Assembly: GCA_947630175.1 (NCBI GenBank)
Contig: CANRGJ010000009.1
Coordinates: forward strand, 37,434-101,433
DNA: 64,000 bases
Origin: an uncultured Ruminiclostridium sp.
GTDB lineage: Bacteria; Bacillota; Clostridia; Oscillospirales; Ruminococcaceae
Direction: 5' to 3'
Shown: piece by piece, positions 1 through 64,000 of the stretch
Layout of the letters: each line of letters begins with the position of its first letter
Position numbering within the stretch: position 1 is the stretch's first letter
The notes under the pieces: generated by a model
Database searches by the model: none
What the model saw: only the letters and a program-made list of their open reading frames with translations
Told to the model about the DNA's origin: nothing
Translations under genes and position numbers: made by a program

Positions 1-761
1 CCTCAAAGCTGTATGAGGGGAAGATAGGTATTCTGGTGGACGGAACGCCATTCGGTCTTTATCTTCCCAAGCTGTTTATGGAAAATTTCTCGGCGGTGGA
101 CGATTACACGGGGCGTCCCGCCTTTGCCGCAATGATACGGCTGATAAGATATGCGGCGATAATAATTGCCACGGTGACCTCAGGGCTTTACGTCGCGCTT
201 GCGAATTTCAATCCTGAGCTTTTTCCCGAATCGCTTTTGCTGAACCTTGCAACAAGCATACAGGTGACGCCTTATTCCCTGCTGGCGGAATGTCTTATAA
301 TCCATGTTTTTTACGAGGTTATGAGAGAGGCGGGACTGCGTATCCCATCAAACATAGGTCACGCCGTTTCGATAGTGGGAGGACTTGTGATAGGGGATAT
401 CGTGGTGTCGGCGGGGCTGGTTGGTGCGCCTATCGTCCTTATCGTGGCGGTGACGGCGATAACGGGCTTTGTGGTGCCTGACCTTTACGACAGCATTGCG
501 GTACTTCGTATGATATATATAATCGTAGGCGGAATATGGGGGCTTTTCGGAATAACTGTGCTTTCCGCCCTGATAATATTCAAGCTGTGCTCGCAGGAGA
601 ATTACGGCGTTCCTCACACTGCTCCGCTGGCTCCTTTTTCGTTAAGCTCGATGAGGGACTTCGTACTGCGCAGGAGCTGGCGCACATTGGCAAAAAGGGA
701 CTATCACGTTCAGGAATTAAAGGGAGTAACTATCACAAAAGGAGATGAAAAGGGCATATGA
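1..761 (+). CDS. GerA-family spore germination protein, C-terminal part
   Basis: This is the A subunit of a germinant receptor, an inner-membrane protein that helps dormant spores sense nutrients. The reading frame is open from the window edge, so the gene is 5'-truncated here. An internal GTG at 36 is not the true start, because the frame upstream encodes the conserved run KIGILVDGTPF typical of GerA proteins. Several hydrophobic membrane segments follow, including one around LVGAPIVLIVAVTAITGFVV. The C-terminal tail is hydrophilic. The stop overlaps the start of the next gene by 4 nt, which marks a ger operon. The family assignment is firm; the germinant is unknown. Confidence 0.9.
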   Translation, partial: SKLYEGKIGILVDGTPFGLYLPKLFMENFSAVDDYTGRPAFAAMIRLIRYAAIIIATVTSGLYVALANFNPELFPESLLLNLATSIQVTPYSLLAECLIIHVFYEVMREAGLRIPSNIGHAVSIVGGLVIGDIVVSAGLVGAPIVLIVAVTAITGFVVPDLYDSIAVLRMIYIIVGGIWGLFGITVLSALIIFKLCSQENYGVPHTAPLAPFSLSSMRDFVLRRSWRTLAKRDYHVQELKGVTITKGDEKGI

Positions 762-1843
762 CAGACGTGACCAAGGAAAAGATCAGCTTTGCTCAGCTTG
801 CGGTATTGCTTGCCCTTTCACGAATATTCACCGAGGGGACGGAATTTGCGGGAAACGGTTACACTATGGAGAGATTTCTCGTTATCCTCGTGTCGTTTCT
901 GATAACCTTTGCGCTGTTTCTGCCCCTCCTCCTGCTTTCCTCAAAAAGCGAAAACAGCGCTTTCGGCATTATCGCTGATGGGAACAAGGCGGCGGGGTGG
1001 ATATTCGGTATTGTGATCTGCGTCATTCTTCTGGCGGGAGTTTTGTCCTCGGTATGCAGGATATGCTTTTACACCTCGTCAACGGTGTTCAGCGAGGCGC
1101 CTGTTTTTTTGCTGATACTTCTGCCTTTGCCTGTATGCGCCTACGCCGCCGCAAAGGGCGTGCAGGGGCTTGCAAGGGGCGGGACGCTGATAGCGGGGCT
1201 GTTTATCACATTCCTCGTGTTTATTGCAATAAGCCTGTGGGGAAGATTTGACACAGGCTGGCTGTACGTTCCCGACAAAATAAGCGGGAATTTCTGGTAC
1301 GAAGTGATAAAGCATGTTGGCAGGAGCAGTGAGCTGCTTATTTTCGGCGTTTTGTCCTGCTTTGCGGGGAAAGGGGCGAAAAAGGCGGTGTTCTGCTATC
1401 TTCCCGCCGCGCTTTTGCTGTCAGAGCTTATGCTTCTGGCGGAAACGCTGGTGCTTGGTCCTTTTCTGAACAGCGCTGCCTTTCCCTTTTTCACTATCTC
1501 CGCAATGTCGGATATAGTGCTGTTTCAGCGGCTGGACGGAATTGACGCTATGGCGTGGACGCTGATGTTCATTGTTAAGGCGGGAATTTCACTTCTTTGC
1601 ATAAAAACGGTATTCGGGCAGCTTGCGGGGAAAAAGGCGGGGCTGTGGGCGCTGTGGATAAGCGCAGGCATAACGGCGGCGTTTGCTCTTTTCCTTGGTG
1701 GGAGCATTGGTTTGTCGGTGATGACAGACAGATTCCTCGTGCTTGTCATTCCCGCCGCGGGACTGCTCACCGCTTTGGCGGCGGGGATTTTGCTGAAAAA
1801 GTCAAGACAAAAGGAGGAGCAGGCAAGTGAAAAGACTGCTTAA
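758..1843 (+). CDS. GerB-family spore germination permease
   Basis: This 361-residue integral membrane protein matches the B subunit of Ger receptors, an APC-superfamily permease relative. About ten hydrophobic helices cover almost its entire length, and it begins with the family-like run KISFAQLAVLLALSRIF. It overlaps the upstream A subunit by 4 nt and the downstream C subunit by 17 nt. The A-B-C order is the classical receptor operon, so it probably works with both partners in the spore inner membrane. Assignment rests on hydrophobicity pattern, length and context. Confidence 0.87.
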   Translation: MTDVTKEKISFAQLAVLLALSRIFTEGTEFAGNGYTMERFLVILVSFLITFALFLPLLLLSSKSENSAFGIIADGNKAAGWIFGIVICVILLAGVLSSVCRICFYTSSTVFSEAPVFLLILLPLPVCAYAAAKGVQGLARGGTLIAGLFITFLVFIAISLWGRFDTGWLYVPDKISGNFWYEVIKHVGRSSELLIFGVLSCFAGKGAKKAVFCYLPAALLLSELMLLAETLVLGPFLNSAAFPFFTISAMSDIVLFQRLDGIDAMAWTLMFIVKAGISLLCIKTVFGQLAGKKAGLWALWISAGITAAFALFLGGSIGLSVMTDRFLVLVIPAAGLLTALAAGILLKKSRQKEEQASEKTA

Positions 1844-2954
1844 AATAACCGCCGCCATAACAGCGGTGGCGCTGATAAGCGGGTGTATCCCTCACACGGA
1901 GCTGAACGAAAAGGCGATAGTCCTTGCCGTGGGGATAGACTATGAAAATGAGGAATACAGCGTTACCTTTCAATATTACAGTCCCACGGGAATAGGCGGT
2001 CAGACCCCTGTGGACAACTCCCAGCCCAACGTAATTACATCTTCGGGAAAGGGAGTCAACGTGTACGAGGCTATGGAGGACGCCGCTTTCAAATGCGGGC
2101 GGGAGCTTATGTCGGGGGTCACTCAGATAATAATTATCGGGGAGGACGCCGCGGCTCACTCGGTGGACAGGGTGACGGACTTTGCACAGAGCAGCTTTCA
2201 GAGCCGACCTGATATGTTCATCGCCGTATCTGAGGGCAAGGCGGAGGAGTTGATGAATGTGAAGTTCAAGGAGGGCATAGTTTCCACTCAAAAGCTGGAA
2301 ATGCTGCTGCAGAACGCTCAGAAAAACGGGCTTACCATACTGCCCTCGGCACTGGATTTTTTCATTGCTCTTGAAACGAACCGGCAGAGCATATGTCTGC
2401 CTGTGCTGAAGCTGATCGACGACGGGAAAAGCGACTTTTCCCAGGACGGAAAGGCGATAGAGATTGACGGCGGTATGCTGATAATGCAGGGGCAGGCGGT
2501 GGAAAAGGTGGCTCCTGAGGTTACCGAGGGGTTACAGCTTTTGTGGGGAAAGACGGAGGAATATTCCGTCACGGTGGACCGTGGGGACAAAAAAATAACC
2601 CTGCGTCTTTCCGACATCAGGGTAAAAATAACGCCCTGCGTTGAGGCGGGGCGGCAGGTGTTCGACGTCAAGCTCTCCTGCGAGGGGCGGTATCTTATCG
2701 CTCCGCCAACCTCCAACGACAACGAGCAGATGAAAAAGCAGTGCGCTGAAAAGCTGATGGAGCAGATGGAAAACGCCGTCAGCGAAACGGTGCTGAAATA
2801 CGGCGCGGATCCTATAAATCTGGAGAAAACGGTAAGGCATTACGACTGCGGCAGGTGGAGCGAGGTGAAGGACAGCTGGGGTGAGGTGCTGAAAAACAGC
2901 GCGTTCAGGTTTGATGTGAGGGTGAATATTGATAAGTTGTCGATGGAGGACTAA
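1827..2954 (+). CDS. Ger(x)C-family spore germination lipoprotein
   Basis: This 375-residue protein is the C subunit of the receptor. The N terminus is a lipoprotein signal ending in LISGC, so cysteine 20 would be lipidated. The following run ELNEKAIVLAVGIDY is characteristic of GerC proteins. I used the GTG at 1827 because the signal peptide starts there and AAAGGAGG lies just upstream. It overlaps the permease gene and is followed by a strong terminator hairpin, so it ends the operon. Length is normal for the family. Confidence 0.9.
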   Translation: MKRLLKITAAITAVALISGCIPHTELNEKAIVLAVGIDYENEEYSVTFQYYSPTGIGGQTPVDNSQPNVITSSGKGVNVYEAMEDAAFKCGRELMSGVTQIIIIGEDAAAHSVDRVTDFAQSSFQSRPDMFIAVSEGKAEELMNVKFKEGIVSTQKLEMLLQNAQKNGLTILPSALDFFIALETNRQSICLPVLKLIDDGKSDFSQDGKAIEIDGGMLIMQGQAVEKVAPEVTEGLQLLWGKTEEYSVTVDRGDKKITLRLSDIRVKITPCVEAGRQVFDVKLSCEGRYLIAPPTSNDNEQMKKQCAEKLMEQMENAVSETVLKYGADPINLEKTVRHYDCGRWSEVKDSWGEVLKNSAFRFDVRVNIDKLSMED

Positions 2955-2990
2955 AGACGAAAAGTTGCAAAAACAGATTATGTTGCGCAC

Positions 2991-3024
2991 TGAGAGGGAG
3001 CTTTTTGTAAAAAGCTCCCTCTCA
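2991..3024 (+). terminator. Rho-independent terminator of the ger operon
   Basis: A long perfect stem (TGAGAGGGAGCTTTTT pairing with AAAAAGCTCCCTCTCA around a 2-base loop) sits 37 nt after the GerC stop. The T-run lies inside the stem, so it could also act on the convergent minus-strand transcript from 3046. Confidence 0.75.
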
Positions 3025-3045
3025 GACTCTCCTGTAAAAACTTTT

Positions 3046-3603
3046 TCAGCTCCCGCCTGACGGCGGTTTTTTCTTTTTCGCTTTAAGCTCCTGTTTTATA
3101 GCTTTAAATGCTGTTTCTTCGCCCTGTTCTTTGACTAAAGTCAGCCAGCGCTGAAGAGTACGGGCGGTGTTATGGTGCATCGTTTTGGGGGCTATCTTGC
3201 TTTGGAGGAAATATTCCAGAGCGTCGCCCTGCTTGTAGTTCTTTCCGTGGTAAACGCGGCAGGCGGCTATCCTGTCACAGCACATTTCTGCGACGTATTT
3301 CAGCGGCATTTCCACGGGGACAAGACCTACGCCCTTCTTGTAGTCCTGCCAATATTCCCAGTGGTGTCTGTTTCTTCCCTTGTGGTGGAGCCATGCGGCG
3401 CTGTACCCCTTTTCCCTGCGCTCAAGGTCGTTGGGGGAGCAGTGTCCTGTGAAATATTTTGCGCCTGCGAGAAATTCGGTGGGGGAATATTTTGAAAGGT
3501 CGTGAGTAAGCCCTTGTCGGTAAAGTCCGCATTTAAAGCAGAATTTCCGCACAAGGCGTCTGTGTTTCATCACCGTTTTAAGATGTCCGAAAAAACCGTT
3601 CAT
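3046..3603 (-). CDS. DUF5662 family protein
   Basis: This 185-residue soluble protein of unknown function matches the DUF5662 family of Clostridia. Conserved-looking runs include HDLSKYSPTEF (residues ~34-44) and WLHHKGRNRHHWEYW (~71-85). They are rich in histidine, aspartate and glutamate, suggesting a metal site, though this is inference. The C terminus is a lysine-rich tail. It overlaps the upstream phosphodiesterase by 4 nt and is probably cotranscribed with it. No enzymatic role can be assigned. Confidence 0.75.
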   Translation of the reverse strand: MNGFFGHLKTVMKHRRLVRKFCFKCGLYRQGLTHDLSKYSPTEFLAGAKYFTGHCSPNDLERREKGYSAAWLHHKGRNRHHWEYWQDYKKGVGLVPVEMPLKYVAEMCCDRIAACRVYHGKNYKQGDALEYFLQSKIAPKTMHHNTARTLQRWLTLVKEQGEETAFKAIKQELKAKKKKPPSGGS

Positions 3604-4094
3604 ACCTTGCCTTTCTGATACAAGTCCATATGGCGGAAAATAAGCTCGCCCTTTTCCTCGGTTATCAGTCCGTAAGAGGGCGGCTGTCCGTCACGGGGCA
3701 GGCTTATGCTCCCGGGATTGAACAGGGTTATACCGTCCTCCCTGCAAAGACAGCGGCAATGCGTATGGCCGAACAATGCCGCCTCGCAGTCGTTCAGCGC
3801 GGCGGCGGCAGAAAGTCTGTCCAGTCCGTCCCGCACGCCGAAGGTATGACCGTGGCAGATAAGAAAGCGGTGTCCCTTTACTTCAACTGCGGCAACGGTG
3901 GTCGTCATAGAGCCCCAGTCGCAGTTTCCCCGTACACAATAAGTGTCCGTTCCGCCCATATTCATTGTGACGGCGGAATATTCGTCCTCCCCGTCGCCGA
4001 GGAAAATAAACGCGTCAAAGGGGCGTTCCTGCTCTATCGCCTGCCGCACCGCCATTTCGTTTCGGTGGCTGTCGGAAATTACGAGTATCTTCAT
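3600..4094 (-). CDS. YfcE/MJ0936-type metallophosphoesterase
   Basis: This 164-residue calcineurin-like phosphoesterase probably hydrolyses phosphodiesters with bound metals. Visible motifs are DSH at the N terminus (MKILVISDSHRN), GDGED, GNCDW, CHGHTFG and FGHTH, which is the standard metal-ligand order. The length fits the compact YfcE group. The ATG at 4094 lies inside the 3' end of the upstream histidine kinase gene (an 80-nt overlap) and is preceded by a weak AGGTG. The neighbours do not reveal a substrate. Confidence 0.88.
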   Translation of the reverse strand: MKILVISDSHRNEMAVRQAIEQERPFDAFIFLGDGEDEYSAVTMNMGGTDTYCVRGNCDWGSMTTTVAAVEVKGHRFLICHGHTFGVRDGLDRLSAAAALNDCEAALFGHTHCRCLCREDGITLFNPGSISLPRDGQPPSYGLITEEKGELIFRHMDLYQKGKV

Positions 4095-6711
4095 CGTTCA
4101 CCTGTTCTTTCTTTTTTGCGCCTAGCGCCTCGCCTATCATTTCGTAAACCTTCTTGACGTCAAGGGGCTTTGAAATATGGGCGTTCATTCCCGCCGCCTT
4201 GCTCTTTTCCTCGTCCTCGGAAAAGGCGTTTGCGGTCATAGCGAAGATAGGCACCGTCTTTGCGTCGGAGCGATTCAGCGCTCTTATGGCTTTTGAGGCG
4301 GTAAGTCCGTCCATAATGGGCATTTGTATATCCATAAGGATAACGTCGTAATAGCCTATTTCGGAATTGCAGAACATCTCCAGCGCCTTTGAGCCGTCCT
4401 CGGCGGACTCTATCTCTGCTCCCGTGGCTTCTCCCAGAAGCTCCACGGCTATCTCGCGGTTAAGCTCGTTGTCCTCCGCCAGCAGGATATGCCTGCCGCT
4501 GAAATCGTACTCCGCACCGTGAGCAGGATTCATATCGAACATAGGATTGTCGGATTTCACGCTTTCCAAAGCGGCGGCGATGGTGGAGGCGAACAGCGGC
4601 TTTGCGATAACTCCCTCAAAGCCTGCGTCGCGGCAGGCGGGCTCTACCTCGGCGGTATCGTAGGCGCTGATGATTATTACCGCAGTATTATCCCCTGCGA
4701 TCTCCTTTATCCGCTTTCCCGTTTCCAGTCCGTTTAACTCGGGCATACGCCAGTCGATAAAGCAGATGTCGTAATCGTCACCCATTCCGTGGGCAAGCTG
4801 TACCTGCGCCGCCGCCTGATAGCCGTTGTCGGTAAATTCGGCGGAGCGCACCTTCATTTTGTTGAGGATATCTATGATATGGCGGCAGGTGTCCTCATCG
4901 TCGTCCGCCACGAGTATCTTCAGATTTTCGTAATGGACGGGCGGCATTTCAGGAGCTTTGCCGAAAGGCAGTTCAACGGTAAAGGTGCTTCCCTCGCCGT
5001 AAACGCTGTCAACGCTCACCTCTCCGCCCATAAGGCGTGAAAAGCGGCGGACTATCGAAAGTCCCAGTCCCGTTCCGCCGTAATTCTGCGCTACGTCGGA
5101 ATTTTCCTGCTCAAAGGACTCGAATATCTTATTGAAATTTTCCTTTTTTATGCCGCAGCCCGTGTCTATCACGCAAAAGCGCAGCTTTGCGGTATTCTCG
5201 TCGGAATAGGTCTGTTCCACCGTGAGGTGGACGCTTCCGCCCTCAGGGGTGAATTTCAAGGCGTTGCTGATAAGGTTCGCAAGCACCTGATTAAGTCGGA
5301 GGGAATCTCCCACCAGCGTTTCGTCAACGTGACCCTTCAGGATAGTTTCATATTCCACGCCCTTAGCCTGCGCCTGACTGTGATAGGAGGAGCTGAGCGT
5401 TTCCAGGAAGCGGCGGAAGTCGAACGCCTCGTGCTTTATCTCCACCTTGCCGCTTTCTATCTTCGACATATCAAGCACGTCGTTGATAAGGGAGAGGAGG
5501 TGATTTGAGGAAAAAGATACTTTTTTCAGGCAGTCCTCCACCTTGACGGGATTGTCTAAATTCTGCCGTGCAATGACGGTCATACCGATAATTCCGTTCA
5601 TAGGCGTGCGTATCTCATGGCTCATACGGCTGAGAAATTCGCTTTTTGCAAGGCTGGCGTTCTCTGCTCTCAGTTGCGCGGCTCTCACCTCTTCGTTTAT
5701 GGCATGAAGCTCGCGCTCGTTGCGGTGAACGTGAATAACGTACACGGCAAAGGTGCATAAAAGTGAGATTATCACAAGAATAAACACGCTGACGGTATTT
5801 ACGTTCAGCCTGTCCGCCATATCGTCAAGAGAATCCTTGATTACGGAAAAGGGCATTTCCGTCAGCATATACCAGTTCGTTCCCTCTATGGGCGCGTAAT
5901 ACATATACATAGGGTCGTCGCCGATAACGTATACCGCCAGTCCCTCGCCGCCGTTTTCGATGTTGCTTTTAAGCTGCTGAACGTCCACGTCCCCCGTCAT
6001 AGTCACGTTGTGGCTGAGGGAGGAGAAAAGGTTCACGCCGTCGGATATTTCCTTGTGGGAAAAATTCTTGATGACGTAACTGCCGTCGGTGTTTATTATG
6101 CTGCTGTTGCTGTGGTCGCCCTCTCTGTGGAGAGAAAGCTGACCCGCAAGCTCCTCAAGGGAGATCCCCCCGATTATCGCAACGTATTCCGTCTCGCCGT
6201 TGGAAACGGGAGCTATGCTTATTCCCATCATTACCATATCGCTGCCGAGGAACGCCTCGTTGTAGGAGATATGTCCCTTGTCATCGCCGCTGAGCAATGC
6301 TCCCACAAAGCTTATCCTTGACGCGGCGGGAAATTCGCCGTCTGCGCCGTGGCATATGCCTTTGCTGTCCAGCAGTGCGAGATAGTCAAAGCTGTTCACG
6401 CTCTCCGACTTGCTCAGAAAAGCCTTTATGGAGCTTTGGTCTGTCATATCGTCCTCTCTGACGGAGGCGGCTATGGTGCGCAGCTTGGAAAAACAGCTTT
6501 CAATGCTGGTCTCAAAATGTCCCGTGGTCTGAAGGGTTATCTCCTTGAGATAAAGCTGGCTCAGCTCACGCCCCGTGGTTATGGTCAGACCCTCGGATTC
6601 TCTGCTGAGGTGGAAAAATCCTGCAACGCACACGCCCAGCACTATCACCGCCATAATTACGGGAACAAGGATCCTTGTTTTCCCTGCGGCTCTTTTTTTA
6701 TCGTTTTTCAT
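4015..6711 (-). CDS. Hybrid sensor histidine kinase with two receiver domains
   Basis: This 898-residue membrane sensor has TM1 at ~14-34, an extracytoplasmic Cache-like sensor at ~35-300 and TM2 at ~305-328. Next come HisKA with FLSRMSHEIRTP (phospho-accepting His365) and an ATPase domain (N box ~480-490, DTGCGI ~516, GGTGLGLS ~545). Receiver 1 (~597-715) has Asp653 in FIDWRMP, and receiver 2 (~740-860) has Asp794 in LMDIQMP. There is no DNA-binding output domain, so a separate Hpt or regulator would be needed. It starts 4 nt inside the upstream binding-protein fusion, suggesting that protein presents the ligand. The C terminus extends ~35 residues past receiver 2 into the next gene. Confidence 0.92.
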   Translation of the reverse strand: MKNDKKRAAGKTRILVPVIMAVIVLGVCVAGFFHLSRESEGLTITTGRELSQLYLKEITLQTTGHFETSIESCFSKLRTIAASVREDDMTDQSSIKAFLSKSESVNSFDYLALLDSKGICHGADGEFPAASRISFVGALLSGDDKGHISYNEAFLGSDMVMMGISIAPVSNGETEYVAIIGGISLEELAGQLSLHREGDHSNSSIINTDGSYVIKNFSHKEISDGVNLFSSLSHNVTMTGDVDVQQLKSNIENGGEGLAVYVIGDDPMYMYYAPIEGTNWYMLTEMPFSVIKDSLDDMADRLNVNTVSVFILVIISLLCTFAVYVIHVHRNERELHAINEEVRAAQLRAENASLAKSEFLSRMSHEIRTPMNGIIGMTVIARQNLDNPVKVEDCLKKVSFSSNHLLSLINDVLDMSKIESGKVEIKHEAFDFRRFLETLSSSYHSQAQAKGVEYETILKGHVDETLVGDSLRLNQVLANLISNALKFTPEGGSVHLTVEQTYSDENTAKLRFCVIDTGCGIKKENFNKIFESFEQENSDVAQNYGGTGLGLSIVRRFSRLMGGEVSVDSVYGEGSTFTVELPFGKAPEMPPVHYENLKILVADDDEDTCRHIIDILNKMKVRSAEFTDNGYQAAAQVQLAHGMGDDYDICFIDWRMPELNGLETGKRIKEIAGDNTAVIIISAYDTAEVEPACRDAGFEGVIAKPLFASTIAAALESVKSDNPMFDMNPAHGAEYDFSGRHILLAEDNELNREIAVELLGEATGAEIESAEDGSKALEMFCNSEIGYYDVILMDIQMPIMDGLTASKAIRALNRSDAKTVPIFAMTANAFSEDEEKSKAAGMNAHISKPLDVKKVYEMIGEALGAKKKEQVNDEDTRNFRQPPKRNGGAAGDRAGTPL

Positions 6712-8657
6712 TTCGAGGACGTTATCCTCCCCTCTATGCGGGTGTCAAAGCCTTCCGCCTTGTGTGCGGCAAAATATTTTCCAAGAACGTCGGCGCAGTT
6801 CAGCCCTGTTTCCCGCACGAGTTGAACGTCCTGCGCAAGGGGCGCAGTGTCGCTGTACACATTGAGCATTGTGTAGCCGTCGCCTGAATCCTCTATATAT
6901 CCTTTATTGCCCGCCATATAATCGGTAACGGCTATGGTGAATTCATCGCTGTCCTTTATGGGCGTTCCGTCGGGGAGGGTCATTGAGGTTATCTCCCCTG
7001 TTTCGGGGTCAAAGGAATAGCACATACCCGAAACATTGAGGAAGCGTCCGCTGGGAATATCGTTGTCACGGACAAGCTGTGAAACGCCGTTTTCCAGCAT
7101 TTCACGAATGACCCTGCCGTTTGTTTTCAACACCACTATCTTATTATCGTAAGGGCAGACTGCGTCAAGGTCGGCTCCCAGAACGTCCCCCTCGTAAAGA
7201 CTGCTTCTTATACTGCCGCCGTTGATGAAGCCGATGTCCGATTCAGCCGCCTCTCTCACGGCGTCGCTCACAAGGTTGCCTATCTCTGTTTCTCCAAGGC
7301 GCACATTGTAGTTTTCACAGATCATATCATGCTCCACCCAGCCCACGATGGAAACGTCGCTGTTGATCTCCTCTCTGCCGCTGTAATAATAATCGTCGAA
7401 CTGCTCCAGCACGGCGGAAAGCTCCGCACTGCCCAGAAGCACACGGTCGAAGCGGTTGGCGATATAGCACATCAGATCGGTGGGTATCCTGATGTTGTAA
7501 ACATAGCCGCCGTCAATGCAGCTTTTCAGTCCGTCGGGGATCTCTCCGCCGTTTTTCACCCCTTCAGTCAGATAAGTCTGAGCAGCGCCTATGTCTTTGA
7601 TAAGCGCCTCCTGTCCCTTGGTGGTGGAGAGCAGGGAAAGCATACGGTGGCAGGCGTCCAGCTTTTTGGGATCGTTCTGCTCAAGAGAGGCGTTTATTCC
7701 CAGAAAAGCGCAGGGAGCGCTGACTGTCCAGGGCTGATTCCCCTCGTCGCTGAGGAAAGGGATCATCTCATATTCATAGTCCTTTCCCTCACTGCGAATG
7801 GTGTCGTAAAGATTAACTCCGCCATAAGTGAGGAGCATAGTGCCGTTTCCCATACGTTCAATAACGTGAGCCGACTGTCCCTCCAAGGTGTAGGGGTCAA
7901 AATATCCCTCCTCCACCATTTTCATAGGAAAGTCCAGAGCGTTGTCAAATGCTCCCGTAAAGCTTCCGTTTCCCTGTTTTATGTTGTCCGACCAGATTAT
8001 TCCCTCCGACTGGGCAAGATAATCGGGCACGTGATTTCCAATATAGAAAGAGCCGAGAGAGCCAAGGTCCGTCGCGTATATGCTGAACAGGGTCCCGTCC
8101 TCACCCGTGCCCTTTTTCGCCTTGCTCCCCGCTTCAAGGAGAGCCAGCAGGTCGGAACGGCTTTCTATCTTGTCAAAGCCCAGCTCCTTTGCTATGGTTA
8201 CGTTGTAGATATATCCGCTGTACTGACCGGGCAGGGGGATATACTTAGCCTGTCCGTTCACCATATACGACCTCATAACTTGTGAGGAATAACGGGAGGT
8301 ATACTCCATTTCGCTCAGGTCGGCAAGGTAATCGGAAACGTTGGCGGAGGGGGTGAGCACCGTCACAATGTCCGTGCCGTGTCCGTTCAGCAGGCGGCGT
8401 TCCGACTGTCCGCTGACGGTAGCCACCGCATTTATCTCTATTTGCAGGTCGATATCCGTGTAGGTGCTTTCAAGCAAAGCCTCGAACTCAGGCAGCTTTG
8501 TAGGATAGAGCATAGTTATGACTGCCTTTTCGCCGCTGTCAGCGTTGCTCTCGTCAGGCTGGCAGGCGGAAAAGCCCGTCAGAACAGCTCCGCATAAAAG
8601 CAGGCAGGCAGTACGACGGATAAAATTATTCTTTTTATTTTTTAAAGTAAATTTCAT
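6708..8657 (-). CDS. Solute-binding protein / 5'-nucleotidase C-domain fusion lipoprotein
   Basis: This protein of about 649 residues appears to join two extracytoplasmic modules. It begins with a lipoprotein signal ending LTGFSAC (Cys32). Residues ~45-420 resemble an ABC-type extracellular sugar-binding protein (TDIVTVLTP, LPGQYSGYIYN, a hinge-rich fold). Residues ~450-610 resemble the 5'-nucleotidase C-terminal domain (LGETEIGNLVSDAVREA, then INGGSIRSSL and PYDNKIV). The metallophosphatase N domain that normally accompanies it is absent, so nucleotidase activity is unlikely. I chose ATG 8657 over the GTG at 8687 because AGAGGT lies 8 nt upstream and the signal peptide then starts normally. 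It overlaps the histidine kinase gene by 4 nt and probably acts as its ligand-binding partner. Confidence 0.8.
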   Translation of the reverse strand: MKFTLKNKKNNFIRRTACLLLCGAVLTGFSACQPDESNADSGEKAVITMLYPTKLPEFEALLESTYTDIDLQIEINAVATVSGQSERRLLNGHGTDIVTVLTPSANVSDYLADLSEMEYTSRYSSQVMRSYMVNGQAKYIPLPGQYSGYIYNVTIAKELGFDKIESRSDLLALLEAGSKAKKGTGEDGTLFSIYATDLGSLGSFYIGNHVPDYLAQSEGIIWSDNIKQGNGSFTGAFDNALDFPMKMVEEGYFDPYTLEGQSAHVIERMGNGTMLLTYGGVNLYDTIRSEGKDYEYEMIPFLSDEGNQPWTVSAPCAFLGINASLEQNDPKKLDACHRMLSLLSTTKGQEALIKDIGAAQTYLTEGVKNGGEIPDGLKSCIDGGYVYNIRIPTDLMCYIANRFDRVLLGSAELSAVLEQFDDYYYSGREEINSDVSIVGWVEHDMICENYNVRLGETEIGNLVSDAVREAAESDIGFINGGSIRSSLYEGDVLGADLDAVCPYDNKIVVLKTNGRVIREMLENGVSQLVRDNDIPSGRFLNVSGMCYSFDPETGEITSMTLPDGTPIKDSDEFTIAVTDYMAGNKGYIEDSGDGYTMLNVYSDTAPLAQDVQLVRETGLNCADVLGKYFAAHKAEGFDTRIEGRITSSK

Positions 8658-8740
8658 TAAAATACCTCTGATGATAAAAATATACACACTATTATTATAT
8701 CATCACTGCTCGTCCGTTGTCAATATATAGGGATAAAAAG

Positions 8741-8767
8741 AAAACGGCAGAAATTATCTGCCGTTTT
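8741..8767 (-). terminator. Terminator after the first MATE gene
   Basis: A perfect 10-bp stem (AAAACGGCAG / CTGCCGTTTT) with a 7-base loop lies 17 nt beyond the MATE stop, with the A/T tract expected for a minus-strand terminator. Confidence 0.75.
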
Positions 8768-8783
8768 ATGCTTCTTATTTCGT

Positions 8784-10148
8784 TTACTGAGCGTTCTGCT
8801 GAACGGCAAACCGCTTTGACGGTCGGATAATCAGGGTCATTATCAGTATTGCGACGGCGGTCGCTCCGAGGCTCAGGGGGTAGACCTGCATTATGGTGGT
8901 GAACGAGGGGTACCATTTGAACACCGTAAACATCCACGCAAGGCGTATGCCGCAAATGCCGAACACAGAGCACAATGCGGGGATCATTGACATTCCGAAG
9001 CCGCGCAGATACCCTGACAATACCTCCTGCGGAACGCTGAAAATATATGCGAAGAAGATATACTCAAGGCGGATATAGCCTGTGTTTATCACTTCTATAT
9101 CCCCGTTGAACACGGACAAGAGGTTTTTTCCGAAAAGCAGGATAAGCCCGCAGCTTGCCGCAGTTGCGATATAGCTTTCTATAATGCACATTTTAAGGGA
9201 TTTTTTACACCTGTCGGCTTTTCCTGCACCGTAGTTCTGTCCCACGAAGGTGGTGCAGGTCTGACCGAAGGAGTTCATCACGTAATAAGCGAATATCTCC
9301 AGATTGTACGCCGCCGAGGACGCCGCCATAACGGTGGTTCCAAGGCTGTTCACCGAGGTCTGCACCACTATGTTGGCAAGGGAGAATATCATACTTTGTA
9401 TTCCCGACGGAACGCCTATTTTCAGAATGTTCAGAAGCGTCCTGCCGTCTATGCGAAGCTGTTTTGGCGTCAGCTTTACTTCAAGTTTCGTCTTTACAAG
9501 ACAGATAAACAGGATTATTGCGCTGAACAGATTGGAAAGGACAGTCGCCGCCGCAACGCCGTCCACGTCCATTCCAAGCACCATTACGAAAAACAGGTTC
9601 AAAATGACGTTCAGAACGCCTGATACCGCAAGCGCCGCCAGCGGTATCTTTGTGTTGCCGCAGCTTCGGAAAATTGCAGATTCAAAGTTGTACAGCAGTA
9701 TCACGGGCATTCCCAGAAAATAAATGCGAAGATACTTCACCGCCATATCGAAAACCTCAGCGGGAACGTCCAGCATTCTCACAACGCCCTCCGCTATAAG
9801 TTCGCCAATTGCGGTCATAAGGATACCGCCTAAAAGGGCGAATATGACGGAGGTATGTACGGCTTTTGAGGTGACCTTTTGGTTTCGCTGACCGATAGCT
9901 TTGGCGATGATAACATTGCTTCCCAGGGATATACCCACGAAAAAATTCACTAATAGTGAGATAACAGGGGCGTTGCCGCCTACCGCCGCCATGGCGGATT
10001 TGCCGAAATCACCGGGAATCTGACCCACTACCGCAAGGTCAGCCGCGTTGAAAAGCTGCTGCAATATCCCAGTTGCGGCAAGGGGAACGGCGTATTTTAT
10101 TATCTGGCGCCCGATAGCGCCGTTTGTAAGGTCTGTCTTTTTTTGCAT
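8784..10148 (-). CDS. MATE family multidrug/cation antiporter
   Basis: This 454-residue membrane protein of the MATE family exports organic cations or drugs using an ion gradient. About twelve hydrophobic helices are visible. The N-terminal run LPAATG... style region (VPLAATGILQQLFNAADL) and the internal repeat around GFGMSMIPALCSVFGICGIRLAW are typical of NorM/DinF-like members. Length is standard. It is followed by its own terminator and lies 20 nt downstream of the DUF389 gene, so it may be read from the same transcript. Substrate unknown. Confidence 0.9.
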   Translation of the reverse strand: MQKKTDLTNGAIGRQIIKYAVPLAATGILQQLFNAADLAVVGQIPGDFGKSAMAAVGGNAPVISLLVNFFVGISLGSNVIIAKAIGQRNQKVTSKAVHTSVIFALLGGILMTAIGELIAEGVVRMLDVPAEVFDMAVKYLRIYFLGMPVILLYNFESAIFRSCGNTKIPLAALAVSGVLNVILNLFFVMVLGMDVDGVAAATVLSNLFSAIILFICLVKTKLEVKLTPKQLRIDGRTLLNILKIGVPSGIQSMIFSLANIVVQTSVNSLGTTVMAASSAAYNLEIFAYYVMNSFGQTCTTFVGQNYGAGKADRCKKSLKMCIIESYIATAASCGLILLFGKNLLSVFNGDIEVINTGYIRLEYIFFAYIFSVPQEVLSGYLRGFGMSMIPALCSVFGICGIRLAWMFTVFKWYPSFTTIMQVYPLSLGATAVAILIMTLIIRPSKRFAVQQNAQ

Positions 10149-10167
10149 AGGTTTTCTCGTTTCTGTT

Positions 10168-11520
10168 TTATTCTTCGGGAGGGGATTTCTGCTCAGGGGG
10201 CTGTATTTCCAGCGTTACGGAGGAAACGCCGCTTTCCGTTTTAAGGAAGTTTTCTATGGTTGTAAGCTCGTCGTCGGTAAGAGGAGCTGTCGCCTGGGCG
10301 GTCAGGAGGAGCGAAGACCCGTTTTCGCCGTACATCAGCCCACAGCTTACCTTATCCAGCTTTGTGAATACGTCTGAGGTCTTTTCGGAAAGCTGTTTGC
10401 AGTCGATACGGTCTTTCATATCCTGAGATAAAGCCTCATTTTTCTCCTTTTCCGCCTGAAGCTCCTCTTGGAGTTGATGAATGGTGTTTTCCTGGACGGC
10501 GATCGTCACCTTGTCCCCGTCTGCGCCCTCCACCGTTTTGTTCTGGGTAACTCTGAGAGTGTAGCCTGAAAGGTCGTAATCCGCAAGTTTTTGTTCAAGC
10601 TCGGATATCCTCTGGTCGGAAAGCTGAGTTCCCACAAGGGAAACGGAGATGACTTTGTTCTGATTGTCCGCACTGCTCTGCACAAGCTGAGTGTCCGCAA
10701 AGACAAATTCCGATTTAAGATAATTTGAAATGTTGCTGTCCAGCACGGAAAGGTACACCGTGTACGCTCCGCCGATTATGCTGGGTATCACCGTTATCAC
10801 TATCAATGCCTTGATTATGTGATTTATGCGCTTTTGCCGCTTCGTATCAAGCTCTTCCCTTACAGGAACGCCTAACAGCTTTGTGACGATAAGCGCTGAA
10901 AGAGCTATGAACAGCGTGTTTATTGCGAAAAGGTAAAATGCTCCCAAAACGAAGTTGAGCTGACCCGTGGCTATGCCGTAGCCCACCGTGCAAAGCGGCG
11001 GCATAAGCGCTGTTGCGATAGCTACGCCGGGGATAACGTTGCTGGTCTTCTTTCTCGTGTTGCCGATACTGCCTGCGATTCCGCCGAACAGGGCTATCAG
11101 CACGTCCCAGATGGTGGGACTGGTGCGGGCTATCATCTCCTCCGTCGCCACGTTAAGGGGAGAAAGGGCAAAGTATATAGTGGAGGCGATAAGGCTTATC
11201 ATCACCTGAGTGCCGAAGCGTGCCGCCGCCTTTCTCAGCATGGCAAGGTCGTGAATGGCGAGGGAATAGCCGATAGTGAGGATACCACTCATCAGCGGAG
11301 AGATGAGCATAGCGCCGATTATCACTGCCGTGGAGTTGACGTTAAGCCCGATAGACGCTATCAGGATCGCCAGCATAAGTATCCACATATTTGCGCCGTG
11401 AATGACCGTGTTTTCCTCCATCATATCGTGAAGCTCGTCGTATGACAGCATATTGCTACGCATATCAAGGAGGTTGTGAAAGTAGGTCTTTATTGAATGT
11501 TTTTTCGTTTCGCTGTCCAT
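10168..11520 (-). CDS. DUF389 domain membrane protein
   Basis: This 450-residue protein has an N-terminal DUF389 membrane domain (residues ~45-250). Signature-like runs are NVNSTAVIIGAMLISPLMSG and FGGIAGSIGNTRKK, followed by ATALMPPLCTVGYGIA. The C-terminal ~180 residues are predicted extracytoplasmic and contain a glutamine/glutamate-rich heptad stretch (~335-365) that may be coiled coil. The function of the family is unknown; a transport or envelope role is only inferred. It lies 22 nt downstream of the small membrane protein at 11543, probably in one operon. Confidence 0.85.
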   Translation of the reverse strand: MDSETKKHSIKTYFHNLLDMRSNMLSYDELHDMMEENTVIHGANMWILMLAILIASIGLNVNSTAVIIGAMLISPLMSGILTIGYSLAIHDLAMLRKAAARFGTQVMISLIASTIYFALSPLNVATEEMIARTSPTIWDVLIALFGGIAGSIGNTRKKTSNVIPGVAIATALMPPLCTVGYGIATGQLNFVLGAFYLFAINTLFIALSALIVTKLLGVPVREELDTKRQKRINHIIKALIVITVIPSIIGGAYTVYLSVLDSNISNYLKSEFVFADTQLVQSSADNQNKVISVSLVGTQLSDQRISELEQKLADYDLSGYTLRVTQNKTVEGADGDKVTIAVQENTIHQLQEELQAEKEKNEALSQDMKDRIDCKQLSEKTSDVFTKLDKVSCGLMYGENGSSLLLTAQATAPLTDDELTTIENFLKTESGVSSVTLEIQPPEQKSPPEE

Positions 11521-11542
11521 TTTTATCTGTCCTTTTTGAAAT

Positions 11543-12034
11543 TCATTCGGTCGTATCTTCGGCCTGCTCCACCACTATCTTTGTGGAGTTGAGCCGCTTC
11601 AGCGTGCGCTTGGCAAGGCGGATGCGGGGATTTTCCACTATCCAGATGTTTGCCGCCTCCCATACCGCAAATGAGCCTACAATCGAGATAAGCTCCACGG
11701 GAACTGAGCCGATAACTCCGTCCAGAAGTATTGCCGCCGCCACGAATACCACGCCGATACAAAGCAGCCATAGCTGTTTTATAAGGTTCAGCTTTTTCTG
11801 GGCGGCGTTGTGTCGCTCCTGCTCCCGTATCGTTTCCTGAAACGCGCCCTTTACCCGTTCAAAATCAACGGGTCCGCCGCATTTTATTTTCAAAACGGTG
11901 TCCTCGCCTATCTCCTGCCTGCCGTACTGCCTTGAAAGATAATCCGCAACGTCGCTGTTCAGCGTGCGGCAGCTTTCGTCAAAGGGGTCGTACAGGTCCT
12001 TTTCCTCTTGTATTTTCAGCTTTATCTCGTGCAT
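11543..12034 (-). CDS. Small two-helix membrane protein, unknown function
   Basis: This protein of about 163 residues has a charged N-terminal half (~1-85) and two hydrophobic segments (~88-107 and ~115-135). A basic C-terminal tail follows (RIRLAKRTLKRLNS). I set the start at ATG 12034 rather than an upstream alternative at 12172, because a consensus CAGGAGG lies 7 nt before it and the upstream extension looks non-coding. I do not recognise a named family. It directly precedes the DUF389 gene, which suggests a shared membrane function. Confidence 0.7.
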   Translation of the reverse strand: MHEIKLKIQEEKDLYDPFDESCRTLNSDVADYLSRQYGRQEIGEDTVLKIKCGGPVDFERVKGAFQETIREQERHNAAQKKLNLIKQLWLLCIGVVFVAAAILLDGVIGSVPVELISIVGSFAVWEAANIWIVENPRIRLAKRTLKRLNSTKIVVEQAEDTTE

Positions 12035-12140
12035 TTTCGTCCTCCTGTGCGGTGACATTGCCGTTTTCGGCTTTTTATCAATGTTTATTTTACGCTCTTT
12101 CGGCGGTAATGTCAAGGCTGTATCAAGGCAAGGGAAAGTA

Positions 12141-12167
12141 AAAAGCGCCGACGACGCAGGCGCTTTT
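12141..12167 (-). terminator. Terminator after the second MATE gene
   Basis: The stem AAAAGCGCC / GGCGCTTTT (9 bp, 9-base loop) lies 27 nt past the MATE stop. It also separates this gene from the 12034 transcript. Confidence 0.7.
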
Positions 12168-12193
12168 TCCATTAAAATATATTTAATCAGAAG

Positions 12194-13573
12194 CTATGCT
12201 TTATTTTCATAAATATCAGTAGTCGTACAACACAGCTTTTTTATTCCCGCCATTCTGACGTAATAGCTTATGACCAGCACTATATCTGCTCCCGCCCAGG
12301 CAAGGACCTCCGCCCAGAAAAGTCCCTCCGTGCCTATCAGCCAGGGGAGGAAAAAGATGGTGGACATACGCATAACAAGCTCCGCCGCGCCTGAGACCAT
12401 AGGCATTATCGTATCGCCGAGCCCTTGCAGGGAGGAACGGTAAATATGCAGAATGTAAAGCACAGGCAGGAACGCCGACATAATGCAGAGATAGTGATAT
12501 GCAATATCCACCGTTGCCGCGGCGTCCGCAGGCTCGCCTGAAATAAATGCGCCGACTATGTACTTGCCGAAAAGAAACATTATCACGCTTATGACTGCGG
12601 CTGTCGCAACACCCATCAAGGCTCCCGTGTGAACGCCTTTGTTGACACGTTTCAGCTTATTTGCGCCGTAATTCTGTCCCACATAGGTAGTGAGCGCAAA
12701 GCCGTAGGAGATAGCGGCTATCTCAAGGATACCGTACAGTTTGTTCGTCGCTGTAAAGCCCGCGATATACAAAACGCCGTAGCCGTTGATCACAAACTGG
12801 ACTACCAGTCCGCCTACCGAAATTATCAGGTTCTGGAACGCAAACGGCATAGCCAGCTTTAACAGCTTTTTTGAAAGTCCCTTTTCGGAAGTACGTTCAT
12901 CTTTCGGCACATGCACTATATCCAGCTTTCTCAAGGATAAATAGCATATCAGCGCAGACACTGCCTGACCGATAAGCGTTGCCGCCGCCGCGCCTGCTAC
13001 TCCCCAGCGAAAAACTATCACGAAAAGCAGATCCAGCACGATATTGCACAGCGAAGCCAAGATCATAGCGCGCAGAGGCGTTTTGCTGTCGCCCACAGCC
13101 CGCAGTACCGACGCCAGAAAATTATACGCCATAACGATAGGCACGCCCGCGAAAATAACGCTTAAATAGGTCACGGTTATGGGGAATATCTCCGAGGGAG
13201 TATTCAGCAGGCGCAAAATAGGGCGTAATGCCGCAAACGCAAAGCAAACTATCCCTATCGTGCAGAAAACGGATAGCTTGAGGGAGGTGACGTAGGTTTT
13301 TCTGAAGCTGTTTTCATCGCCTGCCCCGAAATTCTGCGCAAGACGAATGGAAAAGCCCTGGGCAAAGCCCTGAACCAAACTTAAAACAAGCCAGTTGAGC
13401 CACTCTCCGTTGCCTATCGCCGCCAGCGCGTTAAGACCCAGCACCTTGCCGACTATCATTGAATCCACCATGGTATAAAGCTGTTGGAACACGTTCCCTA
13501 CCATAAGCGGCAGGGCAAAGAAAAAAAGTATGCGCAGGGGCGGACCTGCTGTCATATTTTTTGTTGACGTCAT
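12194..13573 (-). CDS. MATE family multidrug/cation antiporter (second copy)
   Basis: This 459-residue MATE exporter has about twelve predicted helices. Typical runs are ALPLMVGNVFQQLYTMVDSM near the N terminus and LPVLYILHIYRSSLQGLGDT near residue 370. It is only distantly similar to the MATE protein at 8784, so it is not a recent duplicate. It stands alone between a terminator downstream and a 350-bp non-coding gap upstream. Substrate unknown. Confidence 0.9.
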   Translation of the reverse strand: MTSTKNMTAGPPLRILFFFALPLMVGNVFQQLYTMVDSMIVGKVLGLNALAAIGNGEWLNWLVLSLVQGFAQGFSIRLAQNFGAGDENSFRKTYVTSLKLSVFCTIGIVCFAFAALRPILRLLNTPSEIFPITVTYLSVIFAGVPIVMAYNFLASVLRAVGDSKTPLRAMILASLCNIVLDLLFVIVFRWGVAGAAAATLIGQAVSALICYLSLRKLDIVHVPKDERTSEKGLSKKLLKLAMPFAFQNLIISVGGLVVQFVINGYGVLYIAGFTATNKLYGILEIAAISYGFALTTYVGQNYGANKLKRVNKGVHTGALMGVATAAVISVIMFLFGKYIVGAFISGEPADAAATVDIAYHYLCIMSAFLPVLYILHIYRSSLQGLGDTIMPMVSGAAELVMRMSTIFFLPWLIGTEGLFWAEVLAWAGADIVLVISYYVRMAGIKKLCCTTTDIYENKA

Positions 13574-13925
13574 AGAAAGCTCCTATATATCTTAAAATAT
13601 ATCTTCTGATAAATAACTGTTTTTGCTTACCATAGCACAAAACAGAGGGATTGTCAAGACGTTTTTTAGGGAGGAGATGTTTGGGGGATAAATATGCTTT
13701 TGTGAAGTGTCTGCTATAAAGAGGCAGATATAAAAATGAACAGAGCAGTATCGCTTAACTGCGATACTGCTCTTATCAATACATAGATACTCTGTTGATG
13801 CAGCCCGACGCTTTTTATAAGGCACAGCTTTTTTCATCAAGCACAGCTACATCATTAAAAGCTGAACGAAAAGGAGATCTTCTCGGCTCTGACAATTCGG
13901 CTATCTGAAGCAGAGGATATCTCGA
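13574..13925. other. Intergenic stretch with terminator hairpin
   Basis: No credible gene was seen in this 352-bp gap. It contains a perfect 13-bp stem at 13742-13773 (AGAGCAGTATCGC / GCGATACTGCTCT), probably terminating the polysaccharide operon. The part nearest 13573 should hold the promoter of the MATE gene. Confidence 0.55.
13742..13773 (-). terminator. Probable terminator of the polysaccharide operon
   Basis: A perfect 13-bp stem with a 6-base loop lies about 150 nt beyond the last gene. On the minus strand it is followed by GTTCATTTTTA, a modest T-rich tract. Confidence 0.55.
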
Positions 13926-16106
13926 TCATATGATCTCCGCTTTCAAAGCATTTTCAAGCCACTGTCTGCTTCTTTCTATCTCGGGCTTCATTCTGGCGTT
14001 TACCTGCTCCCAGTCGATGGGCTGGTTGTAGGTCTTTTTTTCAAAGGCTTCTTCAACCGTTGGAACAATTCTGTCCATAAGACCGACAACACTGAGAATA
14101 CTTTGTACTCTTTCAAGTCCGTTTGTTTCATTCATCATACCTTTTACAAAGATGAACGGAATATTGTATCTGACAGCAAAGCAAGTAGCGTGAAATGAGT
14201 CTGTGATAATAAAACTGCTGTTGGTAAGATATTTCAGCCAGTTTTCAACGGTCAGGTTTTTTTCGTATGGATAAGGCCAATTTGATTGATAAAATCCTTC
14301 CTTTGCCAGAGAATTTTCAGCACAGGTAATTGTGCCGATATGACCCATATTAAATTCTCCGCATATCTTCTCGATTCCGTATTTTAAGGGGCTGGGATGA
14401 ATAATGTATGAGCAAACATATTTTTCTCCCACAGAGCATTTCGCAGAGTCAATCAGTTTTTGAAAATACTTTTTGTCGCACAGGAAAACAGGGTCAACCA
14501 CCCACTCCGCTTTAACACCCATTTGTCTGCACAACTCAACACCTGATTTTTCCCGCACGGATACTGCGTTAAATCTTCTTAACAAATTGGTAAGTTCTTT
14601 ATTTTGTTCGGGAGTTCCTGTCAATTCAACAGAACCAAATGACGTTGAATATGCCACTTTTCTTCTGTAATCTCTAACATAATCAAAAGAATAGCTGTTA
14701 ATTGTTGAATTATCAAATATTTTATAGTTCCAAACCTGATCCGAGCCTAACACAAACGTTTTTACCCGAACATTCAACTCCGCTTGGTCATTGAAATTTT
14801 TGTGTATTCTGCAAACATCATAAAATGGGTAAGGATTCACGCCGAAATGTATGGGTCTTGGAATATCATATCCGGGAATATCTGCCCGTCTCTCTACCAT
14901 AATCACAGAATATCCCATATCCTTGATAGTGTTGTACAAAGCGTAATATGTCAGATCGCCGCCATAATTGGGTACAGTCCAGCAGCCGCTTACAGCTACG
15001 TCAAATTTCCAGTTAAGGGCGTAATCCACCGCTTTTTTAAAGTCCCAGCCATCCTTTATCAGACGGAAAAATCTTTGTCTGGCGAGGACAGGCTTGCGTT
15101 TTTCGTTCATTCTGTTAAACCGTCTGAGGAAGGACAGGGGCATTCTTTTTACAAATTCAAACGAGCCCTTTATCTCCTCAAAAATTTCCATTGATTTTTT
15201 GTTGTTTGTAAGTATGCAGCTTATGCCTTTTTCCAGATCTACCGTTTCGTCATATTTGTCAAAGCTCCAGAAATCGCCTATCGTAAAGTCGCCAACTCTC
15301 GGAGTGGGAGCAAATTGGCAGTTGTCGCAGGATTCTGATGTTATCATAAATTTTAAATATGCTTTAAGGTAAGGGTCACGCATTGAGTGAATAATATGTT
15401 CCTCTCCGTTTGTAAATTCAATCCTTATTCCGTTTATGTACCAGCTGTATTTTTTGGAGCGGAAAGAAATATTTTTTATCTCCCTTCCCTTTGCCACGCT
15501 GTCCACATACTGACGGAAAAGCTTTTCGGGAGGATAGCCGCCGCAAAGCAGGTCGACTGTTATCAGCTTTTTAAAATCCTTGGGAAGATATGCTTTAAGC
15601 GCCGCCACCTGACAGGGGACTCCTGAAAAGAGGACGTACGCTCCTTCATTCAGCTTTTCATACACCTGCTTGTAGATATTTCCGGGCTTGCTGTAAACGT
15701 ATTTTGAGCCCCTCAGCTTATACATATCCGCTTTGTCGGAAATCATTATCTGGGATACTCCCCTGAAATCCTCGTCGTAAGCGGCTCCGCACACATATCC
15801 GCCTTTATCGAAAACATAGTTTGCAAGGGCGGTGAACGCTCCGCCCGATGAGCTTACCTCTAATACGTCAGGCGGCATTTTTACAGCGTAGCAGGGCGGC
15901 TCTGCCTCGTTGGAAACAGCGTGATTAAGCTGGGGGCATTTCTTTTCGCATTTTTCGCAGTGAATACATTTTCCGCTGTCAATTTTCGGTCTTATAAATC
16001 CGTCCTCGTTAGGGAGCATTTCGATTGCTCCCACGGGGCAGATATTCTTACATAATGAACAGCCTGTACAGGTCCTTCCTATGGCTGATATTTTATCTAA
16101 AAGCAT
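13926..16106 (-). CDS. F420-dehydrogenase-like Fe-S protein fused to polysaccharide pyruvyl transferase
   Basis: This 726-residue fusion has three parts. Residues ~10-60 carry two 4Fe-4S motifs (CTGCSLCKNICP and CIHCEKCEKKCP). Residues ~75-345 match the F420 hydrogenase/dehydrogenase beta-subunit family (SSSGGAFTALANY, FSGVPCQVAALKAYL, CDNCQFAP). Residues ~365-690 match polysaccharide pyruvyl transferases, with FVLGSDQVWN and TDSFHATCFA. The two families are often neighbours in surface polysaccharide loci; here they form one chain. The first half may reduce a sugar or flavin and the second may ketalise it, but both activities are inferred. It ends the polysaccharide operon and is a paralogue of 18621-20798. 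Confidence 0.88.
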   Translation of the reverse strand: MLLDKISAIGRTCTGCSLCKNICPVGAIEMLPNEDGFIRPKIDSGKCIHCEKCEKKCPQLNHAVSNEAEPPCYAVKMPPDVLEVSSSGGAFTALANYVFDKGGYVCGAAYDEDFRGVSQIMISDKADMYKLRGSKYVYSKPGNIYKQVYEKLNEGAYVLFSGVPCQVAALKAYLPKDFKKLITVDLLCGGYPPEKLFRQYVDSVAKGREIKNISFRSKKYSWYINGIRIEFTNGEEHIIHSMRDPYLKAYLKFMITSESCDNCQFAPTPRVGDFTIGDFWSFDKYDETVDLEKGISCILTNNKKSMEIFEEIKGSFEFVKRMPLSFLRRFNRMNEKRKPVLARQRFFRLIKDGWDFKKAVDYALNWKFDVAVSGCWTVPNYGGDLTYYALYNTIKDMGYSVIMVERRADIPGYDIPRPIHFGVNPYPFYDVCRIHKNFNDQAELNVRVKTFVLGSDQVWNYKIFDNSTINSYSFDYVRDYRRKVAYSTSFGSVELTGTPEQNKELTNLLRRFNAVSVREKSGVELCRQMGVKAEWVVDPVFLCDKKYFQKLIDSAKCSVGEKYVCSYIIHPSPLKYGIEKICGEFNMGHIGTITCAENSLAKEGFYQSNWPYPYEKNLTVENWLKYLTNSSFIITDSFHATCFAVRYNIPFIFVKGMMNETNGLERVQSILSVVGLMDRIVPTVEEAFEKKTYNQPIDWEQVNARMKPEIERSRQWLENALKAEII

Positions 16107-16117
16107 TTTGGTCCTCC

Positions 16118-16495
16118 TTATATCGTATCGTCCGTTTCAAAAACGGTATCGGTGAATTCATCTCTACGGGTATTGACGGCGATAGAGGTTATCATTCCTG
16201 AGGGCTTTCTGTCGTTTATCAGAATACGCTCCCCGTAAGGAAGATCGTAAATTATTGTATCGAAACGGATACCGTTTTCGGCAAGAAAGCTCTCGGTCAT
16301 CTCCTTATATTCTCTTTTTCTTGACGTGATAAGAATTATCTTATCCTCCGGGGACAGCTTTTTGAAAAATTCCCTTGCACCTTCAAGAAGCGTATCTTTG
16401 CCGTCTGTCTTGTATCCGTTATGCTTGACGATCGTCCCGTCAATATCCATTATCCACGTTTTTCCCAAAGAGGAAACTTTGATCACATCAGCCAT
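16118..16495 (-). CDS. HAD-superfamily phosphatase, small
   Basis: This 125-residue HAD-fold protein carries motif I in WIMDIDGTIVKHNG (residues ~14-27), motif II in ILITSRK (Ser/Thr ~58) and an acidic motif IV-like INDRKP near residue 95. It lacks a cap domain, as in sugar-phosphate phosphatases of the GmhB/KdsC type. It overlaps the SIS isomerase gene upstream by 8 nt. That pairing suggests it dephosphorylates the sugar phosphate made by the isomerase. Confidence 0.82.
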   Translation of the reverse strand: MADVIKVSSLGKTWIMDIDGTIVKHNGYKTDGKDTLLEGAREFFKKLSPEDKIILITSRKREYKEMTESFLAENGIRFDTIIYDLPYGERILINDRKPSGMITSIAVNTRRDEFTDTVFETDDTI

Positions 16496-17069
16496 TTAAT
16501 ATCTCTCCGATATGTCCGCCGGGGTGATTCATTTTAAACTGGTCAAGAGTGATGCCCATCTTCTTGCTTATCTGCATCGCCAGCATCTGCAAAACGATGA
16601 GATTGAGGGTGGTGGAATTGTTGGGAACGATGTTCCACATATCCCCCTCATGCTCAAGGTGAATAACAATGCATTTGGATATTTTCCTTGTCAACGTGCT
16701 TTCATTTTCAAATGTCAGCAGCCACTGGGTGCAGTTTCTTTTGTCAAGAAGAGAGTTAAGATACACCGATTCCACCGTTTCGCCACTCTTTGTGAGCAGA
16801 ATGACAAGGTCGCCGTCCTGTACCATTCCGATGTCCCCGTGTACGGCGGAATTGGTGTTCATAAAGCAGGCGTTAAGTCCCAGCGAATTCATTGTACCTA
16901 CAAACTTGTCGCATACAGGCACGTTTTTGCCAAGCCCCGAAAGAATAATCTTGTGTCCCGAATTCAGGGTTTCGATGCTCTCGTCAACAAGCTGTGAAAA
17001 AGCATTCTGGTCAATGGATTTCAACGAGTCAGTCAGGATTTTTAACAGTTCTTCAAAATATGTATTCAT
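16488..17069 (-). CDS. SIS-domain sugar phosphate isomerase (KdsD/GutQ-like)
   Basis: This 193-residue single-SIS protein has the phosphosugar-binding run VILLTKSGETVE (~88-99). The C-terminal HPGGHIGE resembles the HPGG signature of arabinose-5-phosphate isomerases (KdsD/GutQ), but the CBS domains of those proteins are missing. It probably interconverts an aldose and ketose phosphate for a polysaccharide building block. It sits between the nucleotidyltransferase-kinase gene and the HAD phosphatase. Together they look like an activation pathway, with the substrate undetermined. Confidence 0.82.
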   Translation of the reverse strand: MNTYFEELLKILTDSLKSIDQNAFSQLVDESIETLNSGHKIILSGLGKNVPVCDKFVGTMNSLGLNACFMNTNSAVHGDIGMVQDGDLVILLTKSGETVESVYLNSLLDKRNCTQWLLTFENESTLTRKISKCIVIHLEHEGDMWNIVPNNSTTLNLIVLQMLAMQISKKMGITLDQFKMNHPGGHIGEILNG

Positions 17070-17113
17070 GTTTTTTCCTTTCAGATGATAACATCATCAT
17101 TTTATTTTTTATT

Positions 17114-18619
17114 TTAAAGTATCTGGGACAGATACAAAAGTCCGTTGTAGAACGCTCCGCATATAGAATCGTAATCCTCCCAGGCGTATGTGGTGAGGGA
17201 AAGCCAGATGATGGCGTGTATCAGACGTATCTGTTCGGGCGTTACCTCGTCGCCTATAAGACGGAAAAATACATCTTCCAGCTCCTCCCAGCCTGACGAA
17301 CGGACGAACAGCTCCACAGAATCCTCGTGAATATGCAGATCAAACCGCTTTAAATTAAACTGGTCGTAATTTCCCACAAGGGAATAGTACAGCTTTGCCC
17401 AGTCATACGCCACATCTCCGTAAAACTCGGTAAGTCCGAAATAACCTCGTGGGTCAATGAGGACAGGCTCCTTGTCGTTTCTCAGCAGAATATTTGAAAA
17501 AGTGCAGTCGCCATGGAGAAATACGAACCTGTCAGGCAGGTAGCGTTCCATAGCTTTGGTTATCTCATCTATGTGAAAGAAAAAATTGGGACAGCGTTTA
17601 CCGTTTATGACGATAGTTTCATCATTGGCAAAGGGGACAAGCTGTTTTACTTTCTCAAGTCGGGAGAGCGTTTTATAGATATATGCCTCGTTATAGCTTT
17701 GCTTATCAACGGGAACGCTGCCGATAAGATGGACCGATTTCAGGCAGTTTACAATATCAGTAAGGATATTCACCCTGTTTTCATAGCTGATATTTTCATA
17801 CTCATAAATATTGCTCCCTCGGATCTTTTCCATTGTGAGAGGCTCGTATGAGTATATTTTGGGTAAATTCAGAAACTGCTTGTCCATTACCTTGCGGTAC
17901 CATGCGATCTCCCTTTTAGCAAGATCCTCGCCCTGCTTGGTTATAGGCCTTTTGATAATGGAATCCTCCTGTTCCTCAATGGAGTTAAAGGGACGGCATT
18001 TTGCGGTGGGTATTTTCATATACTCGGAGATAAGCCCGAATTCCTTTACAGAATCGAGGGTGACAGTCTGAAACTCTATGTCTGTATCTTTCAGCCACCT
18101 GACAAACTCTCCCGATTCGGGCACGCCCTGCAAAGGTGATTTATCAGAAAAAATAAACATACCCGCTACGCCGTATTCGACAGAAGAGTTCTCAACAAAC
18201 TGATTATCCTCATATCTCCATCGGCAGGGAAAGCTCCCCGAAAGGCAGACATAGTTCCCGTTTGAAAGCCCGTCGGTGTTGAAGGTATCGGGCAGAACAA
18301 GATCTGACCATATCAGCATAAAGGACGCACCGTCGGGAATATTATCCACCGCTTCCTTTAACCCGCCGCAGGTACCTTTGCGTCCATTGGCGTTTATCAG
18401 TGTGTAATCGACGTTTGCAAATGCGGCAAGATACCGCTTTAACACGTCAAACTTATAATCTCCTATGATTACAAATTTTTTGCGGGGATATTTTTCAAAC
18501 AAATGAAAAATCATAGGGCGATTATTTACGGGAACAAGGGCTTTCGGCTTATTTTCAGTGAGATGCTCCATTCGTGTGCCTTTTCCGCCCGCCTGAACGA
18601 TTATGTAATCAAATTCCAT
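17114..18619 (-). CDS. Nucleotidyltransferase fused to aminoglycoside/choline-kinase-like phosphotransferase
   Basis: This 501-residue bifunctional protein starts with a sugar-nucleotidyltransferase domain (~1-235). It has the signature AGGKGTRMEHLTENKPKAL and a WSDLVL metal site. The C-terminal domain (~245-500) is an APH/choline-kinase-like kinase with FLHGDCTFSNILL (Brenner-type motif) and LIDPRGYFG (metal-binding Asp). It may phosphorylate a small alcohol or sugar and then activate it as an NDP derivative. The gene follows 18621-20798 after 1 nt, so the operon is tightly coupled. Confidence 0.85.
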   Translation of the reverse strand: MEFDYIIVQAGGKGTRMEHLTENKPKALVPVNNRPMIFHLFEKYPRKKFVIIGDYKFDVLKRYLAAFANVDYTLINANGRKGTCGGLKEAVDNIPDGASFMLIWSDLVLPDTFNTDGLSNGNYVCLSGSFPCRWRYEDNQFVENSSVEYGVAGMFIFSDKSPLQGVPESGEFVRWLKDTDIEFQTVTLDSVKEFGLISEYMKIPTAKCRPFNSIEEQEDSIIKRPITKQGEDLAKREIAWYRKVMDKQFLNLPKIYSYEPLTMEKIRGSNIYEYENISYENRVNILTDIVNCLKSVHLIGSVPVDKQSYNEAYIYKTLSRLEKVKQLVPFANDETIVINGKRCPNFFFHIDEITKAMERYLPDRFVFLHGDCTFSNILLRNDKEPVLIDPRGYFGLTEFYGDVAYDWAKLYYSLVGNYDQFNLKRFDLHIHEDSVELFVRSSGWEELEDVFFRLIGDEVTPEQIRLIHAIIWLSLTTYAWEDYDSICGAFYNGLLYLSQIL

Positions 18620-18620
18620 T

Positions 18621-20798
18621 TTATCCCTCCGATTTTAATTTCTCTATTTCTTCTTTTAAAGCATTTTTCAGCCAGTTTTTTGAAAAATCCTCCAATGCTT
18701 TCAGCTTTTCATAAACAGGACCGTAATCAATATCTGAGAATTTTTCGATGTTTATTTCAGAGCTGCTGTTCATCAGAACAGACGGGTCGGCAATGATCCT
18801 GTCTTCGAGTCCCAGTTCTCTCAGCAGCGAATACATTCTGCATGAGCCGTCGATATCAGGGTCTATTATACAAAGAAAATTCTTTTTAAAGATAATTGAA
18901 AAGCATATAGCGTGAAAGGAATCCGTAAAAACGAAATGCGCATTTTTTATGTAACAAAGCCAGTCCTCAATAAACACATTGATCACGGGAACGCTCCACT
19001 TACGGTTTTGCTGAGGATCGCCGAGAGCTTCGCTGACGCAGACCAGCTCGTTCTTTTTCTTTTTGGCATAATCAATTATTATTTTTTCTGTAATATGATT
19101 TGACCACCGCATATAAGCAAACACATAAGGCGAACAATGAAGAATGTTTGATTTGTCGGTCAGCTCATCAAATACGTTCGCTTCTGCAAGGAAAACAGGA
19201 TCCAACACCATAGCTGCTTCAAGACCGAATTCCTTTTTTAAAATATTCTTTCCCGTAGCTTCTCTTACAGAGATAAATTGAAATGTTCCAAGACGTTTTT
19301 TGAACAGAGTGTGGTGCTCCGCTGTTCCTGTATAATTATCAATGCCAAAGGACGTTGCATACGAAATTTTCTTTTTGTTGGGATTTACAAATCCTAAAGT
19401 GAAAGTATCAAATGCATGGTCAAACAGCTTCTGATTCCATACCTGATCTGAGCCTACAATAAAAGCGTCACAAATTCGATTCAGCTCTTGCTGTTCTTCA
19501 ATTGAACCGTACAAACGGGATAATGCATTGGAAGGATAGGGATTTTCTCTGAAAAGAATAGGAGAGGTCAGCGGAGGGAACGGATATGTATTGGGCTTTT
19601 CCACCATTAAAGGCTCTAAGCCCATTTCCCTGATAACACAGTATAGGGAATAATGCGTAAGCTGCGCTCCAAAATTGCAGGTACTCCAGTTTGTCACCAG
19701 TCCCACATCAAATTTTGAATTTTCAATGTATTCTCTGATTTTTGAAAGCGTAATATTCCTGCTTATACAATCAAAAAATCTTGTCCGATTTTCATTCATC
19801 ATATAATCTTCAAAAAATCGGTTGTTTTCAAGGGCAAAGCGAATGGGTACTGGTGATATCAGGTCAAATTCCGCTTTTACCGAATTAAAAAGCTTATTTC
19901 CTTTTTCAGAATTTAAAAGTATCAAGCTTATGCCGTCAGAAGAATTAAAAACATTTATGTATTTTTCAATCCCGTAAAAAATGCCCAGCGTTAAATCCGA
20001 ATTGTGAGTAACAGGCGCATATTGGCAGTGATAGCACGACTTGCGCAGTGAAATGCAGGCATTGTGAAAATAAGAAAAGTCGTAGTAGGGTACAGACTTT
20101 TTATCCTTGTCGATAATTTCAATCAAATCGGGACGAAAGCCCCATTTCTTGCTGCTGAACTTCAGATTATCGATCTTGCTGCCTGCAATCTTTTCCTTTT
20201 TCAGCTTTTTGATAACCGCAGGAGATGAAACACCGTGACATACAAAATCAACAGTTATGAGCAGATCTGTTTCCGTGCCGTCAAGATAAGCGTATAATGC
20301 ATTTACATGGCAGGGTGTGCCGCAGAACAGCACTGTAATTTTTTCGTTCAGCAGCTTTTTTATCCTGCAGAATACCGAATTCAGTTCTGCCTCAATATAC
20401 TTGGCGCCCAAAATCCTGTCGATGTCTTCAGGCTTATCTATCAGAACATATTCTGCTTTATTATTTTTAAATTCTACTCCGCATACAACACCGTTTTCTT
20501 TTAAAATGTGCTTTGCAAAAATATAGAATGCTCCTCCTGCCGTGCATTTATCGGAGATCGATTTTGATGTCCTTCCTGCAAAGCATTTGGGCGTTTTTTC
20601 GTTGTGTTTTTCAAAATTCAGCTGAGGACAAACACAAACACATTTTTTACATTCAGTACACTTCTTGGGATCAACTTTGGCGGTTAAAAAGCCTTCGCTG
20701 TCGTATTCCATTGAAATGGCGGATGATTGGCATACTTCACTGCATATCCCGCAGCCCATACAATTTTCATTTTTTTCTTTTAACACATTTACAATCAT
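18621..20798 (-). CDS. F420-dehydrogenase-like Fe-S protein fused to polysaccharide pyruvyl transferase (paralogue)
   Basis: This 725-residue protein has the same architecture as 13926-16106. It shows two 4Fe-4S motifs (CMGCGICSEVCQ, where the usual proline is Gln, and CTECKKCVCVCP), a beta-subunit domain with TAGGAFYIFAKH and LFCGTPCHVNALYAYL, and a pyruvyl-transferase domain with FIVGSDQVWN and FTDSFHAICFS. Sequence divergence from the paralogue is high, so the duplication is old or the two arrived separately. It is 1 nt from each neighbouring gene. Different glycan residues may be the targets. Confidence 0.87.
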   Translation of the reverse strand: MIVNVLKEKNENCMGCGICSEVCQSSAISMEYDSEGFLTAKVDPKKCTECKKCVCVCPQLNFEKHNEKTPKCFAGRTSKSISDKCTAGGAFYIFAKHILKENGVVCGVEFKNNKAEYVLIDKPEDIDRILGAKYIEAELNSVFCRIKKLLNEKITVLFCGTPCHVNALYAYLDGTETDLLITVDFVCHGVSSPAVIKKLKKEKIAGSKIDNLKFSSKKWGFRPDLIEIIDKDKKSVPYYDFSYFHNACISLRKSCYHCQYAPVTHNSDLTLGIFYGIEKYINVFNSSDGISLILLNSEKGNKLFNSVKAEFDLISPVPIRFALENNRFFEDYMMNENRTRFFDCISRNITLSKIREYIENSKFDVGLVTNWSTCNFGAQLTHYSLYCVIREMGLEPLMVEKPNTYPFPPLTSPILFRENPYPSNALSRLYGSIEEQQELNRICDAFIVGSDQVWNQKLFDHAFDTFTLGFVNPNKKKISYATSFGIDNYTGTAEHHTLFKKRLGTFQFISVREATGKNILKKEFGLEAAMVLDPVFLAEANVFDELTDKSNILHCSPYVFAYMRWSNHITEKIIIDYAKKKKNELVCVSEALGDPQQNRKWSVPVINVFIEDWLCYIKNAHFVFTDSFHAICFSIIFKKNFLCIIDPDIDGSCRMYSLLRELGLEDRIIADPSVLMNSSSEINIEKFSDIDYGPVYEKLKALEDFSKNWLKNALKEEIEKLKSEG

Positions 20799-20799
20799 A

Positions 20800-21789
20800 T
20801 TATTTATCCTCTACGCTATCAATTATTTTGTCTATCAAATCGTAAAACTCAACGCCTTCATATTCCAATTCGACCGCGTCGTCACAAAAGCCGATTTTAT
20901 TCAAACTGAAATAATCAAAGTTGGTCCCGGCTCCCCAGAAGAGATAAGGCTGATAAATAATGATCTTTTTGCAGGCGGCACTGCTTATAATGTCGCAGAA
21001 GCCGCTTCTGATACCAATAAAATACCCGCATTTTTCCAAAATCGGCACAGAAATATCATATGGGAATGACAGAGGGATCGTGCCGTTGATGGGAAATTCC
21101 GAAGGCGACCCTACGTTCGTGCAGACTGTATATCCTCGTTCCTTCAGCTTTTCCGCAATATTGCACCACACCCACCATGGCAGTGAGGGGAGCGTGTTGA
21201 CAAAAGGAGAAAGCACCACGGTTTTTCCCGGCACCAATCGTTGTTCCTCAAAAACGGAGTAGAGCTTATTGCTGTTGTAGTCAAATGAAGGCAGCTGCTT
21301 GTCCTTCTCAGGGTCAAGGTCAAATACCGATTTAATATACAGGTCTACGAAATTTAGGCCGTTAAAATTTCGCATATTTTCAAGGATACCGCAATATGTC
21401 TGAGGGGGATGGTGATGCATTATCAATATCTCATCATTTTTTCCGAGAAAAATACTCAGTCTTACAAGCATATCCGCTTCGTTCTGTGATATCTTTTCAA
21501 TATTTTTAAATCCGAAAAGATTAGCTACCTTAAAATTAGAGCCGCCTATGACCACGACTACAAAATCATCTATGCCGTTGTTTCTTGCAAAAGCATTGAT
21601 ATACATACCTGCGAGATAAACATCGCCTGTTCCCGCATAGGGACATAGAAAGATCTTACATCCCTTGTATTTCCCCGCTATTCTGTTGTAAATATTAAGC
21701 CCGCGCTTTATCCTGAAATTAAACGCCGCCGATAAAGAAACCGTCTCGTTTCTTCGTGCTATTGATTTGAAATGCTCAAAAAACGACAT
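20800..21789 (-). CDS. GT9/heptosyltransferase-like glycosyltransferase
   Basis: This 329-residue protein appears to be a GT-B fold transferase related to ADP-heptose/LPS heptosyltransferases. The N-terminal half has a GTGDVYLAGMYINAF run. The C-terminal half has PGKTVVLSPFVNTLPSLPWWVW, then FIGIRSGFCDIISSA, which fits the donor-site G(I/V)(R/D)SG pattern of that group. It is the third gene of the polysaccharide operon. Donor and acceptor are unknown, and the family call is by motif pattern only. Confidence 0.7.
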   Translation of the reverse strand: MSFFEHFKSIARRNETVSLSAAFNFRIKRGLNIYNRIAGKYKGCKIFLCPYAGTGDVYLAGMYINAFARNNGIDDFVVVVIGGSNFKVANLFGFKNIEKISQNEADMLVRLSIFLGKNDEILIMHHHPPQTYCGILENMRNFNGLNFVDLYIKSVFDLDPEKDKQLPSFDYNSNKLYSVFEEQRLVPGKTVVLSPFVNTLPSLPWWVWCNIAEKLKERGYTVCTNVGSPSEFPINGTIPLSFPYDISVPILEKCGYFIGIRSGFCDIISSAACKKIIIYQPYLFWGAGTNFDYFSLNKIGFCDDAVELEYEGVEFYDLIDKIIDSVEDK

Positions 21790-21809
21790 ATAATTTTTCT
21801 CCCTGTGTT

Positions 21810-22295
21810 CTATACTATCTTTTTATTTTGAGGAAGCCGGCGAAAAGGAATTATTCCGTAAATTCCGATAGCCACTAACTGCTCTACGGTCGTCCCTTTA
21901 TATCCCACAAGACTTGAACCGTTTCTGCTGAACGGCCTATCAAGGGAAATCACAACAAATCTGTTATCAAAAATATGAAGCTCATACAATGCGATCAGGC
22001 GTTCTGCCTGCTCTGCCGAAATTTCAATTATTGACCGTACGTTATCCGAATAAAGCTGAATGTCCCGTTTCACGTTGTTTTCGATGGTTATGATAATAGC
22101 TTTATCAGCGTTTACCCTTTGCAGATATGTATCAAGATATCGCATTCCCTGCAGATTGCACTCCCAGTCTAAATTTGGAAACAGCAAGATCCTGTCATTC
22201 GGCTTCGGTTTGGTCACGTGGAGCAAAGAGTTCCATTCCTTCTGGGCTGTCTTTGTCAACTTATACTTTTCTTTTATTGCTTCATTGATATTCAT
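21810..22295 (-). CDS. Hypothetical protein of the polysaccharide operon
   Basis: This 161-residue soluble protein has alternating beta/alpha character (RILLFPNLDWECN, KAIIITIENNV, RFVVISLDRPF) and no signal peptide or membrane segment. I do not recognise a family. Its position between a GT8 and a GT9-like gene, with short spacers, suggests an accessory role in glycan assembly. It may be a partial Rossmann-like domain. Confidence 0.6.
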   Translation of the reverse strand: MNINEAIKEKYKLTKTAQKEWNSLLHVTKPKPNDRILLFPNLDWECNLQGMRYLDTYLQRVNADKAIIITIENNVKRDIQLYSDNVRSIIEISAEQAERLIALYELHIFDNRFVVISLDRPFSRNGSSLVGYKGTTVEQLVAIGIYGIIPFRRLPQNKKIV

Positions 22296-22306
22296 ATAAC
22301 TACCAC

Positions 22307-23299
22307 CTACAATTTCAGATTTATTTTAAGGGAAGATACCTTATAGCCAAACCATTTTTTAGCAAATTTCATAATTATACGGAATCCCGTCTGTCCGCTG
22401 CTGAATTTTTCGTCCATTAATTCTGTTACGTTAGCATTTGATAAATATGTATTAAACAAGGAATAAACTACATCTTCCCAGAACGGAGTGCAGGAAGCAT
22501 ATTGAAAAAAATAGCAGGACAGCTTCGCTCCGTAAAACGAGTTCCACGGCTTATTATTTGACGTGTAGTGAATGATATAGCAGTTATTCAACGCTTTCTG
22601 ATATTCAATAAGATCGTTGCCCTTTATATATTTTAGCTTGTCCAGATAATGACCCCATTGAAGGTTCCACCTCAGATCCAGGCTTTTCACCGCATCTTTG
22701 CAGCAAAGATTAAGCGCATCCTGGTCAGGGCATCTGAAAGATCTGTTATTTTTAATTAAGGATAATATTTTTTGGGACATTTCTCCTCTGAATAAATTTA
22801 AATTTATCAGTAAAACCCCCGAATTAAAATATTTCTGCGGGTCTATGCCGATTTTCTCAAGTTCCTTGCAGCGAAACACATTGGGGATATCGTACACTGC
22901 CCCTAATACATTTTGTCCTAAGTCAGTGTCATACAACTCTTTAATATCCTTCTTTACAATGGTATCACAATCTAAATAAAGCGCTTTTTTCTCAGCGGGA
23001 AATAAATCACCGATAAATATTCTCAGGTACATTTCCAACTTGAAATAATCTACTTCATATAATTCTTCTATTTTATCGCTGTTTACTTCTATCATCTGAA
23101 TTTTTATATTATACTGTTCTGACAGTTCCATAAACTTCAAATAATTCTGTTTTAAAAGATTCAAATATAAAACATAAAATCTGCATAATTCCTTGTGTTT
23201 GGTATTAAACCATACCGAATAAATCGAAGCTGCAGCAGCATGGGCGTATAAATCGTTCACAGCATACACAACATTTATCTTATCGTCCATATCGATCAC
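22307..23299 (-). CDS. Glycosyltransferase family 8 protein
   Basis: This 330-residue retaining glycosyltransferase is of the LgtC/general stress protein A type. The GT-A fold is shown by NVVYAVNDLYAHAAAASIYS at the N terminus, the metal-binding DxD in YLDCDTI (~111-117), and FNSGVLLINL with DQDALN further on. A C-terminal basic helix could contact the membrane. It is the first gene of the operon after the recombinase, which ends 38 nt upstream. It likely transfers glucose or galactose in surface polysaccharide synthesis, though the sugar is inferred. Confidence 0.9.
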   Translation of the reverse strand: MIDMDDKINVVYAVNDLYAHAAAASIYSVWFNTKHKELCRFYVLYLNLLKQNYLKFMELSEQYNIKIQMIEVNSDKIEELYEVDYFKLEMYLRIFIGDLFPAEKKALYLDCDTIVKKDIKELYDTDLGQNVLGAVYDIPNVFRCKELEKIGIDPQKYFNSGVLLINLNLFRGEMSQKILSLIKNNRSFRCPDQDALNLCCKDAVKSLDLRWNLQWGHYLDKLKYIKGNDLIEYQKALNNCYIIHYTSNNKPWNSFYGAKLSCYFFQYASCTPFWEDVVYSLFNTYLSNANVTELMDEKFSSGQTGFRIIMKFAKKWFGYKVSSLKINLKL

Positions 23300-23337
23300 A
23301 ACCTTTTTTAATCAACAATCGTTTGATTTTTTCGGTT

Positions 23338-24270
23338 TTACCCTACTTCCTCCGCTATCAGATTTATTGCCTGTATTTTGCTGGTTATCGTGGGTTTCTC
23401 GCAATATGCCGCCGCACTTTGCACCGACGTATTTCCCAGAATGTCCGCCAGAACGGTCACGTCTGCGCCGTGAGAGATGCACCGTTTGATGAACAATTTT
23501 CTCAATTCGCTGAAGCTGATGTCGGGGAGATACTCCTTTTTCAGGAATGAGCGAAGGCGGTACTGCATTGTGCGGGGTTCGATGGGCGAAGTTGTTCCCG
23601 AAAGGAGATAGCGGTTTTCGGGCGCTTTGTGCTTTTTCAAAATGTCGCAGAGAAACTGCGGCAGCGGTATCTCACGGGCTTTTTTGCCCAGGTCGGTTAT
23701 CATCAGCACACTTCCTTCTTCGGTGGATATGCGCTGAATCGTGCGGACTACCGTGATTTTTCCCGCTTTCAGGTCAACATCCTCCCACTTTAGGGCGCAC
23801 AATTCGCCGATTCTTAATCCTGTGTAAAGGGTCATCAGTATGCCGCATTTCGTCAGGTCGGTGTTGGTGGTGAGGACCTTGTTCAGCCGTTCGCAAAGTT
23901 CATCGGTGTAGATCGGCTGTTCGGGAGGATTTTCGCTCTCCCTGCCTGTCTTTATCGTTTCCATTCCCACCGTGGGGTCGGGGTAACCGTAGGTTCTGGT
24001 CACGTTTTTCAGGATGGATTTAAGCAGGGTCGTCACGTCGTATATGTACTTTCCGTTGAAGCCCTCCGCATACAAATGCTCTACAAAGCTCTGTATGGAG
24101 TCCCGGGTAATATCTTTCAGCCTTGCCTTTTCAAAATATGGTATAATGTTTTTGTCAAGCCGTAACGTGTACTGAGCGTAGGAGCTGGGCTTGACCTTGC
24201 TTCTGACCGTAGAAAGCCACTCCTTTGTCAGGTCGGAAAACAAAATGTTTCCTAAATTTTTCCTTGTCAT
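23338..24270 (-). CDS. Tyrosine recombinase-like protein with a degenerate active site
   Basis: This 310-residue protein has the two-domain layout of integrase-type tyrosine recombinases: a SAM-like core-binding domain (~10-110) and a catalytic domain (~135-300). Arg I is kept in TGLRIGELCALKW, box-II Arg in FSELRKLF, and the candidate Tyr in SAAAYCEKP. Both usual histidines are gone: the HxLRH pattern reads SELRK and LGH reads LGN. Strand exchange may therefore be weak or absent, and it could act as a DNA-binding cofactor. It lies between the inverted-repeat cassette and the polysaccharide operon, on the same strand, with CAGGAG 7 nt before its ATG. Confidence 0.8.
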   Translation of the reverse strand: MTRKNLGNILFSDLTKEWLSTVRSKVKPSSYAQYTLRLDKNIIPYFEKARLKDITRDSIQSFVEHLYAEGFNGKYIYDVTTLLKSILKNVTRTYGYPDPTVGMETIKTGRESENPPEQPIYTDELCERLNKVLTTNTDLTKCGILMTLYTGLRIGELCALKWEDVDLKAGKITVVRTIQRISTEEGSVLMITDLGKKAREIPLPQFLCDILKKHKAPENRYLLSGTTSPIEPRTMQYRLRSFLKKEYLPDISFSELRKLFIKRCISHGADVTVLADILGNTSVQSAAAYCEKPTITSKIQAINLIAEEVG

Positions 24271-24302
24271 TTGGTTCTCCTGTTATGGATATACTAATTC
24301 TG

Positions 24303-24324
24303 TAATTTATTCTTTTGCGAAAAA
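24303..24324. repeat. Left 22-bp inverted repeat of the cassette
   Basis: The repeat contains TTATTCTTTTGCGAAAA. Its exact reverse complement lies at 25514-25535. It sits 33 bp upstream of the ATG at 24270. Immediately outside both copies an AATTAGT motif recurs. Confidence 0.88.
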
Positions 24325-24361
24325 CCGATGAGAACGGGCAAATTCAGGATTTTGACGGCAG

Positions 24362-25414
24362 CTATGCCGCAAAGGTCAGACGTTTAATAAACTTCTGCTT
24401 GCGCTCCATTGAGGAATGGACGTATCTGTTAAGCGTGATCTCTACGCCAGAATGACCGAGAATTTCTGACAGAGATTTCACATCAAAGCCCATTTCAACG
24501 CAGTTGGTGGCGAACATATGGCGCAGGGCGTGAAAGTGTATTGACGGCAGGTTTGCTTTTTTCAGGACTTTTTGGAAGCGGTATTGCATTACGCGGGGTT
24601 CAATGGGTTTTGGGGCAGAGGAAAGAATATAGGAACTTTTGTCAGAAATAAACTTTTTAATTAAAGGTATTATACAGTCGGGAATTGGTATTTCTCTGAC
24701 GGAGGAATTGCTTTTTGGTTCGGTGATTATCAGTTTTGTGCCGCCTGTTACCCGTATTCTTTGAATGGTTTTGGTGACGGAAATCGTGCGCTTAGAAAGG
24801 TCTACGTCTGACCATTTTAAAGCGCATAACTCGCCTATGCGCAAGCCTGTGAAAAGGGACAGAGCTATGCCTAATGAAGTTAAATTCTGGTTTGCGCTGA
24901 GGTATTTTTGTAAACGGGTTTGTTGGTATTTTGAGAGCAGATTTACTTCTACCCGTTTTCTTTTCGGCAAAACAACTTCTGCAATTCTGTTGCGGATATT
25001 GTAGCGGTTGACGGCGAATTTCATCACAGACTTTAAGAGTATAACAATATCAGCCACATAGTTTGATGACAGGCCGCTTTGCAGCTTGTCTGCTATGAAT
25101 TTGTGCAGAAGAGAAGCGTCAATCTTATCTGCGCAAACGTTTCCAAATGCAGGCAGGATATGACTTTCCGCTTTGCCTATATAGTTTGAAACTGTTGACT
25201 CTTTAAGCCTAAATTTCGATGATTCCAGCCATTCCCAAAAAAGGGTTTTTACCGTCAGACCTGTCTCGGAATAGCTTTGATTTTCCTTGAATTTTTTGAT
25301 TTTTTGCCTGACTTCATCATCGGTCTTTCCATAGAAATATCTGAGTCTATGACAGTTTTTGTCCGTCAGCCGTCCTTCGTACCGTCCGTCCCTTCGCAGA
25401 TAAATATTTTCCAT
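24362..25414 (-). CDS. Tyrosine recombinase / site-specific integrase
   Basis: This protein of about 350 residues has an N-terminal arm-binding-like domain (YLRRDGRYEGRLTDKN), a core-binding domain (~55-155) and a catalytic domain (~165-345). The active site looks complete: Arg in TGLRIGELCALKW, HALRHMFATNC, ILGHSGVEITLNRY. I prefer ATG 25414, preceded by AAAGGA at 7 nt, over ATG 25441, which adds nine residues. It is related to the degenerate recombinase downstream, sharing the run TGLRIGELCALKW. Being inside its own inverted repeat, it is a strong candidate to invert the segment. Confidence 0.9.
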   Translation of the reverse strand: MENIYLRRDGRYEGRLTDKNCHRLRYFYGKTDDEVRQKIKKFKENQSYSETGLTVKTLFWEWLESSKFRLKESTVSNYIGKAESHILPAFGNVCADKIDASLLHKFIADKLQSGLSSNYVADIVILLKSVMKFAVNRYNIRNRIAEVVLPKRKRVEVNLLSKYQQTRLQKYLSANQNLTSLGIALSLFTGLRIGELCALKWSDVDLSKRTISVTKTIQRIRVTGGTKLIITEPKSNSSVREIPIPDCIIPLIKKFISDKSSYILSSAPKPIEPRVMQYRFQKVLKKANLPSIHFHALRHMFATNCVEMGFDVKSLSEILGHSGVEITLNRYVHSSMERKQKFIKRLTFAA

Positions 25415-25513
25415 TATTTTTTCGTCCTTTCTTGTTGACATTTCCCCGTTTTTGTGATATGATATTTTCGGTTCTGTTAACAGTTATCCAATTATATTTT
25501 AGTTTAATTTTCT

Positions 25514-25535
25514 TTTTTCGCAAAAGAATAAATTA
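25514..25535. repeat. Right 22-bp inverted repeat of the cassette
   Basis: This is the exact reverse complement of 24303-24324 (22 of 22 bases). It lies about 100 bp upstream of the recombinase start. A minus-strand promoter-like pair (TTAACA, 16 bp, TATTCT) would overlap it from outside. Confidence 0.88.
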
Positions 25536-25576
25536 GTGAAAATTAGTGTTAAGAATTTATCTTGTTTAAAACGAAA

Positions 25577-25604
25577 AAACGGGCAGATTTTCAATCTGTC
25601 CGTT
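25577..25604. terminator. Hairpin, probable terminator
   Basis: The stem AAACGGGCAGATT / AATCTGTCCGTTT (one G-T pair) is followed by a T-rich tract on the plus strand and preceded by A-rich DNA. It could stop transcripts from either side. Confidence 0.55.
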
Positions 25605-25620
25605 TATGTTTTTATTTGAT

Positions 25621-25670
25621 AAAAAGTCTGTAAGCAGTTAGCTTACAGGTTATAATGTTACGACTTTTTT
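25621..25670. repeat. Nested inverted repeat beside the cassette
   Basis: An inner 8-bp stem (CTGTAAGC / GCTTACAG) is enclosed by an outer AAAAAGTC / GACTTTTT pair. It might be a recombinase accessory site or a second terminator; function not determinable. Confidence 0.45.
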
Positions 25671-25776
25671 TGCAAGAAAAATAAGACAAAGCAGTTTTAG
25701 CGAGTGAAGCACAACAAATGTTTACAAAGGCTGCTTTAAAAATTTACTTGTTTCTCAATAAGATATGTTATTCCTT

Positions 25777-26106
25777 TTACTTTTTGTCATTATTTTTCTT
25801 CATCGCTTCATAATGTTCTGCAAGGCAGAACGCACATTCCGAGTGTGTCATATCGGTAAAACTGCGCTGTCTGAGGTTCGTTTCCCCGACGATTATCTGT
25901 GCCTTATTATCGTCAAGATCGATGTAGATGACGGCAGGAGCTTCGGTAAGTCCTGCAAGCTCGGCGGCTTTCTTTCAGTTGTGACCACTGAGGATTGTGT
26001 AATTACCGTCTTTTTTCCAAACCGCTAACGGCTCTATTATGCCGTTTCCCTTAATTGACTGCACCATATCGTCAAACCGTTCCCCTTTGTAAAGTTTGAA
26101 TTTGTG
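25777..26106 (-). pseudogene. ParB-like partition protein remnant
   Basis: On the minus strand, one frame reads FKLYKGERFDDMVQSIKGNGIIEPLAVW, then ILSGHN-stop-KKAAELAG, then IVGETNLRQRSF. This is the ParB/Spo0J nuclease-fold core, where the conserved GHNR motif has lost its Arg to TGA (25975-25977, a CGA to TGA change). The N-terminal part is missing or frameshifted before 26106. The natural stop is at 25777-25779. Such ParB genes are usual in conjugative elements of Clostridia, so this is debris of an older element. Confidence 0.8.
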
Positions 26107-26212
26107 ATGGAGACTGCTCCCCGCTTATTTCCGTAAGTGGATTCGGGGCAGCTTTTTCTTTTGTATTCACTGTTGCTGTTGCCCTCGTTTCTCTTGAATA
26201 TTTTCAGCGGAG

Positions 26213-26431
26213 TTATAATATCTTGTCTATCGGCTTTATTTTGCCGCCCGTCGTTTCAGGCTCTGTTTTAACTGTCAGCCTTGAGGTATTGAGATATTCC
26301 GTCAGCTTGTCCACATTCACAAGAAAACGTCTGCCCGCTTTCACCGCCACTATTTCACCGCTGGCGACCTTTGCCCTGATAAAATGTACCGGGAGATTAA
26401 AAAGGGAGGCGGCAGTCTTGATCGTTTCCAT
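26213..26431 (-). CDS. Excisionase-like helix-turn-helix protein
   Basis: This 72-residue protein has a MerR/excisionase-type winged helix (ETIKTAASLFNLPVHFIRAKVASGEI, then VKAGRRFLVNVDKLTEYL). The family binds DNA at attachment sites and directs integrase toward excision. It precedes the ParB remnant on the same strand and lies 0.8 kb from the recombinases. Its integrase partner is uncertain because the surrounding element is degraded. It may be a relic that is still open. Confidence 0.75.
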   Translation of the reverse strand: METIKTAASLFNLPVHFIRAKVASGEIVAVKAGRRFLVNVDKLTEYLNTSRLTVKTEPETTGGKIKPIDKIL

Positions 26432-26685
26432 TCTCGGAGGGTTTGAATCCTGTCATTTTTGTGTCCTTTCATATTGCGCTCCCGCCGCTTTTATAATGGC
26501 TATGGAGCTTATTTTTGGTGGTATGAAAATTTGCTTCTTTGCTGCTTCGGTATGGGCAGATCATTCCTATAAGTATTTTTACCGAAGCGATGATGGTGGC
26601 TATGGGTAAGGTAAAAAATAATCTGATTCAAAAAAGTAATAATAATTAACCAAGTTTTATTGATTTTCAAGGAAGGTATGATTCT
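26432..26685. other. Non-coding stretch
   Basis: No credible gene or structured element was seen in this AT-rich gap. It likely contains the divergent promoters for the excisionase-like gene and the lipoprotein remnant. Confidence 0.4.
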
Positions 26686-27387
26686 ATGAGGTGCATTAAA
26701 CCAAAGCATTTGATTGGCAAAAAAAATCAAAGGTTGCTTGGTTAGGGAAACTGATTTCTACTTTTCTTGCTCTATCAATAATATGTGGATTGTCGGGATG
26801 TTCGGTCGGCAATGAAAATCCTCCTGATGTCAGTTTGACGGAAAATCCAGAATATCAAAGCGGTTTTGATATAGAAAGGGTGCGTAAAAGTATAGTAGTA
26901 AAAGGTCAGCCCTTTGAGATCCCCGTTGCATTGAAGGATCTAAAGGACGGGGTGGACTTGGGAGGAGGATACAAAGCTTACACCTTTGGCCGATAAGGGA
27001 TATGGCGTAGTATTCATTTACTATAACGGCGAGAAAATGTTGAATGCGGTCGTTGAGAATTATTATGATGGAAATAAAGAAAAGGGTGTTGTATGCTGCA
27101 TTTCTATAAGTGAAGAGGATAAAGATATTTCTTTAGATGGATTAACTCCTACGGTGTCAACAAAACAGGATGTTTTGGATAAATACGGAGAACCTGCTCA
27201 AGTCCAAAAAGTGTTTGATAAATCATATTATGATGAATCATACATTTATGGAATATTGTACGAGCCCAAAAGTACACATGTTTATGCTCATGCACTTGAA
27301 ATTAAATTTGCGGATACCGGAATAATAAAAGAAATGTGCATTACTTACTCTGACTTAACTAAATATGACTATTGCAGAACTTATTAA
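26686..27387 (+). pseudogene. Frameshifted lipoprotein
   Basis: Three frame segments join into one lipoprotein. ATG 26686, preceded by AAGGAAGG, opens a frame that must shift at an A8 run (26719-26726) to reach the signal sequence LISTFLALSIICGLSGC. That frame continues through KGQPFEIPVALKDLKDGVDLGGGYK and shifts again near 26975 into LTPLADKGYGVVFIYYNGEKML up to the stop at 27387. The C-terminal region contains KQDVLDKYGEPAQV, a small repeat-like module seen in secreted Firmicutes proteins. The gene is either decayed or carries sequencing indels. Confidence 0.7.
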
Positions 27388-27923
27388 TGAATTTAATAGA
27401 ACTCGATTACTATAATTGCAGTGACCAAAATATTACAATAATTTCTTAGATGACGAAAGAATGAAATTTTAATAACTTATTCAAACCCAACTAAAAATGA
27501 TTAATGGAGGACTTTATAACGAATTCAAAAGAATACGACGTTTTTGACAAATTTGCTCTTCGTGATAATTTTATCGAGTATTTACAGGATATCACGAACA
27601 CAGATGAAGATAATGACGTAGTAACAAATGGTTCAGATGATGATATATTTGCCTTTTTCAGTCAGAATATCTTAATATGCTGCTGATTAAGTAGTAAGTC
27701 ACACGAAGACAGTTTTTTTGCTATATATGATGAGACTGACGTAGTTGCTTCAAAAATATGCAAACAAGATGCAGAAAAATTCAGAGAAATTGCAAGTGGT
27801 ATAATTGATGGTATTGAATTCGTTGTTGATATCAGCACTCTTGCATATAAGCAAGAGCTTGCAATGAAGAAAATGATCCATATACTGAAAATCGATCTCC
27901 GATTATTATCAAAGCATAAAAAT

Positions 27924-27956
27924 AACAGACTGCCGCAAATATTGCGGCAGTCTGTT
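27924..27956 (+). terminator. Strong hairpin terminator
   Basis: A perfect 14-15-bp stem (AACAGACTGCCGCAA pairing with TTGCGGCAGTCTGTT) is followed by CCTTTATTTT. Confidence 0.75.
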
Positions 27957-28018
27957 CCTTTATTTTAACTGATATTTTTTCCAATGGCGCACTATTTGCA
28001 AAAATCTGTCTGAAATGC

Positions 28019-28064
28019 AAAAACCGCCTAATACGCTCAAAAGGCTTTGTTAAGCGGTTTTTTG
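28019..28064 (+). terminator. Second hairpin with T-run
   Basis: AAAAACCGC pairs with GCGGTTTTTT across a loop of about 25 bases, followed by TTTTGTG. It may be a terminator or part of the structured DNA next to the attachment site. Confidence 0.45.
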
Positions 28065-28107
28065 TGTAATATTATTACCAAAAAATTTTTGGGCGATGGA
28101 CATAAAA

Positions 28108-28154
28108 ACACGCTCCCGTGTGATGGGAGCGTGTTGGGTCCAGCGTCACGCTGG
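28108..28154. repeat. Two tandem hairpins abutting the left attachment site
   Basis: ACACGCTCCC / GGGAGCGTGT (28108-28134) and CCAGCG / CGCTGG (28140-28154) lie immediately outside the left repeat. In normal tRNA-targeting elements this would be chromosomal DNA downstream of the tRNA, so the first may be the old tRNA transcript terminator. Confidence 0.5.
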
Positions 28155-28177
28155 TGGTGGAGCATAGGGGATTCGAA
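28153..28177. repeat. attL, 25-bp direct repeat
   Basis: It contains GGAGCATAGGGGATTCGAA, identical over 25 bases to 44698-44722. On the minus strand it reads as the T-loop and acceptor 3' strand of a tRNA ending in CCACC. Confidence 0.85.
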
Positions 28178-28425
28178 AATATCCAACGCTTTTCGCCAAC
28201 TTTGCTAAAATCCCGCAAAATGGCTAAAATAGGGCATTTTAGAGCAAGATACAAAAATTGAATTATGCTGGTTTTTGCCGTTTTTTTGTGGCAATAAAGG
28301 ACAAATAAAGGACAAAAAAGAACAATTTCACGGCGTACTTTTCAGCTTTTTTGTCACAGAAAATAAAATTTAATGGACAAAAATCAATTTATAACTCAAA
28401 TATCTGCATTATCAGCCCACAGCTC

Positions 28426-28652
28426 TCACTGTGTCATAACTGTCTGAACGGCATCGTCCATCCCTTTCGGAGGATAACGATGCTGTTTCAGCAGTTTTTT
28501 ATCATCATTCTCATCTTCGCTCTTGCGGAATCACGTTTTTGCCAGTCAATAGTACGATTCTTTCTGAGAGTATCAGCAAGTTCCTTTGTAATTGCAATAA
28601 GCTCCTCATTCAGAAAGATGTCCTCAGCTATGGCATTGTGTTTGAGGAATTG
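28426..28652 (-). pseudogene. Type I restriction subunit R (HsdR), C-terminal remnant
   Basis: On the minus strand one frame reads FLNEELIAITKELADTLRKN, then RTIDWQKRDSARAKMRMM. After a frameshift at an A6 run (28495-28500) it continues LLKQHRYPPKGMDDAVQTVM to a stop at 28426. This is the C-terminal end of HsdR, where IDW, the SxRAKMR pattern and the LL..YPP motif are typical. The rest of the gene is absent. It shows that the element, or its predecessor, once carried a type I restriction system. Confidence 0.7.
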
Positions 28653-29067
28653 TTATATTTGAGTTTTGCAGTATGGGATTTTGGGGAAGTTGCTATTAGT
28701 TTGGAAAGTAGCTATCATTTTCTTCAACTGATAACTCTCCGATTTAATTAGCAACCAAAGGTGAAATTCTTTCTTTTTAGCTCTTTGATATACTATAAAA
28801 ATGAAAAATTTTACTATAATCATGTTATTCTATAGGTTCAATATTCTATTTGCATTTTAAATCAAGCTTTTTTGTATAAGTTTTCTAATTCCCATATCTT
28901 AATCCTATAAATGACCTTGCAAAGACATTACATTATTTTAATATTCTTGAAAACACTTCATATTCCATACATACTTTACCAGTGCAGTAACCAAAACAAA
29001 TAAAAGGGAACGTTACCGTAACAGGTTACGTCCCCTGCTTTATTTACAGTATTATGAGATTTATTAT
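28653..29067. other. AT-rich stretch without a gene
   Basis: No open gene can be supported here. Part may be more restriction-system debris. An imperfect hairpin near 29006-29036 (GGGAACGTTACC with GGTTACGTCCC) is followed by T-rich DNA on both sides and may be a bidirectional terminator. Confidence 0.4.
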
Positions 29068-32000
29068 TTAAAACGTCTCATCCTCTGCTATTCTTCTCTC
29101 AAGTTTAGATTCATCGAAAAAGCTCTTGCTAATAATACTGAATATCTTAGACGTTTTTGGATACTTAATTAAAAAATTCCTACTTAATTCATCATATTTT
29201 TGTCCCAGCTTATATTCATCTTCACCACCAGTAACATTATAAACTCCTCATCCATATATAATAGCTGAAGCAAAAGATATGATTAGTTCTTCATTACCAA
29301 GTTCCTCTATTTTTTCTCTGATTATTTCATGCGGAAAATAACCATCAGAACCTGTGGGCGAATTAGCAAACAATGTTCCCAATTTTTTATACTTTAGTGA
29401 ACCTTGATTTTGAGTATCTAGTCTTTTGCTAAATGCATCCAACCACGAATTCAAAATATCTTTATTAATAGAACCTCTTTCTTCACCAGGGCAAAATTTT
29501 ATATCTTCCCCTAAGGAATAAAAGTATGCCTTTTTTTCAGAATCCATTGTTTCATCAAAACTTCCATCATCTTTTTTGTAAGTCAACGAAAGAATATCTG
29601 CATAAAGATTTGCATTACGCTTGAATAAATACTGACAACATTTCATATCATTCCAACCTATAACGCTGAATAAACGCATTTCAAGTTCAAACAATATAGG
29701 ATAACTCTCAAAATCATCTCCGATTCTTTGGTATACAATTGATAACAGCTGTTTTATCATATAACTTTCGTTATTTCTAATCTTATAATCCTCCAAAATC
29801 ATCTTCTCGGTCGCATTTGAAATAATTTTCAGAATTTCATCTGTATTCAACATTGATTCCTGTTCTTGCATAACAAAGTATAATTTAAACCAATTGATAT
29901 ATTTCAAGAGATTCTTCAAAGCTTCAACAAGTAAATCTTTACTATTGATTTTATGACGTACTGTAACCTTACTCCAATAGTTTTTTGCAGCTTCATCTGG
30001 TAATCCTTTAACGAAACTCTTTGATTGTTCATCAAATGGCAGAGCAGAAATAAAGGCAACGTAAAATTCATCAGCAAAATGGTCTTTTTGTAAAAATTCT
30101 ATAGCTTGATATACTTCTGATAAGGTAGAATTTGAACAGCAAAAAACGTAAGCAACTGCTATTTGAGTGTTATTTGTAGAATTAATAATTATGTTGAGTA
30201 TACTTTGATCATATTTTGAATCGCAATAGTATTCAGCAATAATATGTCCTATATTATCAGATTTTATCTCTCTTAACCCTAAAAAATGACCCAAGTCAAT
30301 ACCAGCTTCTTTAAATTTTGTTATTTCAGAAGCAACAAATTTGTTTCTCGCAATTTCATTTTTTTGATAGTATTCTGCTTCAGAATCATATGCAATAGGA
30401 TTAAGAATTGGAATGTCGCTTGATTCTGTCAAATACAGAAAATCGTATGCTGGATCATCGAAAGAAATTCCTAAGCATATTTTTTCAATTCTCAAAATTC
30501 TATCAGATGATACTGCCAATTCTGCCTTTGAAAAATATCTCTGATGGTATATTATTTTTCTTAATGATGTTTTAATTTGTTCTTTATCAGGATCGCTTAA
30601 ATTAGTAACAAAAGTTATCAGTTTATTTTGAATTGCCGTAAATAATTCATCGTTACATTCAGGTAGCAAATTTAAAAGTTTAACCATTTTTTCAAGATCA
30701 GTTCCAATATTGGAAATGAGAAGTTGATTATATGATGCATAGAAACGTAATAGATCTTCGTTTGTATATGGAACAATTTCATTAGTTTCTCTGTAAATGA
30801 AACTTGAATTACTAAAAATAGTAGTTTTTTTATCAATCTCATTATAAAGAATATCCCAAAAAAACGAGTACTTTTCTATTCCAAATTTCGCAAGTTCAAT
30901 TTTTTCTTCAATCTTCAACGCAGATACATTATGCCATGTGCAAAACACATCAGATATATCATCCCGAGGATTGTTGCCTGTTGAGCACTTGTCTATTTTA
31001 TCGCCTAATTCAAATAAAATCTTAACTACTCGTACAGCATAATCCTCACATGGTAGTAGACATTCCAAGCACCATAAGATATTTGTATAATAATGCCGAC
31101 CCAAAATATTTGACTTTTCGGCTGTAAATAAATCAAGCAACCCAGTATGATTATCAATGTTATTTTCAAGGTAATTAATCACTGTATCTGGTGCTGCTTC
31201 ACAAAGAGATACGATAAATTGAGAAATATAAGCCCAGTCTTGGATAGAATTAATAATTGTTAATAAATCTCTTATAAAACTAGAAATTTCACGCTGATAA
31301 TCAGCATACAGTGCAAGAAGAATTAATGTATGTGTCATCCCTACTTTAATTGAGTGACTATAAGTTGATTTTTTAAATGCAGATAAATAAAAATGATTAT
31401 CAAAGGGTTCATCAAATATTGGATCACGTTCAGAAATGACCTTTTTTGTAATGTCAAGAAATTCACTTATAATTGGCAAATTCACTACATTTATATGAAT
31501 ATTAATGGCTAAAAAATGATCTGCTATTTCATAAGTAATATTGTAGGATATATCACGCTTGCGCACGATAAACGCGTCCTCGGTATCAACATATCTAGAT
31601 AAATACGAAATGAATTGATCGTAACTATTACCATAAATTTTTTCAATTATTAATTTATCCCAATCTGACTCAGTCCATCTTCCTAATAATGTTGCCACGA
31701 TAACAGCTTTATCATTATCTTTTTCCCAGCTGGGATAACTAATTTTTCCAGAAAATAATTCGATTTTTATATAGTAGTATAATCCATGCGTTTTTGTAAT
31801 AATTTGTATGCATCAGAATATCCACTTTCTCGCAGTTTGTTTAAAAGAAAACTGAATTTACGTCTAGGAATTCTAAGAGTATTTGGAGTATTACCTTCAT
31901 TCAGTATAAATATTGCCGTATTATTTTTTATTGCTGGGATCTCATCAGCTTGAAAGTCGGGTATAAGAATACAGTTTGAAAGGTACCTACCTGCTTTTTC

Positions 32001-32773
32001 CCAATTTTCTTTTGACTTGATGACATACACCAATTTATTAGGACAAATTTTATGAAGCAGGTTAAGTATACAATACTTTCATTCTTCAACGGATAAAGAG
32101 GATACATGTATGACATCAGATGTATCAAGTTTTTCCTGAAAACCCTTAATAAATCTATCATTATCTATCTCAAAATAAGATTCATTTAATATATATTCCG
32201 TGTTTTTACTGATGTAATTAAAACTTTGCTCAATGTTTGAAATTTTTGCTTCGTCAAATAAAGTATCAAGCTGATATTCAAGGTATTCTTTGATGTTCGC
32301 AATCTTTTCGATACTTAAAGTTTCAATGTTTTTTATCAACGAATTTATAGTAAAAATATCATCACTTTTAGAAAAAACAAATTTCCCACCTATATAATCA
32401 GTAAAATCACTCTTATAATTATGAGAACGCACAATTACAACAATAATCAAACGCTGGTACTTTTCATAGAGTTGATTATTGCAATATTTTGTTAGCGTTT
32501 TTTTAATTTTATTAGCTGAAGAATCAGATGTGACTTGTACAGCTAGTTTTCCATTAACATCATATAAATCGATAGCTGTAGCGTTTTTTCTTCAACATTT
32601 AAATTTTTAAGATCACAATCAAACAATTGGTTGAGGAGAGGTATAAAAAAGTATTCACTTGAAATATTAACGTCGTAATAGTTCAGGGAATTGTGTAATT
32701 CCACTAAGTGACATAATTTATACAATAGGTCACTGCATGCTTTAATCAATTCTTCTTGCTTCATGCTCTTCAT
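29068..32773 (-). pseudogene. SMEK-domain STAND/Avs-like defence gene, multiply disrupted
   Basis: Four open pieces on the minus strand join into one protein of about 1235 residues. The N terminus (32773 down) reads YYDVNISSEYFFIPLLNQLF and NLNVEEK; after a frameshift at the A6 run 32584-32589 it continues ATAIDLYDVNGKLAVQVTSD, the pattern of the SMEK domain. A TGA at 32079 interrupts the middle. The frame resumes with ILIPDFQADEIPAIKNNTAI, shifts near 31793 in THGLYYYIKIELF, and runs to a TGA at 29248. A further 60 in-frame codons (GVYNVTGGEDEYKL) follow to TAA 29068. The long C-terminal part is all-alpha and repeat-like. No intact Walker A motif was seen. Confidence 0.68.
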
Positions 32774-33066
32774 CCTTTATGGTAGATTATTCTGTAACTA
32801 CAATTTTCTTTGTGAACAACATAAATGTCGAAATATATATTTGATTTGCAGAAATAAAAAGATGATTCCACAGTTTATATATTGGTTTCACTCCAATGCG
32901 TTGCATTATCACCATTAGGTATAATACGCTTTTTCTTCTCAATTACATTGAGAGCATTCAAATCATTTTCAATTTTGGTCTTAACGATGTGATTTTGTGT
33001 CATTTGCTGTGACTGCAAAGTCAAGCCCATAATAATTACTATAATTATAAAATAATTAAATTGGTT
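32774..33066. other. AT-rich intergenic stretch
   Basis: No gene is visible in this 293-bp gap. It should contain the promoter of the disrupted SMEK gene and the 3' end of the restriction operon transcript. Confidence 0.4.
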
Positions 33067-36000
33067 TTAAAAATCAAACAGTTTTTTCATTTCTGTTTCC
33101 ATAGTTCCGTTCTTTGCAAACTCTAAAGTATCACAAAGACGAATATTGTTTTTTTCAATATGTATCTTATCACTGAACCCAAGAATATATCGCAGACAAA
33201 TACGATATATAATTTCCGTCGGAGCGCAGCCGTATACTTGTTTTGCAAATATATGATCAAGCCTTTGAGCGTCATCAGGATAAAACTCTTTCATACGTTC
33301 ACTTTGATAAAGTCTTGTTACAATCTCCGTTATATACATTCCCGACTTCATATAAAGATCCGCAAATGTGGCATCAGGATTATCAAAGCAGCCTGGATTT
33401 TCCTGTTCCAGATTATCCACCATATCTTTTACTACTTTTTTAGGGGTAAATATCTGATTGGTGCGCTGCGGAGGAATAAAATCAAAAATATCTCCCTGGT
33501 GATCTGGCTCAAAATAATTAGCAAGCTCAGTACGTTTTCTCATAAATTCTTGTACAGCATCATTAAACACTACTTCATCAAACAAGTGTCCATCAAAGTG
33601 TTTCTTTTCACCGCTTTCTGACATATAATCTCCGCCGTCACGCAGCATGCAGAACTGCTCAAGCGTCACACCCTGACCATTCTGCGGATTGACAGTGACT
33701 TCCCAGAACACTTCTTTTGGCACCAAAGTATCAAAATTTGCAAGTGTGGTATTCTCATCGCCATATGCCATAAGAAATGCAGGGATAGTTCTGGAAAAAC
33801 CACGCAAGTGATCACGGACGCTACCTTCGATCGAATCTTTCTGAGCTTTCAGCTTTTCGGTTTCTACCGTTTCAACAATAGTTTCCGCAGCTTTTTTCAC
33901 TGTTTCATCGCTTTTAAGTTTATTCTTGATGTTGTCAAGCATTTCACGATAGCCTTGTTTACGTCTTTCACTGTAATCTTCATCGATTTTTGTAATATCT
34001 TCCATTGTCGCACCAGACTGCTGCGCCTCTTTTATTTTGTCATCACATTCTTTGACAAGCTGTTGATCACGGATAGTGTAATCACCGTACTCACGGTTGA
34101 CAACATTCTCAGTAGTTTCTTGGATTTTGCGTTCCAGATGATTTTGCGTAGATTTTCTCAAATCACTGCCATATTGCTCTATGGCAGAATCCATAAGAGT
34201 TTGTGCTATCGGTTGCGAAAAAGTTTTCAGCAAATTTTTCAGATCGTCCTTTTTGGAATCAGGAGTTATTTCCGCTTTATTTTTAATATCCTCTACCGCA
34301 GCCGTCAGTTTTTCATCTACATCTGCATAGATCTTATCGCCGAAAAGATCGCTCGCTGTTCCTATCACCTGTTCTTTCGATATCTCAACATCACCGCTGT
34401 TATTCAAAGCCAGCTTAGTTGCTGTGGTTTCATCAATAGGAGCAGGAGCAAGCGTTTTAGGTTCTTCAACTGCCTGCATATTGTTGATAATGTCGATTAT
34501 CTCCTTCGGCGCGCCAAAAATGCCGCTGATATTTGCAAAAAGGAAATTGGACATAAACCCGCGCTCCACAACCTCTCTTGCATGAATATGCCTCGGGATC
34601 GTCAACACCTTTTCTGCGTCAAGTTCAATCATTGAGCCTTTATCATCCTCACCGTATACGGGGAAGAAGTTAAGCAGTTCTCTTACGTTATTTTTGCGGC
34701 TGTCAAAGTCGCCCTTATCTCCTGAGGTTTTGGGAATAAGATCATTGGCAAACTGTTCAAAAATTGTAAGAGTACGGGCAGGGTCAAAATCAAATACATA
34801 GGCATTTTGCTTTCTGTAGGTATTGCCGTATGTGTCAGTGAACAGGCACGGATTTTGCGCACGAAAAGCCGCCTGCATATAAAGTGCAGGACTTGCCATA
34901 TTCGACAGCATAAGCACAGCCGTCCATTCGGGGATAGTAACGCCTGTTGTGAGCTGTCCTACCGACAGGGTTATCGTCTTGTCATAGCTTTCTATCGCTT
35001 TTGTTACCCTGTCAAAGGACTTCTCGTTCTCGATATCATCATCTAATTTCCCGTCGCCTGCTGCAAGGATTACCTCATAATCCTTGAATACAGGATGAAG
35101 TTTCAGTTTCTTTGCCAGAGCCTTTGCGCTTGCAACACGGTTAAGTATCCAGAACGTGTGCTTTAATTCGTCACGAAGTTCGGGAGTTGAAAACGGAAAT
35201 TTCTCCTGCCGTGTCAATGCGTCAAGGAACTTGTTTACATCGCTGTCATGGACAAAATTTCCCTGCTCGTTTGTCTTGAAAAATTCATTCAGATCAAACG
35301 CAAATTCCTCAATATCGTTGTCTGCAAGCTCTATGCCTTTCTTTACCTTGTCACGAACAATATCGGACATCTGATAGGTAAACAGCGAAAGGCGGGGCAG
35401 ATTTTCATAAGGATTTTCCAGCTCGTTCGCACTGTCCCAGTCGCGTTTCTTTTTCTGCTCATCTGCATAGGTCCAGTTGTAGATGGCGCTCTCGGGAAAT
35501 TTGTCGTTGGCAAGAGCCTTGAACGGCGTACCCGAAAGGTGCAGCGTCCACTTTCGGCGAATATGATTAAAGGCGGTATCTGTCTTATAGGTATCAACGC
35601 CCTCATGTGCCTCGTCAACTATAAGAATATCCCAGTTTATTCCTTTTTCGGCGCTGACCTCGGCAAGCTTATCATATTGTCCTCCGAAATAAACAGAACC
35701 TTTCAGATCCTGCAGGCTGACAAACTCAATACAGCCCTTTGTGTTTTCGTCTATTTTCTTTCTGTACTCTTCACGGCTGTAAACATACTTTTTATCTTTT
35801 ATGCCGTCAACATTGCTGACAAAAATGTAGCCCGACTGCGGACCGAAAAATGTTTCATAGTCGGAATACCACGAATTTGCTATGGCGGGACGGTTTGTCA
35901 CAATAAGAATATTCTGCGCGCGAAGGCTCATACACAGATCGTATGCGGCAAGCGTTTTTCCGAAACGTGGCTTTGCGTTCCAAAGAAACTCCGCATTTTC

Positions 36001-36444
36001 ACGACCGCCGAAATATTCTGCTGTTTTTTGCACCGCCTGCGCCTGTTCATCACGGAGCTTATACGGTATCACTGCGTCGGCATTTTCAGAAGACACTACG
36101 CCGTGATTTTGTGTAAAGTCCATATAATCTTCACGAGCGACGTTCGGCTCGATGTAAAACCATTCTGTGTCCTTTTCCCGTAAAACGCCCAGCTTTTTCA
36201 GGTATGCGTGAAAATCCTTATCGGTAAAAGTGCCGTAAGGCTCGGTCATAAACACCGCGCGCATTGCCCACCATGTTTTATGTGCAACGCCGACGGTGTG
36301 GGTCTGCTCGTTTATGCGGGTTTCAACGTCACGTTCGGTAAAACCGATTTTTGTCCAGCCGTCATGTGCAGGCACGCCAGGAGTTGTATAGGCATAGCAT
36401 TGAGGTGTGACCTTTTTGGTGGTTTTTATATTTATCGCTGCCAT
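33067..36444 (-). CDS. GIY-YIG nuclease - SF2 helicase - methylase-like restriction protein
   Basis: This 1125-residue protein starts with a T5orf172-like GIY-YIG domain (~15-100; YAYTTPGVPAHDGWTKIGFT and a terminal EWFY). An SF2 helicase core follows at ~130-560, with Walker A in AKPRFGKT, DEAHEG and LSGTPFKA. A charged coiled-coil-like region spans ~640-900. The C-terminal ~180 residues resemble an N6-adenine methylase start (IFTPKKVVKDMVDNL and ADLYMKSGMYITEIV). It shares its start base with the stop of the Eco57I-type methylase gene, so the pair is one operon. It is probably the cleavage and translocation subunit of a restriction system whose type is not certain. Confidence 0.82.
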   Translation of the reverse strand: MAAINIKTTKKVTPQCYAYTTPGVPAHDGWTKIGFTERDVETRINEQTHTVGVAHKTWWAMRAVFMTEPYGTFTDKDFHAYLKKLGVLREKDTEWFYIEPNVAREDYMDFTQNHGVVSSENADAVIPYKLRDEQAQAVQKTAEYFGGRENAEFLWNAKPRFGKTLAAYDLCMSLRAQNILIVTNRPAIANSWYSDYETFFGPQSGYIFVSNVDGIKDKKYVYSREEYRKKIDENTKGCIEFVSLQDLKGSVYFGGQYDKLAEVSAEKGINWDILIVDEAHEGVDTYKTDTAFNHIRRKWTLHLSGTPFKALANDKFPESAIYNWTYADEQKKKRDWDSANELENPYENLPRLSLFTYQMSDIVRDKVKKGIELADNDIEEFAFDLNEFFKTNEQGNFVHDSDVNKFLDALTRQEKFPFSTPELRDELKHTFWILNRVASAKALAKKLKLHPVFKDYEVILAAGDGKLDDDIENEKSFDRVTKAIESYDKTITLSVGQLTTGVTIPEWTAVLMLSNMASPALYMQAAFRAQNPCLFTDTYGNTYRKQNAYVFDFDPARTLTIFEQFANDLIPKTSGDKGDFDSRKNNVRELLNFFPVYGEDDKGSMIELDAEKVLTIPRHIHAREVVERGFMSNFLFANISGIFGAPKEIIDIINNMQAVEEPKTLAPAPIDETTATKLALNNSGDVEISKEQVIGTASDLFGDKIYADVDEKLTAAVEDIKNKAEITPDSKKDDLKNLLKTFSQPIAQTLMDSAIEQYGSDLRKSTQNHLERKIQETTENVVNREYGDYTIRDQQLVKECDDKIKEAQQSGATMEDITKIDEDYSERRKQGYREMLDNIKNKLKSDETVKKAAETIVETVETEKLKAQKDSIEGSVRDHLRGFSRTIPAFLMAYGDENTTLANFDTLVPKEVFWEVTVNPQNGQGVTLEQFCMLRDGGDYMSESGEKKHFDGHLFDEVVFNDAVQEFMRKRTELANYFEPDHQGDIFDFIPPQRTNQIFTPKKVVKDMVDNLEQENPGCFDNPDATFADLYMKSGMYITEIVTRLYQSERMKEFYPDDAQRLDHIFAKQVYGCAPTEIIYRICLRYILGFSDKIHIEKNNIRLCDTLEFAKNGTMETEMKKLFDF

Positions 36445-38465
36445 TATGCCATCTCCTTCACATGGGTTTCGATAAAGTCTATCTCTTCCTGCGTAAGACC
36501 GTATTTTTTGTAAAGCTGTCTGTCTATCTCGGCAACAGACTTGCTCCAGTCAATGTCGGAGTTTTCGGTGAAGTCTTGGAGGGGGATCATTTTCCATACA
36601 GTTGGTGGACAGTGTTGTGTAACTTTCTTTACACCAAGAAGTGCCCTAAAAAACTTAGTTTTCATATATACCGAAAAATTAAGAGGTTCTTTTTCGGTTT
36701 CAAATATTCCTGCACTTAAATATGTATCTGTTGTTCCGTCATTTGGTTTTCCAACAATCGGGTCTGTAAGCTGTTCACCATATTTGCCACTGTTATTAGC
36801 TTCCGGAATAAATAAATTATATTTATCAATTGCATCATTTTCGACGATATATTTGCGTTTTATATATCTGTATCCTCTTTGCTTGTTTATTCTTCCTAAA
36901 AGTCTTACATAAGGTTCATCGTCACTTGCGTTTATAACAAAAACATCAGTCAGTTTTTCCATAACACTTGACACTATTTTATTGCCTGTTCCAGCACCCA
37001 TTTTTTCCTTTGCCTCCGGATGTTCCTTAAAAAACAATGGAGAAAACCTATATAAACCTTGCGAACATATTATTGAATCGAGTCCGTTATTAACTAAGTG
37101 AGGAATTATTTTCTTTATGATTGAATTTAGTTCATTGTAAATTGTGAACATGCCAATACTACCATAATTCTTTTTGTCGTTTATAATGCTTATACATACG
37201 CCGCCTTTAATTTCAGTGTTAGCAAAAATTTTTGTCGCATCAGGTTCATAGTAAAGCACATTAAAATGCTCATTGTTCAGCATTTTTTCGTTCCAAGCCT
37301 TCGGAGTTTGTCCGGCATTAAATAAAAATCTGGCAGGTGTTATCAGTTCAACAATGTCTGCCACTATACATGCATTATCCATAAACAAATTATATACAGG
37401 AGGTTTTCTGTCACCCTCATTAGCGGTTTCTTCTTGATACGGCGGATTGCCAATAACATAATCAAACAGTTTCTTTCCCATAGCTTGCATCTCCTTTAAG
37501 TCGATAAACTTCAGAGAAACCTTACTTCTCCAGTCGTATATTTTGCACGGCACCGCCTCATTTTCGGGCGTATGCTCGTCCTCTGTGCCGAAAACATCAA
37601 AAAAATAAAGCTGATTATATTCCTCATACGGCTTGCCCAGCGGTACGGTGCCTTTCAACCCGTCCATCTGCCATATGTTTTTTGCGATAATGTTTGCCGT
37701 CTGCCGTAGCAATTTGTTATCAGGCTGCCGTTCCCAACGTTCTTCAAAGTAATCTGCAAAAGACATCAGCAGATTGCTCCTTGCTATCAGCAGATTGTCC
37801 CCCTGATACTCGTAGCCGTATGACGCCTCAAACGCACGCAGAGTCCATATCAGCCACTCATCATAAGTATCGGTGTTTTCGTTTACTATCCGTAGCTTTC
37901 GGTCAAGTATCCCGATACGCTTTATCGGCGGAACTATCAGCTCGCCCGTCGACACATCATAACGGGAAACGAGATAAGGAGCTTCCCCGCAGGTGATCTC
38001 AAGGCGGCGGCAGTCTACATAATGCTGCCATTTTTTACCCTTTGGAAATTTGATTTTTCCTTCCGTTACAGTGTAGGTGTGGTCGTCGTTTTCGGTATTG
38101 AACACATTTTTCCGTCCGAACCATTCTTCGTCGCAATGGTTATTCATTTTGTTGCACAGCCACGCAGGCGTGAAGACTTCCGCTTTTTTTCTTGTACGCT
38201 GAGCCTGCTCATCCTGCGTCTTCTGTATGCGGGGACGGATAAGGTCAGTGCACAGCAGCAAATAATCCATATTCATCTGAACTTTATCGATAAAGCCCTC
38301 TCCCAGCTCCTCGTATGTGTCGGTCGCCCAGATGATATTCTTTTTTGTTGATTTATCCTGAAGAAGTATATCCAGAACATTTGCAACAGGATAACTGCTG
38401 ATGTCTATCAGTTTCTCCACAACAGGGAATGCCTCCTTTCTGAAAGATTCCTTACGGCAAAGCAT
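36444..38465 (-). CDS. Eco57I-type restriction-modification methylase
   Basis: This 673-residue protein is an N6-adenine methyltransferase of the Eco57I class. The SAM site is represented by EVFTPAWLCNKMN and by LEITCGEAPYLVSRYD (~175-190), and the catalytic motif IV is VIGNPPYQEET (~350-360). The C-terminal ~250 residues probably form the target recognition domain (PLNFSVYMKTKFFRALL). It is the first gene of the operon with the GIY-YIG/helicase protein. The two genes are likely cotranscribed, so modification precedes restriction. Confidence 0.87.
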   Translation of the reverse strand: MLCRKESFRKEAFPVVEKLIDISSYPVANVLDILLQDKSTKKNIIWATDTYEELGEGFIDKVQMNMDYLLLCTDLIRPRIQKTQDEQAQRTRKKAEVFTPAWLCNKMNNHCDEEWFGRKNVFNTENDDHTYTVTEGKIKFPKGKKWQHYVDCRRLEITCGEAPYLVSRYDVSTGELIVPPIKRIGILDRKLRIVNENTDTYDEWLIWTLRAFEASYGYEYQGDNLLIARSNLLMSFADYFEERWERQPDNKLLRQTANIIAKNIWQMDGLKGTVPLGKPYEEYNQLYFFDVFGTEDEHTPENEAVPCKIYDWRSKVSLKFIDLKEMQAMGKKLFDYVIGNPPYQEETANEGDRKPPVYNLFMDNACIVADIVELITPARFLFNAGQTPKAWNEKMLNNEHFNVLYYEPDATKIFANTEIKGGVCISIINDKKNYGSIGMFTIYNELNSIIKKIIPHLVNNGLDSIICSQGLYRFSPLFFKEHPEAKEKMGAGTGNKIVSSVMEKLTDVFVINASDDEPYVRLLGRINKQRGYRYIKRKYIVENDAIDKYNLFIPEANNSGKYGEQLTDPIVGKPNDGTTDTYLSAGIFETEKEPLNFSVYMKTKFFRALLGVKKVTQHCPPTVWKMIPLQDFTENSDIDWSKSVAEIDRQLYKKYGLTQEEIDFIETHVKEMA

Positions 38466-38517
38466 AAGTGGATATTTAATTTTTATATTATACCATATTT
38501 TACAGCAAATTTCAACT

Positions 38518-39528
38518 TTATCTGCACTTCTCCATTATCTCCTCCGCCACGGCTTTGATTTCCGCCTTAAACCTCTCGCCCGTTTCATAAAGCTCGTCGG
38601 AAGGAAGACCGTTTCGTATCAGCCGCCGTTTAAGGCTGTTCATATATGCTTTGCGTTCCTCTTTTGCCTGACAAAGTTCGTCATACTCCGCGGGGTAGTG
38701 GGTATTTATCCCCGCCGCTCGCAGATACCCGTCATACCGTCTGACGAATGAATCGTAGGTGCGCTTTATCTGCGAATATTCTTCGGTATGCTCCTTGTAT
38801 ATCGCTTCTTTCTGCTCTTTGTGCGCATTTTGGCAGGACGCTTGACGGCAGCAGACCTCGTCTTCCCTTCCGAGGAACATCTTCCCGCAAAAGCCGCATT
38901 TCCGCGGGCTCAGACCGTTTCTGCGCACTATCTGCCCAAGCTCAAACAGCAAGTCTGCAAGGCAGTTATCGCACTTGCGGAATACGCTGAACGTGTAGTC
39001 GTCGCAGAAAACGACCGTTTCAGAGGGCAGAACGGCAAAGACGTTTGAATTTTGGGAGCAGTCGAAGTACGCCGCGCTGCCTGCTGTTTTCAGGCTGTTG
39101 TCAAAAAATGAGTTGAGTTTCTCGGAGATTTCCGCCTGTATCCTGCTTTTGTTCAGCGTAGCGAGCAAAACATCATTCGGAGCGGACAGCGCCTTGCGCT
39201 CAGCTTCGTAAAGCTCCGAAGCCGCCGTTATTATGCCGCGCAGAAAGATATTCTCCCCGTTTTCGGCAGTGAATCCCGCAAGCATATCGTCAATGCTGAC
39301 AGGAATGCTCCTGCCGATATGCAGCGCGCTCAAAAATCTGCTGCGGCAGTTTTCGACCACCGTTCCGCTGCCGCGAAATGTAATGTGCTGCCTTAAAATC
39401 TCGTCAAAAGTAAAAGTCCTTGTATTCGGGACGGCTGCTCGAATGCTGTCCTCATCATCTTTAACAGACTGTACGATGTCTATCGTGCGGTCTGTTTCAT
39501 TTATGCGGTAAATCGTAACGGTTCCCAT
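38518..39528 (-). CDS. Zinc-ribbon protein, DUF6076-like
   Basis: This 336-residue protein has a C-terminal cysteine cluster (CGFCGKMFLGREDEVCCRQASCQ, ~212-233) that should bind zinc, then a charged helical tail. An earlier CDNC is also present. It resembles DUF6076 proteins found in Clostridia mobile elements. The function is unknown; RNA or DNA binding is inferred from the ribbon. It lies between the restriction operon and the replication genes, transcribed from a clear promoter at 39551-39579. Confidence 0.65.
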   Translation of the reverse strand: MGTVTIYRINETDRTIDIVQSVKDDEDSIRAAVPNTRTFTFDEILRQHITFRGSGTVVENCRSRFLSALHIGRSIPVSIDDMLAGFTAENGENIFLRGIITAASELYEAERKALSAPNDVLLATLNKSRIQAEISEKLNSFFDNSLKTAGSAAYFDCSQNSNVFAVLPSETVVFCDDYTFSVFRKCDNCLADLLFELGQIVRRNGLSPRKCGFCGKMFLGREDEVCCRQASCQNAHKEQKEAIYKEHTEEYSQIKRTYDSFVRRYDGYLRAAGINTHYPAEYDELCQAKEERKAYMNSLKRRLIRNGLPSDELYETGERFKAEIKAVAEEIMEKCR

Positions 39529-39550
39529 CTTATTACCCTTTTTTTATTTT

Positions 39551-39611
39551 ATCCTATCATAAAATACGCAGGCTGTCAACATTTTTGCGTATTTGTTTGC
39601 GCACATACGCA
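39551..39611. promoter_or_regulatory. Divergent promoter region with ATACGCA operator repeats
   Basis: For the minus-strand gene, TTGACA (39574-39579) and TAGGAT (39551-39556) are separated by 17 bp. An inverted pair AAATACGCA (39562-39570) and TGCGTATTT (39586-39594) surrounds the -35, and a third ATACGCA lies at 39605-39611. This looks like a repressor-controlled switch between the cargo and the DUF3987 gene. Confidence 0.6.
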
Positions 39612-39659
39612 ATGCTCAAACTTGAGAAAAAATAAAATGATATTCTGGAAATACAGCAG

Positions 39660-41174
39660 ATGAAAAGTCGACTGAACACAAAAAGAAAGGACAAAGACAA
39701 AACATTGGAAAACAACATCAAATGGGCTGCTCCTGTTCCACTCCGTTCGGACGGGTCACGGCTCACGCCTTTTCCGCTTCAGGCTTTGCCGCCTGTTTTG
39801 CGGGATCTTGTCGAAGCGTTGGCGGAAAGCACGTCCACCGACTCTGCTATGGCTGCTACTGCGGTACTTTCGTCAGTCAGCTACTGCTTCTCAGGGGTGT
39901 ACAGGATTCGGGGAAAAGCCGATCACACCGAACCACTCGTATTGGATTCGCTTATCATCGCCGAGCCCAGCACCAAGAAATCCCCTGTAATATCGGCAGT
40001 CAAAAAGCCATATGCCGACTTTGCGGACGGCTGGAACGAAAAGCACAGATCCGAAATATTCAGGGCGCAGGCGGAAAGAAAGCTGCTGGGATCGCAGCTT
40101 TCGGCGCTTGAAAAGAGTGAAGACGCAGCTGCCGCCGAAATAGCGGAAGTCAGGACAAAACTGAGTAATACTCCCGACACAAATTTCAGGCGGATCATTG
40201 TGGACGACATCACGCCTGAATCCTTGGCGCTTCAGCTTTCGCAGAACGGCACGCTGCTGATGATCTCAGACGAAGCGGGAATGTTAAACAATTTCAGCGG
40301 GCGATACTCTAACAATCTTCCCAACCTTGACCTGCTGTTAAAATCATGGAACGGCGAGAGCTACACAAGCGACAGGGCGATAAGGGAAAGCATTACATTG
40401 AAAAGACCGTATATGTCTGTATGCCTCGCCTGCCAGCCGTATGTATTTGAAAATATGATGTCAAGCTCTGCTTTTCGCGGAAGCGGACTTATGGCAAGGT
40501 TCATATATTGCTTCCCGCAAAGCGGTATAGGAACGAGAAAATACGACACTCAGCCTGTTCCCGAAGCAATCTCAGCCGAATATGCAAGCCTTGTGTTTAA
40601 GCTGCTCAGAAACAAATTTGAGTATGGCGGAGGAAAAGAAAAGCTGATCGTTCTTGACGAAAAAGCGTACAGAGAGTTTGCGGATCTTTACAATAACCAT
40701 ATTGAGAAAATGCTGCTGACCGAGATGAATTTCTGCCGCGACTGGGGTGGAAAGTATCACGGGCTTATCCTTCGCCTCGCAGGTATTATCCACTGCGTCA
40801 AGTGTTTTTCGGAAGGAACAGATCCCGCTGAAACAGAGTGCGGAAGCAATACTTTATTCAATGCGGCGGAAATCGGCGAATACTACCGCAAACAGGCGGC
40901 CTACGCCTACAACAACGGCGACGTGGATCAGGGGATCGTCAAAGCCGAAAGAGTTCTTGCAAAAATCAAAGCGAAGCTTATCCGCGAAATCAGGCAGAAC
41001 GACTTGTACAAGCTGTGCAGGTGCAGTCTTTTCACAAGCGCAAAGGACTTTTGCGGCACTATGACAATGCTGGAGGAATACGGTTATGTTTTCAGAGAAA
41101 CTATGTCAGGCGCAAACAATAATCCCAAAAGCGCAGTTAAGGTTTATGTCAACCCGAAAATATACGAAGCGTGA
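39660..41174 (+). CDS. DUF3987 replication-associated protein
   Basis: This 504-residue protein matches the DUF3987 family (YfjI-like), common in integrative elements and prophages next to primase-type genes. A helicase-like NTPase fold is suggested by LIIAEPSTKKSP (a loose Walker A region, ~90-103) and LLMISDEAGM (acidic Walker B, ~198-207). An internal charged coiled coil spans ~125-165. It starts the plus-strand replication and mobilization block. Weak motif conservation means ATPase activity is inferred. Confidence 0.78.
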   Translation: MKSRLNTKRKDKDKTLENNIKWAAPVPLRSDGSRLTPFPLQALPPVLRDLVEALAESTSTDSAMAATAVLSSVSYCFSGVYRIRGKADHTEPLVLDSLIIAEPSTKKSPVISAVKKPYADFADGWNEKHRSEIFRAQAERKLLGSQLSALEKSEDAAAAEIAEVRTKLSNTPDTNFRRIIVDDITPESLALQLSQNGTLLMISDEAGMLNNFSGRYSNNLPNLDLLLKSWNGESYTSDRAIRESITLKRPYMSVCLACQPYVFENMMSSSAFRGSGLMARFIYCFPQSGIGTRKYDTQPVPEAISAEYASLVFKLLRNKFEYGGGKEKLIVLDEKAYREFADLYNNHIEKMLLTEMNFCRDWGGKYHGLILRLAGIIHCVKCFSEGTDPAETECGSNTLFNAAEIGEYYRKQAAYAYNNGDVDQGIVKAERVLAKIKAKLIREIRQNDLYKLCRCSLFTSAKDFCGTMTMLEEYGYVFRETMSGANNNPKSAVKVYVNPKIYEA

Positions 41175-41250
41175 ACTTTCTGAATTTTCCTCACATTCAA
41201 TATCGGAAAGTGCGGAAAGTACAGAATGTACAATATGAAAGGAAGATAAT

Positions 41251-41523
41251 ATGTCAGACAACGAAAAGAAGAAGATTATAGACGACATTATAATGCTGCT
41301 CACAAAGCTGATTGATATTAAAGAAAACGACGGTTCCAACGGACGCAAACCCGTCAAAATGCTGACAATAAAGGAGTGTACGGACGCCGTTTCGGGACTT
41401 TCCGAGCATACCGTGCGAAAGCTCGTTGCGCAGGGGAAGGTGAAGTATATCCGCACAGGCGAGGGCAAACGCGGAAAGATACTCGTCAACAAAGCCGACC
41501 TGCTCGGTTATTTTCAACGATGA
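41251..41523 (+). CDS. Excisionase/helix-turn-helix protein
   Basis: This 90-residue protein has an N-terminal helix followed by a MerR/Xis-like winged helix (MLTIKECTDAVSGLSEHTVRKLVAQGKV, then GKRGKILVNKADLLGYF). It probably regulates excision or transcription of the element. Its stop overlaps the next start in ATGA, so translation with the CHC2 protein is coupled. Confidence 0.78.
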   Translation: MSDNEKKKIIDDIIMLLTKLIDIKENDGSNGRKPVKMLTIKECTDAVSGLSEHTVRKLVAQGKVKYIRTGEGKRGKILVNKADLLGYFQR

Positions 41524-42101
41524 CGGTATTTGACGAAGTAAAAGCCGCCCTCAGTATGAAAACAGTCGCAGAGAGCTGCGGCTTGTCCGTCAGCCGTTCA
41601 GGTATGGTACTCTGCCCTTTTCACAAGGACAAAACGCCCTCGGCAAAGATATACCACGATATTTTTCACTGCTTCGGCTGCGGCGTTCGCGTTGATGTTA
41701 TCGGCTTCGTTCAAAGATTTTTTGAGCTAAAAAGACCGATAGATGCGGTAAGGAAGCTTAACGCGGATTTTCATCTTCAGCTTGGTCTGATCGGCGAGAG
41801 GATACTTTTCGACGTCAGAGAGTATAGGGCAAGGCAAGCCAGTCGTCAGGAGTATGAAAAATGGGAGCGGGAGTCGTGGCTGACGCTGAGTTCATATTAC
41901 AGGCTGCTGCTCGGCTGGCGGGAGCTTGCTCCGAAAAGTCCCGACGAAAAGCCTGACGAAAGATTTATCTACGCGCTGCACCATCTGGACAAGGCGGAAT
42001 ATCTCTGCGAGGAATTTATAACTGCCGACGAAGAGGTCAAAAAAAGTATGGCGGAAGCCGTAGCGCAGGCAGCGGACTTTATCCGCGCGCAGCGCGTCTG
42101 A
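41520..42101 (+). CDS. CHC2 zinc-finger primase-like protein
   Basis: This 193-residue protein begins with a DnaG-type CHC2 zinc finger. Its ligands are in LCPFHKDKTPS and HDIFHCFGCG, with the usual CxxH...CxxC spacing. No TOPRIM domain follows, so it is a partial primase that may work with DUF3987. I start at ATG 41520 because it overlaps the preceding stop in ATGA; an upstream start at 41376 would run through the neighbouring gene. Confidence 0.85.
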   Translation: MTVFDEVKAALSMKTVAESCGLSVSRSGMVLCPFHKDKTPSAKIYHDIFHCFGCGVRVDVIGFVQRFFELKRPIDAVRKLNADFHLQLGLIGERILFDVREYRARQASRQEYEKWERESWLTLSSYYRLLLGWRELAPKSPDEKPDERFIYALHHLDKAEYLCEEFITADEEVKKSMAEAVAQAADFIRAQRV

Positions 42102-42112
42102 GCCTCGCAGAG

Positions 42113-42162
42113 CCCCTGTACTTCTGATAGGAAGCGAAGCGGCTGTCAGAAGTACTATGGGG
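42113..42162. other. Candidate origin of transfer
   Basis: A long imperfect inverted repeat (CCCC...TACTTCTGATA pairing with TGTCAGAAGTA...GGGG) lies 39 bp upstream of the relaxase gene. Its position and structure match oriT regions that MobV-type relaxases nick. The nick site is not identified. Confidence 0.5.
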
Positions 42163-42200
42163 TTATTTTCGGCAAAGCAAAAGTAATAGGGGAGATATGT

Positions 42201-43385
42201 ATGAGCAAAACGATTTCAATGTGTCAGGGCAAGGGAAGTCTTGCGCACAACAACAGGAAGTTTTTGGCGAAGAATATCGACAGCTCCCGCACAAAGGACA
42301 ACTTTGTGTTTGTACGGGAGAAATTGGACGAGGCTTATATCAGGCTGTTTGGCGGCGCGGTTGAAAGGTATAACGCGAAGCAGAAGCGAGCCGACCGAAA
42401 GATCGGCGACTACTTTAAGCATCTTTTTAACCGCAGTCCAGGTGACAGCGTGATAACAGGAGCAAACAAGCAAAAAAGTTTTTACGAGGATCTGGTTCAG
42501 ATAGGCACAAGGGACGACACAGGCGTCGGAACTCCCGACGCTAAAGCCGCTGTTCAATGTCTTTCGGAATATATGCAGGATTTTCAGAAAAGAAATCCGA
42601 ATTTTTATGTGTTCAACGCTGTTCTTCATATGGACGAGGCAACGCCTCACCTGCACATCGACTATATACCTATCGGGCATTTCTCAAAAGGACTTGACAC
42701 CCGAAACGCTATGGCAAAGGCTCTTGAAGAAATGGGATTCGGAAACGGTGAAAACGCAATAAACCGTTGGCGGTTATCCGAGTGGGAAACGCTGCGCAGA
42801 ATCTGCCTTTCTCATGGTATTGAGATCTCTGAGCCGAAGAAGTCAAGAGGATACAGCTACACTGTTCAGGAATATGGTGAGCACAGGGATGAGATAAGAA
42901 GGCTGAATGAAGAAAAAGAGCAGGTAAAAGCGGAAATTGAAAAAATCACAAAGAAAAAAGTCAAAGCAGACGAGATAGAAAAAATCGAGGTCAAAAAGTC
43001 CGTTTTCGGAAAAAGCGTGACAATCTCGCCGACAGATTATGACATTCTTCGCAGCGTGGCGCAAAAATATGCCGTTTCAGAAAAATCAGCAAAAAAGCTG
43101 AAAGATGAAAATGAGCGACTGAAAAACAAGGTCAGCTCTTTAAAAAAAGAAAACTCTGCCTTAAAAGCGGAGATGGAAAAATACAAAATGGTCGGGAAAA
43201 GATCCGTAATTTCCGCCATTCATCAGTCAGCAAAGGAAACGGAAAACAAACGTATGAGAAGCAGTCTGAAAGCCGCTTTGCAGGTTATTGAGAGCAACGG
43301 TCTGAAAAAAGAATTTGAAGCGGCTGAAAGGCAAGTGAACAACAAAGAAAAAATTATCACCAACGGCTTGACATCTGAGATTTAA
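42201..43385 (+). CDS. MobV-family relaxase (plasmid recombination protein Pre/Mob)
   Basis: This 394-residue relaxase nicks oriT and leads the DNA strand during mobilization. The HUH-type signature is seen in LHMDEATPHLHIDYIP (~140-155). The N-terminal MSKTISMCQGKGSLAHNNR matches Pre/Mob proteins. The C-terminal half is a lysine/glutamate coiled coil (~230-380). It needs a helper conjugation machine, since none is encoded here. An AGGGGAG lies 6 nt before the ATG. The gene appears intact. Confidence 0.9.
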   Translation: MSKTISMCQGKGSLAHNNRKFLAKNIDSSRTKDNFVFVREKLDEAYIRLFGGAVERYNAKQKRADRKIGDYFKHLFNRSPGDSVITGANKQKSFYEDLVQIGTRDDTGVGTPDAKAAVQCLSEYMQDFQKRNPNFYVFNAVLHMDEATPHLHIDYIPIGHFSKGLDTRNAMAKALEEMGFGNGENAINRWRLSEWETLRRICLSHGIEISEPKKSRGYSYTVQEYGEHRDEIRRLNEEKEQVKAEIEKITKKKVKADEIEKIEVKKSVFGKSVTISPTDYDILRSVAQKYAVSEKSAKKLKDENERLKNKVSSLKKENSALKAEMEKYKMVGKRSVISAIHQSAKETENKRMRSSLKAALQVIESNGLKKEFEAAERQVNNKEKIITNGLTSEI

Positions 43386-43441
43386 CAGGGTAAAATTTAA
43401 GGTGAAAAGTACGCCGTGATATGACGAAAGAGGTTTATATT

Positions 43442-44602
43442 ATGGCAACAATTAAAAAACGCAGCGACAGTTATCTTATAAGAGTAAGCTGCGGATATGA
43501 TATCAAGGGCAGGCAGATCGTAAGATCTATGACCTGGAAGCCTGAAAAAACAATGAAACGGGGTCAGATCGAAAAGGAGCTTAACCGTCAGGCAGTGATG
43601 TTTGAGGAAAAGTGCAGCAAAGGGTATCAAAACAGCTCTGTAAAATTTGAAACTTTTGCGGAACAATGGTTTGAGGAATATGCAAAGCCCAACCTGCGCA
43701 ACACGACCTACGAACGTCTGCTGACGTTGAGGAAAAGGGTTTACGGCGCGATCGGTCATCTGAAAATGGACAAAATAACGCCCAGGCATATCCAGATGTT
43801 TGTAAATTCTATGTAGGAGAAAGGAGCTAATGTCAGAAACGGGAACCCGCTTGCCCCGAAAACGATAAGGCATAATCTTGAGCTTGTATCAGACGTGTTT
43901 TCTTACGCTGTTAAAATTGGGATCGCGAAAGAAAATCCCTGCTCCAAGGTCACGCTGCCTAAAAACAATCAGCCCGAAAAGAAAATCTATACGGCAAACG
44001 ATATACGCAGACTGCTGAGTCTTTTGAACAACGAACCGCTGAAATACCGCGCGTTTTTTAACCTTATGGTTTGCAGCGGTTTCCGCCGCGGTGAGATGCT
44101 CGGCTTGGAGTGGAAGGACGTTGATTTTGAAAACAACATCATCAGCGTCAGAAGAACCTCAAATTACACCTCCGCAAAAGGCACATACACCGACACGACC
44201 AAGACGAAACGGTCTCAGAGAACGCTTAAACTCCCTCAGTCCGTAATGGATATCCTGAAGGAGCTTCGCAAGGAACAGCGCGCTCAAGCCAAAAAATGCG
44301 GCGACAAGTGGGTAGAATCGGACAGGCTTTTTACGAAATGGAACGGCGAGCCTATGTACAACGGTCAGCCTTATTCGTAGCTGCAAAAGTTCTGCAAGGA
44401 GAACGAGCTGCCGTTTTACGGCATACATTCTTTCCGTCACACGTTCGCGTCGCTTCTTGTAAATCAGGGAGTGGATATAGTCACCGTTTCGGGAGCGCTG
44501 GGACATTCCTCTGTTTCTACAACGGGAAATATTTACTGCCATATTCTTGAACAAGCTCAGGCAAAAGTTTCAAGCGCAGTCAGCGAGGCGCTCGGTTTTT
44601 GA
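43442..44602 (+). pseudogene. Tyrosine integrase interrupted by two amber codons
   Basis: A single frame encodes a full integrase of about 386 codons, with no frameshift but two TAG codons, at 43814-43816 and 44378-44380. Upstream are an arm-binding domain (KKRSDSYLIRVSCGYDIKG) and a core-binding domain. Downstream the catalytic site is complete: Arg in SGFRRGEMLGLEW, HSFRHTFASLL, ALGHSSVSTTGNIY. The first TAG is where Gln is expected and the second where Trp is likely. ATG 43442 follows AAAGAGG. The gene ends 96 bp from attR, the usual place for an integrase. It is probably inactive unless amber is read through. Confidence 0.85.
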
Positions 44603-44663
44603 CGAAGCGTATGCCGTATGCAGAATAAAGGACAAAATGGATTTTTGAAAAAACAAAGCTCCT

Positions 44664-44687
44664 AAAACAGCTTGTACAGGCTGTTTC
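44664..44687 (+). terminator. Hairpin after the integrase
   Basis: The stem AAAACAGC / GCTGTTT with a short loop lies 62 nt beyond the integrase stop and just inside attR. The following T-run is weak. Confidence 0.45.
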
Positions 44688-44697
44688 AGAAGCTCAA

Positions 44698-44722
44698 GGT
44701 GGTGGAGCATAGGGGATTCGAA
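44698..44722. repeat. attR, 25-bp direct repeat
   Basis: It is identical to 28153-28177. It lies within a tRNA 3' fragment on the minus strand and next to the integrase gene. Confidence 0.85.
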
Positions 44723-44733
44723 CCCCTGACCCC
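44698..44733 (-). tRNA. tRNA 3' fragment (T arm and acceptor strand only)
   Basis: The minus strand reads GGGGTC, then AGGGGTTCGAATCCCCT (a perfect T arm), ATGCTCC (acceptor 3' strand) and ACCACC. The 5' half, which should begin with GGAGCAT, is absent; instead the sequence enters the duplicated segment at 44740. So this is a truncated tRNA, not a working gene. The variable-loop and acceptor sequence would suit a valine-type tRNA, but the anticodon is missing. Confidence 0.7.
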
Positions 44734-44739
44734 AACACT

Positions 44740-45058
44740 GCCAGTGGCTCACCTGCCTTTTCACCGTATTTGGCTGTGTTAATCAAATCCCTTTGCAGTG
44801 CGGTTTTGCAGCTTTTAACGTTTTGCGTCGTTTACTCTCATACGGCGTATTTTTGCAAATGGCGCACTCAATTTTTGATCGTTTTCCAATATTTCATTAG
44901 TTAAATAAATCAACAGATACGTTTCATTTTTGTACCATAACCGCTGCAGTTGAGTGTGGAGTATTGATAATTACTGTGGAAATATAAAGTGGGAAAGCCG
45001 TTCGCTTTCCCGATCGTTTTTTATATTCCGTCATAATACTTCAGTCTGCAAGAAACAT
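44740..45058. repeat. Direct repeat copy 1 (Mod/AAA remnant segment)
   Basis: This ~319-bp segment matches 57709-58032 with roughly nine in ten bases identical, in the same orientation. It contains the short Mod-like stretch GEKAGEPLA on the minus strand and a terminator-like hairpin (GGGAAAGCCGTTCGCTTTCCC). It begins exactly where the tRNA fragment ends. Confidence 0.82.
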
Positions 45059-45103
45059 AGTGATAATTTAGAACAAAGCTAAAGACATACAAAATGATTT
45101 TAT

Positions 45104-45424
45104 TTAATCATTAATGTATTTCTGATCCCTGCTTGTAGGCTTATCAGGGAGCGTCCTTGCAATACGCCCTTGCTCTAATAATCTGTTTATATGCTTCATG
45201 AGATTTTTTCAGCCATTCAAACCGAGATATTAAAGTATTTCCTGTATACTCTTTGCTTCCGTACAATACTCAACGATTTTATTTTCTGTCGTTCCTCCCT
45301 TAATTTTGTTGACATCTTGGGTGGTACCCCCCAAGTTAATACGGTTGTACGAAATCGTTACCGTTATAGCATTGTTGGAAAATCTGAACGCTTTTTCGCC
45401 ATACTCACCCACAATTCTTAGCAC
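45104..45424 (-). pseudogene. AlbA_2-type ATP-binding protein, C-terminal remnant
   Basis: The minus strand reads RIVGEYGEKAFRFSNNAITV, then TTENKIVEYCTEAKSIQEIL-stop-YLGLNG-stop-KNLMKHINRLLEQGRIARTL to TAA 45104. This is the C terminus of the AlbA_2/RecG-like transcriptional-regulator family (COG2865 type). Two nonsense codons interrupt it (a GAA to TAA-like change and CGA to TGA). Adjacent sequence up to 45650 may be more of the same gene in other frames. Confidence 0.65.
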
Positions 45425-45685
45425 ACGGACGGAAAGACATTCCGCACCAAATAATGCTCAAGCGGCTCGCCGTTCATGTCCCGCTTATATCGCAATGTGG
45501 TATTTGTATAATGGAATATTTCCTTTGATGATTTAAGCAAAAGATTTTTCGGACAAGCCCTTTGCAATGCAGAAGTCTGGTAGGAAAATATACATAAACG
45601 TGTATATTTCGGTAAAAAGTGATAAAATTCTTTTGTATTACGCTTTTTCAATTTTTAATATCTTTTCATTTGCTCTAATTTTTAT

Positions 45686-46010
45686 AAGCTGATTTCACAG
45701 AAGGACGCCATCATCGATCAGTTCGACCTTGCGCTGCGGACGGCTTTCGACACGACCGCCCCGAAAGCCGAGCGAGACGAACTGCAGAACGAAATGCCGG
45801 AAACTTCCGAACTGATGCAGAACTCCATCTACTAATACGCTCACGTCGCGCTCGACCAAGCGGAGTACCAAAAACGATACGATGCTCTGACAGCACGGTT
45901 TGACAAGGCCAAGGCGAGACTGGAGATGATCGAAGCCGCCATCAAGGACAAACAGTCCAAGCAAACGACCAGAAGCCTGCCTCGAAACTCTCAAGGCGCA
46001 GGACTGAACG
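45686..46010 (+). pseudogene. Serine recombinase, C-terminal remnant
   Basis: One plus-strand frame reads AERDELQNEMPETSELMQNS, then a TAA at 45833-45835, then VALDQAEYQKRYDALTARFD and KARLEMIEAAIKDKQSK. This is the C-terminal coiled-coil end of large serine recombinases, just before their terminal helices. The catalytic and zinc domains are missing. It ends against the 3' end of the permease gene at 46024, indicating a recombination junction there. Confidence 0.7.
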
Positions 46011-46023
46011 AGGCTCTTTCTGT

Positions 46024-46938
46024 TTATATTACCAAATTGACGATCAGCCCAGTCACAAGAGAAAATGCCATTACAAAGGCGAGATAGAGCAAAAACCGCT
46101 TCACCCCCAGCACGATCTTCAGCGCGCCGAGGTTCGTGATCTTGGTCGCCGGACCGGTGATCATAAAGGCTGAGGCGCTGCCCATGCTCATACCCATGGC
46201 AAGCCATTCCCGGATCAACGGGATCGTCCCTCCGCCGCAGGCGTAGAGTGGAACTCCGATGGTCGCCGCCATCAGCACGCCGAAGCCCTCGTTTGCTTCC
46301 CCAAATAAAGCCGCAAACTTGTCCGCCGGGACATATCGCTGGAACAGGGCAGAAAGCAGTACGCCCAGCAGAAAATATAAGCCGGTCGCTTTGATGTTCC
46401 TGCCGAGATTAAAGAGAAACCGCAAAAACAGGTTCGGGTGGGTGTCGTGGCTTGCCCTCGGTTCAAAGCCCTCAAAGTTGAAAAACGGCTTGTCCTTGTA
46501 GAAAATATGTACCACGATGCCTGCGACGATTCCGCAGACCGTGCAGGACACGATGCGGATCACCAGCGCCGTCGCACCCAAAGCGGTGGAATACATGATA
46601 AGTTGGGGGTTCAGAAGTACGCTGGACATCATAAACGCCGCCAGCCAATCGTGGCGCATTCCGTGTTTGGAGAAGGACGCTGCGATGGGAATCGTGCCAT
46701 ACATACAAAGCGGGGAGGCAATTCCTAACAGACTTGCCGGAACAACGCCCCACAGCCCCCACTTCTTATCCCGGATACGGTCAAAGGCCACGTGAATGGT
46801 GTCCTTTGCGAACACTGAAACAAGGGAGCCGACGACCATGCCGAGAATCCAGTAACCGGCGATCTGCCGGAGCTGGAGTAGAAAGTAGTACCACACATAG
46901 ACGAATTCCCGGTTCAGAACCTCAAGCACCTCATTCAT
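46024..46938 (-). CDS. ArsP_1/DUF318-type permease
   Basis: This 304-residue integral membrane protein has about eight helices. The family-like motif PLYACGGGTIPLIREW lies near residue 232, and a related half-repeat PLCMYGTIPIAASF near residue 75. Relatives export organoarsenicals or metals, or have unknown substrates. It ends the redox operon and overlaps the DUF362 gene by 8 nt. Its cargo may be a product of the redox pathway, which is inference. Confidence 0.82.
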   Translation of the reverse strand: MNEVLEVLNREFVYVWYYFLLQLRQIAGYWILGMVVGSLVSVFAKDTIHVAFDRIRDKKWGLWGVVPASLLGIASPLCMYGTIPIAASFSKHGMRHDWLAAFMMSSVLLNPQLIMYSTALGATALVIRIVSCTVCGIVAGIVVHIFYKDKPFFNFEGFEPRASHDTHPNLFLRFLFNLGRNIKATGLYFLLGVLLSALFQRYVPADKFAALFGEANEGFGVLMAATIGVPLYACGGGTIPLIREWLAMGMSMGSASAFMITGPATKITNLGALKIVLGVKRFLLYLAFVMAFSLVTGLIVNLVI

Positions 46939-48043
46939 CGATGTTCACCAAGGTGTAAGTGCGGCTGCCCAGACCAATTTCCTCTGCGTGTTCCAGCGTA
47001 TGCAGACCGTTCCGGGATTCGATTCGCTGTACCAGGGAGGCACCGTCACCGTCTTTCTGCGCATAGACAAGATCAATACAAGCCTGATCCAGCGCCACAG
47101 GATCGGTGGATGCCAGAATACCGATGTCATGCATATCCGGCTCGGCGGGATTGCCGTCGCAGTCGCAGTCCACGGACAGGCGGTTCATCACGCTGATATA
47201 GACGATTCGCTCGCCGTTCCCAAGATAGTCGGACACGGATTTCCCCGCCTCCGCCATGGCTTCCAAGAAGGCGTTCTGATCGCCACTCCACATACTGCCG
47301 CCTGTGCCGCCGCTGTGGATCCACGCCTTTCCTTTACTGGAACCAAGTCCAATGGAGATATTCTTGATCGCGCCGCCGTATCCCGCCATGGAATGCCCCT
47401 TGAAGTGGGAAAGGACAAGGTAGGAATCGTAGTCGGCAAATGCGGCACCTACATAGTTTTCCGTAAGAACGCTGCCACCCTCTACGGGCAGCGTCATAGA
47501 GCCGTTTTCATCGAGAATCTGAAAATCCGCGATCTCAGTGAAGCCGTGATCCTTCGCTACCTGATAGTGCATGGCCGTTTCGGAACGGGAGCCGCCGTAT
47601 GCGGTGTTGCACTCCACAATCGTACCGTTTACAGCCTCAACCACATCTTTGATTAGCTGCGGGTCAAGGTAATTGCTTGCAGGAGGTTCGCCGGTAGAGA
47701 GCTTTACTGCCACACGACCGGTGGGCGTCCAGCCAAGGGCTTCATAAATTGCTACCATTCCCTCCGCACTGATGTCCGAGGTAAAATACACAACGGGCGT
47801 TCCGTCGTTGTCGTTTCCGTCCTGATCTTCAGGGGCAGAGCTTTCCTCTGGTTCTTCCGGCTGCTCCTGGGAATTTGAAGGCGATGTACTTTCAGACGCC
47901 TGTGTTTGTGAATCCTCCATCGTCTGACTTTCGCCTTTGCCTGTTGAACTTGTGGTGACGTTCTGTCCACAGCCGATGAAAAGCAGGGATACCGTAAGAA
48001 ATAAAACGGTCATAAGAGATAAATGCCTTTTCATATTCTTCAC
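46931..48043 (-). CDS. DUF362 domain lipoprotein
   Basis: This 370-residue secreted lipoprotein has a signal ending LLFIGCG (Cys25), then a Ser/Glu/Gln-rich linker (~30-80). The DUF362 domain follows (~85-350), with KLSTGEPPASNYLDP, LSHFKGHSMAGYGGAIKN and STDPVALDQACIDLVY. Family members often associate with Fe-S proteins, but the activity is unknown. It overlaps both neighbours, the amidohydrolase by 4 nt and the permease by 8 nt. It may bind a flavin or metal outside the membrane. Confidence 0.83.
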   Translation of the reverse strand: MKNMKRHLSLMTVLFLTVSLLFIGCGQNVTTSSTGKGESQTMEDSQTQASESTSPSNSQEQPEEPEESSAPEDQDGNDNDGTPVVYFTSDISAEGMVAIYEALGWTPTGRVAVKLSTGEPPASNYLDPQLIKDVVEAVNGTIVECNTAYGGSRSETAMHYQVAKDHGFTEIADFQILDENGSMTLPVEGGSVLTENYVGAAFADYDSYLVLSHFKGHSMAGYGGAIKNISIGLGSSKGKAWIHSGGTGGSMWSGDQNAFLEAMAEAGKSVSDYLGNGERIVYISVMNRLSVDCDCDGNPAEPDMHDIGILASTDPVALDQACIDLVYAQKDGDGASLVQRIESRNGLHTLEHAEEIGLGSRTYTLVNIDE

Positions 48044-48981
48044 TCCATTCCAAGAAGATTTCTACCGTTTCCACCATATATGGCGGGAAGCAGAGTTTCG
48101 TAATTGACGTTTTCCTCTAAATGCTTCTTTTTCTTCAGGATTACCGGTGCAGGGGAATGTGGATAGTCTGTACCGAACACTAAATGTGCCGCATCTGTAA
48201 TCATCAGAAGCATATTGAGCTGTATGGGTTCAGGATCACCTGCAATATCATAATATAGGTTATTCAGATTATCCTCGATGTTTACCTGCTCCATCATGCC
48301 CTTGGCTGCAAGGATAGCAGAAATACCGGCAAACCTCTGTTTCATATAGGGCAGGAAGGAGCCTGTGTGCGGCACAACAAAGCGGATTCCGGGATAGCGA
48401 ACCATAATATTATGTGCAGCCATATTCAAAACCGCACGGGTGGTATCCACCGGATATTCATAAAGAGCTGCCGTTGTCTCTGTAATGACGTCCTCCGGCG
48501 TTCTTCTCGCCCGATTAGGATGGATAATTACAAGTGCTTTCTGCCTGTCCAGTTCCTCCATAACGGGGTCCAATACCGGATTTCCCAGATAGACTCCGTT
48601 GGCGTTGGTAGGCACCTTGACACCCAGTGCGCCGAGATCGTGGGCATATTTGATTTCCTTTATGGAAGCCTCCACATTCGGCAGGGGCAGACAGGCAACA
48701 AAACCGAATCTGTCCTTATGTGCGGCGGCGACGTCGCTCAGTTCCTCATTGATGAGTCTCGCGTATTTTGCCGCTTTTTCGTTATCGCCGCTGTTAAAGT
48801 GAGGCGACGGCAGAGAAAGCACGCTGTAATCAATTCCCGCCTGCTCCATAAAGCCCAGGTGCGCTTCCGCTGTCCATTCAGGCAGAGGAAAACCGTCGTC
48901 CTCTATGGGATCAATGTTCATATCCGAAAGCGCCTGCCGGAACGCTTTGGGAATAGGGTGCGTGTGAAAATCTATAACCAT
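48040..48981 (-). CDS. Amidohydrolase-2 family metal-dependent hydrolase/decarboxylase
   Basis: This 313-residue TIM-barrel enzyme is of the ACMSD/resorcylate decarboxylase type. Metal ligands are visible as HTH near the N terminus (VIDFHTHPIP), IHPN near 163, PHTGSF near 222 and FGTDYPH near 275. It probably hydrolyses or decarboxylates a small cyclic acid. A clear AGGAGG precedes the ATG. Within the operon it follows the monooxygenase-like gene, consistent with breakdown of an aromatic or quinone-like compound. Confidence 0.87.
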   Translation of the reverse strand: MVIDFHTHPIPKAFRQALSDMNIDPIEDDGFPLPEWTAEAHLGFMEQAGIDYSVLSLPSPHFNSGDNEKAAKYARLINEELSDVAAAHKDRFGFVACLPLPNVEASIKEIKYAHDLGALGVKVPTNANGVYLGNPVLDPVMEELDRQKALVIIHPNRARRTPEDVITETTAALYEYPVDTTRAVLNMAAHNIMVRYPGIRFVVPHTGSFLPYMKQRFAGISAILAAKGMMEQVNIEDNLNNLYYDIAGDPEPIQLNMLLMITDAAHLVFGTDYPHSPAPVILKKKKHLEENVNYETLLPAIYGGNGRNLLGME

Positions 48982-49010
48982 ATTCGTTATCCTCCTGTGC
49001 TGCTTACCTG

Positions 49011-49343
49011 TTATTCCCGCAGAAATTCTTTATCCGCACTGGTAAACCCTTTATCATCGGAAATATACCGTTCTGCCTTCATGTGCAGATCATATTTCTC
49101 TCTAAACTCAGCGATTTGAGCCATCATGGGCGAGACGTGGTGTACGTCGATTGCGTGCTGATCTTCCCAACTGTAAATGAGTAAAACTGTTTCCTCGTCC
49201 TCCATGGGGAAGAAATATTCATACCGCAGATTTCCAGCCTCTGCACGAATGGCACTGACGATGCCGCTTGTCGTCATTTCCTGTGCAAATTTTTTGGCGT
49301 TCCCATTGACGCCGCTGTAATATAGATTTACTGTAACAGCCAT
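49011..49343 (-). CDS. Antibiotic biosynthesis monooxygenase-like (quinol monooxygenase) protein
   Basis: This 110-residue ferredoxin-like protein matches the ABM/YgiN family. Characteristic runs are LRYEYFFPMEDEETVLLIYSWEDQHAIDVHHVS. The family oxidises quinols or related aromatics, or binds them, without cofactor. CAGGAGG precedes the ATG. It is the tenth gene of the operon, between the SUMF1 fusion and the amidohydrolase. Confidence 0.83.
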   Translation of the reverse strand: MAVTVNLYYSGVNGNAKKFAQEMTTSGIVSAIRAEAGNLRYEYFFPMEDEETVLLIYSWEDQHAIDVHHVSPMMAQIAEFREKYDLHMKAERYISDDKGFTSADKEFLRE

Positions 49344-49362
49344 TTTGTACCTCCTGCTGTAT

Positions 49363-51558
49363 TTACTTTATGTTGTTGGCCTCCAACCACGCGGCTATAT
49401 CGTCCGGCAGACTGCCGCCGCCGGAGTAGTGGATAGACAGCGGTTCGCCCATGACTGCGTCGGGCGCCAATTTTGTTATCGCCGTCAGGCTCTGCCCGAA
49501 GCGTCCGCCTCCGTGGGAGCAGAACGGAATGATCGTTTTGCCGGAAAAATCGTATTCCTCCAGGAAAGAGGCGATCGGCATGGGGATCGACGCCCACCAG
49601 TTGGGATAGCCCAAAAGAATGGTGTCGTACTGCTCAAAATTCTCCACCTTGTTTTTGATCTCCGGCCTTGCCTGAATGTTCTGATCGTGCTGTGCCTGAT
49701 CCAATACGGTGTTGTAGTCGGTGGAATAGGGCGACACAAGCTCGATCTCAAAGAGGTCCGCGCCGGTCTGGGACTGGATCTCCTCTGCAATGCCTCTTGT
49801 GTTGCCGCCCCAGGAGAAGAACGCAATGAGCATCTTGCCGCCGGTTTCGGTGTTATTTCCCGTCCCCGCGCTGACAATGCTGCCAGCGCCGTTTACGGCG
49901 TTGCGGACAAGACGAATTCCCAAATTGAAACTGCCTTTATCCTCCGGCAGGGTAGCGCGGTAGGCCGAGCGCATATTCTTGGCAAAATCGTTCCAACCGC
50001 CGCCGCGGTAGACGCGTCTTGTCCCGGTTTCCGGGCCGGTGGGATCAGTTTGAACGGTCGTGCCGTACTCGCCGTAGTAGTCCCACACCCATTCACTGAC
50101 ATTGCCGTGCATATTGTAAAGTCCCCAGGCATTGGGAGAGAAGCTGTCCACGGCGACCGTTGTCTGACGGTATTCGCCGGGCTTCGTTGAGAGATTTCCC
50201 TGCGAAAAATAGTTATCCTCTATCTCATAGGGATAATGACCATAATAGTTGGATTCCTCTGGGCTGATGGAGGTTTCGGTGTTGAAAGGCGTCGTCGTTC
50301 CGGCGCGGCAGGCGTATTCCCATTCCGCCTCGGTGGGCAGACAGTAGCCGTTTGCGCTCCTGTCCCATGTGACGGTTTCGCCATTGACCGTATAGGCAGG
50401 TATGAGATTTTCTTTTTCACTGAGGGCGTTGCAAAACGCGATAGCGTCCAGCCAGGACACATTCTCTACCGGCAGATCGTTTCCGCCAAAATTTGAGGGA
50501 TTATTGCCCATTACCGCCGTATATTCGTTCTGCCTGACTTCATAAGGTCTCATGTAAAAATCGCTGACCGTCACGGTATGCCGGGTTTCGTCCGCCGAGC
50601 GCCACGGTTCGTCCTCCGGGCTGCCCATCGCAAAACTGCCGCCCCCCACCAGCACAAAACCGTCCTCCACGGATACCGTCTGCCCGCCCGACTGACCGAG
50701 TTCAGAGGGTTTTATTGTGTTTTCCGTTGTGTCACTGCTGCTTTCCTCCGGCGGTTCTGCAGGATTACCCTGCCACGGCTCATTCTGTGATGGCAGGTTC
50801 AACCCCACCACCACAAGGGCACAGACAAGTACCGGGACGAGGAAGGCCACAGCTTTATGGATTCGCCCGTTTGATTGTTCCTTTTCGTGTTTCTGTCCGG
50901 CCTTGCGGAGCAGCTTGTTTAGGTAATGCGCTAACACTGCAAACAGGCATATCATAGCGAGGATTTCGGCAAAGCAGACGATTGCCGCTTTTGTTTCGTC
51001 GAACAGTACGAAATGCGTTTGCAGGAACAGATAATCCGTCATGTGCTGGGCAATAAATGCGTAGAGTCCATACACAGACAGAACGATGGCGACAATTCGT
51101 AATACCCATTCTCTTGCAGCACTCTTTTCGGAAAGGTGAAACATCTTTCTGAAAAGCGGGAAGAACTGCCCTATATGTATCCCAAGGTGAAATGACATGA
51201 GGATCAGCCCCCAATGGGAAGCAAATAGGTGGAGCTGCCTTGCAATCATCATTCCACCGCTGATATGTAGAAATTGAAAAACAAATCCCGACATCATGAT
51301 CCCGCTGACAAAGAGTGCGATCATGTCCAGCAGGAGCAGCAGATCAAGCGCCGTACCAAAGGCGCGTGACGGGGTGTACTTTCCCTTTACAAAACTTTTC
51401 CACCATCCCAGATTCAGAAGATGATGCACAAGGAACAACACCAGCATACCAACGCCGAGCCATTCATGTATTTCCTGCCCGATCAATATTTCCGCCATCA
51501 AAAGCGGCAGAAGAACGATCATGACAAGGTCAACAATACGTTTTACAGTTTGTTTCAT
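49363..51558 (-). CDS. DUF4405 membrane - SUMF1-like - flavodoxin triple fusion
   Basis: This 731-residue protein joins three modules. Residues ~1-255 are a membrane domain of DUF4405 type with about seven helices and repeated histidines (His31, His45-46, His98, His110, His115, His124, His128) that could ligate b-type haem. Residues ~300-553 are a SUMF1/formylglycine-enzyme-like fold (GSFAMGSPEDEPW, NVSWLDAIAFCNALS, LPTEAEWEYACRAG, MHGNVSEWVWD, RRVYRGGGW). The paired cysteines of true formylglycine enzymes after RGG are absent. Residues ~576-731 are a flavodoxin (FFSWGGNTRGIAEEI). Topology suggests an electron-transfer protein linking membrane and flavin, but this is inferred. Confidence 0.83.
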   Translation of the reverse strand: MKQTVKRIVDLVMIVLLPLLMAEILIGQEIHEWLGVGMLVLFLVHHLLNLGWWKSFVKGKYTPSRAFGTALDLLLLLDMIALFVSGIMMSGFVFQFLHISGGMMIARQLHLFASHWGLILMSFHLGIHIGQFFPLFRKMFHLSEKSAAREWVLRIVAIVLSVYGLYAFIAQHMTDYLFLQTHFVLFDETKAAIVCFAEILAMICLFAVLAHYLNKLLRKAGQKHEKEQSNGRIHKAVAFLVPVLVCALVVVGLNLPSQNEPWQGNPAEPPEESSSDTTENTIKPSELGQSGGQTVSVEDGFVLVGGGSFAMGSPEDEPWRSADETRHTVTVSDFYMRPYEVRQNEYTAVMGNNPSNFGGNDLPVENVSWLDAIAFCNALSEKENLIPAYTVNGETVTWDRSANGYCLPTEAEWEYACRAGTTTPFNTETSISPEESNYYGHYPYEIEDNYFSQGNLSTKPGEYRQTTVAVDSFSPNAWGLYNMHGNVSEWVWDYYGEYGTTVQTDPTGPETGTRRVYRGGGWNDFAKNMRSAYRATLPEDKGSFNLGIRLVRNAVNGAGSIVSAGTGNNTETGGKMLIAFFSWGGNTRGIAEEIQSQTGADLFEIELVSPYSTDYNTVLDQAQHDQNIQARPEIKNKVENFEQYDTILLGYPNWWASIPMPIASFLEEYDFSGKTIIPFCSHGGGRFGQSLTAITKLAPDAVMGEPLSIHYSGGGSLPDDIAAWLEANNIK

Positions 51559-51559
51559 A

Positions 51560-52276
51560 TTAGTTCACACCCAGACCATTTGCCCACTTCATCACGTCAG
51601 CAGCGGACGCTCCCGCCGAAAAACGCTGTCCCTTAAGCCACGTTGCTCCGCTTGCCGCCGAACGCAATGCGCTGTCGCTGTTTCCAAAACCGCTGGAAGC
51701 AGAAGTGCAGAACGCGACCAGTGTCTTGCCTGAAAAATCATAGCTTTCGATAAACGTACTTATGATCCGCGGCGCTTCGCCCCACCAAATTGGATACCCG
51801 ATGAATACGACATCATACTGCTCCATATTCTCCACAGAACCGGAAATTGCGGGACGGGCAGACGGGTCGTTCATTTCCACAGAGGAACGGCTGCCCGAAT
51901 TGCCATAGTCCAGATCCTCGTCCGTATAGGGCTGCTCCGGTGTAATTTCATAAAGGTCAGCGCCAAGTCCGTCTGCTAATTTCTGCGCCACACCCTCGGT
52001 GTTGTTGGTAGCCGAGAAATAGGCTACAAGGATTTTGCTGCCCTCCGACTCATTATTCGGCTCGGAAACAGTATCATCCGAATTTGAGTCCGGCGTTTCG
52101 CCAGACTCAACACTTTCATTTCCTGCTTTAAAAGATGTTGCGGACTGATCTTCTGCATTCTGCGAAGAGCCGGTATTTCCGTTGTTTTCAGCTGATTCAG
52201 TGTTGCCTGCGCAGGCGGCAAGGACAAATACCATAACAAATGCAAGTAAACTCGTACCGAACTTTTTCATTTTCAT
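51560..52276 (-). CDS. Flavodoxin lipoprotein, exported
   Basis: This 238-residue protein has a lipoprotein signal ending VLAACAG (Cys22) and a ~60-residue Asn/Ser/Glu-rich linker. A flavodoxin domain follows, with the FMN phosphate loop FSATNNTEGVAQKL (~88-101) and IWWGEAPRIISTF. It would be tethered outside the membrane, unusual for a flavodoxin. It overlaps the decarboxylase-cupin gene by 4 nt and is 1 nt from the triple fusion, whose own flavodoxin domain it resembles. Confidence 0.85.
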   Translation of the reverse strand: MKMKKFGTSLLAFVMVFVLAACAGNTESAENNGNTGSSQNAEDQSATSFKAGNESVESGETPDSNSDDTVSEPNNESEGSKILVAYFSATNNTEGVAQKLADGLGADLYEITPEQPYTDEDLDYGNSGSRSSVEMNDPSARPAISGSVENMEQYDVVFIGYPIWWGEAPRIISTFIESYDFSGKTLVAFCTSASSGFGNSDSALRSAASGATWLKGQRFSAGASAADVMKWANGLGVN

Positions 52277-53028
52277 TTCAACCCTCCATATTGTTTTTCA
52301 TCCACCGGTTCCAGCCATTCGTTAGATCCGTTTTCTCCGGGGACTTCAATCGCCAGGTGGGAGAACCAGCTATCCGGCGCGGCACCGTGCCAATGCTTGA
52401 CGCCTGCGGGAATGTTGATGCAGTCGCCGGGCTTCATTTCCACGGCTTCTTTGCCCCATTCCTGATAGTACCCGCGACCGCCGACACAAATGAGAATTTG
52501 CCCGCCGCCCTTGTCTGCGTGGTGAATGTGCCAGTTGTTGCGGCACGCCGGCTCAAAGGTCACGTTGAAAATGCCGACCTGTTCCTTCGATACCGGCGCA
52601 AGGTAGCTCTGACCGATGAAATACTGCTTTAAGCCGTCGTTCGGTGCGCCAATGGGGAAAAGAATGGTGCTTTGATATTTGTCTTTCTCCGTCAGTGCCG
52701 GTTCTTCCTCGTTCCAGACGTCCTTCGCCAGACGGAAAACCGCCCACGCTTTGGGCCAGCCGACATAGAAGCCCACATGTGTCACGATGGCGGCAATCTC
52801 CGCCCTTGTCACGCCGTGTGTCTTGGCGTTTTCCAAGTGATAAGTCAGCGACGAATCGGTGATGCCCGAACTCATCAGCGCAACGACGGTGATGATACAG
52901 CGCGTTTTCAGGTCAATGTCTTGATTGTTCCAGTTCTCTCCAAAGAGAACGTCGTCGTTGAAATGGGCGAAATCCGGCGCGAATGTGCCAAGCTGATTTC
53001 TGCCTGCGGTCTGTGTGATCTTTTCCAT
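52273..53028 (-). CDS. Carboxymuconolactone decarboxylase-like / cupin fusion
   Basis: This 251-residue protein has an N-terminal CMD/AhpD-like domain (~20-110; LKTRCIITVVALMSSG, then RAEIAAIVTHVGFYVGWPKA). A C-terminal cupin follows (~140-230), with metal-site histidines in NWHIHHADKGGGQ and VKHWHGAAPDSWFSH. The usual CxxC pair of AhpD is absent. It is common beside aldo/keto reductases and flavodoxins in gut Firmicutes. AGGAGG precedes the ATG at 53028. Confidence 0.86.
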   Translation of the reverse strand: MEKITQTAGRNQLGTFAPDFAHFNDDVLFGENWNNQDIDLKTRCIITVVALMSSGITDSSLTYHLENAKTHGVTRAEIAAIVTHVGFYVGWPKAWAVFRLAKDVWNEEEPALTEKDKYQSTILFPIGAPNDGLKQYFIGQSYLAPVSKEQVGIFNVTFEPACRNNWHIHHADKGGGQILICVGGRGYYQEWGKEAVEMKPGDCINIPAGVKHWHGAAPDSWFSHLAIEVPGENGSNEWLEPVDEKQYGGLK

Positions 53029-53044
53029 GGTAAATTCCTCCTTG

Positions 53045-54055
53045 TTATACTACATTTCCGGCCTTCTGTTTGCCGTTCTGTGCCATCACACCAACTAAGG
53101 CATGGGGCACATACAATTCTTCCAGATAGTCGATCTCGTCCTGCGTCAGTTCCAAATCCACGGCTTTGGCCGCGCCGTCCACATGGGAAAACTTTGTCGC
53201 ACCGACAACCGGCGAGGTCACTTTTGTTAGCAGCCATGCCAGAGAGATTTCCGTCATAGACACGATGCGCTTGTCGGCCAGTTCTGCCACACGAGCGATG
53301 ATCCTGCCGTCCGCCTCGGCGGTAGCGTCGTATTTGAACTTCGCGTAGGCGTCCTGCTCCAAACGCTTGGAGGTTTCTCCGGGACGCTTGGAGAGCCGCC
53401 CGCCTGCCAGGGCGCTGTACGGCGTTGTGGCGATATTCTGATCGGCACAGAAGGGAGCCATCTCCCGTTCTTCCTCGCGAGCGATCAGGTTGTAATGCCC
53501 TTGAATGGACACAAATTCTGTCAGCCCGTGTTCGCGGGCGTAGAAATTGGCCTTGGCCAGCTGCCACGCAAAGCAGTTGGAGATACCGATGTACCGCGTC
53601 TTGCCGGACTTCACGGAGTTGTGCAGTCCCTCCATGATTTCCTCCATGGGCGTGTGGTAGTCCCACATATGATAGATGTATAGGTCAACGTAGTCCATAC
53701 CGAGGTTGCGTAGGCTTTGGTTCAGATAATTCTCGATATGCTTTTGCCCGCTGATACCGGCATCGATTTCCTCCTGCGTCCGGGGCGTGAACTTGGTGGC
53801 AATCACAAAATCGTCCCGCTTTGCAAAGTCCCGCAGCGCCTTGCCCACATACTGCTCGCTGGTGCCGTTTTGGTAGGCAATGGCGGTGTCGTAAAAATTG
53901 ATCCCCAAATCCAACCCATGCTTGATGATCTCGCGTGTCTGCGCCTCGTCTACCGTCCAGCTATGCTGTCCCGTGGCGGCGTTGCCGAAGCCCATACAGC
54001 CCATGCAGATACGGGAAACGGTCAGATTGGATTTGCCGAGTTTCGTGTATTTCAT
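53045..54055 (-). CDS. Aldo/keto reductase
   Basis: This 336-residue NADPH-dependent reductase has the AKR catalytic set: Asp and Tyr in INFYDTAIAYQNG, Lys in IATKFTP and His in LYIYHMWD. The C-terminal cofactor region has SPVVGATKFSHVDGAAKA. It reduces aldehydes or ketones; the substrate is unknown. It is the sixth gene of the redox operon, 13 nt downstream of a flavodoxin gene. Confidence 0.9.
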   Translation of the reverse strand: MKYTKLGKSNLTVSRICMGCMGFGNAATGQHSWTVDEAQTREIIKHGLDLGINFYDTAIAYQNGTSEQYVGKALRDFAKRDDFVIATKFTPRTQEEIDAGISGQKHIENYLNQSLRNLGMDYVDLYIYHMWDYHTPMEEIMEGLHNSVKSGKTRYIGISNCFAWQLAKANFYAREHGLTEFVSIQGHYNLIAREEEREMAPFCADQNIATTPYSALAGGRLSKRPGETSKRLEQDAYAKFKYDATAEADGRIIARVAELADKRIVSMTEISLAWLLTKVTSPVVGATKFSHVDGAAKAVDLELTQDEIDYLEELYVPHALVGVMAQNGKQKAGNVV

Positions 54056-54068
54056 TCTTCCCGCCCCC

Positions 54069-54548
54069 TTAAAGAATTGTCCGAGCCCACTCTTTCAGGC
54101 TGGCCGCTGTCTGCCGGCCGTTCAGCACTTTTCCCTCGTTAATCACGGTGTCCGCTGCGACGGAGGGTTTCAGTCCGGCTACGGTCTTTCCGAACCCGCT
54201 GCCGCCGGAAGTGGCGAAAAGGACGATTTTCTTGCCGGAAAAATCATAGCTTTCTAAAAAGCTGTTGATGATGGTGGGTGCCACATACCACCAAATAGGA
54301 AATCCCAGCAGGACGGTATCATAGGCCGATATGTCGGCACTTCGGTCGGCTAATGCAGGGCGGCTCGATTTGTCGTTCATTTCCACTGAACTGCGGGATT
54401 TCTTATCCATCCAGTTGAGGTCTGCTTTCGTGTAGGGTACTGCGGGCTTGATTTCATAGATGTCTGCCCCTATGACCTCGGCCAGTTCCTTTGCGACACG
54501 CGCCGTTGTTCCACTGGCACTGAAATAGGCGACTAATGTTTTGCTCAT
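54069..54548 (-). CDS. Flavodoxin
   Basis: This 159-residue cytoplasmic flavodoxin has the FMN loop FSASGTTARVAKEL (~9-22), IWWYVAPTIINSFL and FATSGGSGFGKT. There is no signal peptide. It resembles the exported flavodoxin of the same operon (both have the KSRSSVEMND / SRSSVEMND stretch), suggesting duplication. It is a likely electron carrier between the flavin reductase and the terminal reductases. Confidence 0.9.
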   Translation of the reverse strand: MSKTLVAYFSASGTTARVAKELAEVIGADIYEIKPAVPYTKADLNWMDKKSRSSVEMNDKSSRPALADRSADISAYDTVLLGFPIWWYVAPTIINSFLESYDFSGKKIVLFATSGGSGFGKTVAGLKPSVAADTVINEGKVLNGRQTAASLKEWARTIL

Positions 54549-54562
54549 GTTTTTTCCTCTCC

Positions 54563-55096
54563 TTATAAAGATTTTCCAAGCTGATATGCGTCAATCATGT
54601 GCCAACTGCTTTTCGTCATAGACGGGGTTCCGCAGCCGGTTCCTAAGATTTGTCCACAGTCGGTGAAATTCATGTACCGGCACAGCTTCTTGTAATGCTC
54701 CACAAGATAGGGCATGACGTCTGCATTTGAATCCCACGCAGCGGCAATCAGCACCGTTTTTATATGATTGCCGGAGAGCTTCATGGTGTAGCTGTAAAAT
54801 CGGTCGATCACCATTTTAAGCTGCGCTGACATTCCGAAGTAATAGACCGGCGTGACGAAAGCCGCCATATCCGCAGAGAGCAGGGCGTCCCTGATCTCAA
54901 CCATATCGTCTTTTTGGGCGCACGGACCATTCATGCCGCAATGCTCGCAGCCAAGGCAGGGGTGGATATTCATGTGCGCCGCGTCCATCTCTATGATGGT
55001 ATGCCCAGCCTCCTGTGCGCCTTTTGCAAATTGTTCCGCCAGCATATTCGAGGACCCCTTTTTGTGTGGGCTGCCCTTGATGATTACAATTTTCAT
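54563..55096 (-). CDS. NADPH-dependent FMN reductase / flavodoxin-like oxidoreductase
   Basis: This protein of about 177 residues belongs to the iron-sulfur-flavoprotein/NADPH-FMN reductase group. It starts with IIKGSPHKKGSSNMLAEQF (FMN loop). A cysteine-rich stretch follows (CLGCEHCGMNGPCAQKDDM), possibly an Fe-S site, then PVYYFGMSAQLKMVIDRF. I set the start at ATG 55096, with AAAGGGG upstream, because the preceding extension does not look coding. It lies between an aldo/keto reductase and a flavodoxin gene. Confidence 0.86.
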   Translation of the reverse strand: MKIVIIKGSPHKKGSSNMLAEQFAKGAQEAGHTIIEMDAAHMNIHPCLGCEHCGMNGPCAQKDDMVEIRDALLSADMAAFVTPVYYFGMSAQLKMVIDRFYSYTMKLSGNHIKTVLIAAAWDSNADVMPYLVEHYKKLCRYMNFTDCGQILGTGCGTPSMTKSSWHMIDAYQLGKSL

Positions 55097-55112
55097 TTGC
55101 TGATCCCCTTTC

Positions 55113-56057
55113 TTATTCCATAACTTTTTCCCAAAAGCGGATCGCATTGATCTCAAGACTATCCGCCAGTTTTTCAAGTGACACTGTTTCTTCTTTGGTC
55201 AGTGTCACGTTTGCTGCCTTGACCGCATCTTCTACATGGCTTGATTTCGTCACGCCAATGATTGGCAGCGTTCCCTTTGCGATGGCCCATGCCACGGGAA
55301 TTTGTGCTGTGCCAACGTGATACTTGTCTGCGAGTTTTTTTAGCTCTGCGTTCAAGATTTCCAGTTTATCCAGAACCGGGTTATATGTTTCCGCTCTCGC
55401 GGAGCCAGCCGGCATCGGGTGAGCAGTATCATATTTGCCGGACAATGCTCCTTGCTCAAGGACCATATAGGCAAAGAAAGTAATGCCATTCTCACGGCAG
55501 TAATCCAGGATTCCGGAATCCTCGGAAGAACGGTTGATCAGGCTGTAATGGTTCTGCACAGCGGACAGCTTCAGTCCGTGGCTTTTCAGGATTTCATCTG
55601 CCTGTCGGATTTCCGCCAGGTTATGGTTGGATACCCCCAGCATCGGGACATCATCTTTTCCTTCAAAGTATTTCGCCAATTCCTCTGTCCACTTGGGGGC
55701 ATTCCACACATTATGGATCCAGTAAATATCGAAACAGTCAAGATTCATAAGGGCAAGCTGTTTTTCGATCATATCCTTCATAGCGGTTTTCGACGAGGTA
55801 TCCGCACACTGGGGTGTGAACTTGTCGGAGATGAGGTAGGATTCCCTTGGCAGCCCTTTCAGGAAACTGGCAAGCACCTTTTCCGAGGTTCCCATACCGT
55901 AGGCATACGCCGTGTCCCAAAGGTTCAGCCCGTTCGCCATCGCCGTATCAAAAATCGGTCGAAGGCTTTCTGCCGCCAGATCGTTGCCAAAAGTTCCGTC
56001 GTTGCCCCATGCCCAAGCGCCAAGCGCTATTTTCGGTAATGTTATTTCTTCATTCAC
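55113..56057 (-). CDS. Aldo/keto reductase
   Basis: This 314-residue AKR has Asp and Tyr in LNLWDTAYAYGMG, Lys in LISDKFTPQ and His in IYWIHNVWN. The cofactor-binding C-terminal region is LPIIGVTKSSHVEDAVKA. It is divergent from the reductase at 53045. It is the third gene of the operon, right after the TetR regulator. Confidence 0.9.
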   Translation of the reverse strand: MNEEITLPKIALGAWAWGNDGTFGNDLAAESLRPIFDTAMANGLNLWDTAYAYGMGTSEKVLASFLKGLPRESYLISDKFTPQCADTSSKTAMKDMIEKQLALMNLDCFDIYWIHNVWNAPKWTEELAKYFEGKDDVPMLGVSNHNLAEIRQADEILKSHGLKLSAVQNHYSLINRSSEDSGILDYCRENGITFFAYMVLEQGALSGKYDTAHPMPAGSARAETYNPVLDKLEILNAELKKLADKYHVGTAQIPVAWAIAKGTLPIIGVTKSSHVEDAVKAANVTLTKEETVSLEKLADSLEINAIRFWEKVME

Positions 56058-56071
56058 TGTGAAGTCCTCCT

Positions 56072-56695
56072 TTATTTGTTCAACAGCCCTTTCACGCAGT
56101 TGAATGTGATTTCATAAATTGTCATAAATACATAGTTGACGTTTGCTTCTTCCATAGCGGTTCTCTGCTTTTCGGTAACGTAGGTGTAGGGATAGATACC
56201 GAACATAAACGGAAAGAATGTGTAAATAAAATCCTGCTTCTCGGAAATCTCCATATCCGGGAAATATTTATTTAAGCCTGCCATTACAGTTCGAATCGAT
56301 TCTCCATATACCACCTTGAATGCCGCCAGATGCTCCGGGCGGCTGCCCGTTTCCATGTCGTAATGGTTCATGGACATGATTTTGAGAAGTTGTGCACGGG
56401 CTTCCAAAGAATGAGCCATCATATCGGCAAATTCATTCTTCGTCATTGTCTCGGCCTGTTCCATTCTTTCTTTCAGCGAGGCAATCCACAGCTCATACTC
56501 CCGCTTCAGCAGAGCCAGAAAAATTTCTTCCTTCGTCTGAAAGTAGTTATAAATGGAGGTGCGTGTAAAACTGGTTACATTCCCAATCTCCTTGATGGTG
56601 ATTTCCTTGAAGCTCATCGTCTGATAGAGCTTTTCGCAGGCGTTGATGATTTCTTCCCTGCGGGTCTCTGTAAGTTCCGGCGATCCTTTTGGCAT
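56072..56695 (-). CDS. TetR family transcriptional regulator of the redox operon
   Basis: This 207-residue repressor has an N-terminal TetR DNA-binding domain (~10-55; FKEITIKEIGNVTSFTRTSI then YNYFQTKEEIF) and an all-alpha ligand domain. It is the second gene of the operon. The two near-identical palindromes flanking the promoter at 57295-57345 are the likely binding sites, so it should repress itself and the whole operon until an inducer binds. The inducer is unknown. Confidence 0.88.
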   Translation of the reverse strand: MPKGSPELTETRREEIINACEKLYQTMSFKEITIKEIGNVTSFTRTSIYNYFQTKEEIFLALLKREYELWIASLKERMEQAETMTKNEFADMMAHSLEARAQLLKIMSMNHYDMETGSRPEHLAAFKVVYGESIRTVMAGLNKYFPDMEISEKQDFIYTFFPFMFGIYPYTYVTEKQRTAMEEANVNYVFMTIYEITFNCVKGLLNK

Positions 56696-56707
56696 CTTGT
56701 GTCCTCC

Positions 56708-57262
56708 TTATTTTTCCGGCGTCTCTTTGAAAGACAGGCATTTCCCGATTACTTTGCCGGTTTGCAGATATTGATAGGTGGGAAACTCAAACAGCACCGG
56801 TTTCAGGGTTTCGTAATCGACTTTGCCTTTCTCATTCAGATGCTCCTTGGCCACATAGGTGTTGTCGATGGTGCAGATGAAGCTCTCAAAATTCGGCGTG
56901 TTGTAGGTATCCTGGGCGCTGCACTCCATCGTCAAAGGAGATTTACGAATGACCGGTGCGCCTGCATCGCCAAGGTCGTATTCAAACACAGCGGATTTAT
57001 CCGTCTTTGCCCCGCTGACCGAACCCACATAGTCCGCCTCCGGCAGCATAGCCTCGTCCACAAGGTTGATTGAGAGCTTTTTCGTCTCCTTGATACACCT
57101 GTTGATAAAGTGCGGTGCGGCGAGACTGACCAACACCCGGTCATGACCGATAATGCCGATATGGGCAACCAACGTCCACGTCGGCTTCTCACCGTTCATA
57201 GCACCAATCACCGTCACCGGCGTGGGATAAAGTGCCAGCAGCGATCCAACGTTTTTCTTCAT
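56708..57262 (-). CDS. Flavin reductase family protein
   Basis: This 184-residue FMN-binding split-barrel protein matches the flavin reductase-like family. Typical runs are LYPTPVTVIGAMNGEKPTWT, VLVSLAAPHFINRCIKE and FSINLV-like KKLSINLVDEAML. It probably reduces FMN with NAD(P)H or binds flavin for another enzyme. It is the first gene of the operon; CAGGAGGG precedes its ATG and the promoter lies 55-83 bp upstream. Confidence 0.85.
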   Translation of the reverse strand: MKKNVGSLLALYPTPVTVIGAMNGEKPTWTLVAHIGIIGHDRVLVSLAAPHFINRCIKETKKLSINLVDEAMLPEADYVGSVSGAKTDKSAVFEYDLGDAGAPVIRKSPLTMECSAQDTYNTPNFESFICTIDNTYVAKEHLNEKGKVDYETLKPVLFEFPTYQYLQTGKVIGKCLSFKETPEK

Positions 57263-57294
57263 GATTCAGCGCCCTCCTGATTTGCAAATATATT

Positions 57295-57345
57295 CTGACA
57301 CCGTGTCAGCATATTTAGTATAGCACTATTCTGACACGGTGTCAA
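57295..57345 (-). promoter_or_regulatory. Redox operon promoter with two TetR-type operators
   Basis: The minus strand has TTGACA (57340-57345), a 17-bp spacer and TATACT (57317-57322). Operator 1 is the perfect palindrome CTGACACCGTGTCAG (57295-57309). Operator 2 is CTGACACGGTGTCA (57331-57344), with one base off at 57345. One operator overlaps the -35 and the other lies just after the -10, ideal for repression. Confidence 0.83.
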
Positions 57346-57755
57346 TATGTTTTTGAAAAAAATTTTCTTTTTTCCGTTAACATTTCATCTATGTATATCA
57401 TCTTTACTTTTCCGGGATATGTTTTCTGCAAAAGCTTAATCACTTCAAGATTATCCCCCTCGATATAGAGGTTTTCAGTGTTGTCGAAATCCATGCTTTC
57501 CTCACGGCAGGGACGGAGCGTTTTGTTTATCGGAGCATTTGCCGGCAAGACGGACTTTTTCTTGTCAGGCCAGGTGAACTGATAGCGTTCTACACGCCCA
57601 TCAACCACCTTGCAGGATATCTCCTGCATAAGCACGCCCTTGTCGATGGCACGGACGATCTCGCCGTTTTCGTCCACCGTTTCGGTGACAGCGTTGGGAA
57701 ACATATTCGCCAGTGGCTCACCTGCCTTTTCACCGTATTCGGCTGAGTTAATCAA
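57342..57755 (-). pseudogene. Type III DNA methylase (Mod), N-terminal remnant
   Basis: The 137-residue open stretch reads FTWPDKKKSVLPANAPINKT, TENLYIEGDNLEVIKLLQ and KVKMIYID, the N-terminal part of Mod. It breaks immediately before the expected PPYNTG catalytic motif, changing to EMLTEKRKF and a stop at 57342. The loss point lies inside the promoter region of the redox operon, so that insertion or deletion joined the operon to a ruined restriction locus. Confidence 0.78.
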
Positions 57756-58032
57756 ATCCTTTTGCAGTACGGTTTTATAGCTTTTAACGTTTTGCGTCGT
57801 TTACTCTCATACAGCGTATTTTTTTGCAAATGGCGCACTCAATTTTTGATCGTTTTCCGATATTTCATTATTTAAATAAATCAACAGATACGTTTCTTTT
57901 TTGTACCATAACCGCCGCAGCTGAGTGTGGAGTATTGATAATTACAGATTGGAAATATAAAGCGGGAAAGCTGTTCACTTTCCCGCTTGTTTTTTATATT
58001 CCGCCGTAAAACTTCAGTCTGCAAGAAACATT
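57709..58032. repeat. Direct repeat copy 2 (Mod/AAA remnant segment)
   Basis: It is the partner of 44740-45058 in the same orientation, about 13 kb away. It spans the 5' end of the Mod remnant, a hairpin (GCGGGAAAG / CTTTCCCGC near 57962-57986) followed by a T-run, and the 3' end of the AAA ATPase remnant. Confidence 0.82.
57962..57996 (+). terminator. Terminator in repeat copy 2
   Basis: The stem GCGGGAAAG / CTTTCCCGC with a 7-base loop is followed by TTGTTTTTT. The equivalent hairpin in copy 1 lies at about 44991-45021. Confidence 0.65.
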
Positions 58033-58756
58033 ATGATTTTACGAAGCAGAAATGGATCGGTAATTCGCTTTTGTCCCCGGCGCTTTTCCCGTTCCAGAAT
58101 ATCACGGACGACAACGGTAGAGTAGATACCGTCGAGCAAGACAAGCGCTTTTTCCTGATCAAGTCCGACGTCAGCAATACCGGGCATTCCTCCAAAACGC
58201 AAAAATGCTTCAAACACCTCCCGCAGGTCGTACTGTTCACCGTTTTTATCAAACACTTGCTTGCGGACACTGCCAAGAGCGCTTTTGGTTTCCCTCACCC
58301 CGAAATCATGAAAATAAAGGAACTCATTGAAAGAAAGCGGAAGCATTTTGATCTCCACACATCTTCCTGAAAGATAGGTGGAATATTCAGAGGAAAGCAG
58401 ATACGCATTTGAACCGGTTACATAAATATCACAGTCCAGATCCACACGCAATGCGTTTATCGCATTCTCCCAGGCGTTGATCCTCTGTATCTCATCAAAG
58501 AATAAATACATTGCTTTCCCGACACGATTTGATTTTTTACATAAGTGTACACATCGTCAGAAGTCATTTTCCGAAAATCATTGGATTCAAAGTTCATCTC
58601 AGCGATTTGCTTAGGCTGAACGCCCGCCCGATGAATAACCATCAGCTTCAAGAGGCTTGATTTCCCGCAGTGCCTTATGCCGGTGATGACTTTTACAGGT
58701 TCAGTATCCTGAAAGCCAATCAACTTGTTGAGATAACGATCCCTTTTTTCAGTTTA
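58014..58756 (-). pseudogene. AAA_14-type ATPase, frameshifted and truncated
   Basis: Two minus-strand frames join near 58507. The upstream one reads PVKVITGIRHCGKSSLLKLM (Walker A GIRHCGKS), and the downstream one YLFFDEIQRINAWENAINAL (Walker B) and IYVTGSNAYLLSSEYSTYL. It ends after IIMFLAD at a stop at 58014, within the duplicated segment, so the DUF4143-like C terminus is missing. These ATPases are frequent passengers in gut Firmicutes; function unknown. Confidence 0.75.
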
Positions 58757-58787
58757 GAGGTTAAATTTAAATTTTGAAAAGGAGCAA

Positions 58788-59045
58788 ATTATAAACGTTG
58801 TAACGTTATCAGGCTATGTGACAGGCGAACCTACGCTCAGAGCAACAACTAAAGGAACATTGGTGACGGATTTCTGCCTTGCTGTTTCTCGTCCAAAAAA
58901 TAATGATATTGACTTTCCTGCTATTGTTGCATGGGGAACGGAAGCGGAGTTTGCTTGCAAGTATCTCAAAAAGGGACGCCGCAAAATAGAATAAACAGAG
59001 AATGAATATGCCTTCGATGAAGAAGACGAAGCAATTGAAACGTAA
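58788..59045 (+). pseudogene. ssb: Single-stranded DNA-binding protein remnant
   Basis: A plus-strand frame reads NVVTLSGYVTGEPTLRATTK, FCLAVSRPKN and FPAIVAWGTEAEFACKYLKK, the N-terminal OB fold of SSB. It stops at 58992-58994. A short acidic tail follows in another frame (ENEYAFDEEDEAIET, to 59045), so the middle is deleted. No normal ATG was found at the start. It is a relic of a conjugative element. Confidence 0.72.
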
Positions 59046-59170
59046 TGCGATGACGGCTTGATCGTCAGGGGGGCGCCACTCCGCACAATTGACAACAGGC
59101 ACAAAGAATGATGTTATAAACTTGAAAAGGCTTTGTCATTTGTCCTTTGATGATAAAGAAAGATAAAATT

Positions 59171-59417
59171 ATGAGCTTGGAATATAAATTCAAAAGAAGT
59201 TTTTATTATGCAGCAGAAAAAGCCATATCGGAAAGCAGCGTCACATTTGTGCTTGGAGCAGGACGGTGCGAAAAAATGTTTGCTTAAAGCAGCTGCAAGA
59301 CACATTTTCAGCAGTAAACGAGTTTGATGAAGTAAGCTACGTTGATGCAAAAAAGATTTTGCCTCAACATTGGATAAAAGCTTGTTTATAAACGAAGTAA
59401 AAAAATCTGTCGCCAAC
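59171..59417 (+). pseudogene. AAA ATPase N-terminal remnant joined to the SDR gene
   Basis: ATG 59171 opens EYKFKRSFYYAAEKAISESS, then VTFVLGAGRCEKM, a decayed Walker A (usually GARRCGKT). Frameshifts lead through CLKQLQDTFSAVNEFDEVSY to LDKSLFINEVKKSVANNE, which runs in frame into the SDR. It is the beginning of a second AAA ATPase of the kind found at 58014-58756. Confidence 0.65.
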
Positions 59418-60206
59418 AATGAAAAAGTATGGCTTGTAACGGGATGTTCTAAGGGTTTGGGCAAGGCTCTTGTGGAGGAACTGATCGCACAGGGATATCC
59501 TGTTGCCGGAACAAGCCGCAGCAAGGAAAGCCTGGAAAAATCCATCGATGCGAAAAGCGATATCTTCCCCCCTCTTTCCATGAATGTAAAAGATGAAGCG
59601 GACGTGAAGGACGCTATTGCGCTTACAACAGAGAAGTTCGGCAGGATTGACGTTGTTGTCAACAATGCCGGGTTTACTCATCTTGTGGCAATCGAGGAAA
59701 TGAGCGATGAGGACGCCCGCGAGGAATTTGACATCAATGTTTTCGGAACGCTGAATATGATCCGAAACGTGCTGCCACAGATGAGGACGCAGGGTTCCGG
59801 GCATATCTTCATTGTCAGCAGTCTCGGAGCCTATAATGTGGGCCCTCTTTCCGGCATTTACTGTGCCACCAAGCACGCAGTGAAAGCCATCTCCGAGACG
59901 CTTGCGCAGGATGTAAAAGAATTTGGCATTCATGTAACAGACGTAAAACCTGGTTTCATGCGCACGGAGTTTTTCGGTTCATCATATAAGACAACTGCTC
60001 CGAAGGGTTCTCCTTATAAGCATCTGTACGATGAAAACATAGGATTCTATATGGGACAGAATGGCAATCAGGCTGGTGAGATGGATGAGCCTTATGAGTC
60101 GCTTCCGATGGGAACGGACTGCTGTGACGGCATCCGCGGCATATGCGAAGGAACCGTCAAGCTGATGGATGAGATGCGTAGCGTGGCCGGAACAACGAAT
60201 TTTTAG
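59370..60206 (+). CDS. Short-chain dehydrogenase/reductase with a borrowed N terminus
   Basis: This Rossmann-fold oxidoreductase has the NAD(P) loop TGCSKGLG, NNAG, the catalytic Ser in IVSSLGAYN and the YCATK motif (Tyr/Lys). The frame is open from TTG 59370. However, its first ~17 residues (LDKSLFINEVKKSVANN) belong to the AAA ATPase remnant, so the native start has been lost. No convincing ribosome binding site precedes an in-frame start. It may be translated from TTG or be silent. It opens the second redox cluster, 11 nt before the broken FMN reductase gene. Confidence 0.82.
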   Translation: MDKSLFINEVKKSVANNEKVWLVTGCSKGLGKALVEELIAQGYPVAGTSRSKESLEKSIDAKSDIFPPLSMNVKDEADVKDAIALTTEKFGRIDVVVNNAGFTHLVAIEEMSDEDAREEFDINVFGTLNMIRNVLPQMRTQGSGHIFIVSSLGAYNVGPLSGIYCATKHAVKAISETLAQDVKEFGIHVTDVKPGFMRTEFFGSSYKTTAPKGSPYKHLYDENIGFYMGQNGNQAGEMDEPYESLPMGTDCCDGIRGICEGTVKLMDEMRSVAGTTNF

Positions 60207-60217
60207 GAGGCGCAGCG

Positions 60218-60709
60218 ATGAGCAAGATACTTATGATCAACGGCAGCCCGAACGAACTTGGCTGTACGGATACTGCTCTTCAAGAAATCGCAGGAGAACT
60301 GCAAAAGCAGGCAGACAGTGAGATTCTGTGGCTGGGGAAGAAACCAATGCAGGATTGTATAGCCTGCTTTAAGTGCCAGTAAACAGGACAGTGCGTATTC
60401 GAAGATGTCGTGAACGAAACTGCTGGTCGTATGGATAATTTTGATGGAATGGTCGTTGGATCGCCGGTTTACTACGGCGGTCCCAATGGCAGGCTGACTT
60501 CTTTTCTAGACAGGTTCTTCTCGGTGGATAAGAAGAAAATTGCCGAGAAACTGGCAGCATCGGTGATTTCCTGCCGAAGAGGCGGTGCTTCTGCGACCTT
60601 TAAACGACTGAACCAATATTTCCTAATGACAAATATGCACGTGGTCAGCTCTCAATATTGAAATCAGGTGCATGGCTGCACAGCAGTCGGCAAAGGCAGC
60701 AGTAATTAA
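60218..60709 (+). pseudogene. NADPH-dependent FMN reductase-like, two nonsense codons
   Basis: AGGAGG precedes ATG 60218. The frame reads LMINGSPNELGCTDTALQEI, then CIACFKCQ-stop (TAA 60380-60382)-TGQCVFED, GSPVYYGGPNGRLTSFLDRF and HVVSSQY-stop (TGA 60659-60661)-NQVHG, ending at 60709. A tryptophan is expected at the TGA. Its cysteine pair resembles the intact gene at 54563. The gene is inactive as it stands. Confidence 0.8.
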
Positions 60710-60943
60710 AAAGCCTGTATATGAAGATATAGTCTATACAAACTTTATGGATTAAAACAGAATTTAAGATAATTGTTTCTTATCTATCCTCAAAAACTTA
60801 TAATTCAAAAATTCATAGCCAGCGGTTAACAAGTCGCTGACTATGTTCTATCAGGCGTCAGGCGTTAAAAAAGCATGGCAAAGAGCGTGAGTCATAAGGA
60901 AACATTCACCAAATATGACTTGCGCCAAGCAGACGGAAAATTG

Positions 60944-60987
60944 AAAACGCTATGTAAAAGGGTCATCCCATTGCATAGCGTTTTTTC
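60944..60987 (+). terminator. Hairpin terminator
   Basis: GAAAACGCTATG pairs with CATAGCGTTTTTTC over an ~18-base loop, with the T-run at the 3' end. It separates the SDR/FMN reductase pair from the TetR gene. Confidence 0.7.
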
Positions 60988-61015
60988 ATTTTCTCCGGAC
61001 AGCCAAAATAATAAT

Positions 61016-61058
61016 TGACTAAAAGTCATTGACTTTAATTCAATGAATGTGATATAAT
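61016..61058 (+). promoter_or_regulatory. Promoter with overlapping palindromic operators
   Basis: TTGACT (61029-61034) and TATAAT (61053-61058) are spaced by 18 bp. TGACTAAAAGTCA (61016-61028) and AAGTCATTGACTT (61023-61035) are near-perfect overlapping palindromes covering the -35. They probably bind the TetR regulator encoded downstream. The motif differs from that at 57295-57345, so the two regulators should not cross-talk. Confidence 0.7.
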
Positions 61059-61083
61059 TAAATCACACAAAGGAGATGATGGC

Positions 61084-61734
61084 GTGGCAAAGAAAATGAC
61101 GAACCGGCAGCTTGCCGCACTGGAAACCAGGCGCAAGCTGCTGGAGGCGGCGAAAAAGCTGGTATGTGAAAAAGGCCTGGTCAACACATCTATCGAAGAG
61201 ATCACAAAAGCCTGCGATGTTTCAAACGGCACGTTCTATACCTATTTCAAACGCAAGGAAGACGTAGTTTTTGAATTAAGCCGGGAGATGTATCAGGGAA
61301 TATATGAGGAAGCGCAGGCCCATGACGGCCCCTTTATGGAACGGCTGATATTTTACATGGTGAATTTCTCCGGCCACATTGAACGGGACGGGCTGAAGCT
61401 CTGTCAGGAATGGGTGCGGAACACCGTAGACCCTGATCTTGTGGAAGCCCCGTACAACAAGGACAAACTCCATGTGGATATTGATTCCATGAAGGGTATG
61501 ATCGAAACGGGAATTAAGCGAGGCGAACTGATGGACGATACACCCGTAGACGCGCTGGCGGGCGCACTGGTAGATGTGATCTACGGTGAAATGCTTTGCT
61601 GGGATATGTCCGGCGGCGCATACAGCTTTGAGGAACGGACAAAAGAATTTTGCAATCTGTTTTTACCGACCATGATACAACCCTATATCAGCGAGAGCGA
61701 TCATGAAAATGGAAACAGTAACGAAAAAATATAA
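61084..61734 (+). CDS. TetR family transcriptional regulator
   Basis: This 216-residue regulator has a TetR helix-turn-helix (~13-60; LVNTSIEEITKACDVSNGTF then YTYFKRKEDVV). The C-terminal ligand domain has no recognisable ligand. It starts at GTG 61084, preceded by AAAGGAG at 9 nt; the ATG codons just upstream are out of frame. It is followed by two aldo/keto reductase genes, which it probably controls through the palindromes at 61016-61035. Confidence 0.88.
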   Translation: MAKKMTNRQLAALETRRKLLEAAKKLVCEKGLVNTSIEEITKACDVSNGTFYTYFKRKEDVVFELSREMYQGIYEEAQAHDGPFMERLIFYMVNFSGHIERDGLKLCQEWVRNTVDPDLVEAPYNKDKLHVDIDSMKGMIETGIKRGELMDDTPVDALAGALVDVIYGEMLCWDMSGGAYSFEERTKEFCNLFLPTMIQPYISESDHENGNSNEKI

Positions 61735-61756
61735 TTAAAAACAGGAGGAACCAACA

Positions 61757-62902
61757 ATGAGCGAGATCAAGAAACTGGGATTTGGGCTGATGCGCCTTCC
61801 CCAGAAAAGCGACAATGCAGCAGACATCGACATGGAACAGTTCAAACAGATGGTAGACCTTTTCCTGGAGCGTGGATTTACCTACTTTGATACCTCCTAT
61901 GTGTATCATGACGGCGCTTCTGAAACCGCAATTCGGGAAGCCCTTGTCAAGCGCCATTCACGGGAGAGCTTCCTGCTGGTGTCGAAATTTCCCACCTTCC
62001 AGATGCATGCCGCAGACAAGGTGGAAGCCATTTTCCAGGAGCAGCTGGACAAATGCAGGGTGGAATACTTTGATTACTACCTACTCCACAATTTGAACCG
62101 CTATATCTATGCCACGGAAGTCCAGGACGCACATCTGTTTGACCACATGAAGCAGTGGAAGGAACAGGGTAAGATCCGCCACATCGCGTTCTCTTATCAT
62201 GATGACGCCGCCCATCTGGATCAGATCCTGACCGAGCACCCGGAGGTTGACGCCGTTCAGATCGTTCTGAACTACTACGACTGGGAGGAGCCGTTCATAC
62301 AGTCGAAGAAGTGTTACGAGGTCATTCGCAAGCACGGCAAGCAGGTTATCGTCATGGAGCCGGTAAAGGGCGGCGCACTGGCAAAAGTCCCCGCCGGCGC
62401 GGAACACATCTTTCAGGATATTGATCAGGGCGCTTCCCCGGCCAGCTTTGCGATCCGCTTTGCCGCTTCGCAGGAAGGTGTGCTGGCTGTCCTCTCAGGC
62501 ATGAGCAATCTCGCTCAGGTGACGGACAACACCGGCTATATGCAGGACTTCAAACCCCTTACCGACGGGGAAAAACAGGCTTTGGCTGAAATGAAAGTAA
62601 AATATCAGGAGACCTGGAAGTACCGCTGCAGCGACTGGTCTGCCCTGGACGATAATGCCTACGGCGTGCCCGTGTCCGGTATCATTCGGGCATATAACAG
62701 TATGTTGATCCAGCCCGATCCCACCTTCTGCGCGGAGCTGAACTACTATAAGAGTTTCCGCAGTGCCTATGACCGAGCCTTTGAGACAGGGGATTACACA
62801 GCGCAGACCGAGAAGATAGGCGGGGCGTTTGACGTCACGGCTGCTCTGCGGGAAGCCGTCGCATACCATGCAAAAAATAACTATCAGACCTATATGGATT
62901 GA
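61757..62902 (+). CDS. Aldo/keto reductase, long form without Fe-S motif
   Basis: This 381-residue AKR has Asp and Tyr in FTYFDTSYVYHDG, Lys in LVSKFPTF and His in YYLLHNLNR. The middle and C-terminal parts follow the Fe-S aldo/keto reductase group (NYYDWEEPF, EPVKGGALAKVP, LSGMSNLAQV), yet the C-terminal CxxCxxC clusters of that group are missing. It has AGGAGG before the ATG and lies 22 nt after the TetR stop. Confidence 0.88.
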   Translation: MSEIKKLGFGLMRLPQKSDNAADIDMEQFKQMVDLFLERGFTYFDTSYVYHDGASETAIREALVKRHSRESFLLVSKFPTFQMHAADKVEAIFQEQLDKCRVEYFDYYLLHNLNRYIYATEVQDAHLFDHMKQWKEQGKIRHIAFSYHDDAAHLDQILTEHPEVDAVQIVLNYYDWEEPFIQSKKCYEVIRKHGKQVIVMEPVKGGALAKVPAGAEHIFQDIDQGASPASFAIRFAASQEGVLAVLSGMSNLAQVTDNTGYMQDFKPLTDGEKQALAEMKVKYQETWKYRCSDWSALDDNAYGVPVSGIIRAYNSMLIQPDPTFCAELNYYKSFRSAYDRAFETGDYTAQTEKIGGAFDVTAALREAVAYHAKNNYQTYMD

Positions 62903-62917
62903 CAAGGAGACAAATTT

Positions 62918-64000
62918 ATGATTTACAGAGATTTTCAGGATTTGAAATTATCGGCTCTTGGCATGGGCGCAATGCGCCTTCCGGTAATAGACGAAGATGA
63001 TTCCAAAATCGATGAAGCAGCCGCGAAAGAAATGGTCGCTTACGCTATGGAACAGGGCGTTAATTATTACGACACCGCCTGGGGCTACCATGACGGAAAT
63101 TCGGAATTGGTGATGGGAAGAGCCTTAAAAGAATATCCGAGAGACCGTTTCTACCTTGCAACCAAATTTCCGGGATACGATCTGTCCAACATGACGAAGG
63201 TGGAAGAAATTTTTGAGAAGCAGCTGGAAAAATGCCAGGTGGAATACTTTGACTTCTATTTGTTCCACAATGTCTGCGAGATGAACATTGATGCATATTT
63301 GGACGAAAAGTACGGTATCTATAACTACTTGATGAAACAGAGAGCAAACGGAAGGATCCGTCATCTCGGATTTTCCGCCCATGGAAGCTATGATGTGATG
63401 GAACGTTTCCTGGAGAAATACGGAGAGAGTATGGAATTTTGTCAGATCCAGCTGAATTACCTTGACTGGAGCTTCCAGGACGCCAAAGCAAAGGTGGAGC
63501 TTCTGAAAAAATACCATATTCCCGTTTGGGTGATGGAGCCGTTGCGGGGCGGTCGTCTGGCAAAGCTGACTGACGAGGAAGAAGCAAGATTAAAAACAAT
63601 GCGTCCCGATGAGAAAATCCCTGCCTGGGCGTTCCGCTTCCTGCAGTCCATTCCTGAGGTGACCGTCGTACTGTCCGGTATGTCCGACATGGAGCAGATG
63701 AAAGAAAATATCCGCACCTTCCGTGAAGAAAAACCCCTTTCCGAGGAAGAAATGAAAAGTCTGCTGGCTATGGCAGATGAAATGGTACGGAAGATCGTCC
63801 TGCCCTGCACCGCCTGCCATTACTGTGTGAGCCACTGTCCGCAGGGGCTGGATATTCCGACCTTGCTGGCTTTCTACAATGAGCACTGCTTCACCAAGGG
63901 CGGATTTATTGCGCCGATGGCCCTGTCCTCGTATCCGAACGACAAGCTGCCAAGCGCCTGTATAGGCTGCAGAAGCTGCGAAGCCGTCTGTCCGCAGCAG
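62918..64000 (+). CDS. Aldo/keto reductase with two 4Fe-4S motifs, 3'-truncated by the window
   Basis: The frame is open from ATG 62918 (AAGGAG upstream) to the window end, 361 codons so far. AKR motifs are Asp and Tyr in VNYYDTAWGYHDG, Lys in LATKFPGY and His in FYLFHNVCE. The C-terminal region has CTACHYCVSHCP and CIGCRSCEAVCP, two ferredoxin-like clusters. Such proteins probably couple ferredoxin to NAD(P)-linked or flavin-linked reduction. It lies 15 nt after the preceding reductase and is likely cotranscribed. The last residues are beyond the window. Confidence 0.9.
   Translation, partial: MIYRDFQDLKLSALGMGAMRLPVIDEDDSKIDEAAAKEMVAYAMEQGVNYYDTAWGYHDGNSELVMGRALKEYPRDRFYLATKFPGYDLSNMTKVEEIFEKQLEKCQVEYFDFYLFHNVCEMNIDAYLDEKYGIYNYLMKQRANGRIRHLGFSAHGSYDVMERFLEKYGESMEFCQIQLNYLDWSFQDAKAKVELLKKYHIPVWVMEPLRGGRLAKLTDEEEARLKTMRPDEKIPAWAFRFLQSIPEVTVVLSGMSDMEQMKENIRTFREEKPLSEEEMKSLLAMADEMVRKIVLPCTACHYCVSHCPQGLDIPTLLAFYNEHCFTKGGFIAPMALSSYPNDKLPSACIGCRSCEAVCPQQ

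Follow-up and report, generated by a model that had tools for sequence, protein, structure and literature searches.

Bacteroides offers well-described cases of phase-variable surface glycans, and the Hin invertase is a serine recombinase. The portions of two sources available to us (PMC5903667 and PMC11892184) describe invertible promoters for RecV of C. difficile, Mpi of B. fragilis and the hCom2 invertons, and place tyrosine recombinases near clostridial invertons. The locus analysed here shares with these systems, as presented there, inverted repeats, switchable promoters and surface targets that include polysaccharide loci. RecV and Mpi are each described there as one enzyme serving several switches elsewhere in the genome, whereas here every segment encodes an enzyme of its own; the same portions mention no catalytically dead partner for the RecV, Mpi or hCom2 invertons, whereas such a protein adjoins the segment here. 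The Hin switch of Salmonella, in the part of PMC5903667 available, likewise has the invertase gene within the segment and a promoter reading out of it, a design for which flipping is predicted in our locus. Unlike Hin, our locus combines a tyrosine recombinase, a glycan operon as target, a dead homologue heading that operon, and a multicopy cassette with locus-specific spacers. A further parallel is MrpR (YopR) of phage SPbeta, described in the available part of PMC10516654 as a DNA-binding repressor that has a tyrosine-recombinase fold, key arginine and histidine residues replaced and the protein kept, as in our dead homologue; Phi3T SroF (PDB 9rd5) can be grouped with MrpR in this respect, going by the title of the structure. 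Finally, Tn1549/Tn916-type integrases (PDB 6emy-6en2) move conjugative transposons, whereas the loci here show a one-gene segment of 1.2 kb turned round in place.

What is new here is the dead partner together with the multi-locus spacer design; the self-encoded invertible promoter is known already. In the literature searched, in which subscription journals were largely uncovered, we found no description of a conserved dead tyrosine recombinase adjoining an invertible segment, and no live/dead recombinase pair of this kind. Throughout, the window is the whole stretch of DNA analysed (64,000 nucleotides), LR ("live") denotes the recombinase between the repeats, and DR ("dead") denotes the homologue that is the first gene of the operon. 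We consider it very probable, from the sequence comparisons below, that the locus is a self-encoded ON/OFF invertible promoter switch. In cells, LR would flip the 1.2-kb segment between two inverted crossover sites, which would aim an outward promoter at a surface-glycan operon in one orientation and at a terminator-like hairpin in the other.

As in described invertons, inverted repeats surround the segment. The preliminary description had reported perfect 22-bp repeats around an apparently complete tyrosine recombinase, and both observations were borne out. Positions 24303-24324 and 25514-25535 are exact reverse complements of 22 nt and are unique in the 64-kb window: with up to three mismatches allowed, the 20-nt repeat core occurred at only two places, both of them these repeats, against a mean of 0.04 matches in 100 shuffles, none of which held two. 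The motif TTTGCGAAA is single in the window (24314), as is its complement (25516). LR (24362..25441, minus strand) is a complete ORF of 359 aa running from 25441 to 24362, matches PF00589 and PF14659, and contains the catalytic set R-K-H-R-H-H-Y; a start at codon 10 (25414), preceded by AAAGGA, is equally plausible. Its Pfam matches fall solely in tyrosine-recombinase families, so LR does not have the chemistry of a serine invertase of the Hin/Mpi type, and its best sequence match in the PDB is to the Tn1549/Tn916-type integrases (6emy-6en2). Across the loci compared, the set R-K-H-R-H/W-Y was intact in 19/19 LR proteins, as expected of active tyrosine recombinases.

Each predicted crossover site covers most of one 22-nt repeat. 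The operon-side site (24296..24322, plus strand) has a layout common to 13 loci and comprises the outer arm AATTCTGTA (24296-24304), ATT, the spacer TATTCT (24308-24313) and the inner arm TTTGCGAAA (24314-24322). The terminator-side site (25516..25542, minus strand) has the same arm and spacer layout in inverted form, with the inner arm at 25516-25524, the spacer at 25525-25530 and the outer arm TTTTCACTA at 25534-25542. The AATTAGT motif previously noted outside both repeats does recur, but the two occurrences are not in register: the right one overlaps the outer arm of the crossover site, and the left one lies farther out. Located by a rule of arm plus ATT and aligned on the inner arm, 26 sites from 13 loci show the order outer arm, ATT, 6-nt spacer, TTTGCGAAA. 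Spacer identity averaged 5.8/6 within a locus vs 3.6/6 between loci (13 loci), and for the eight loci with distinct spacers the true pairing was the single best of 40,320 permutations. Tyrosine recombinases in general require spacer identity for strand exchange, and the match within loci is what such a requirement would lead one to expect. The spacer TATTCT is common to the window copy (contig C9) and the copy on C6 of the same genome, and a third copy, on C4, has TCATCA/TCATCT; within C4, and likewise within its relative L027, the two spacers are 1 base apart and the two inner arms up to 2.

The segment also carries a promoter candidate near the LR start that reads outward, TTGACA-17-TATGAT with TG before the second hexamer (25435..25463, plus strand; 11/12 match), pointing away from the operon in the present assembly. 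Promoter-like matches as such were not enriched in the region (6 found vs 5.0 in shuffles), and the argument is therefore one of match quality, position and conservation: at least 10/12 matches with 17-nt spacing were found in 15/15 segments of the lineage (the 13 loci with both LR and DR, plus two contigs ending inside LR), the shuffles used for this conservation preserving base composition only. At loci without DR, the outward promoter matched at least 11/12 positions in five of six, with 9 in the sixth (L056). The promoter proposed earlier, TTAACA-17-TAGTTT (25477-25505), exists as a text match; it is weak (8/12) and was displaced by the conserved one. Beyond the segment lies a terminator-like hairpin of 13 pairs followed by a T run (25577..25605, plus strand). 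An outer hairpin was found in 12/15 loci and is weak at L036; none was detected at L053 or L054 among the 15 loci scanned. Because the outward promoter faces this hairpin in the window, the window copy is probably OFF. By sequence alone, then, an internal promoter would read outward to the target in one of the two orientations. The 12 co-directional loci whose gap was readable gave no terminator-like hairpin between LR and DR, and LR transcription may therefore leak into the operon in the OFF state. A possible promoter of LR itself, TTGCGA-16-TAAAAT (25496..25523, minus strand), has its first hexamer within the inner arm (TTGCGA, or TTACGA in L027), followed by 16 or 17 nt and a second hexamer with 5/6 matches in 15/15 segments; the loci are related, and each instance is weak singly (shuffle p 0.02-0.12). 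If this promoter is real, a recombinase bound at the site would repress its own gene, and autoregulation of LR is predicted from this overlap. A search for RNA families in the window gave none at gathering score.

The left repeat lies 33 bp upstream of a minus-strand gene run, as had been reported, the distance being that to the ATG of the first gene. That run does carry glycan genes, but its first gene (24270-23338), lying outside the invertible segment, had been overlooked as a member of the tyrosine recombinase family. This gene is DR (23338..24270, minus strand; PF00589 and PF14659), with the residues RGSRKNC at the catalytic positions in place of the R-K-H-R-H/W-Y of active enzymes. In 13/13 DR proteins from paired loci both catalytic histidines are absent and a Cys occupies the Tyr column, and catalytic residues are also missing from the 43 best database matches, among the best 120 of 1506 proteins typed together with both queries. 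In a tree of 71 rows (19 LR, 13 DR, 21 listed dead-type and 18 listed intact proteins, the last two sets hand-picked), 34 dead rows formed one branch with support 100/100. DR is under purifying selection (dN/dS 0.075-0.138, 6 pairs). Its structural model retains the core-binding and catalytic fold, with the Tn1549/Tn916-type integrases (PDB 6emy-6en2) as best fold match; DR thus presents a recombinase fold with the catalytic residues lost, as MrpR does. In three loci of an Acetatifactor-labelled genome (L031, L032 and L034), DR has a long low-complexity Gln/Gly-rich insert between its two domains.

Downstream of DR, the likely operon encodes a glycosyltransferase of family 8 (22307..23299; PF01501, E 4e-45), two genes without Pfam match (21810-22295 and 20800-21789, together 20800..22295), an FrhB-like/polysaccharide pyruvyl transferase protein (18621..20798; PF04230, PF04432), a protein with nucleotidyltransferase and APH-like phosphotransferase domains (17114..18619; PF00483, PF01636), a SIS-domain protein (16488-17069), a small protein with a sub-threshold HAD match (16118-16495), a second FrhB-like/pyruvyl transferase protein (13926..16106; PF04230) and, at its end, a MATE-family transporter (12194..13573; TIGR00797), all on the minus strand. 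Counting this one, two MATE-family transporters (8784-10148 and 12194-13573) lie towards the end of the run of glycan genes. We scanned 1-10 genes 3' of DR at 12 of the 13 paired loci, all but L032, and found glycan-synthesis domains at 8/12. Alongside the GT8 and pyruvyl transferases of the window, the targets include UDP-galactopyranose mutase at C6 and C4, GT4 and GT2 at L027, a galactofuranosyltransferase N-domain at L028 and L031, NeuB at L035 and RgpF at L053. The one gene scanned at L029 encodes a dehydrogenase, and the one gene scanned at each of L030, L034 and L054 gave no domain match. On the other side of the switch, adjacent ResIII helicase-like and Eco57I-type methylase genes (33067-38465) are followed by a DUF3987 protein (39660-41174), and this region is possibly a restriction or defence island adjoining the switch locus.

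Further copies occur in the same genome and in its relatives. The repeat core is exact at two other places in the genome, C6:2042 and C6:3250, 1.2 kb apart. Relatives of LR in the same genome are 91% (C4), 88% (C6) and 53% (C5) identical, the others being more distant; DR lies beside LR at C4 and C6, and at C5 LR lies within a 31-nt repeat without DR. A distant recombinase match at window 43562-44560 (C9:80995-81993) is broken by two TAG codons and is likely a pseudogene. A contig scan yielded 12 loci, of which 10 are close relatives, from uncultured Ruminiclostridium and Acetatifactor records labelled Lapin, a label that we read as a rabbit source. In all, the comparison took in 19 loci where LR is full, DR being present at 13 and absent from 6, and two contigs ending inside LR. 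LR was found at 1e-100 in 7/60 relatives, own genome included, and DR at 1e-60 in 5/71 genomes of the genus, again counting its own. Among 391 class genomes sampled, DR at 1e-60 was detected in its own genome alone, in a scan that scored at most five candidates per genome and can therefore miss relatives. DR is rare, yet it is also present in a record labelled Acetatifactor. Three LR relatives without DR (L024 12349-15012, L055 8888-15775 and L056 8961-15956) lie within inverted repeats of 17-31 nt beside very large ORFs. The first genes after the segments at L055 and L056 gave no Pfam match; the large genes there, in the sister species, encode 2295 and 2331 aa that begin like a signal sequence and end in an LPSTG/LPSAG-like tail, which we take to be an LPxTG-like motif, and these two features make it likely that the proteins are wall-anchored.

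The orientation of the segment differs among these copies. LR and DR are co-directional at 12 of the 13 paired loci, the window (C9) and C4 included, and opposite at C6, where the same DR-side flank abuts the LR 5' end and not the 3' end. Against a sister-species contig (G005:C8), C6 89-2060 matches in reverse (95.6% over 1972 bases) and the segment part 2397-3268 matches forward (88%), both alignments ending inside the repeat; like flank is therefore joined to opposite segment ends in two species of one genus. Loci without DR behave similarly: at 67-72% identity, LR points the same way as their shared large downstream gene in L024 and L055 but is reversed in L056. Both orientations thus occur between paralogues and between species. 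A phase-variation switch upstream of a surface-glycan operon had been suggested, with relatives in the alternative orientation as the check; the C6 paralogue and the sister-species flank, with the breakpoint within the repeat, supply such relatives and support that suggestion. With its promoter directed away from the operon, the window orientation would be OFF, and that of C6 would be ON. A search of four other genomes by outer flank yielded no inverted junction for the window locus itself; in its sister, the DR-side contig begins inside DR, and the match of the outer flank starts only 253 bases outside.

Could the orientation differences instead reflect independent insertions of a small mobile element copied to several glycan loci? 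Several loci of one genome carry near-identical cassettes, 88-91% identical at the protein level, which would fit such an element, as would the grouping of LR by genome and of DR partly by locus type, as if cassettes had been exchanged or homogenised. Yet the cassette lies directly upstream of DR, in the same place, in 13/13 paired loci, the flank stays where it is and the reversal is confined to the segment between the sites, and spacers are alike within and unlike between loci, a pattern that insertion would not maintain. Incidentally, no empty site was noticed. We judge this explanation very improbable. LR genes cluster by genome, and the DR of C4 (L023) clusters with that of L027, from another species. 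It is as if the LR coding sequence were homogenised within a genome, with DR and spacer staying with the locus.

The assemblies of two sister genomes are broken at crossover sites, as would be predicted if both orientations were mixed. The C4-like switch of G005 is split between contig C23 (DR flank), which begins GATGAAATTCAAG, and contig C34 (hairpin flank), which begins GATGAAATATACG; both begin at the same spacer base, and the segment is missing between them. In the intact C4 copy, the base preceding GATGAAAT is T at one segment end and A at the other, and the two G005 contigs start just after this first base at which the C4 segment ends differ. A cut at that base on both flanks is expected if each flank had two predecessors in a de Bruijn assembly, and we infer that both orientations were present in the reads. 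In G029, contig C5, on the DR flank, and contig C18, on the hairpin flank, share their initial 76 nt, comprising the LR 3' end and the site, a pattern that an assembler would produce where a single segment end runs on into two flanks. The explanation could be either one locus in two states or two loci whose ends are identical, and several loci with identical ends are possible at G029 and G018. The G005 and G029 contig ends may point to reversible flipping within one population. Four genomes have a C6-type junction contig (G000:C6, G005:C59, G018:C35 and G029:C18), in which the LR 3' end is joined to the hairpin flank without a DR match. Many contigs of the sister genomes terminate within or close to LR, DR or the sites (C8, C12, C23, C24, C27, C34, C59 and C61 of G005; C4, C18 and C35 of G018; C5, C18 and C21 of G029), and several overhang the site by 58-59 nt (76-77 nt including the site), which resembles an assembler k-mer length.

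These junctions also speak to a decayed or locked switch, fixed at most loci including the window, with DR as the remnant of a duplicated recombinase. The single orientation at 12/13 loci is compatible with locking and may also mean that flipping is rare or biased, and there are signs of decay: a spacer base or inner arm has drifted in L023, L027, L034 and L054, and an LR relative in the same genome (C5:106095-107143) is split between two frames. Against this stand the intact LR at 19/19 loci, the low dN/dS of LR (0.042-0.127, 7 pairs) and of DR in the range given above, the perfect 22-nt repeat of the window and the alternative junctions in four genomes, and we regard a locked switch as improbable.

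The part played by DR is less certain than the switch itself. That the locus is a switch in which DR serves as some kind of accessory seems likely to us; that DR specifically regulates the LR switch has about an even chance. The regulatory role draws on the analogy with MrpR, a dead recombinase that acts as a DNA-binding repressor in phage SPbeta. We predict that DR recognises the crossover sites used by LR, or similar ones, and exerts feedback on the switch: it might block LR, bias it or act as its partner, or it might repress the LR promoter. Alternatively, DR could be a structural partner in an XerC/XerD-like mixed tetramer, with LR on the strong inner arms and DR on weaker outer arms; only the LR pair would cut, and the junction would be resolved by host processes. 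The arms lend this some appeal: where DR is present, the inner arm TTTGCGAAA hardly varies whereas the outer arms do, and the strong arm TTTCGCAAA is the outer one in loci without DR (L024, L055 and L057-L059) but the inner one in the 13 paired loci. The LR proteins from loci with DR moreover form one branch (13 rows, support 97/90), and the DR model retains both parts of the fold. Asymmetric arms, however, also suit a single enzyme with unequal sites, and we think the mixed tetramer unlikely. Our fullest account of a regulatory DR is put forward tentatively, at somewhat below even chances: live LR would flip its own gene and promoter, DR, as the operon's first product, would bind the sites and make flipping state-dependent, and locus-specific 6-nt spacers would allow several switches to work in parallel in each cell.

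The LR/DR locus offers a compact, self-contained counterpart, in Clostridia-type genomes and with several copies in each, to the phase-variable glycan loci of Bacteroides. If DR feeds back on LR, inversion would be self-regulated by a pseudo-enzyme produced from its own target operon. If live and dead recombinase act together as proposed, switches that share their arms would stand side by side in one cell and could give rise to combinations of surface glycans. With private spacers at many loci, the arm and spacer design would naturally supply orthogonal pairs of sites for a single recombinase family, and k-mer-length overhangs may help to spot mixed-orientation switches in metagenome assemblies.
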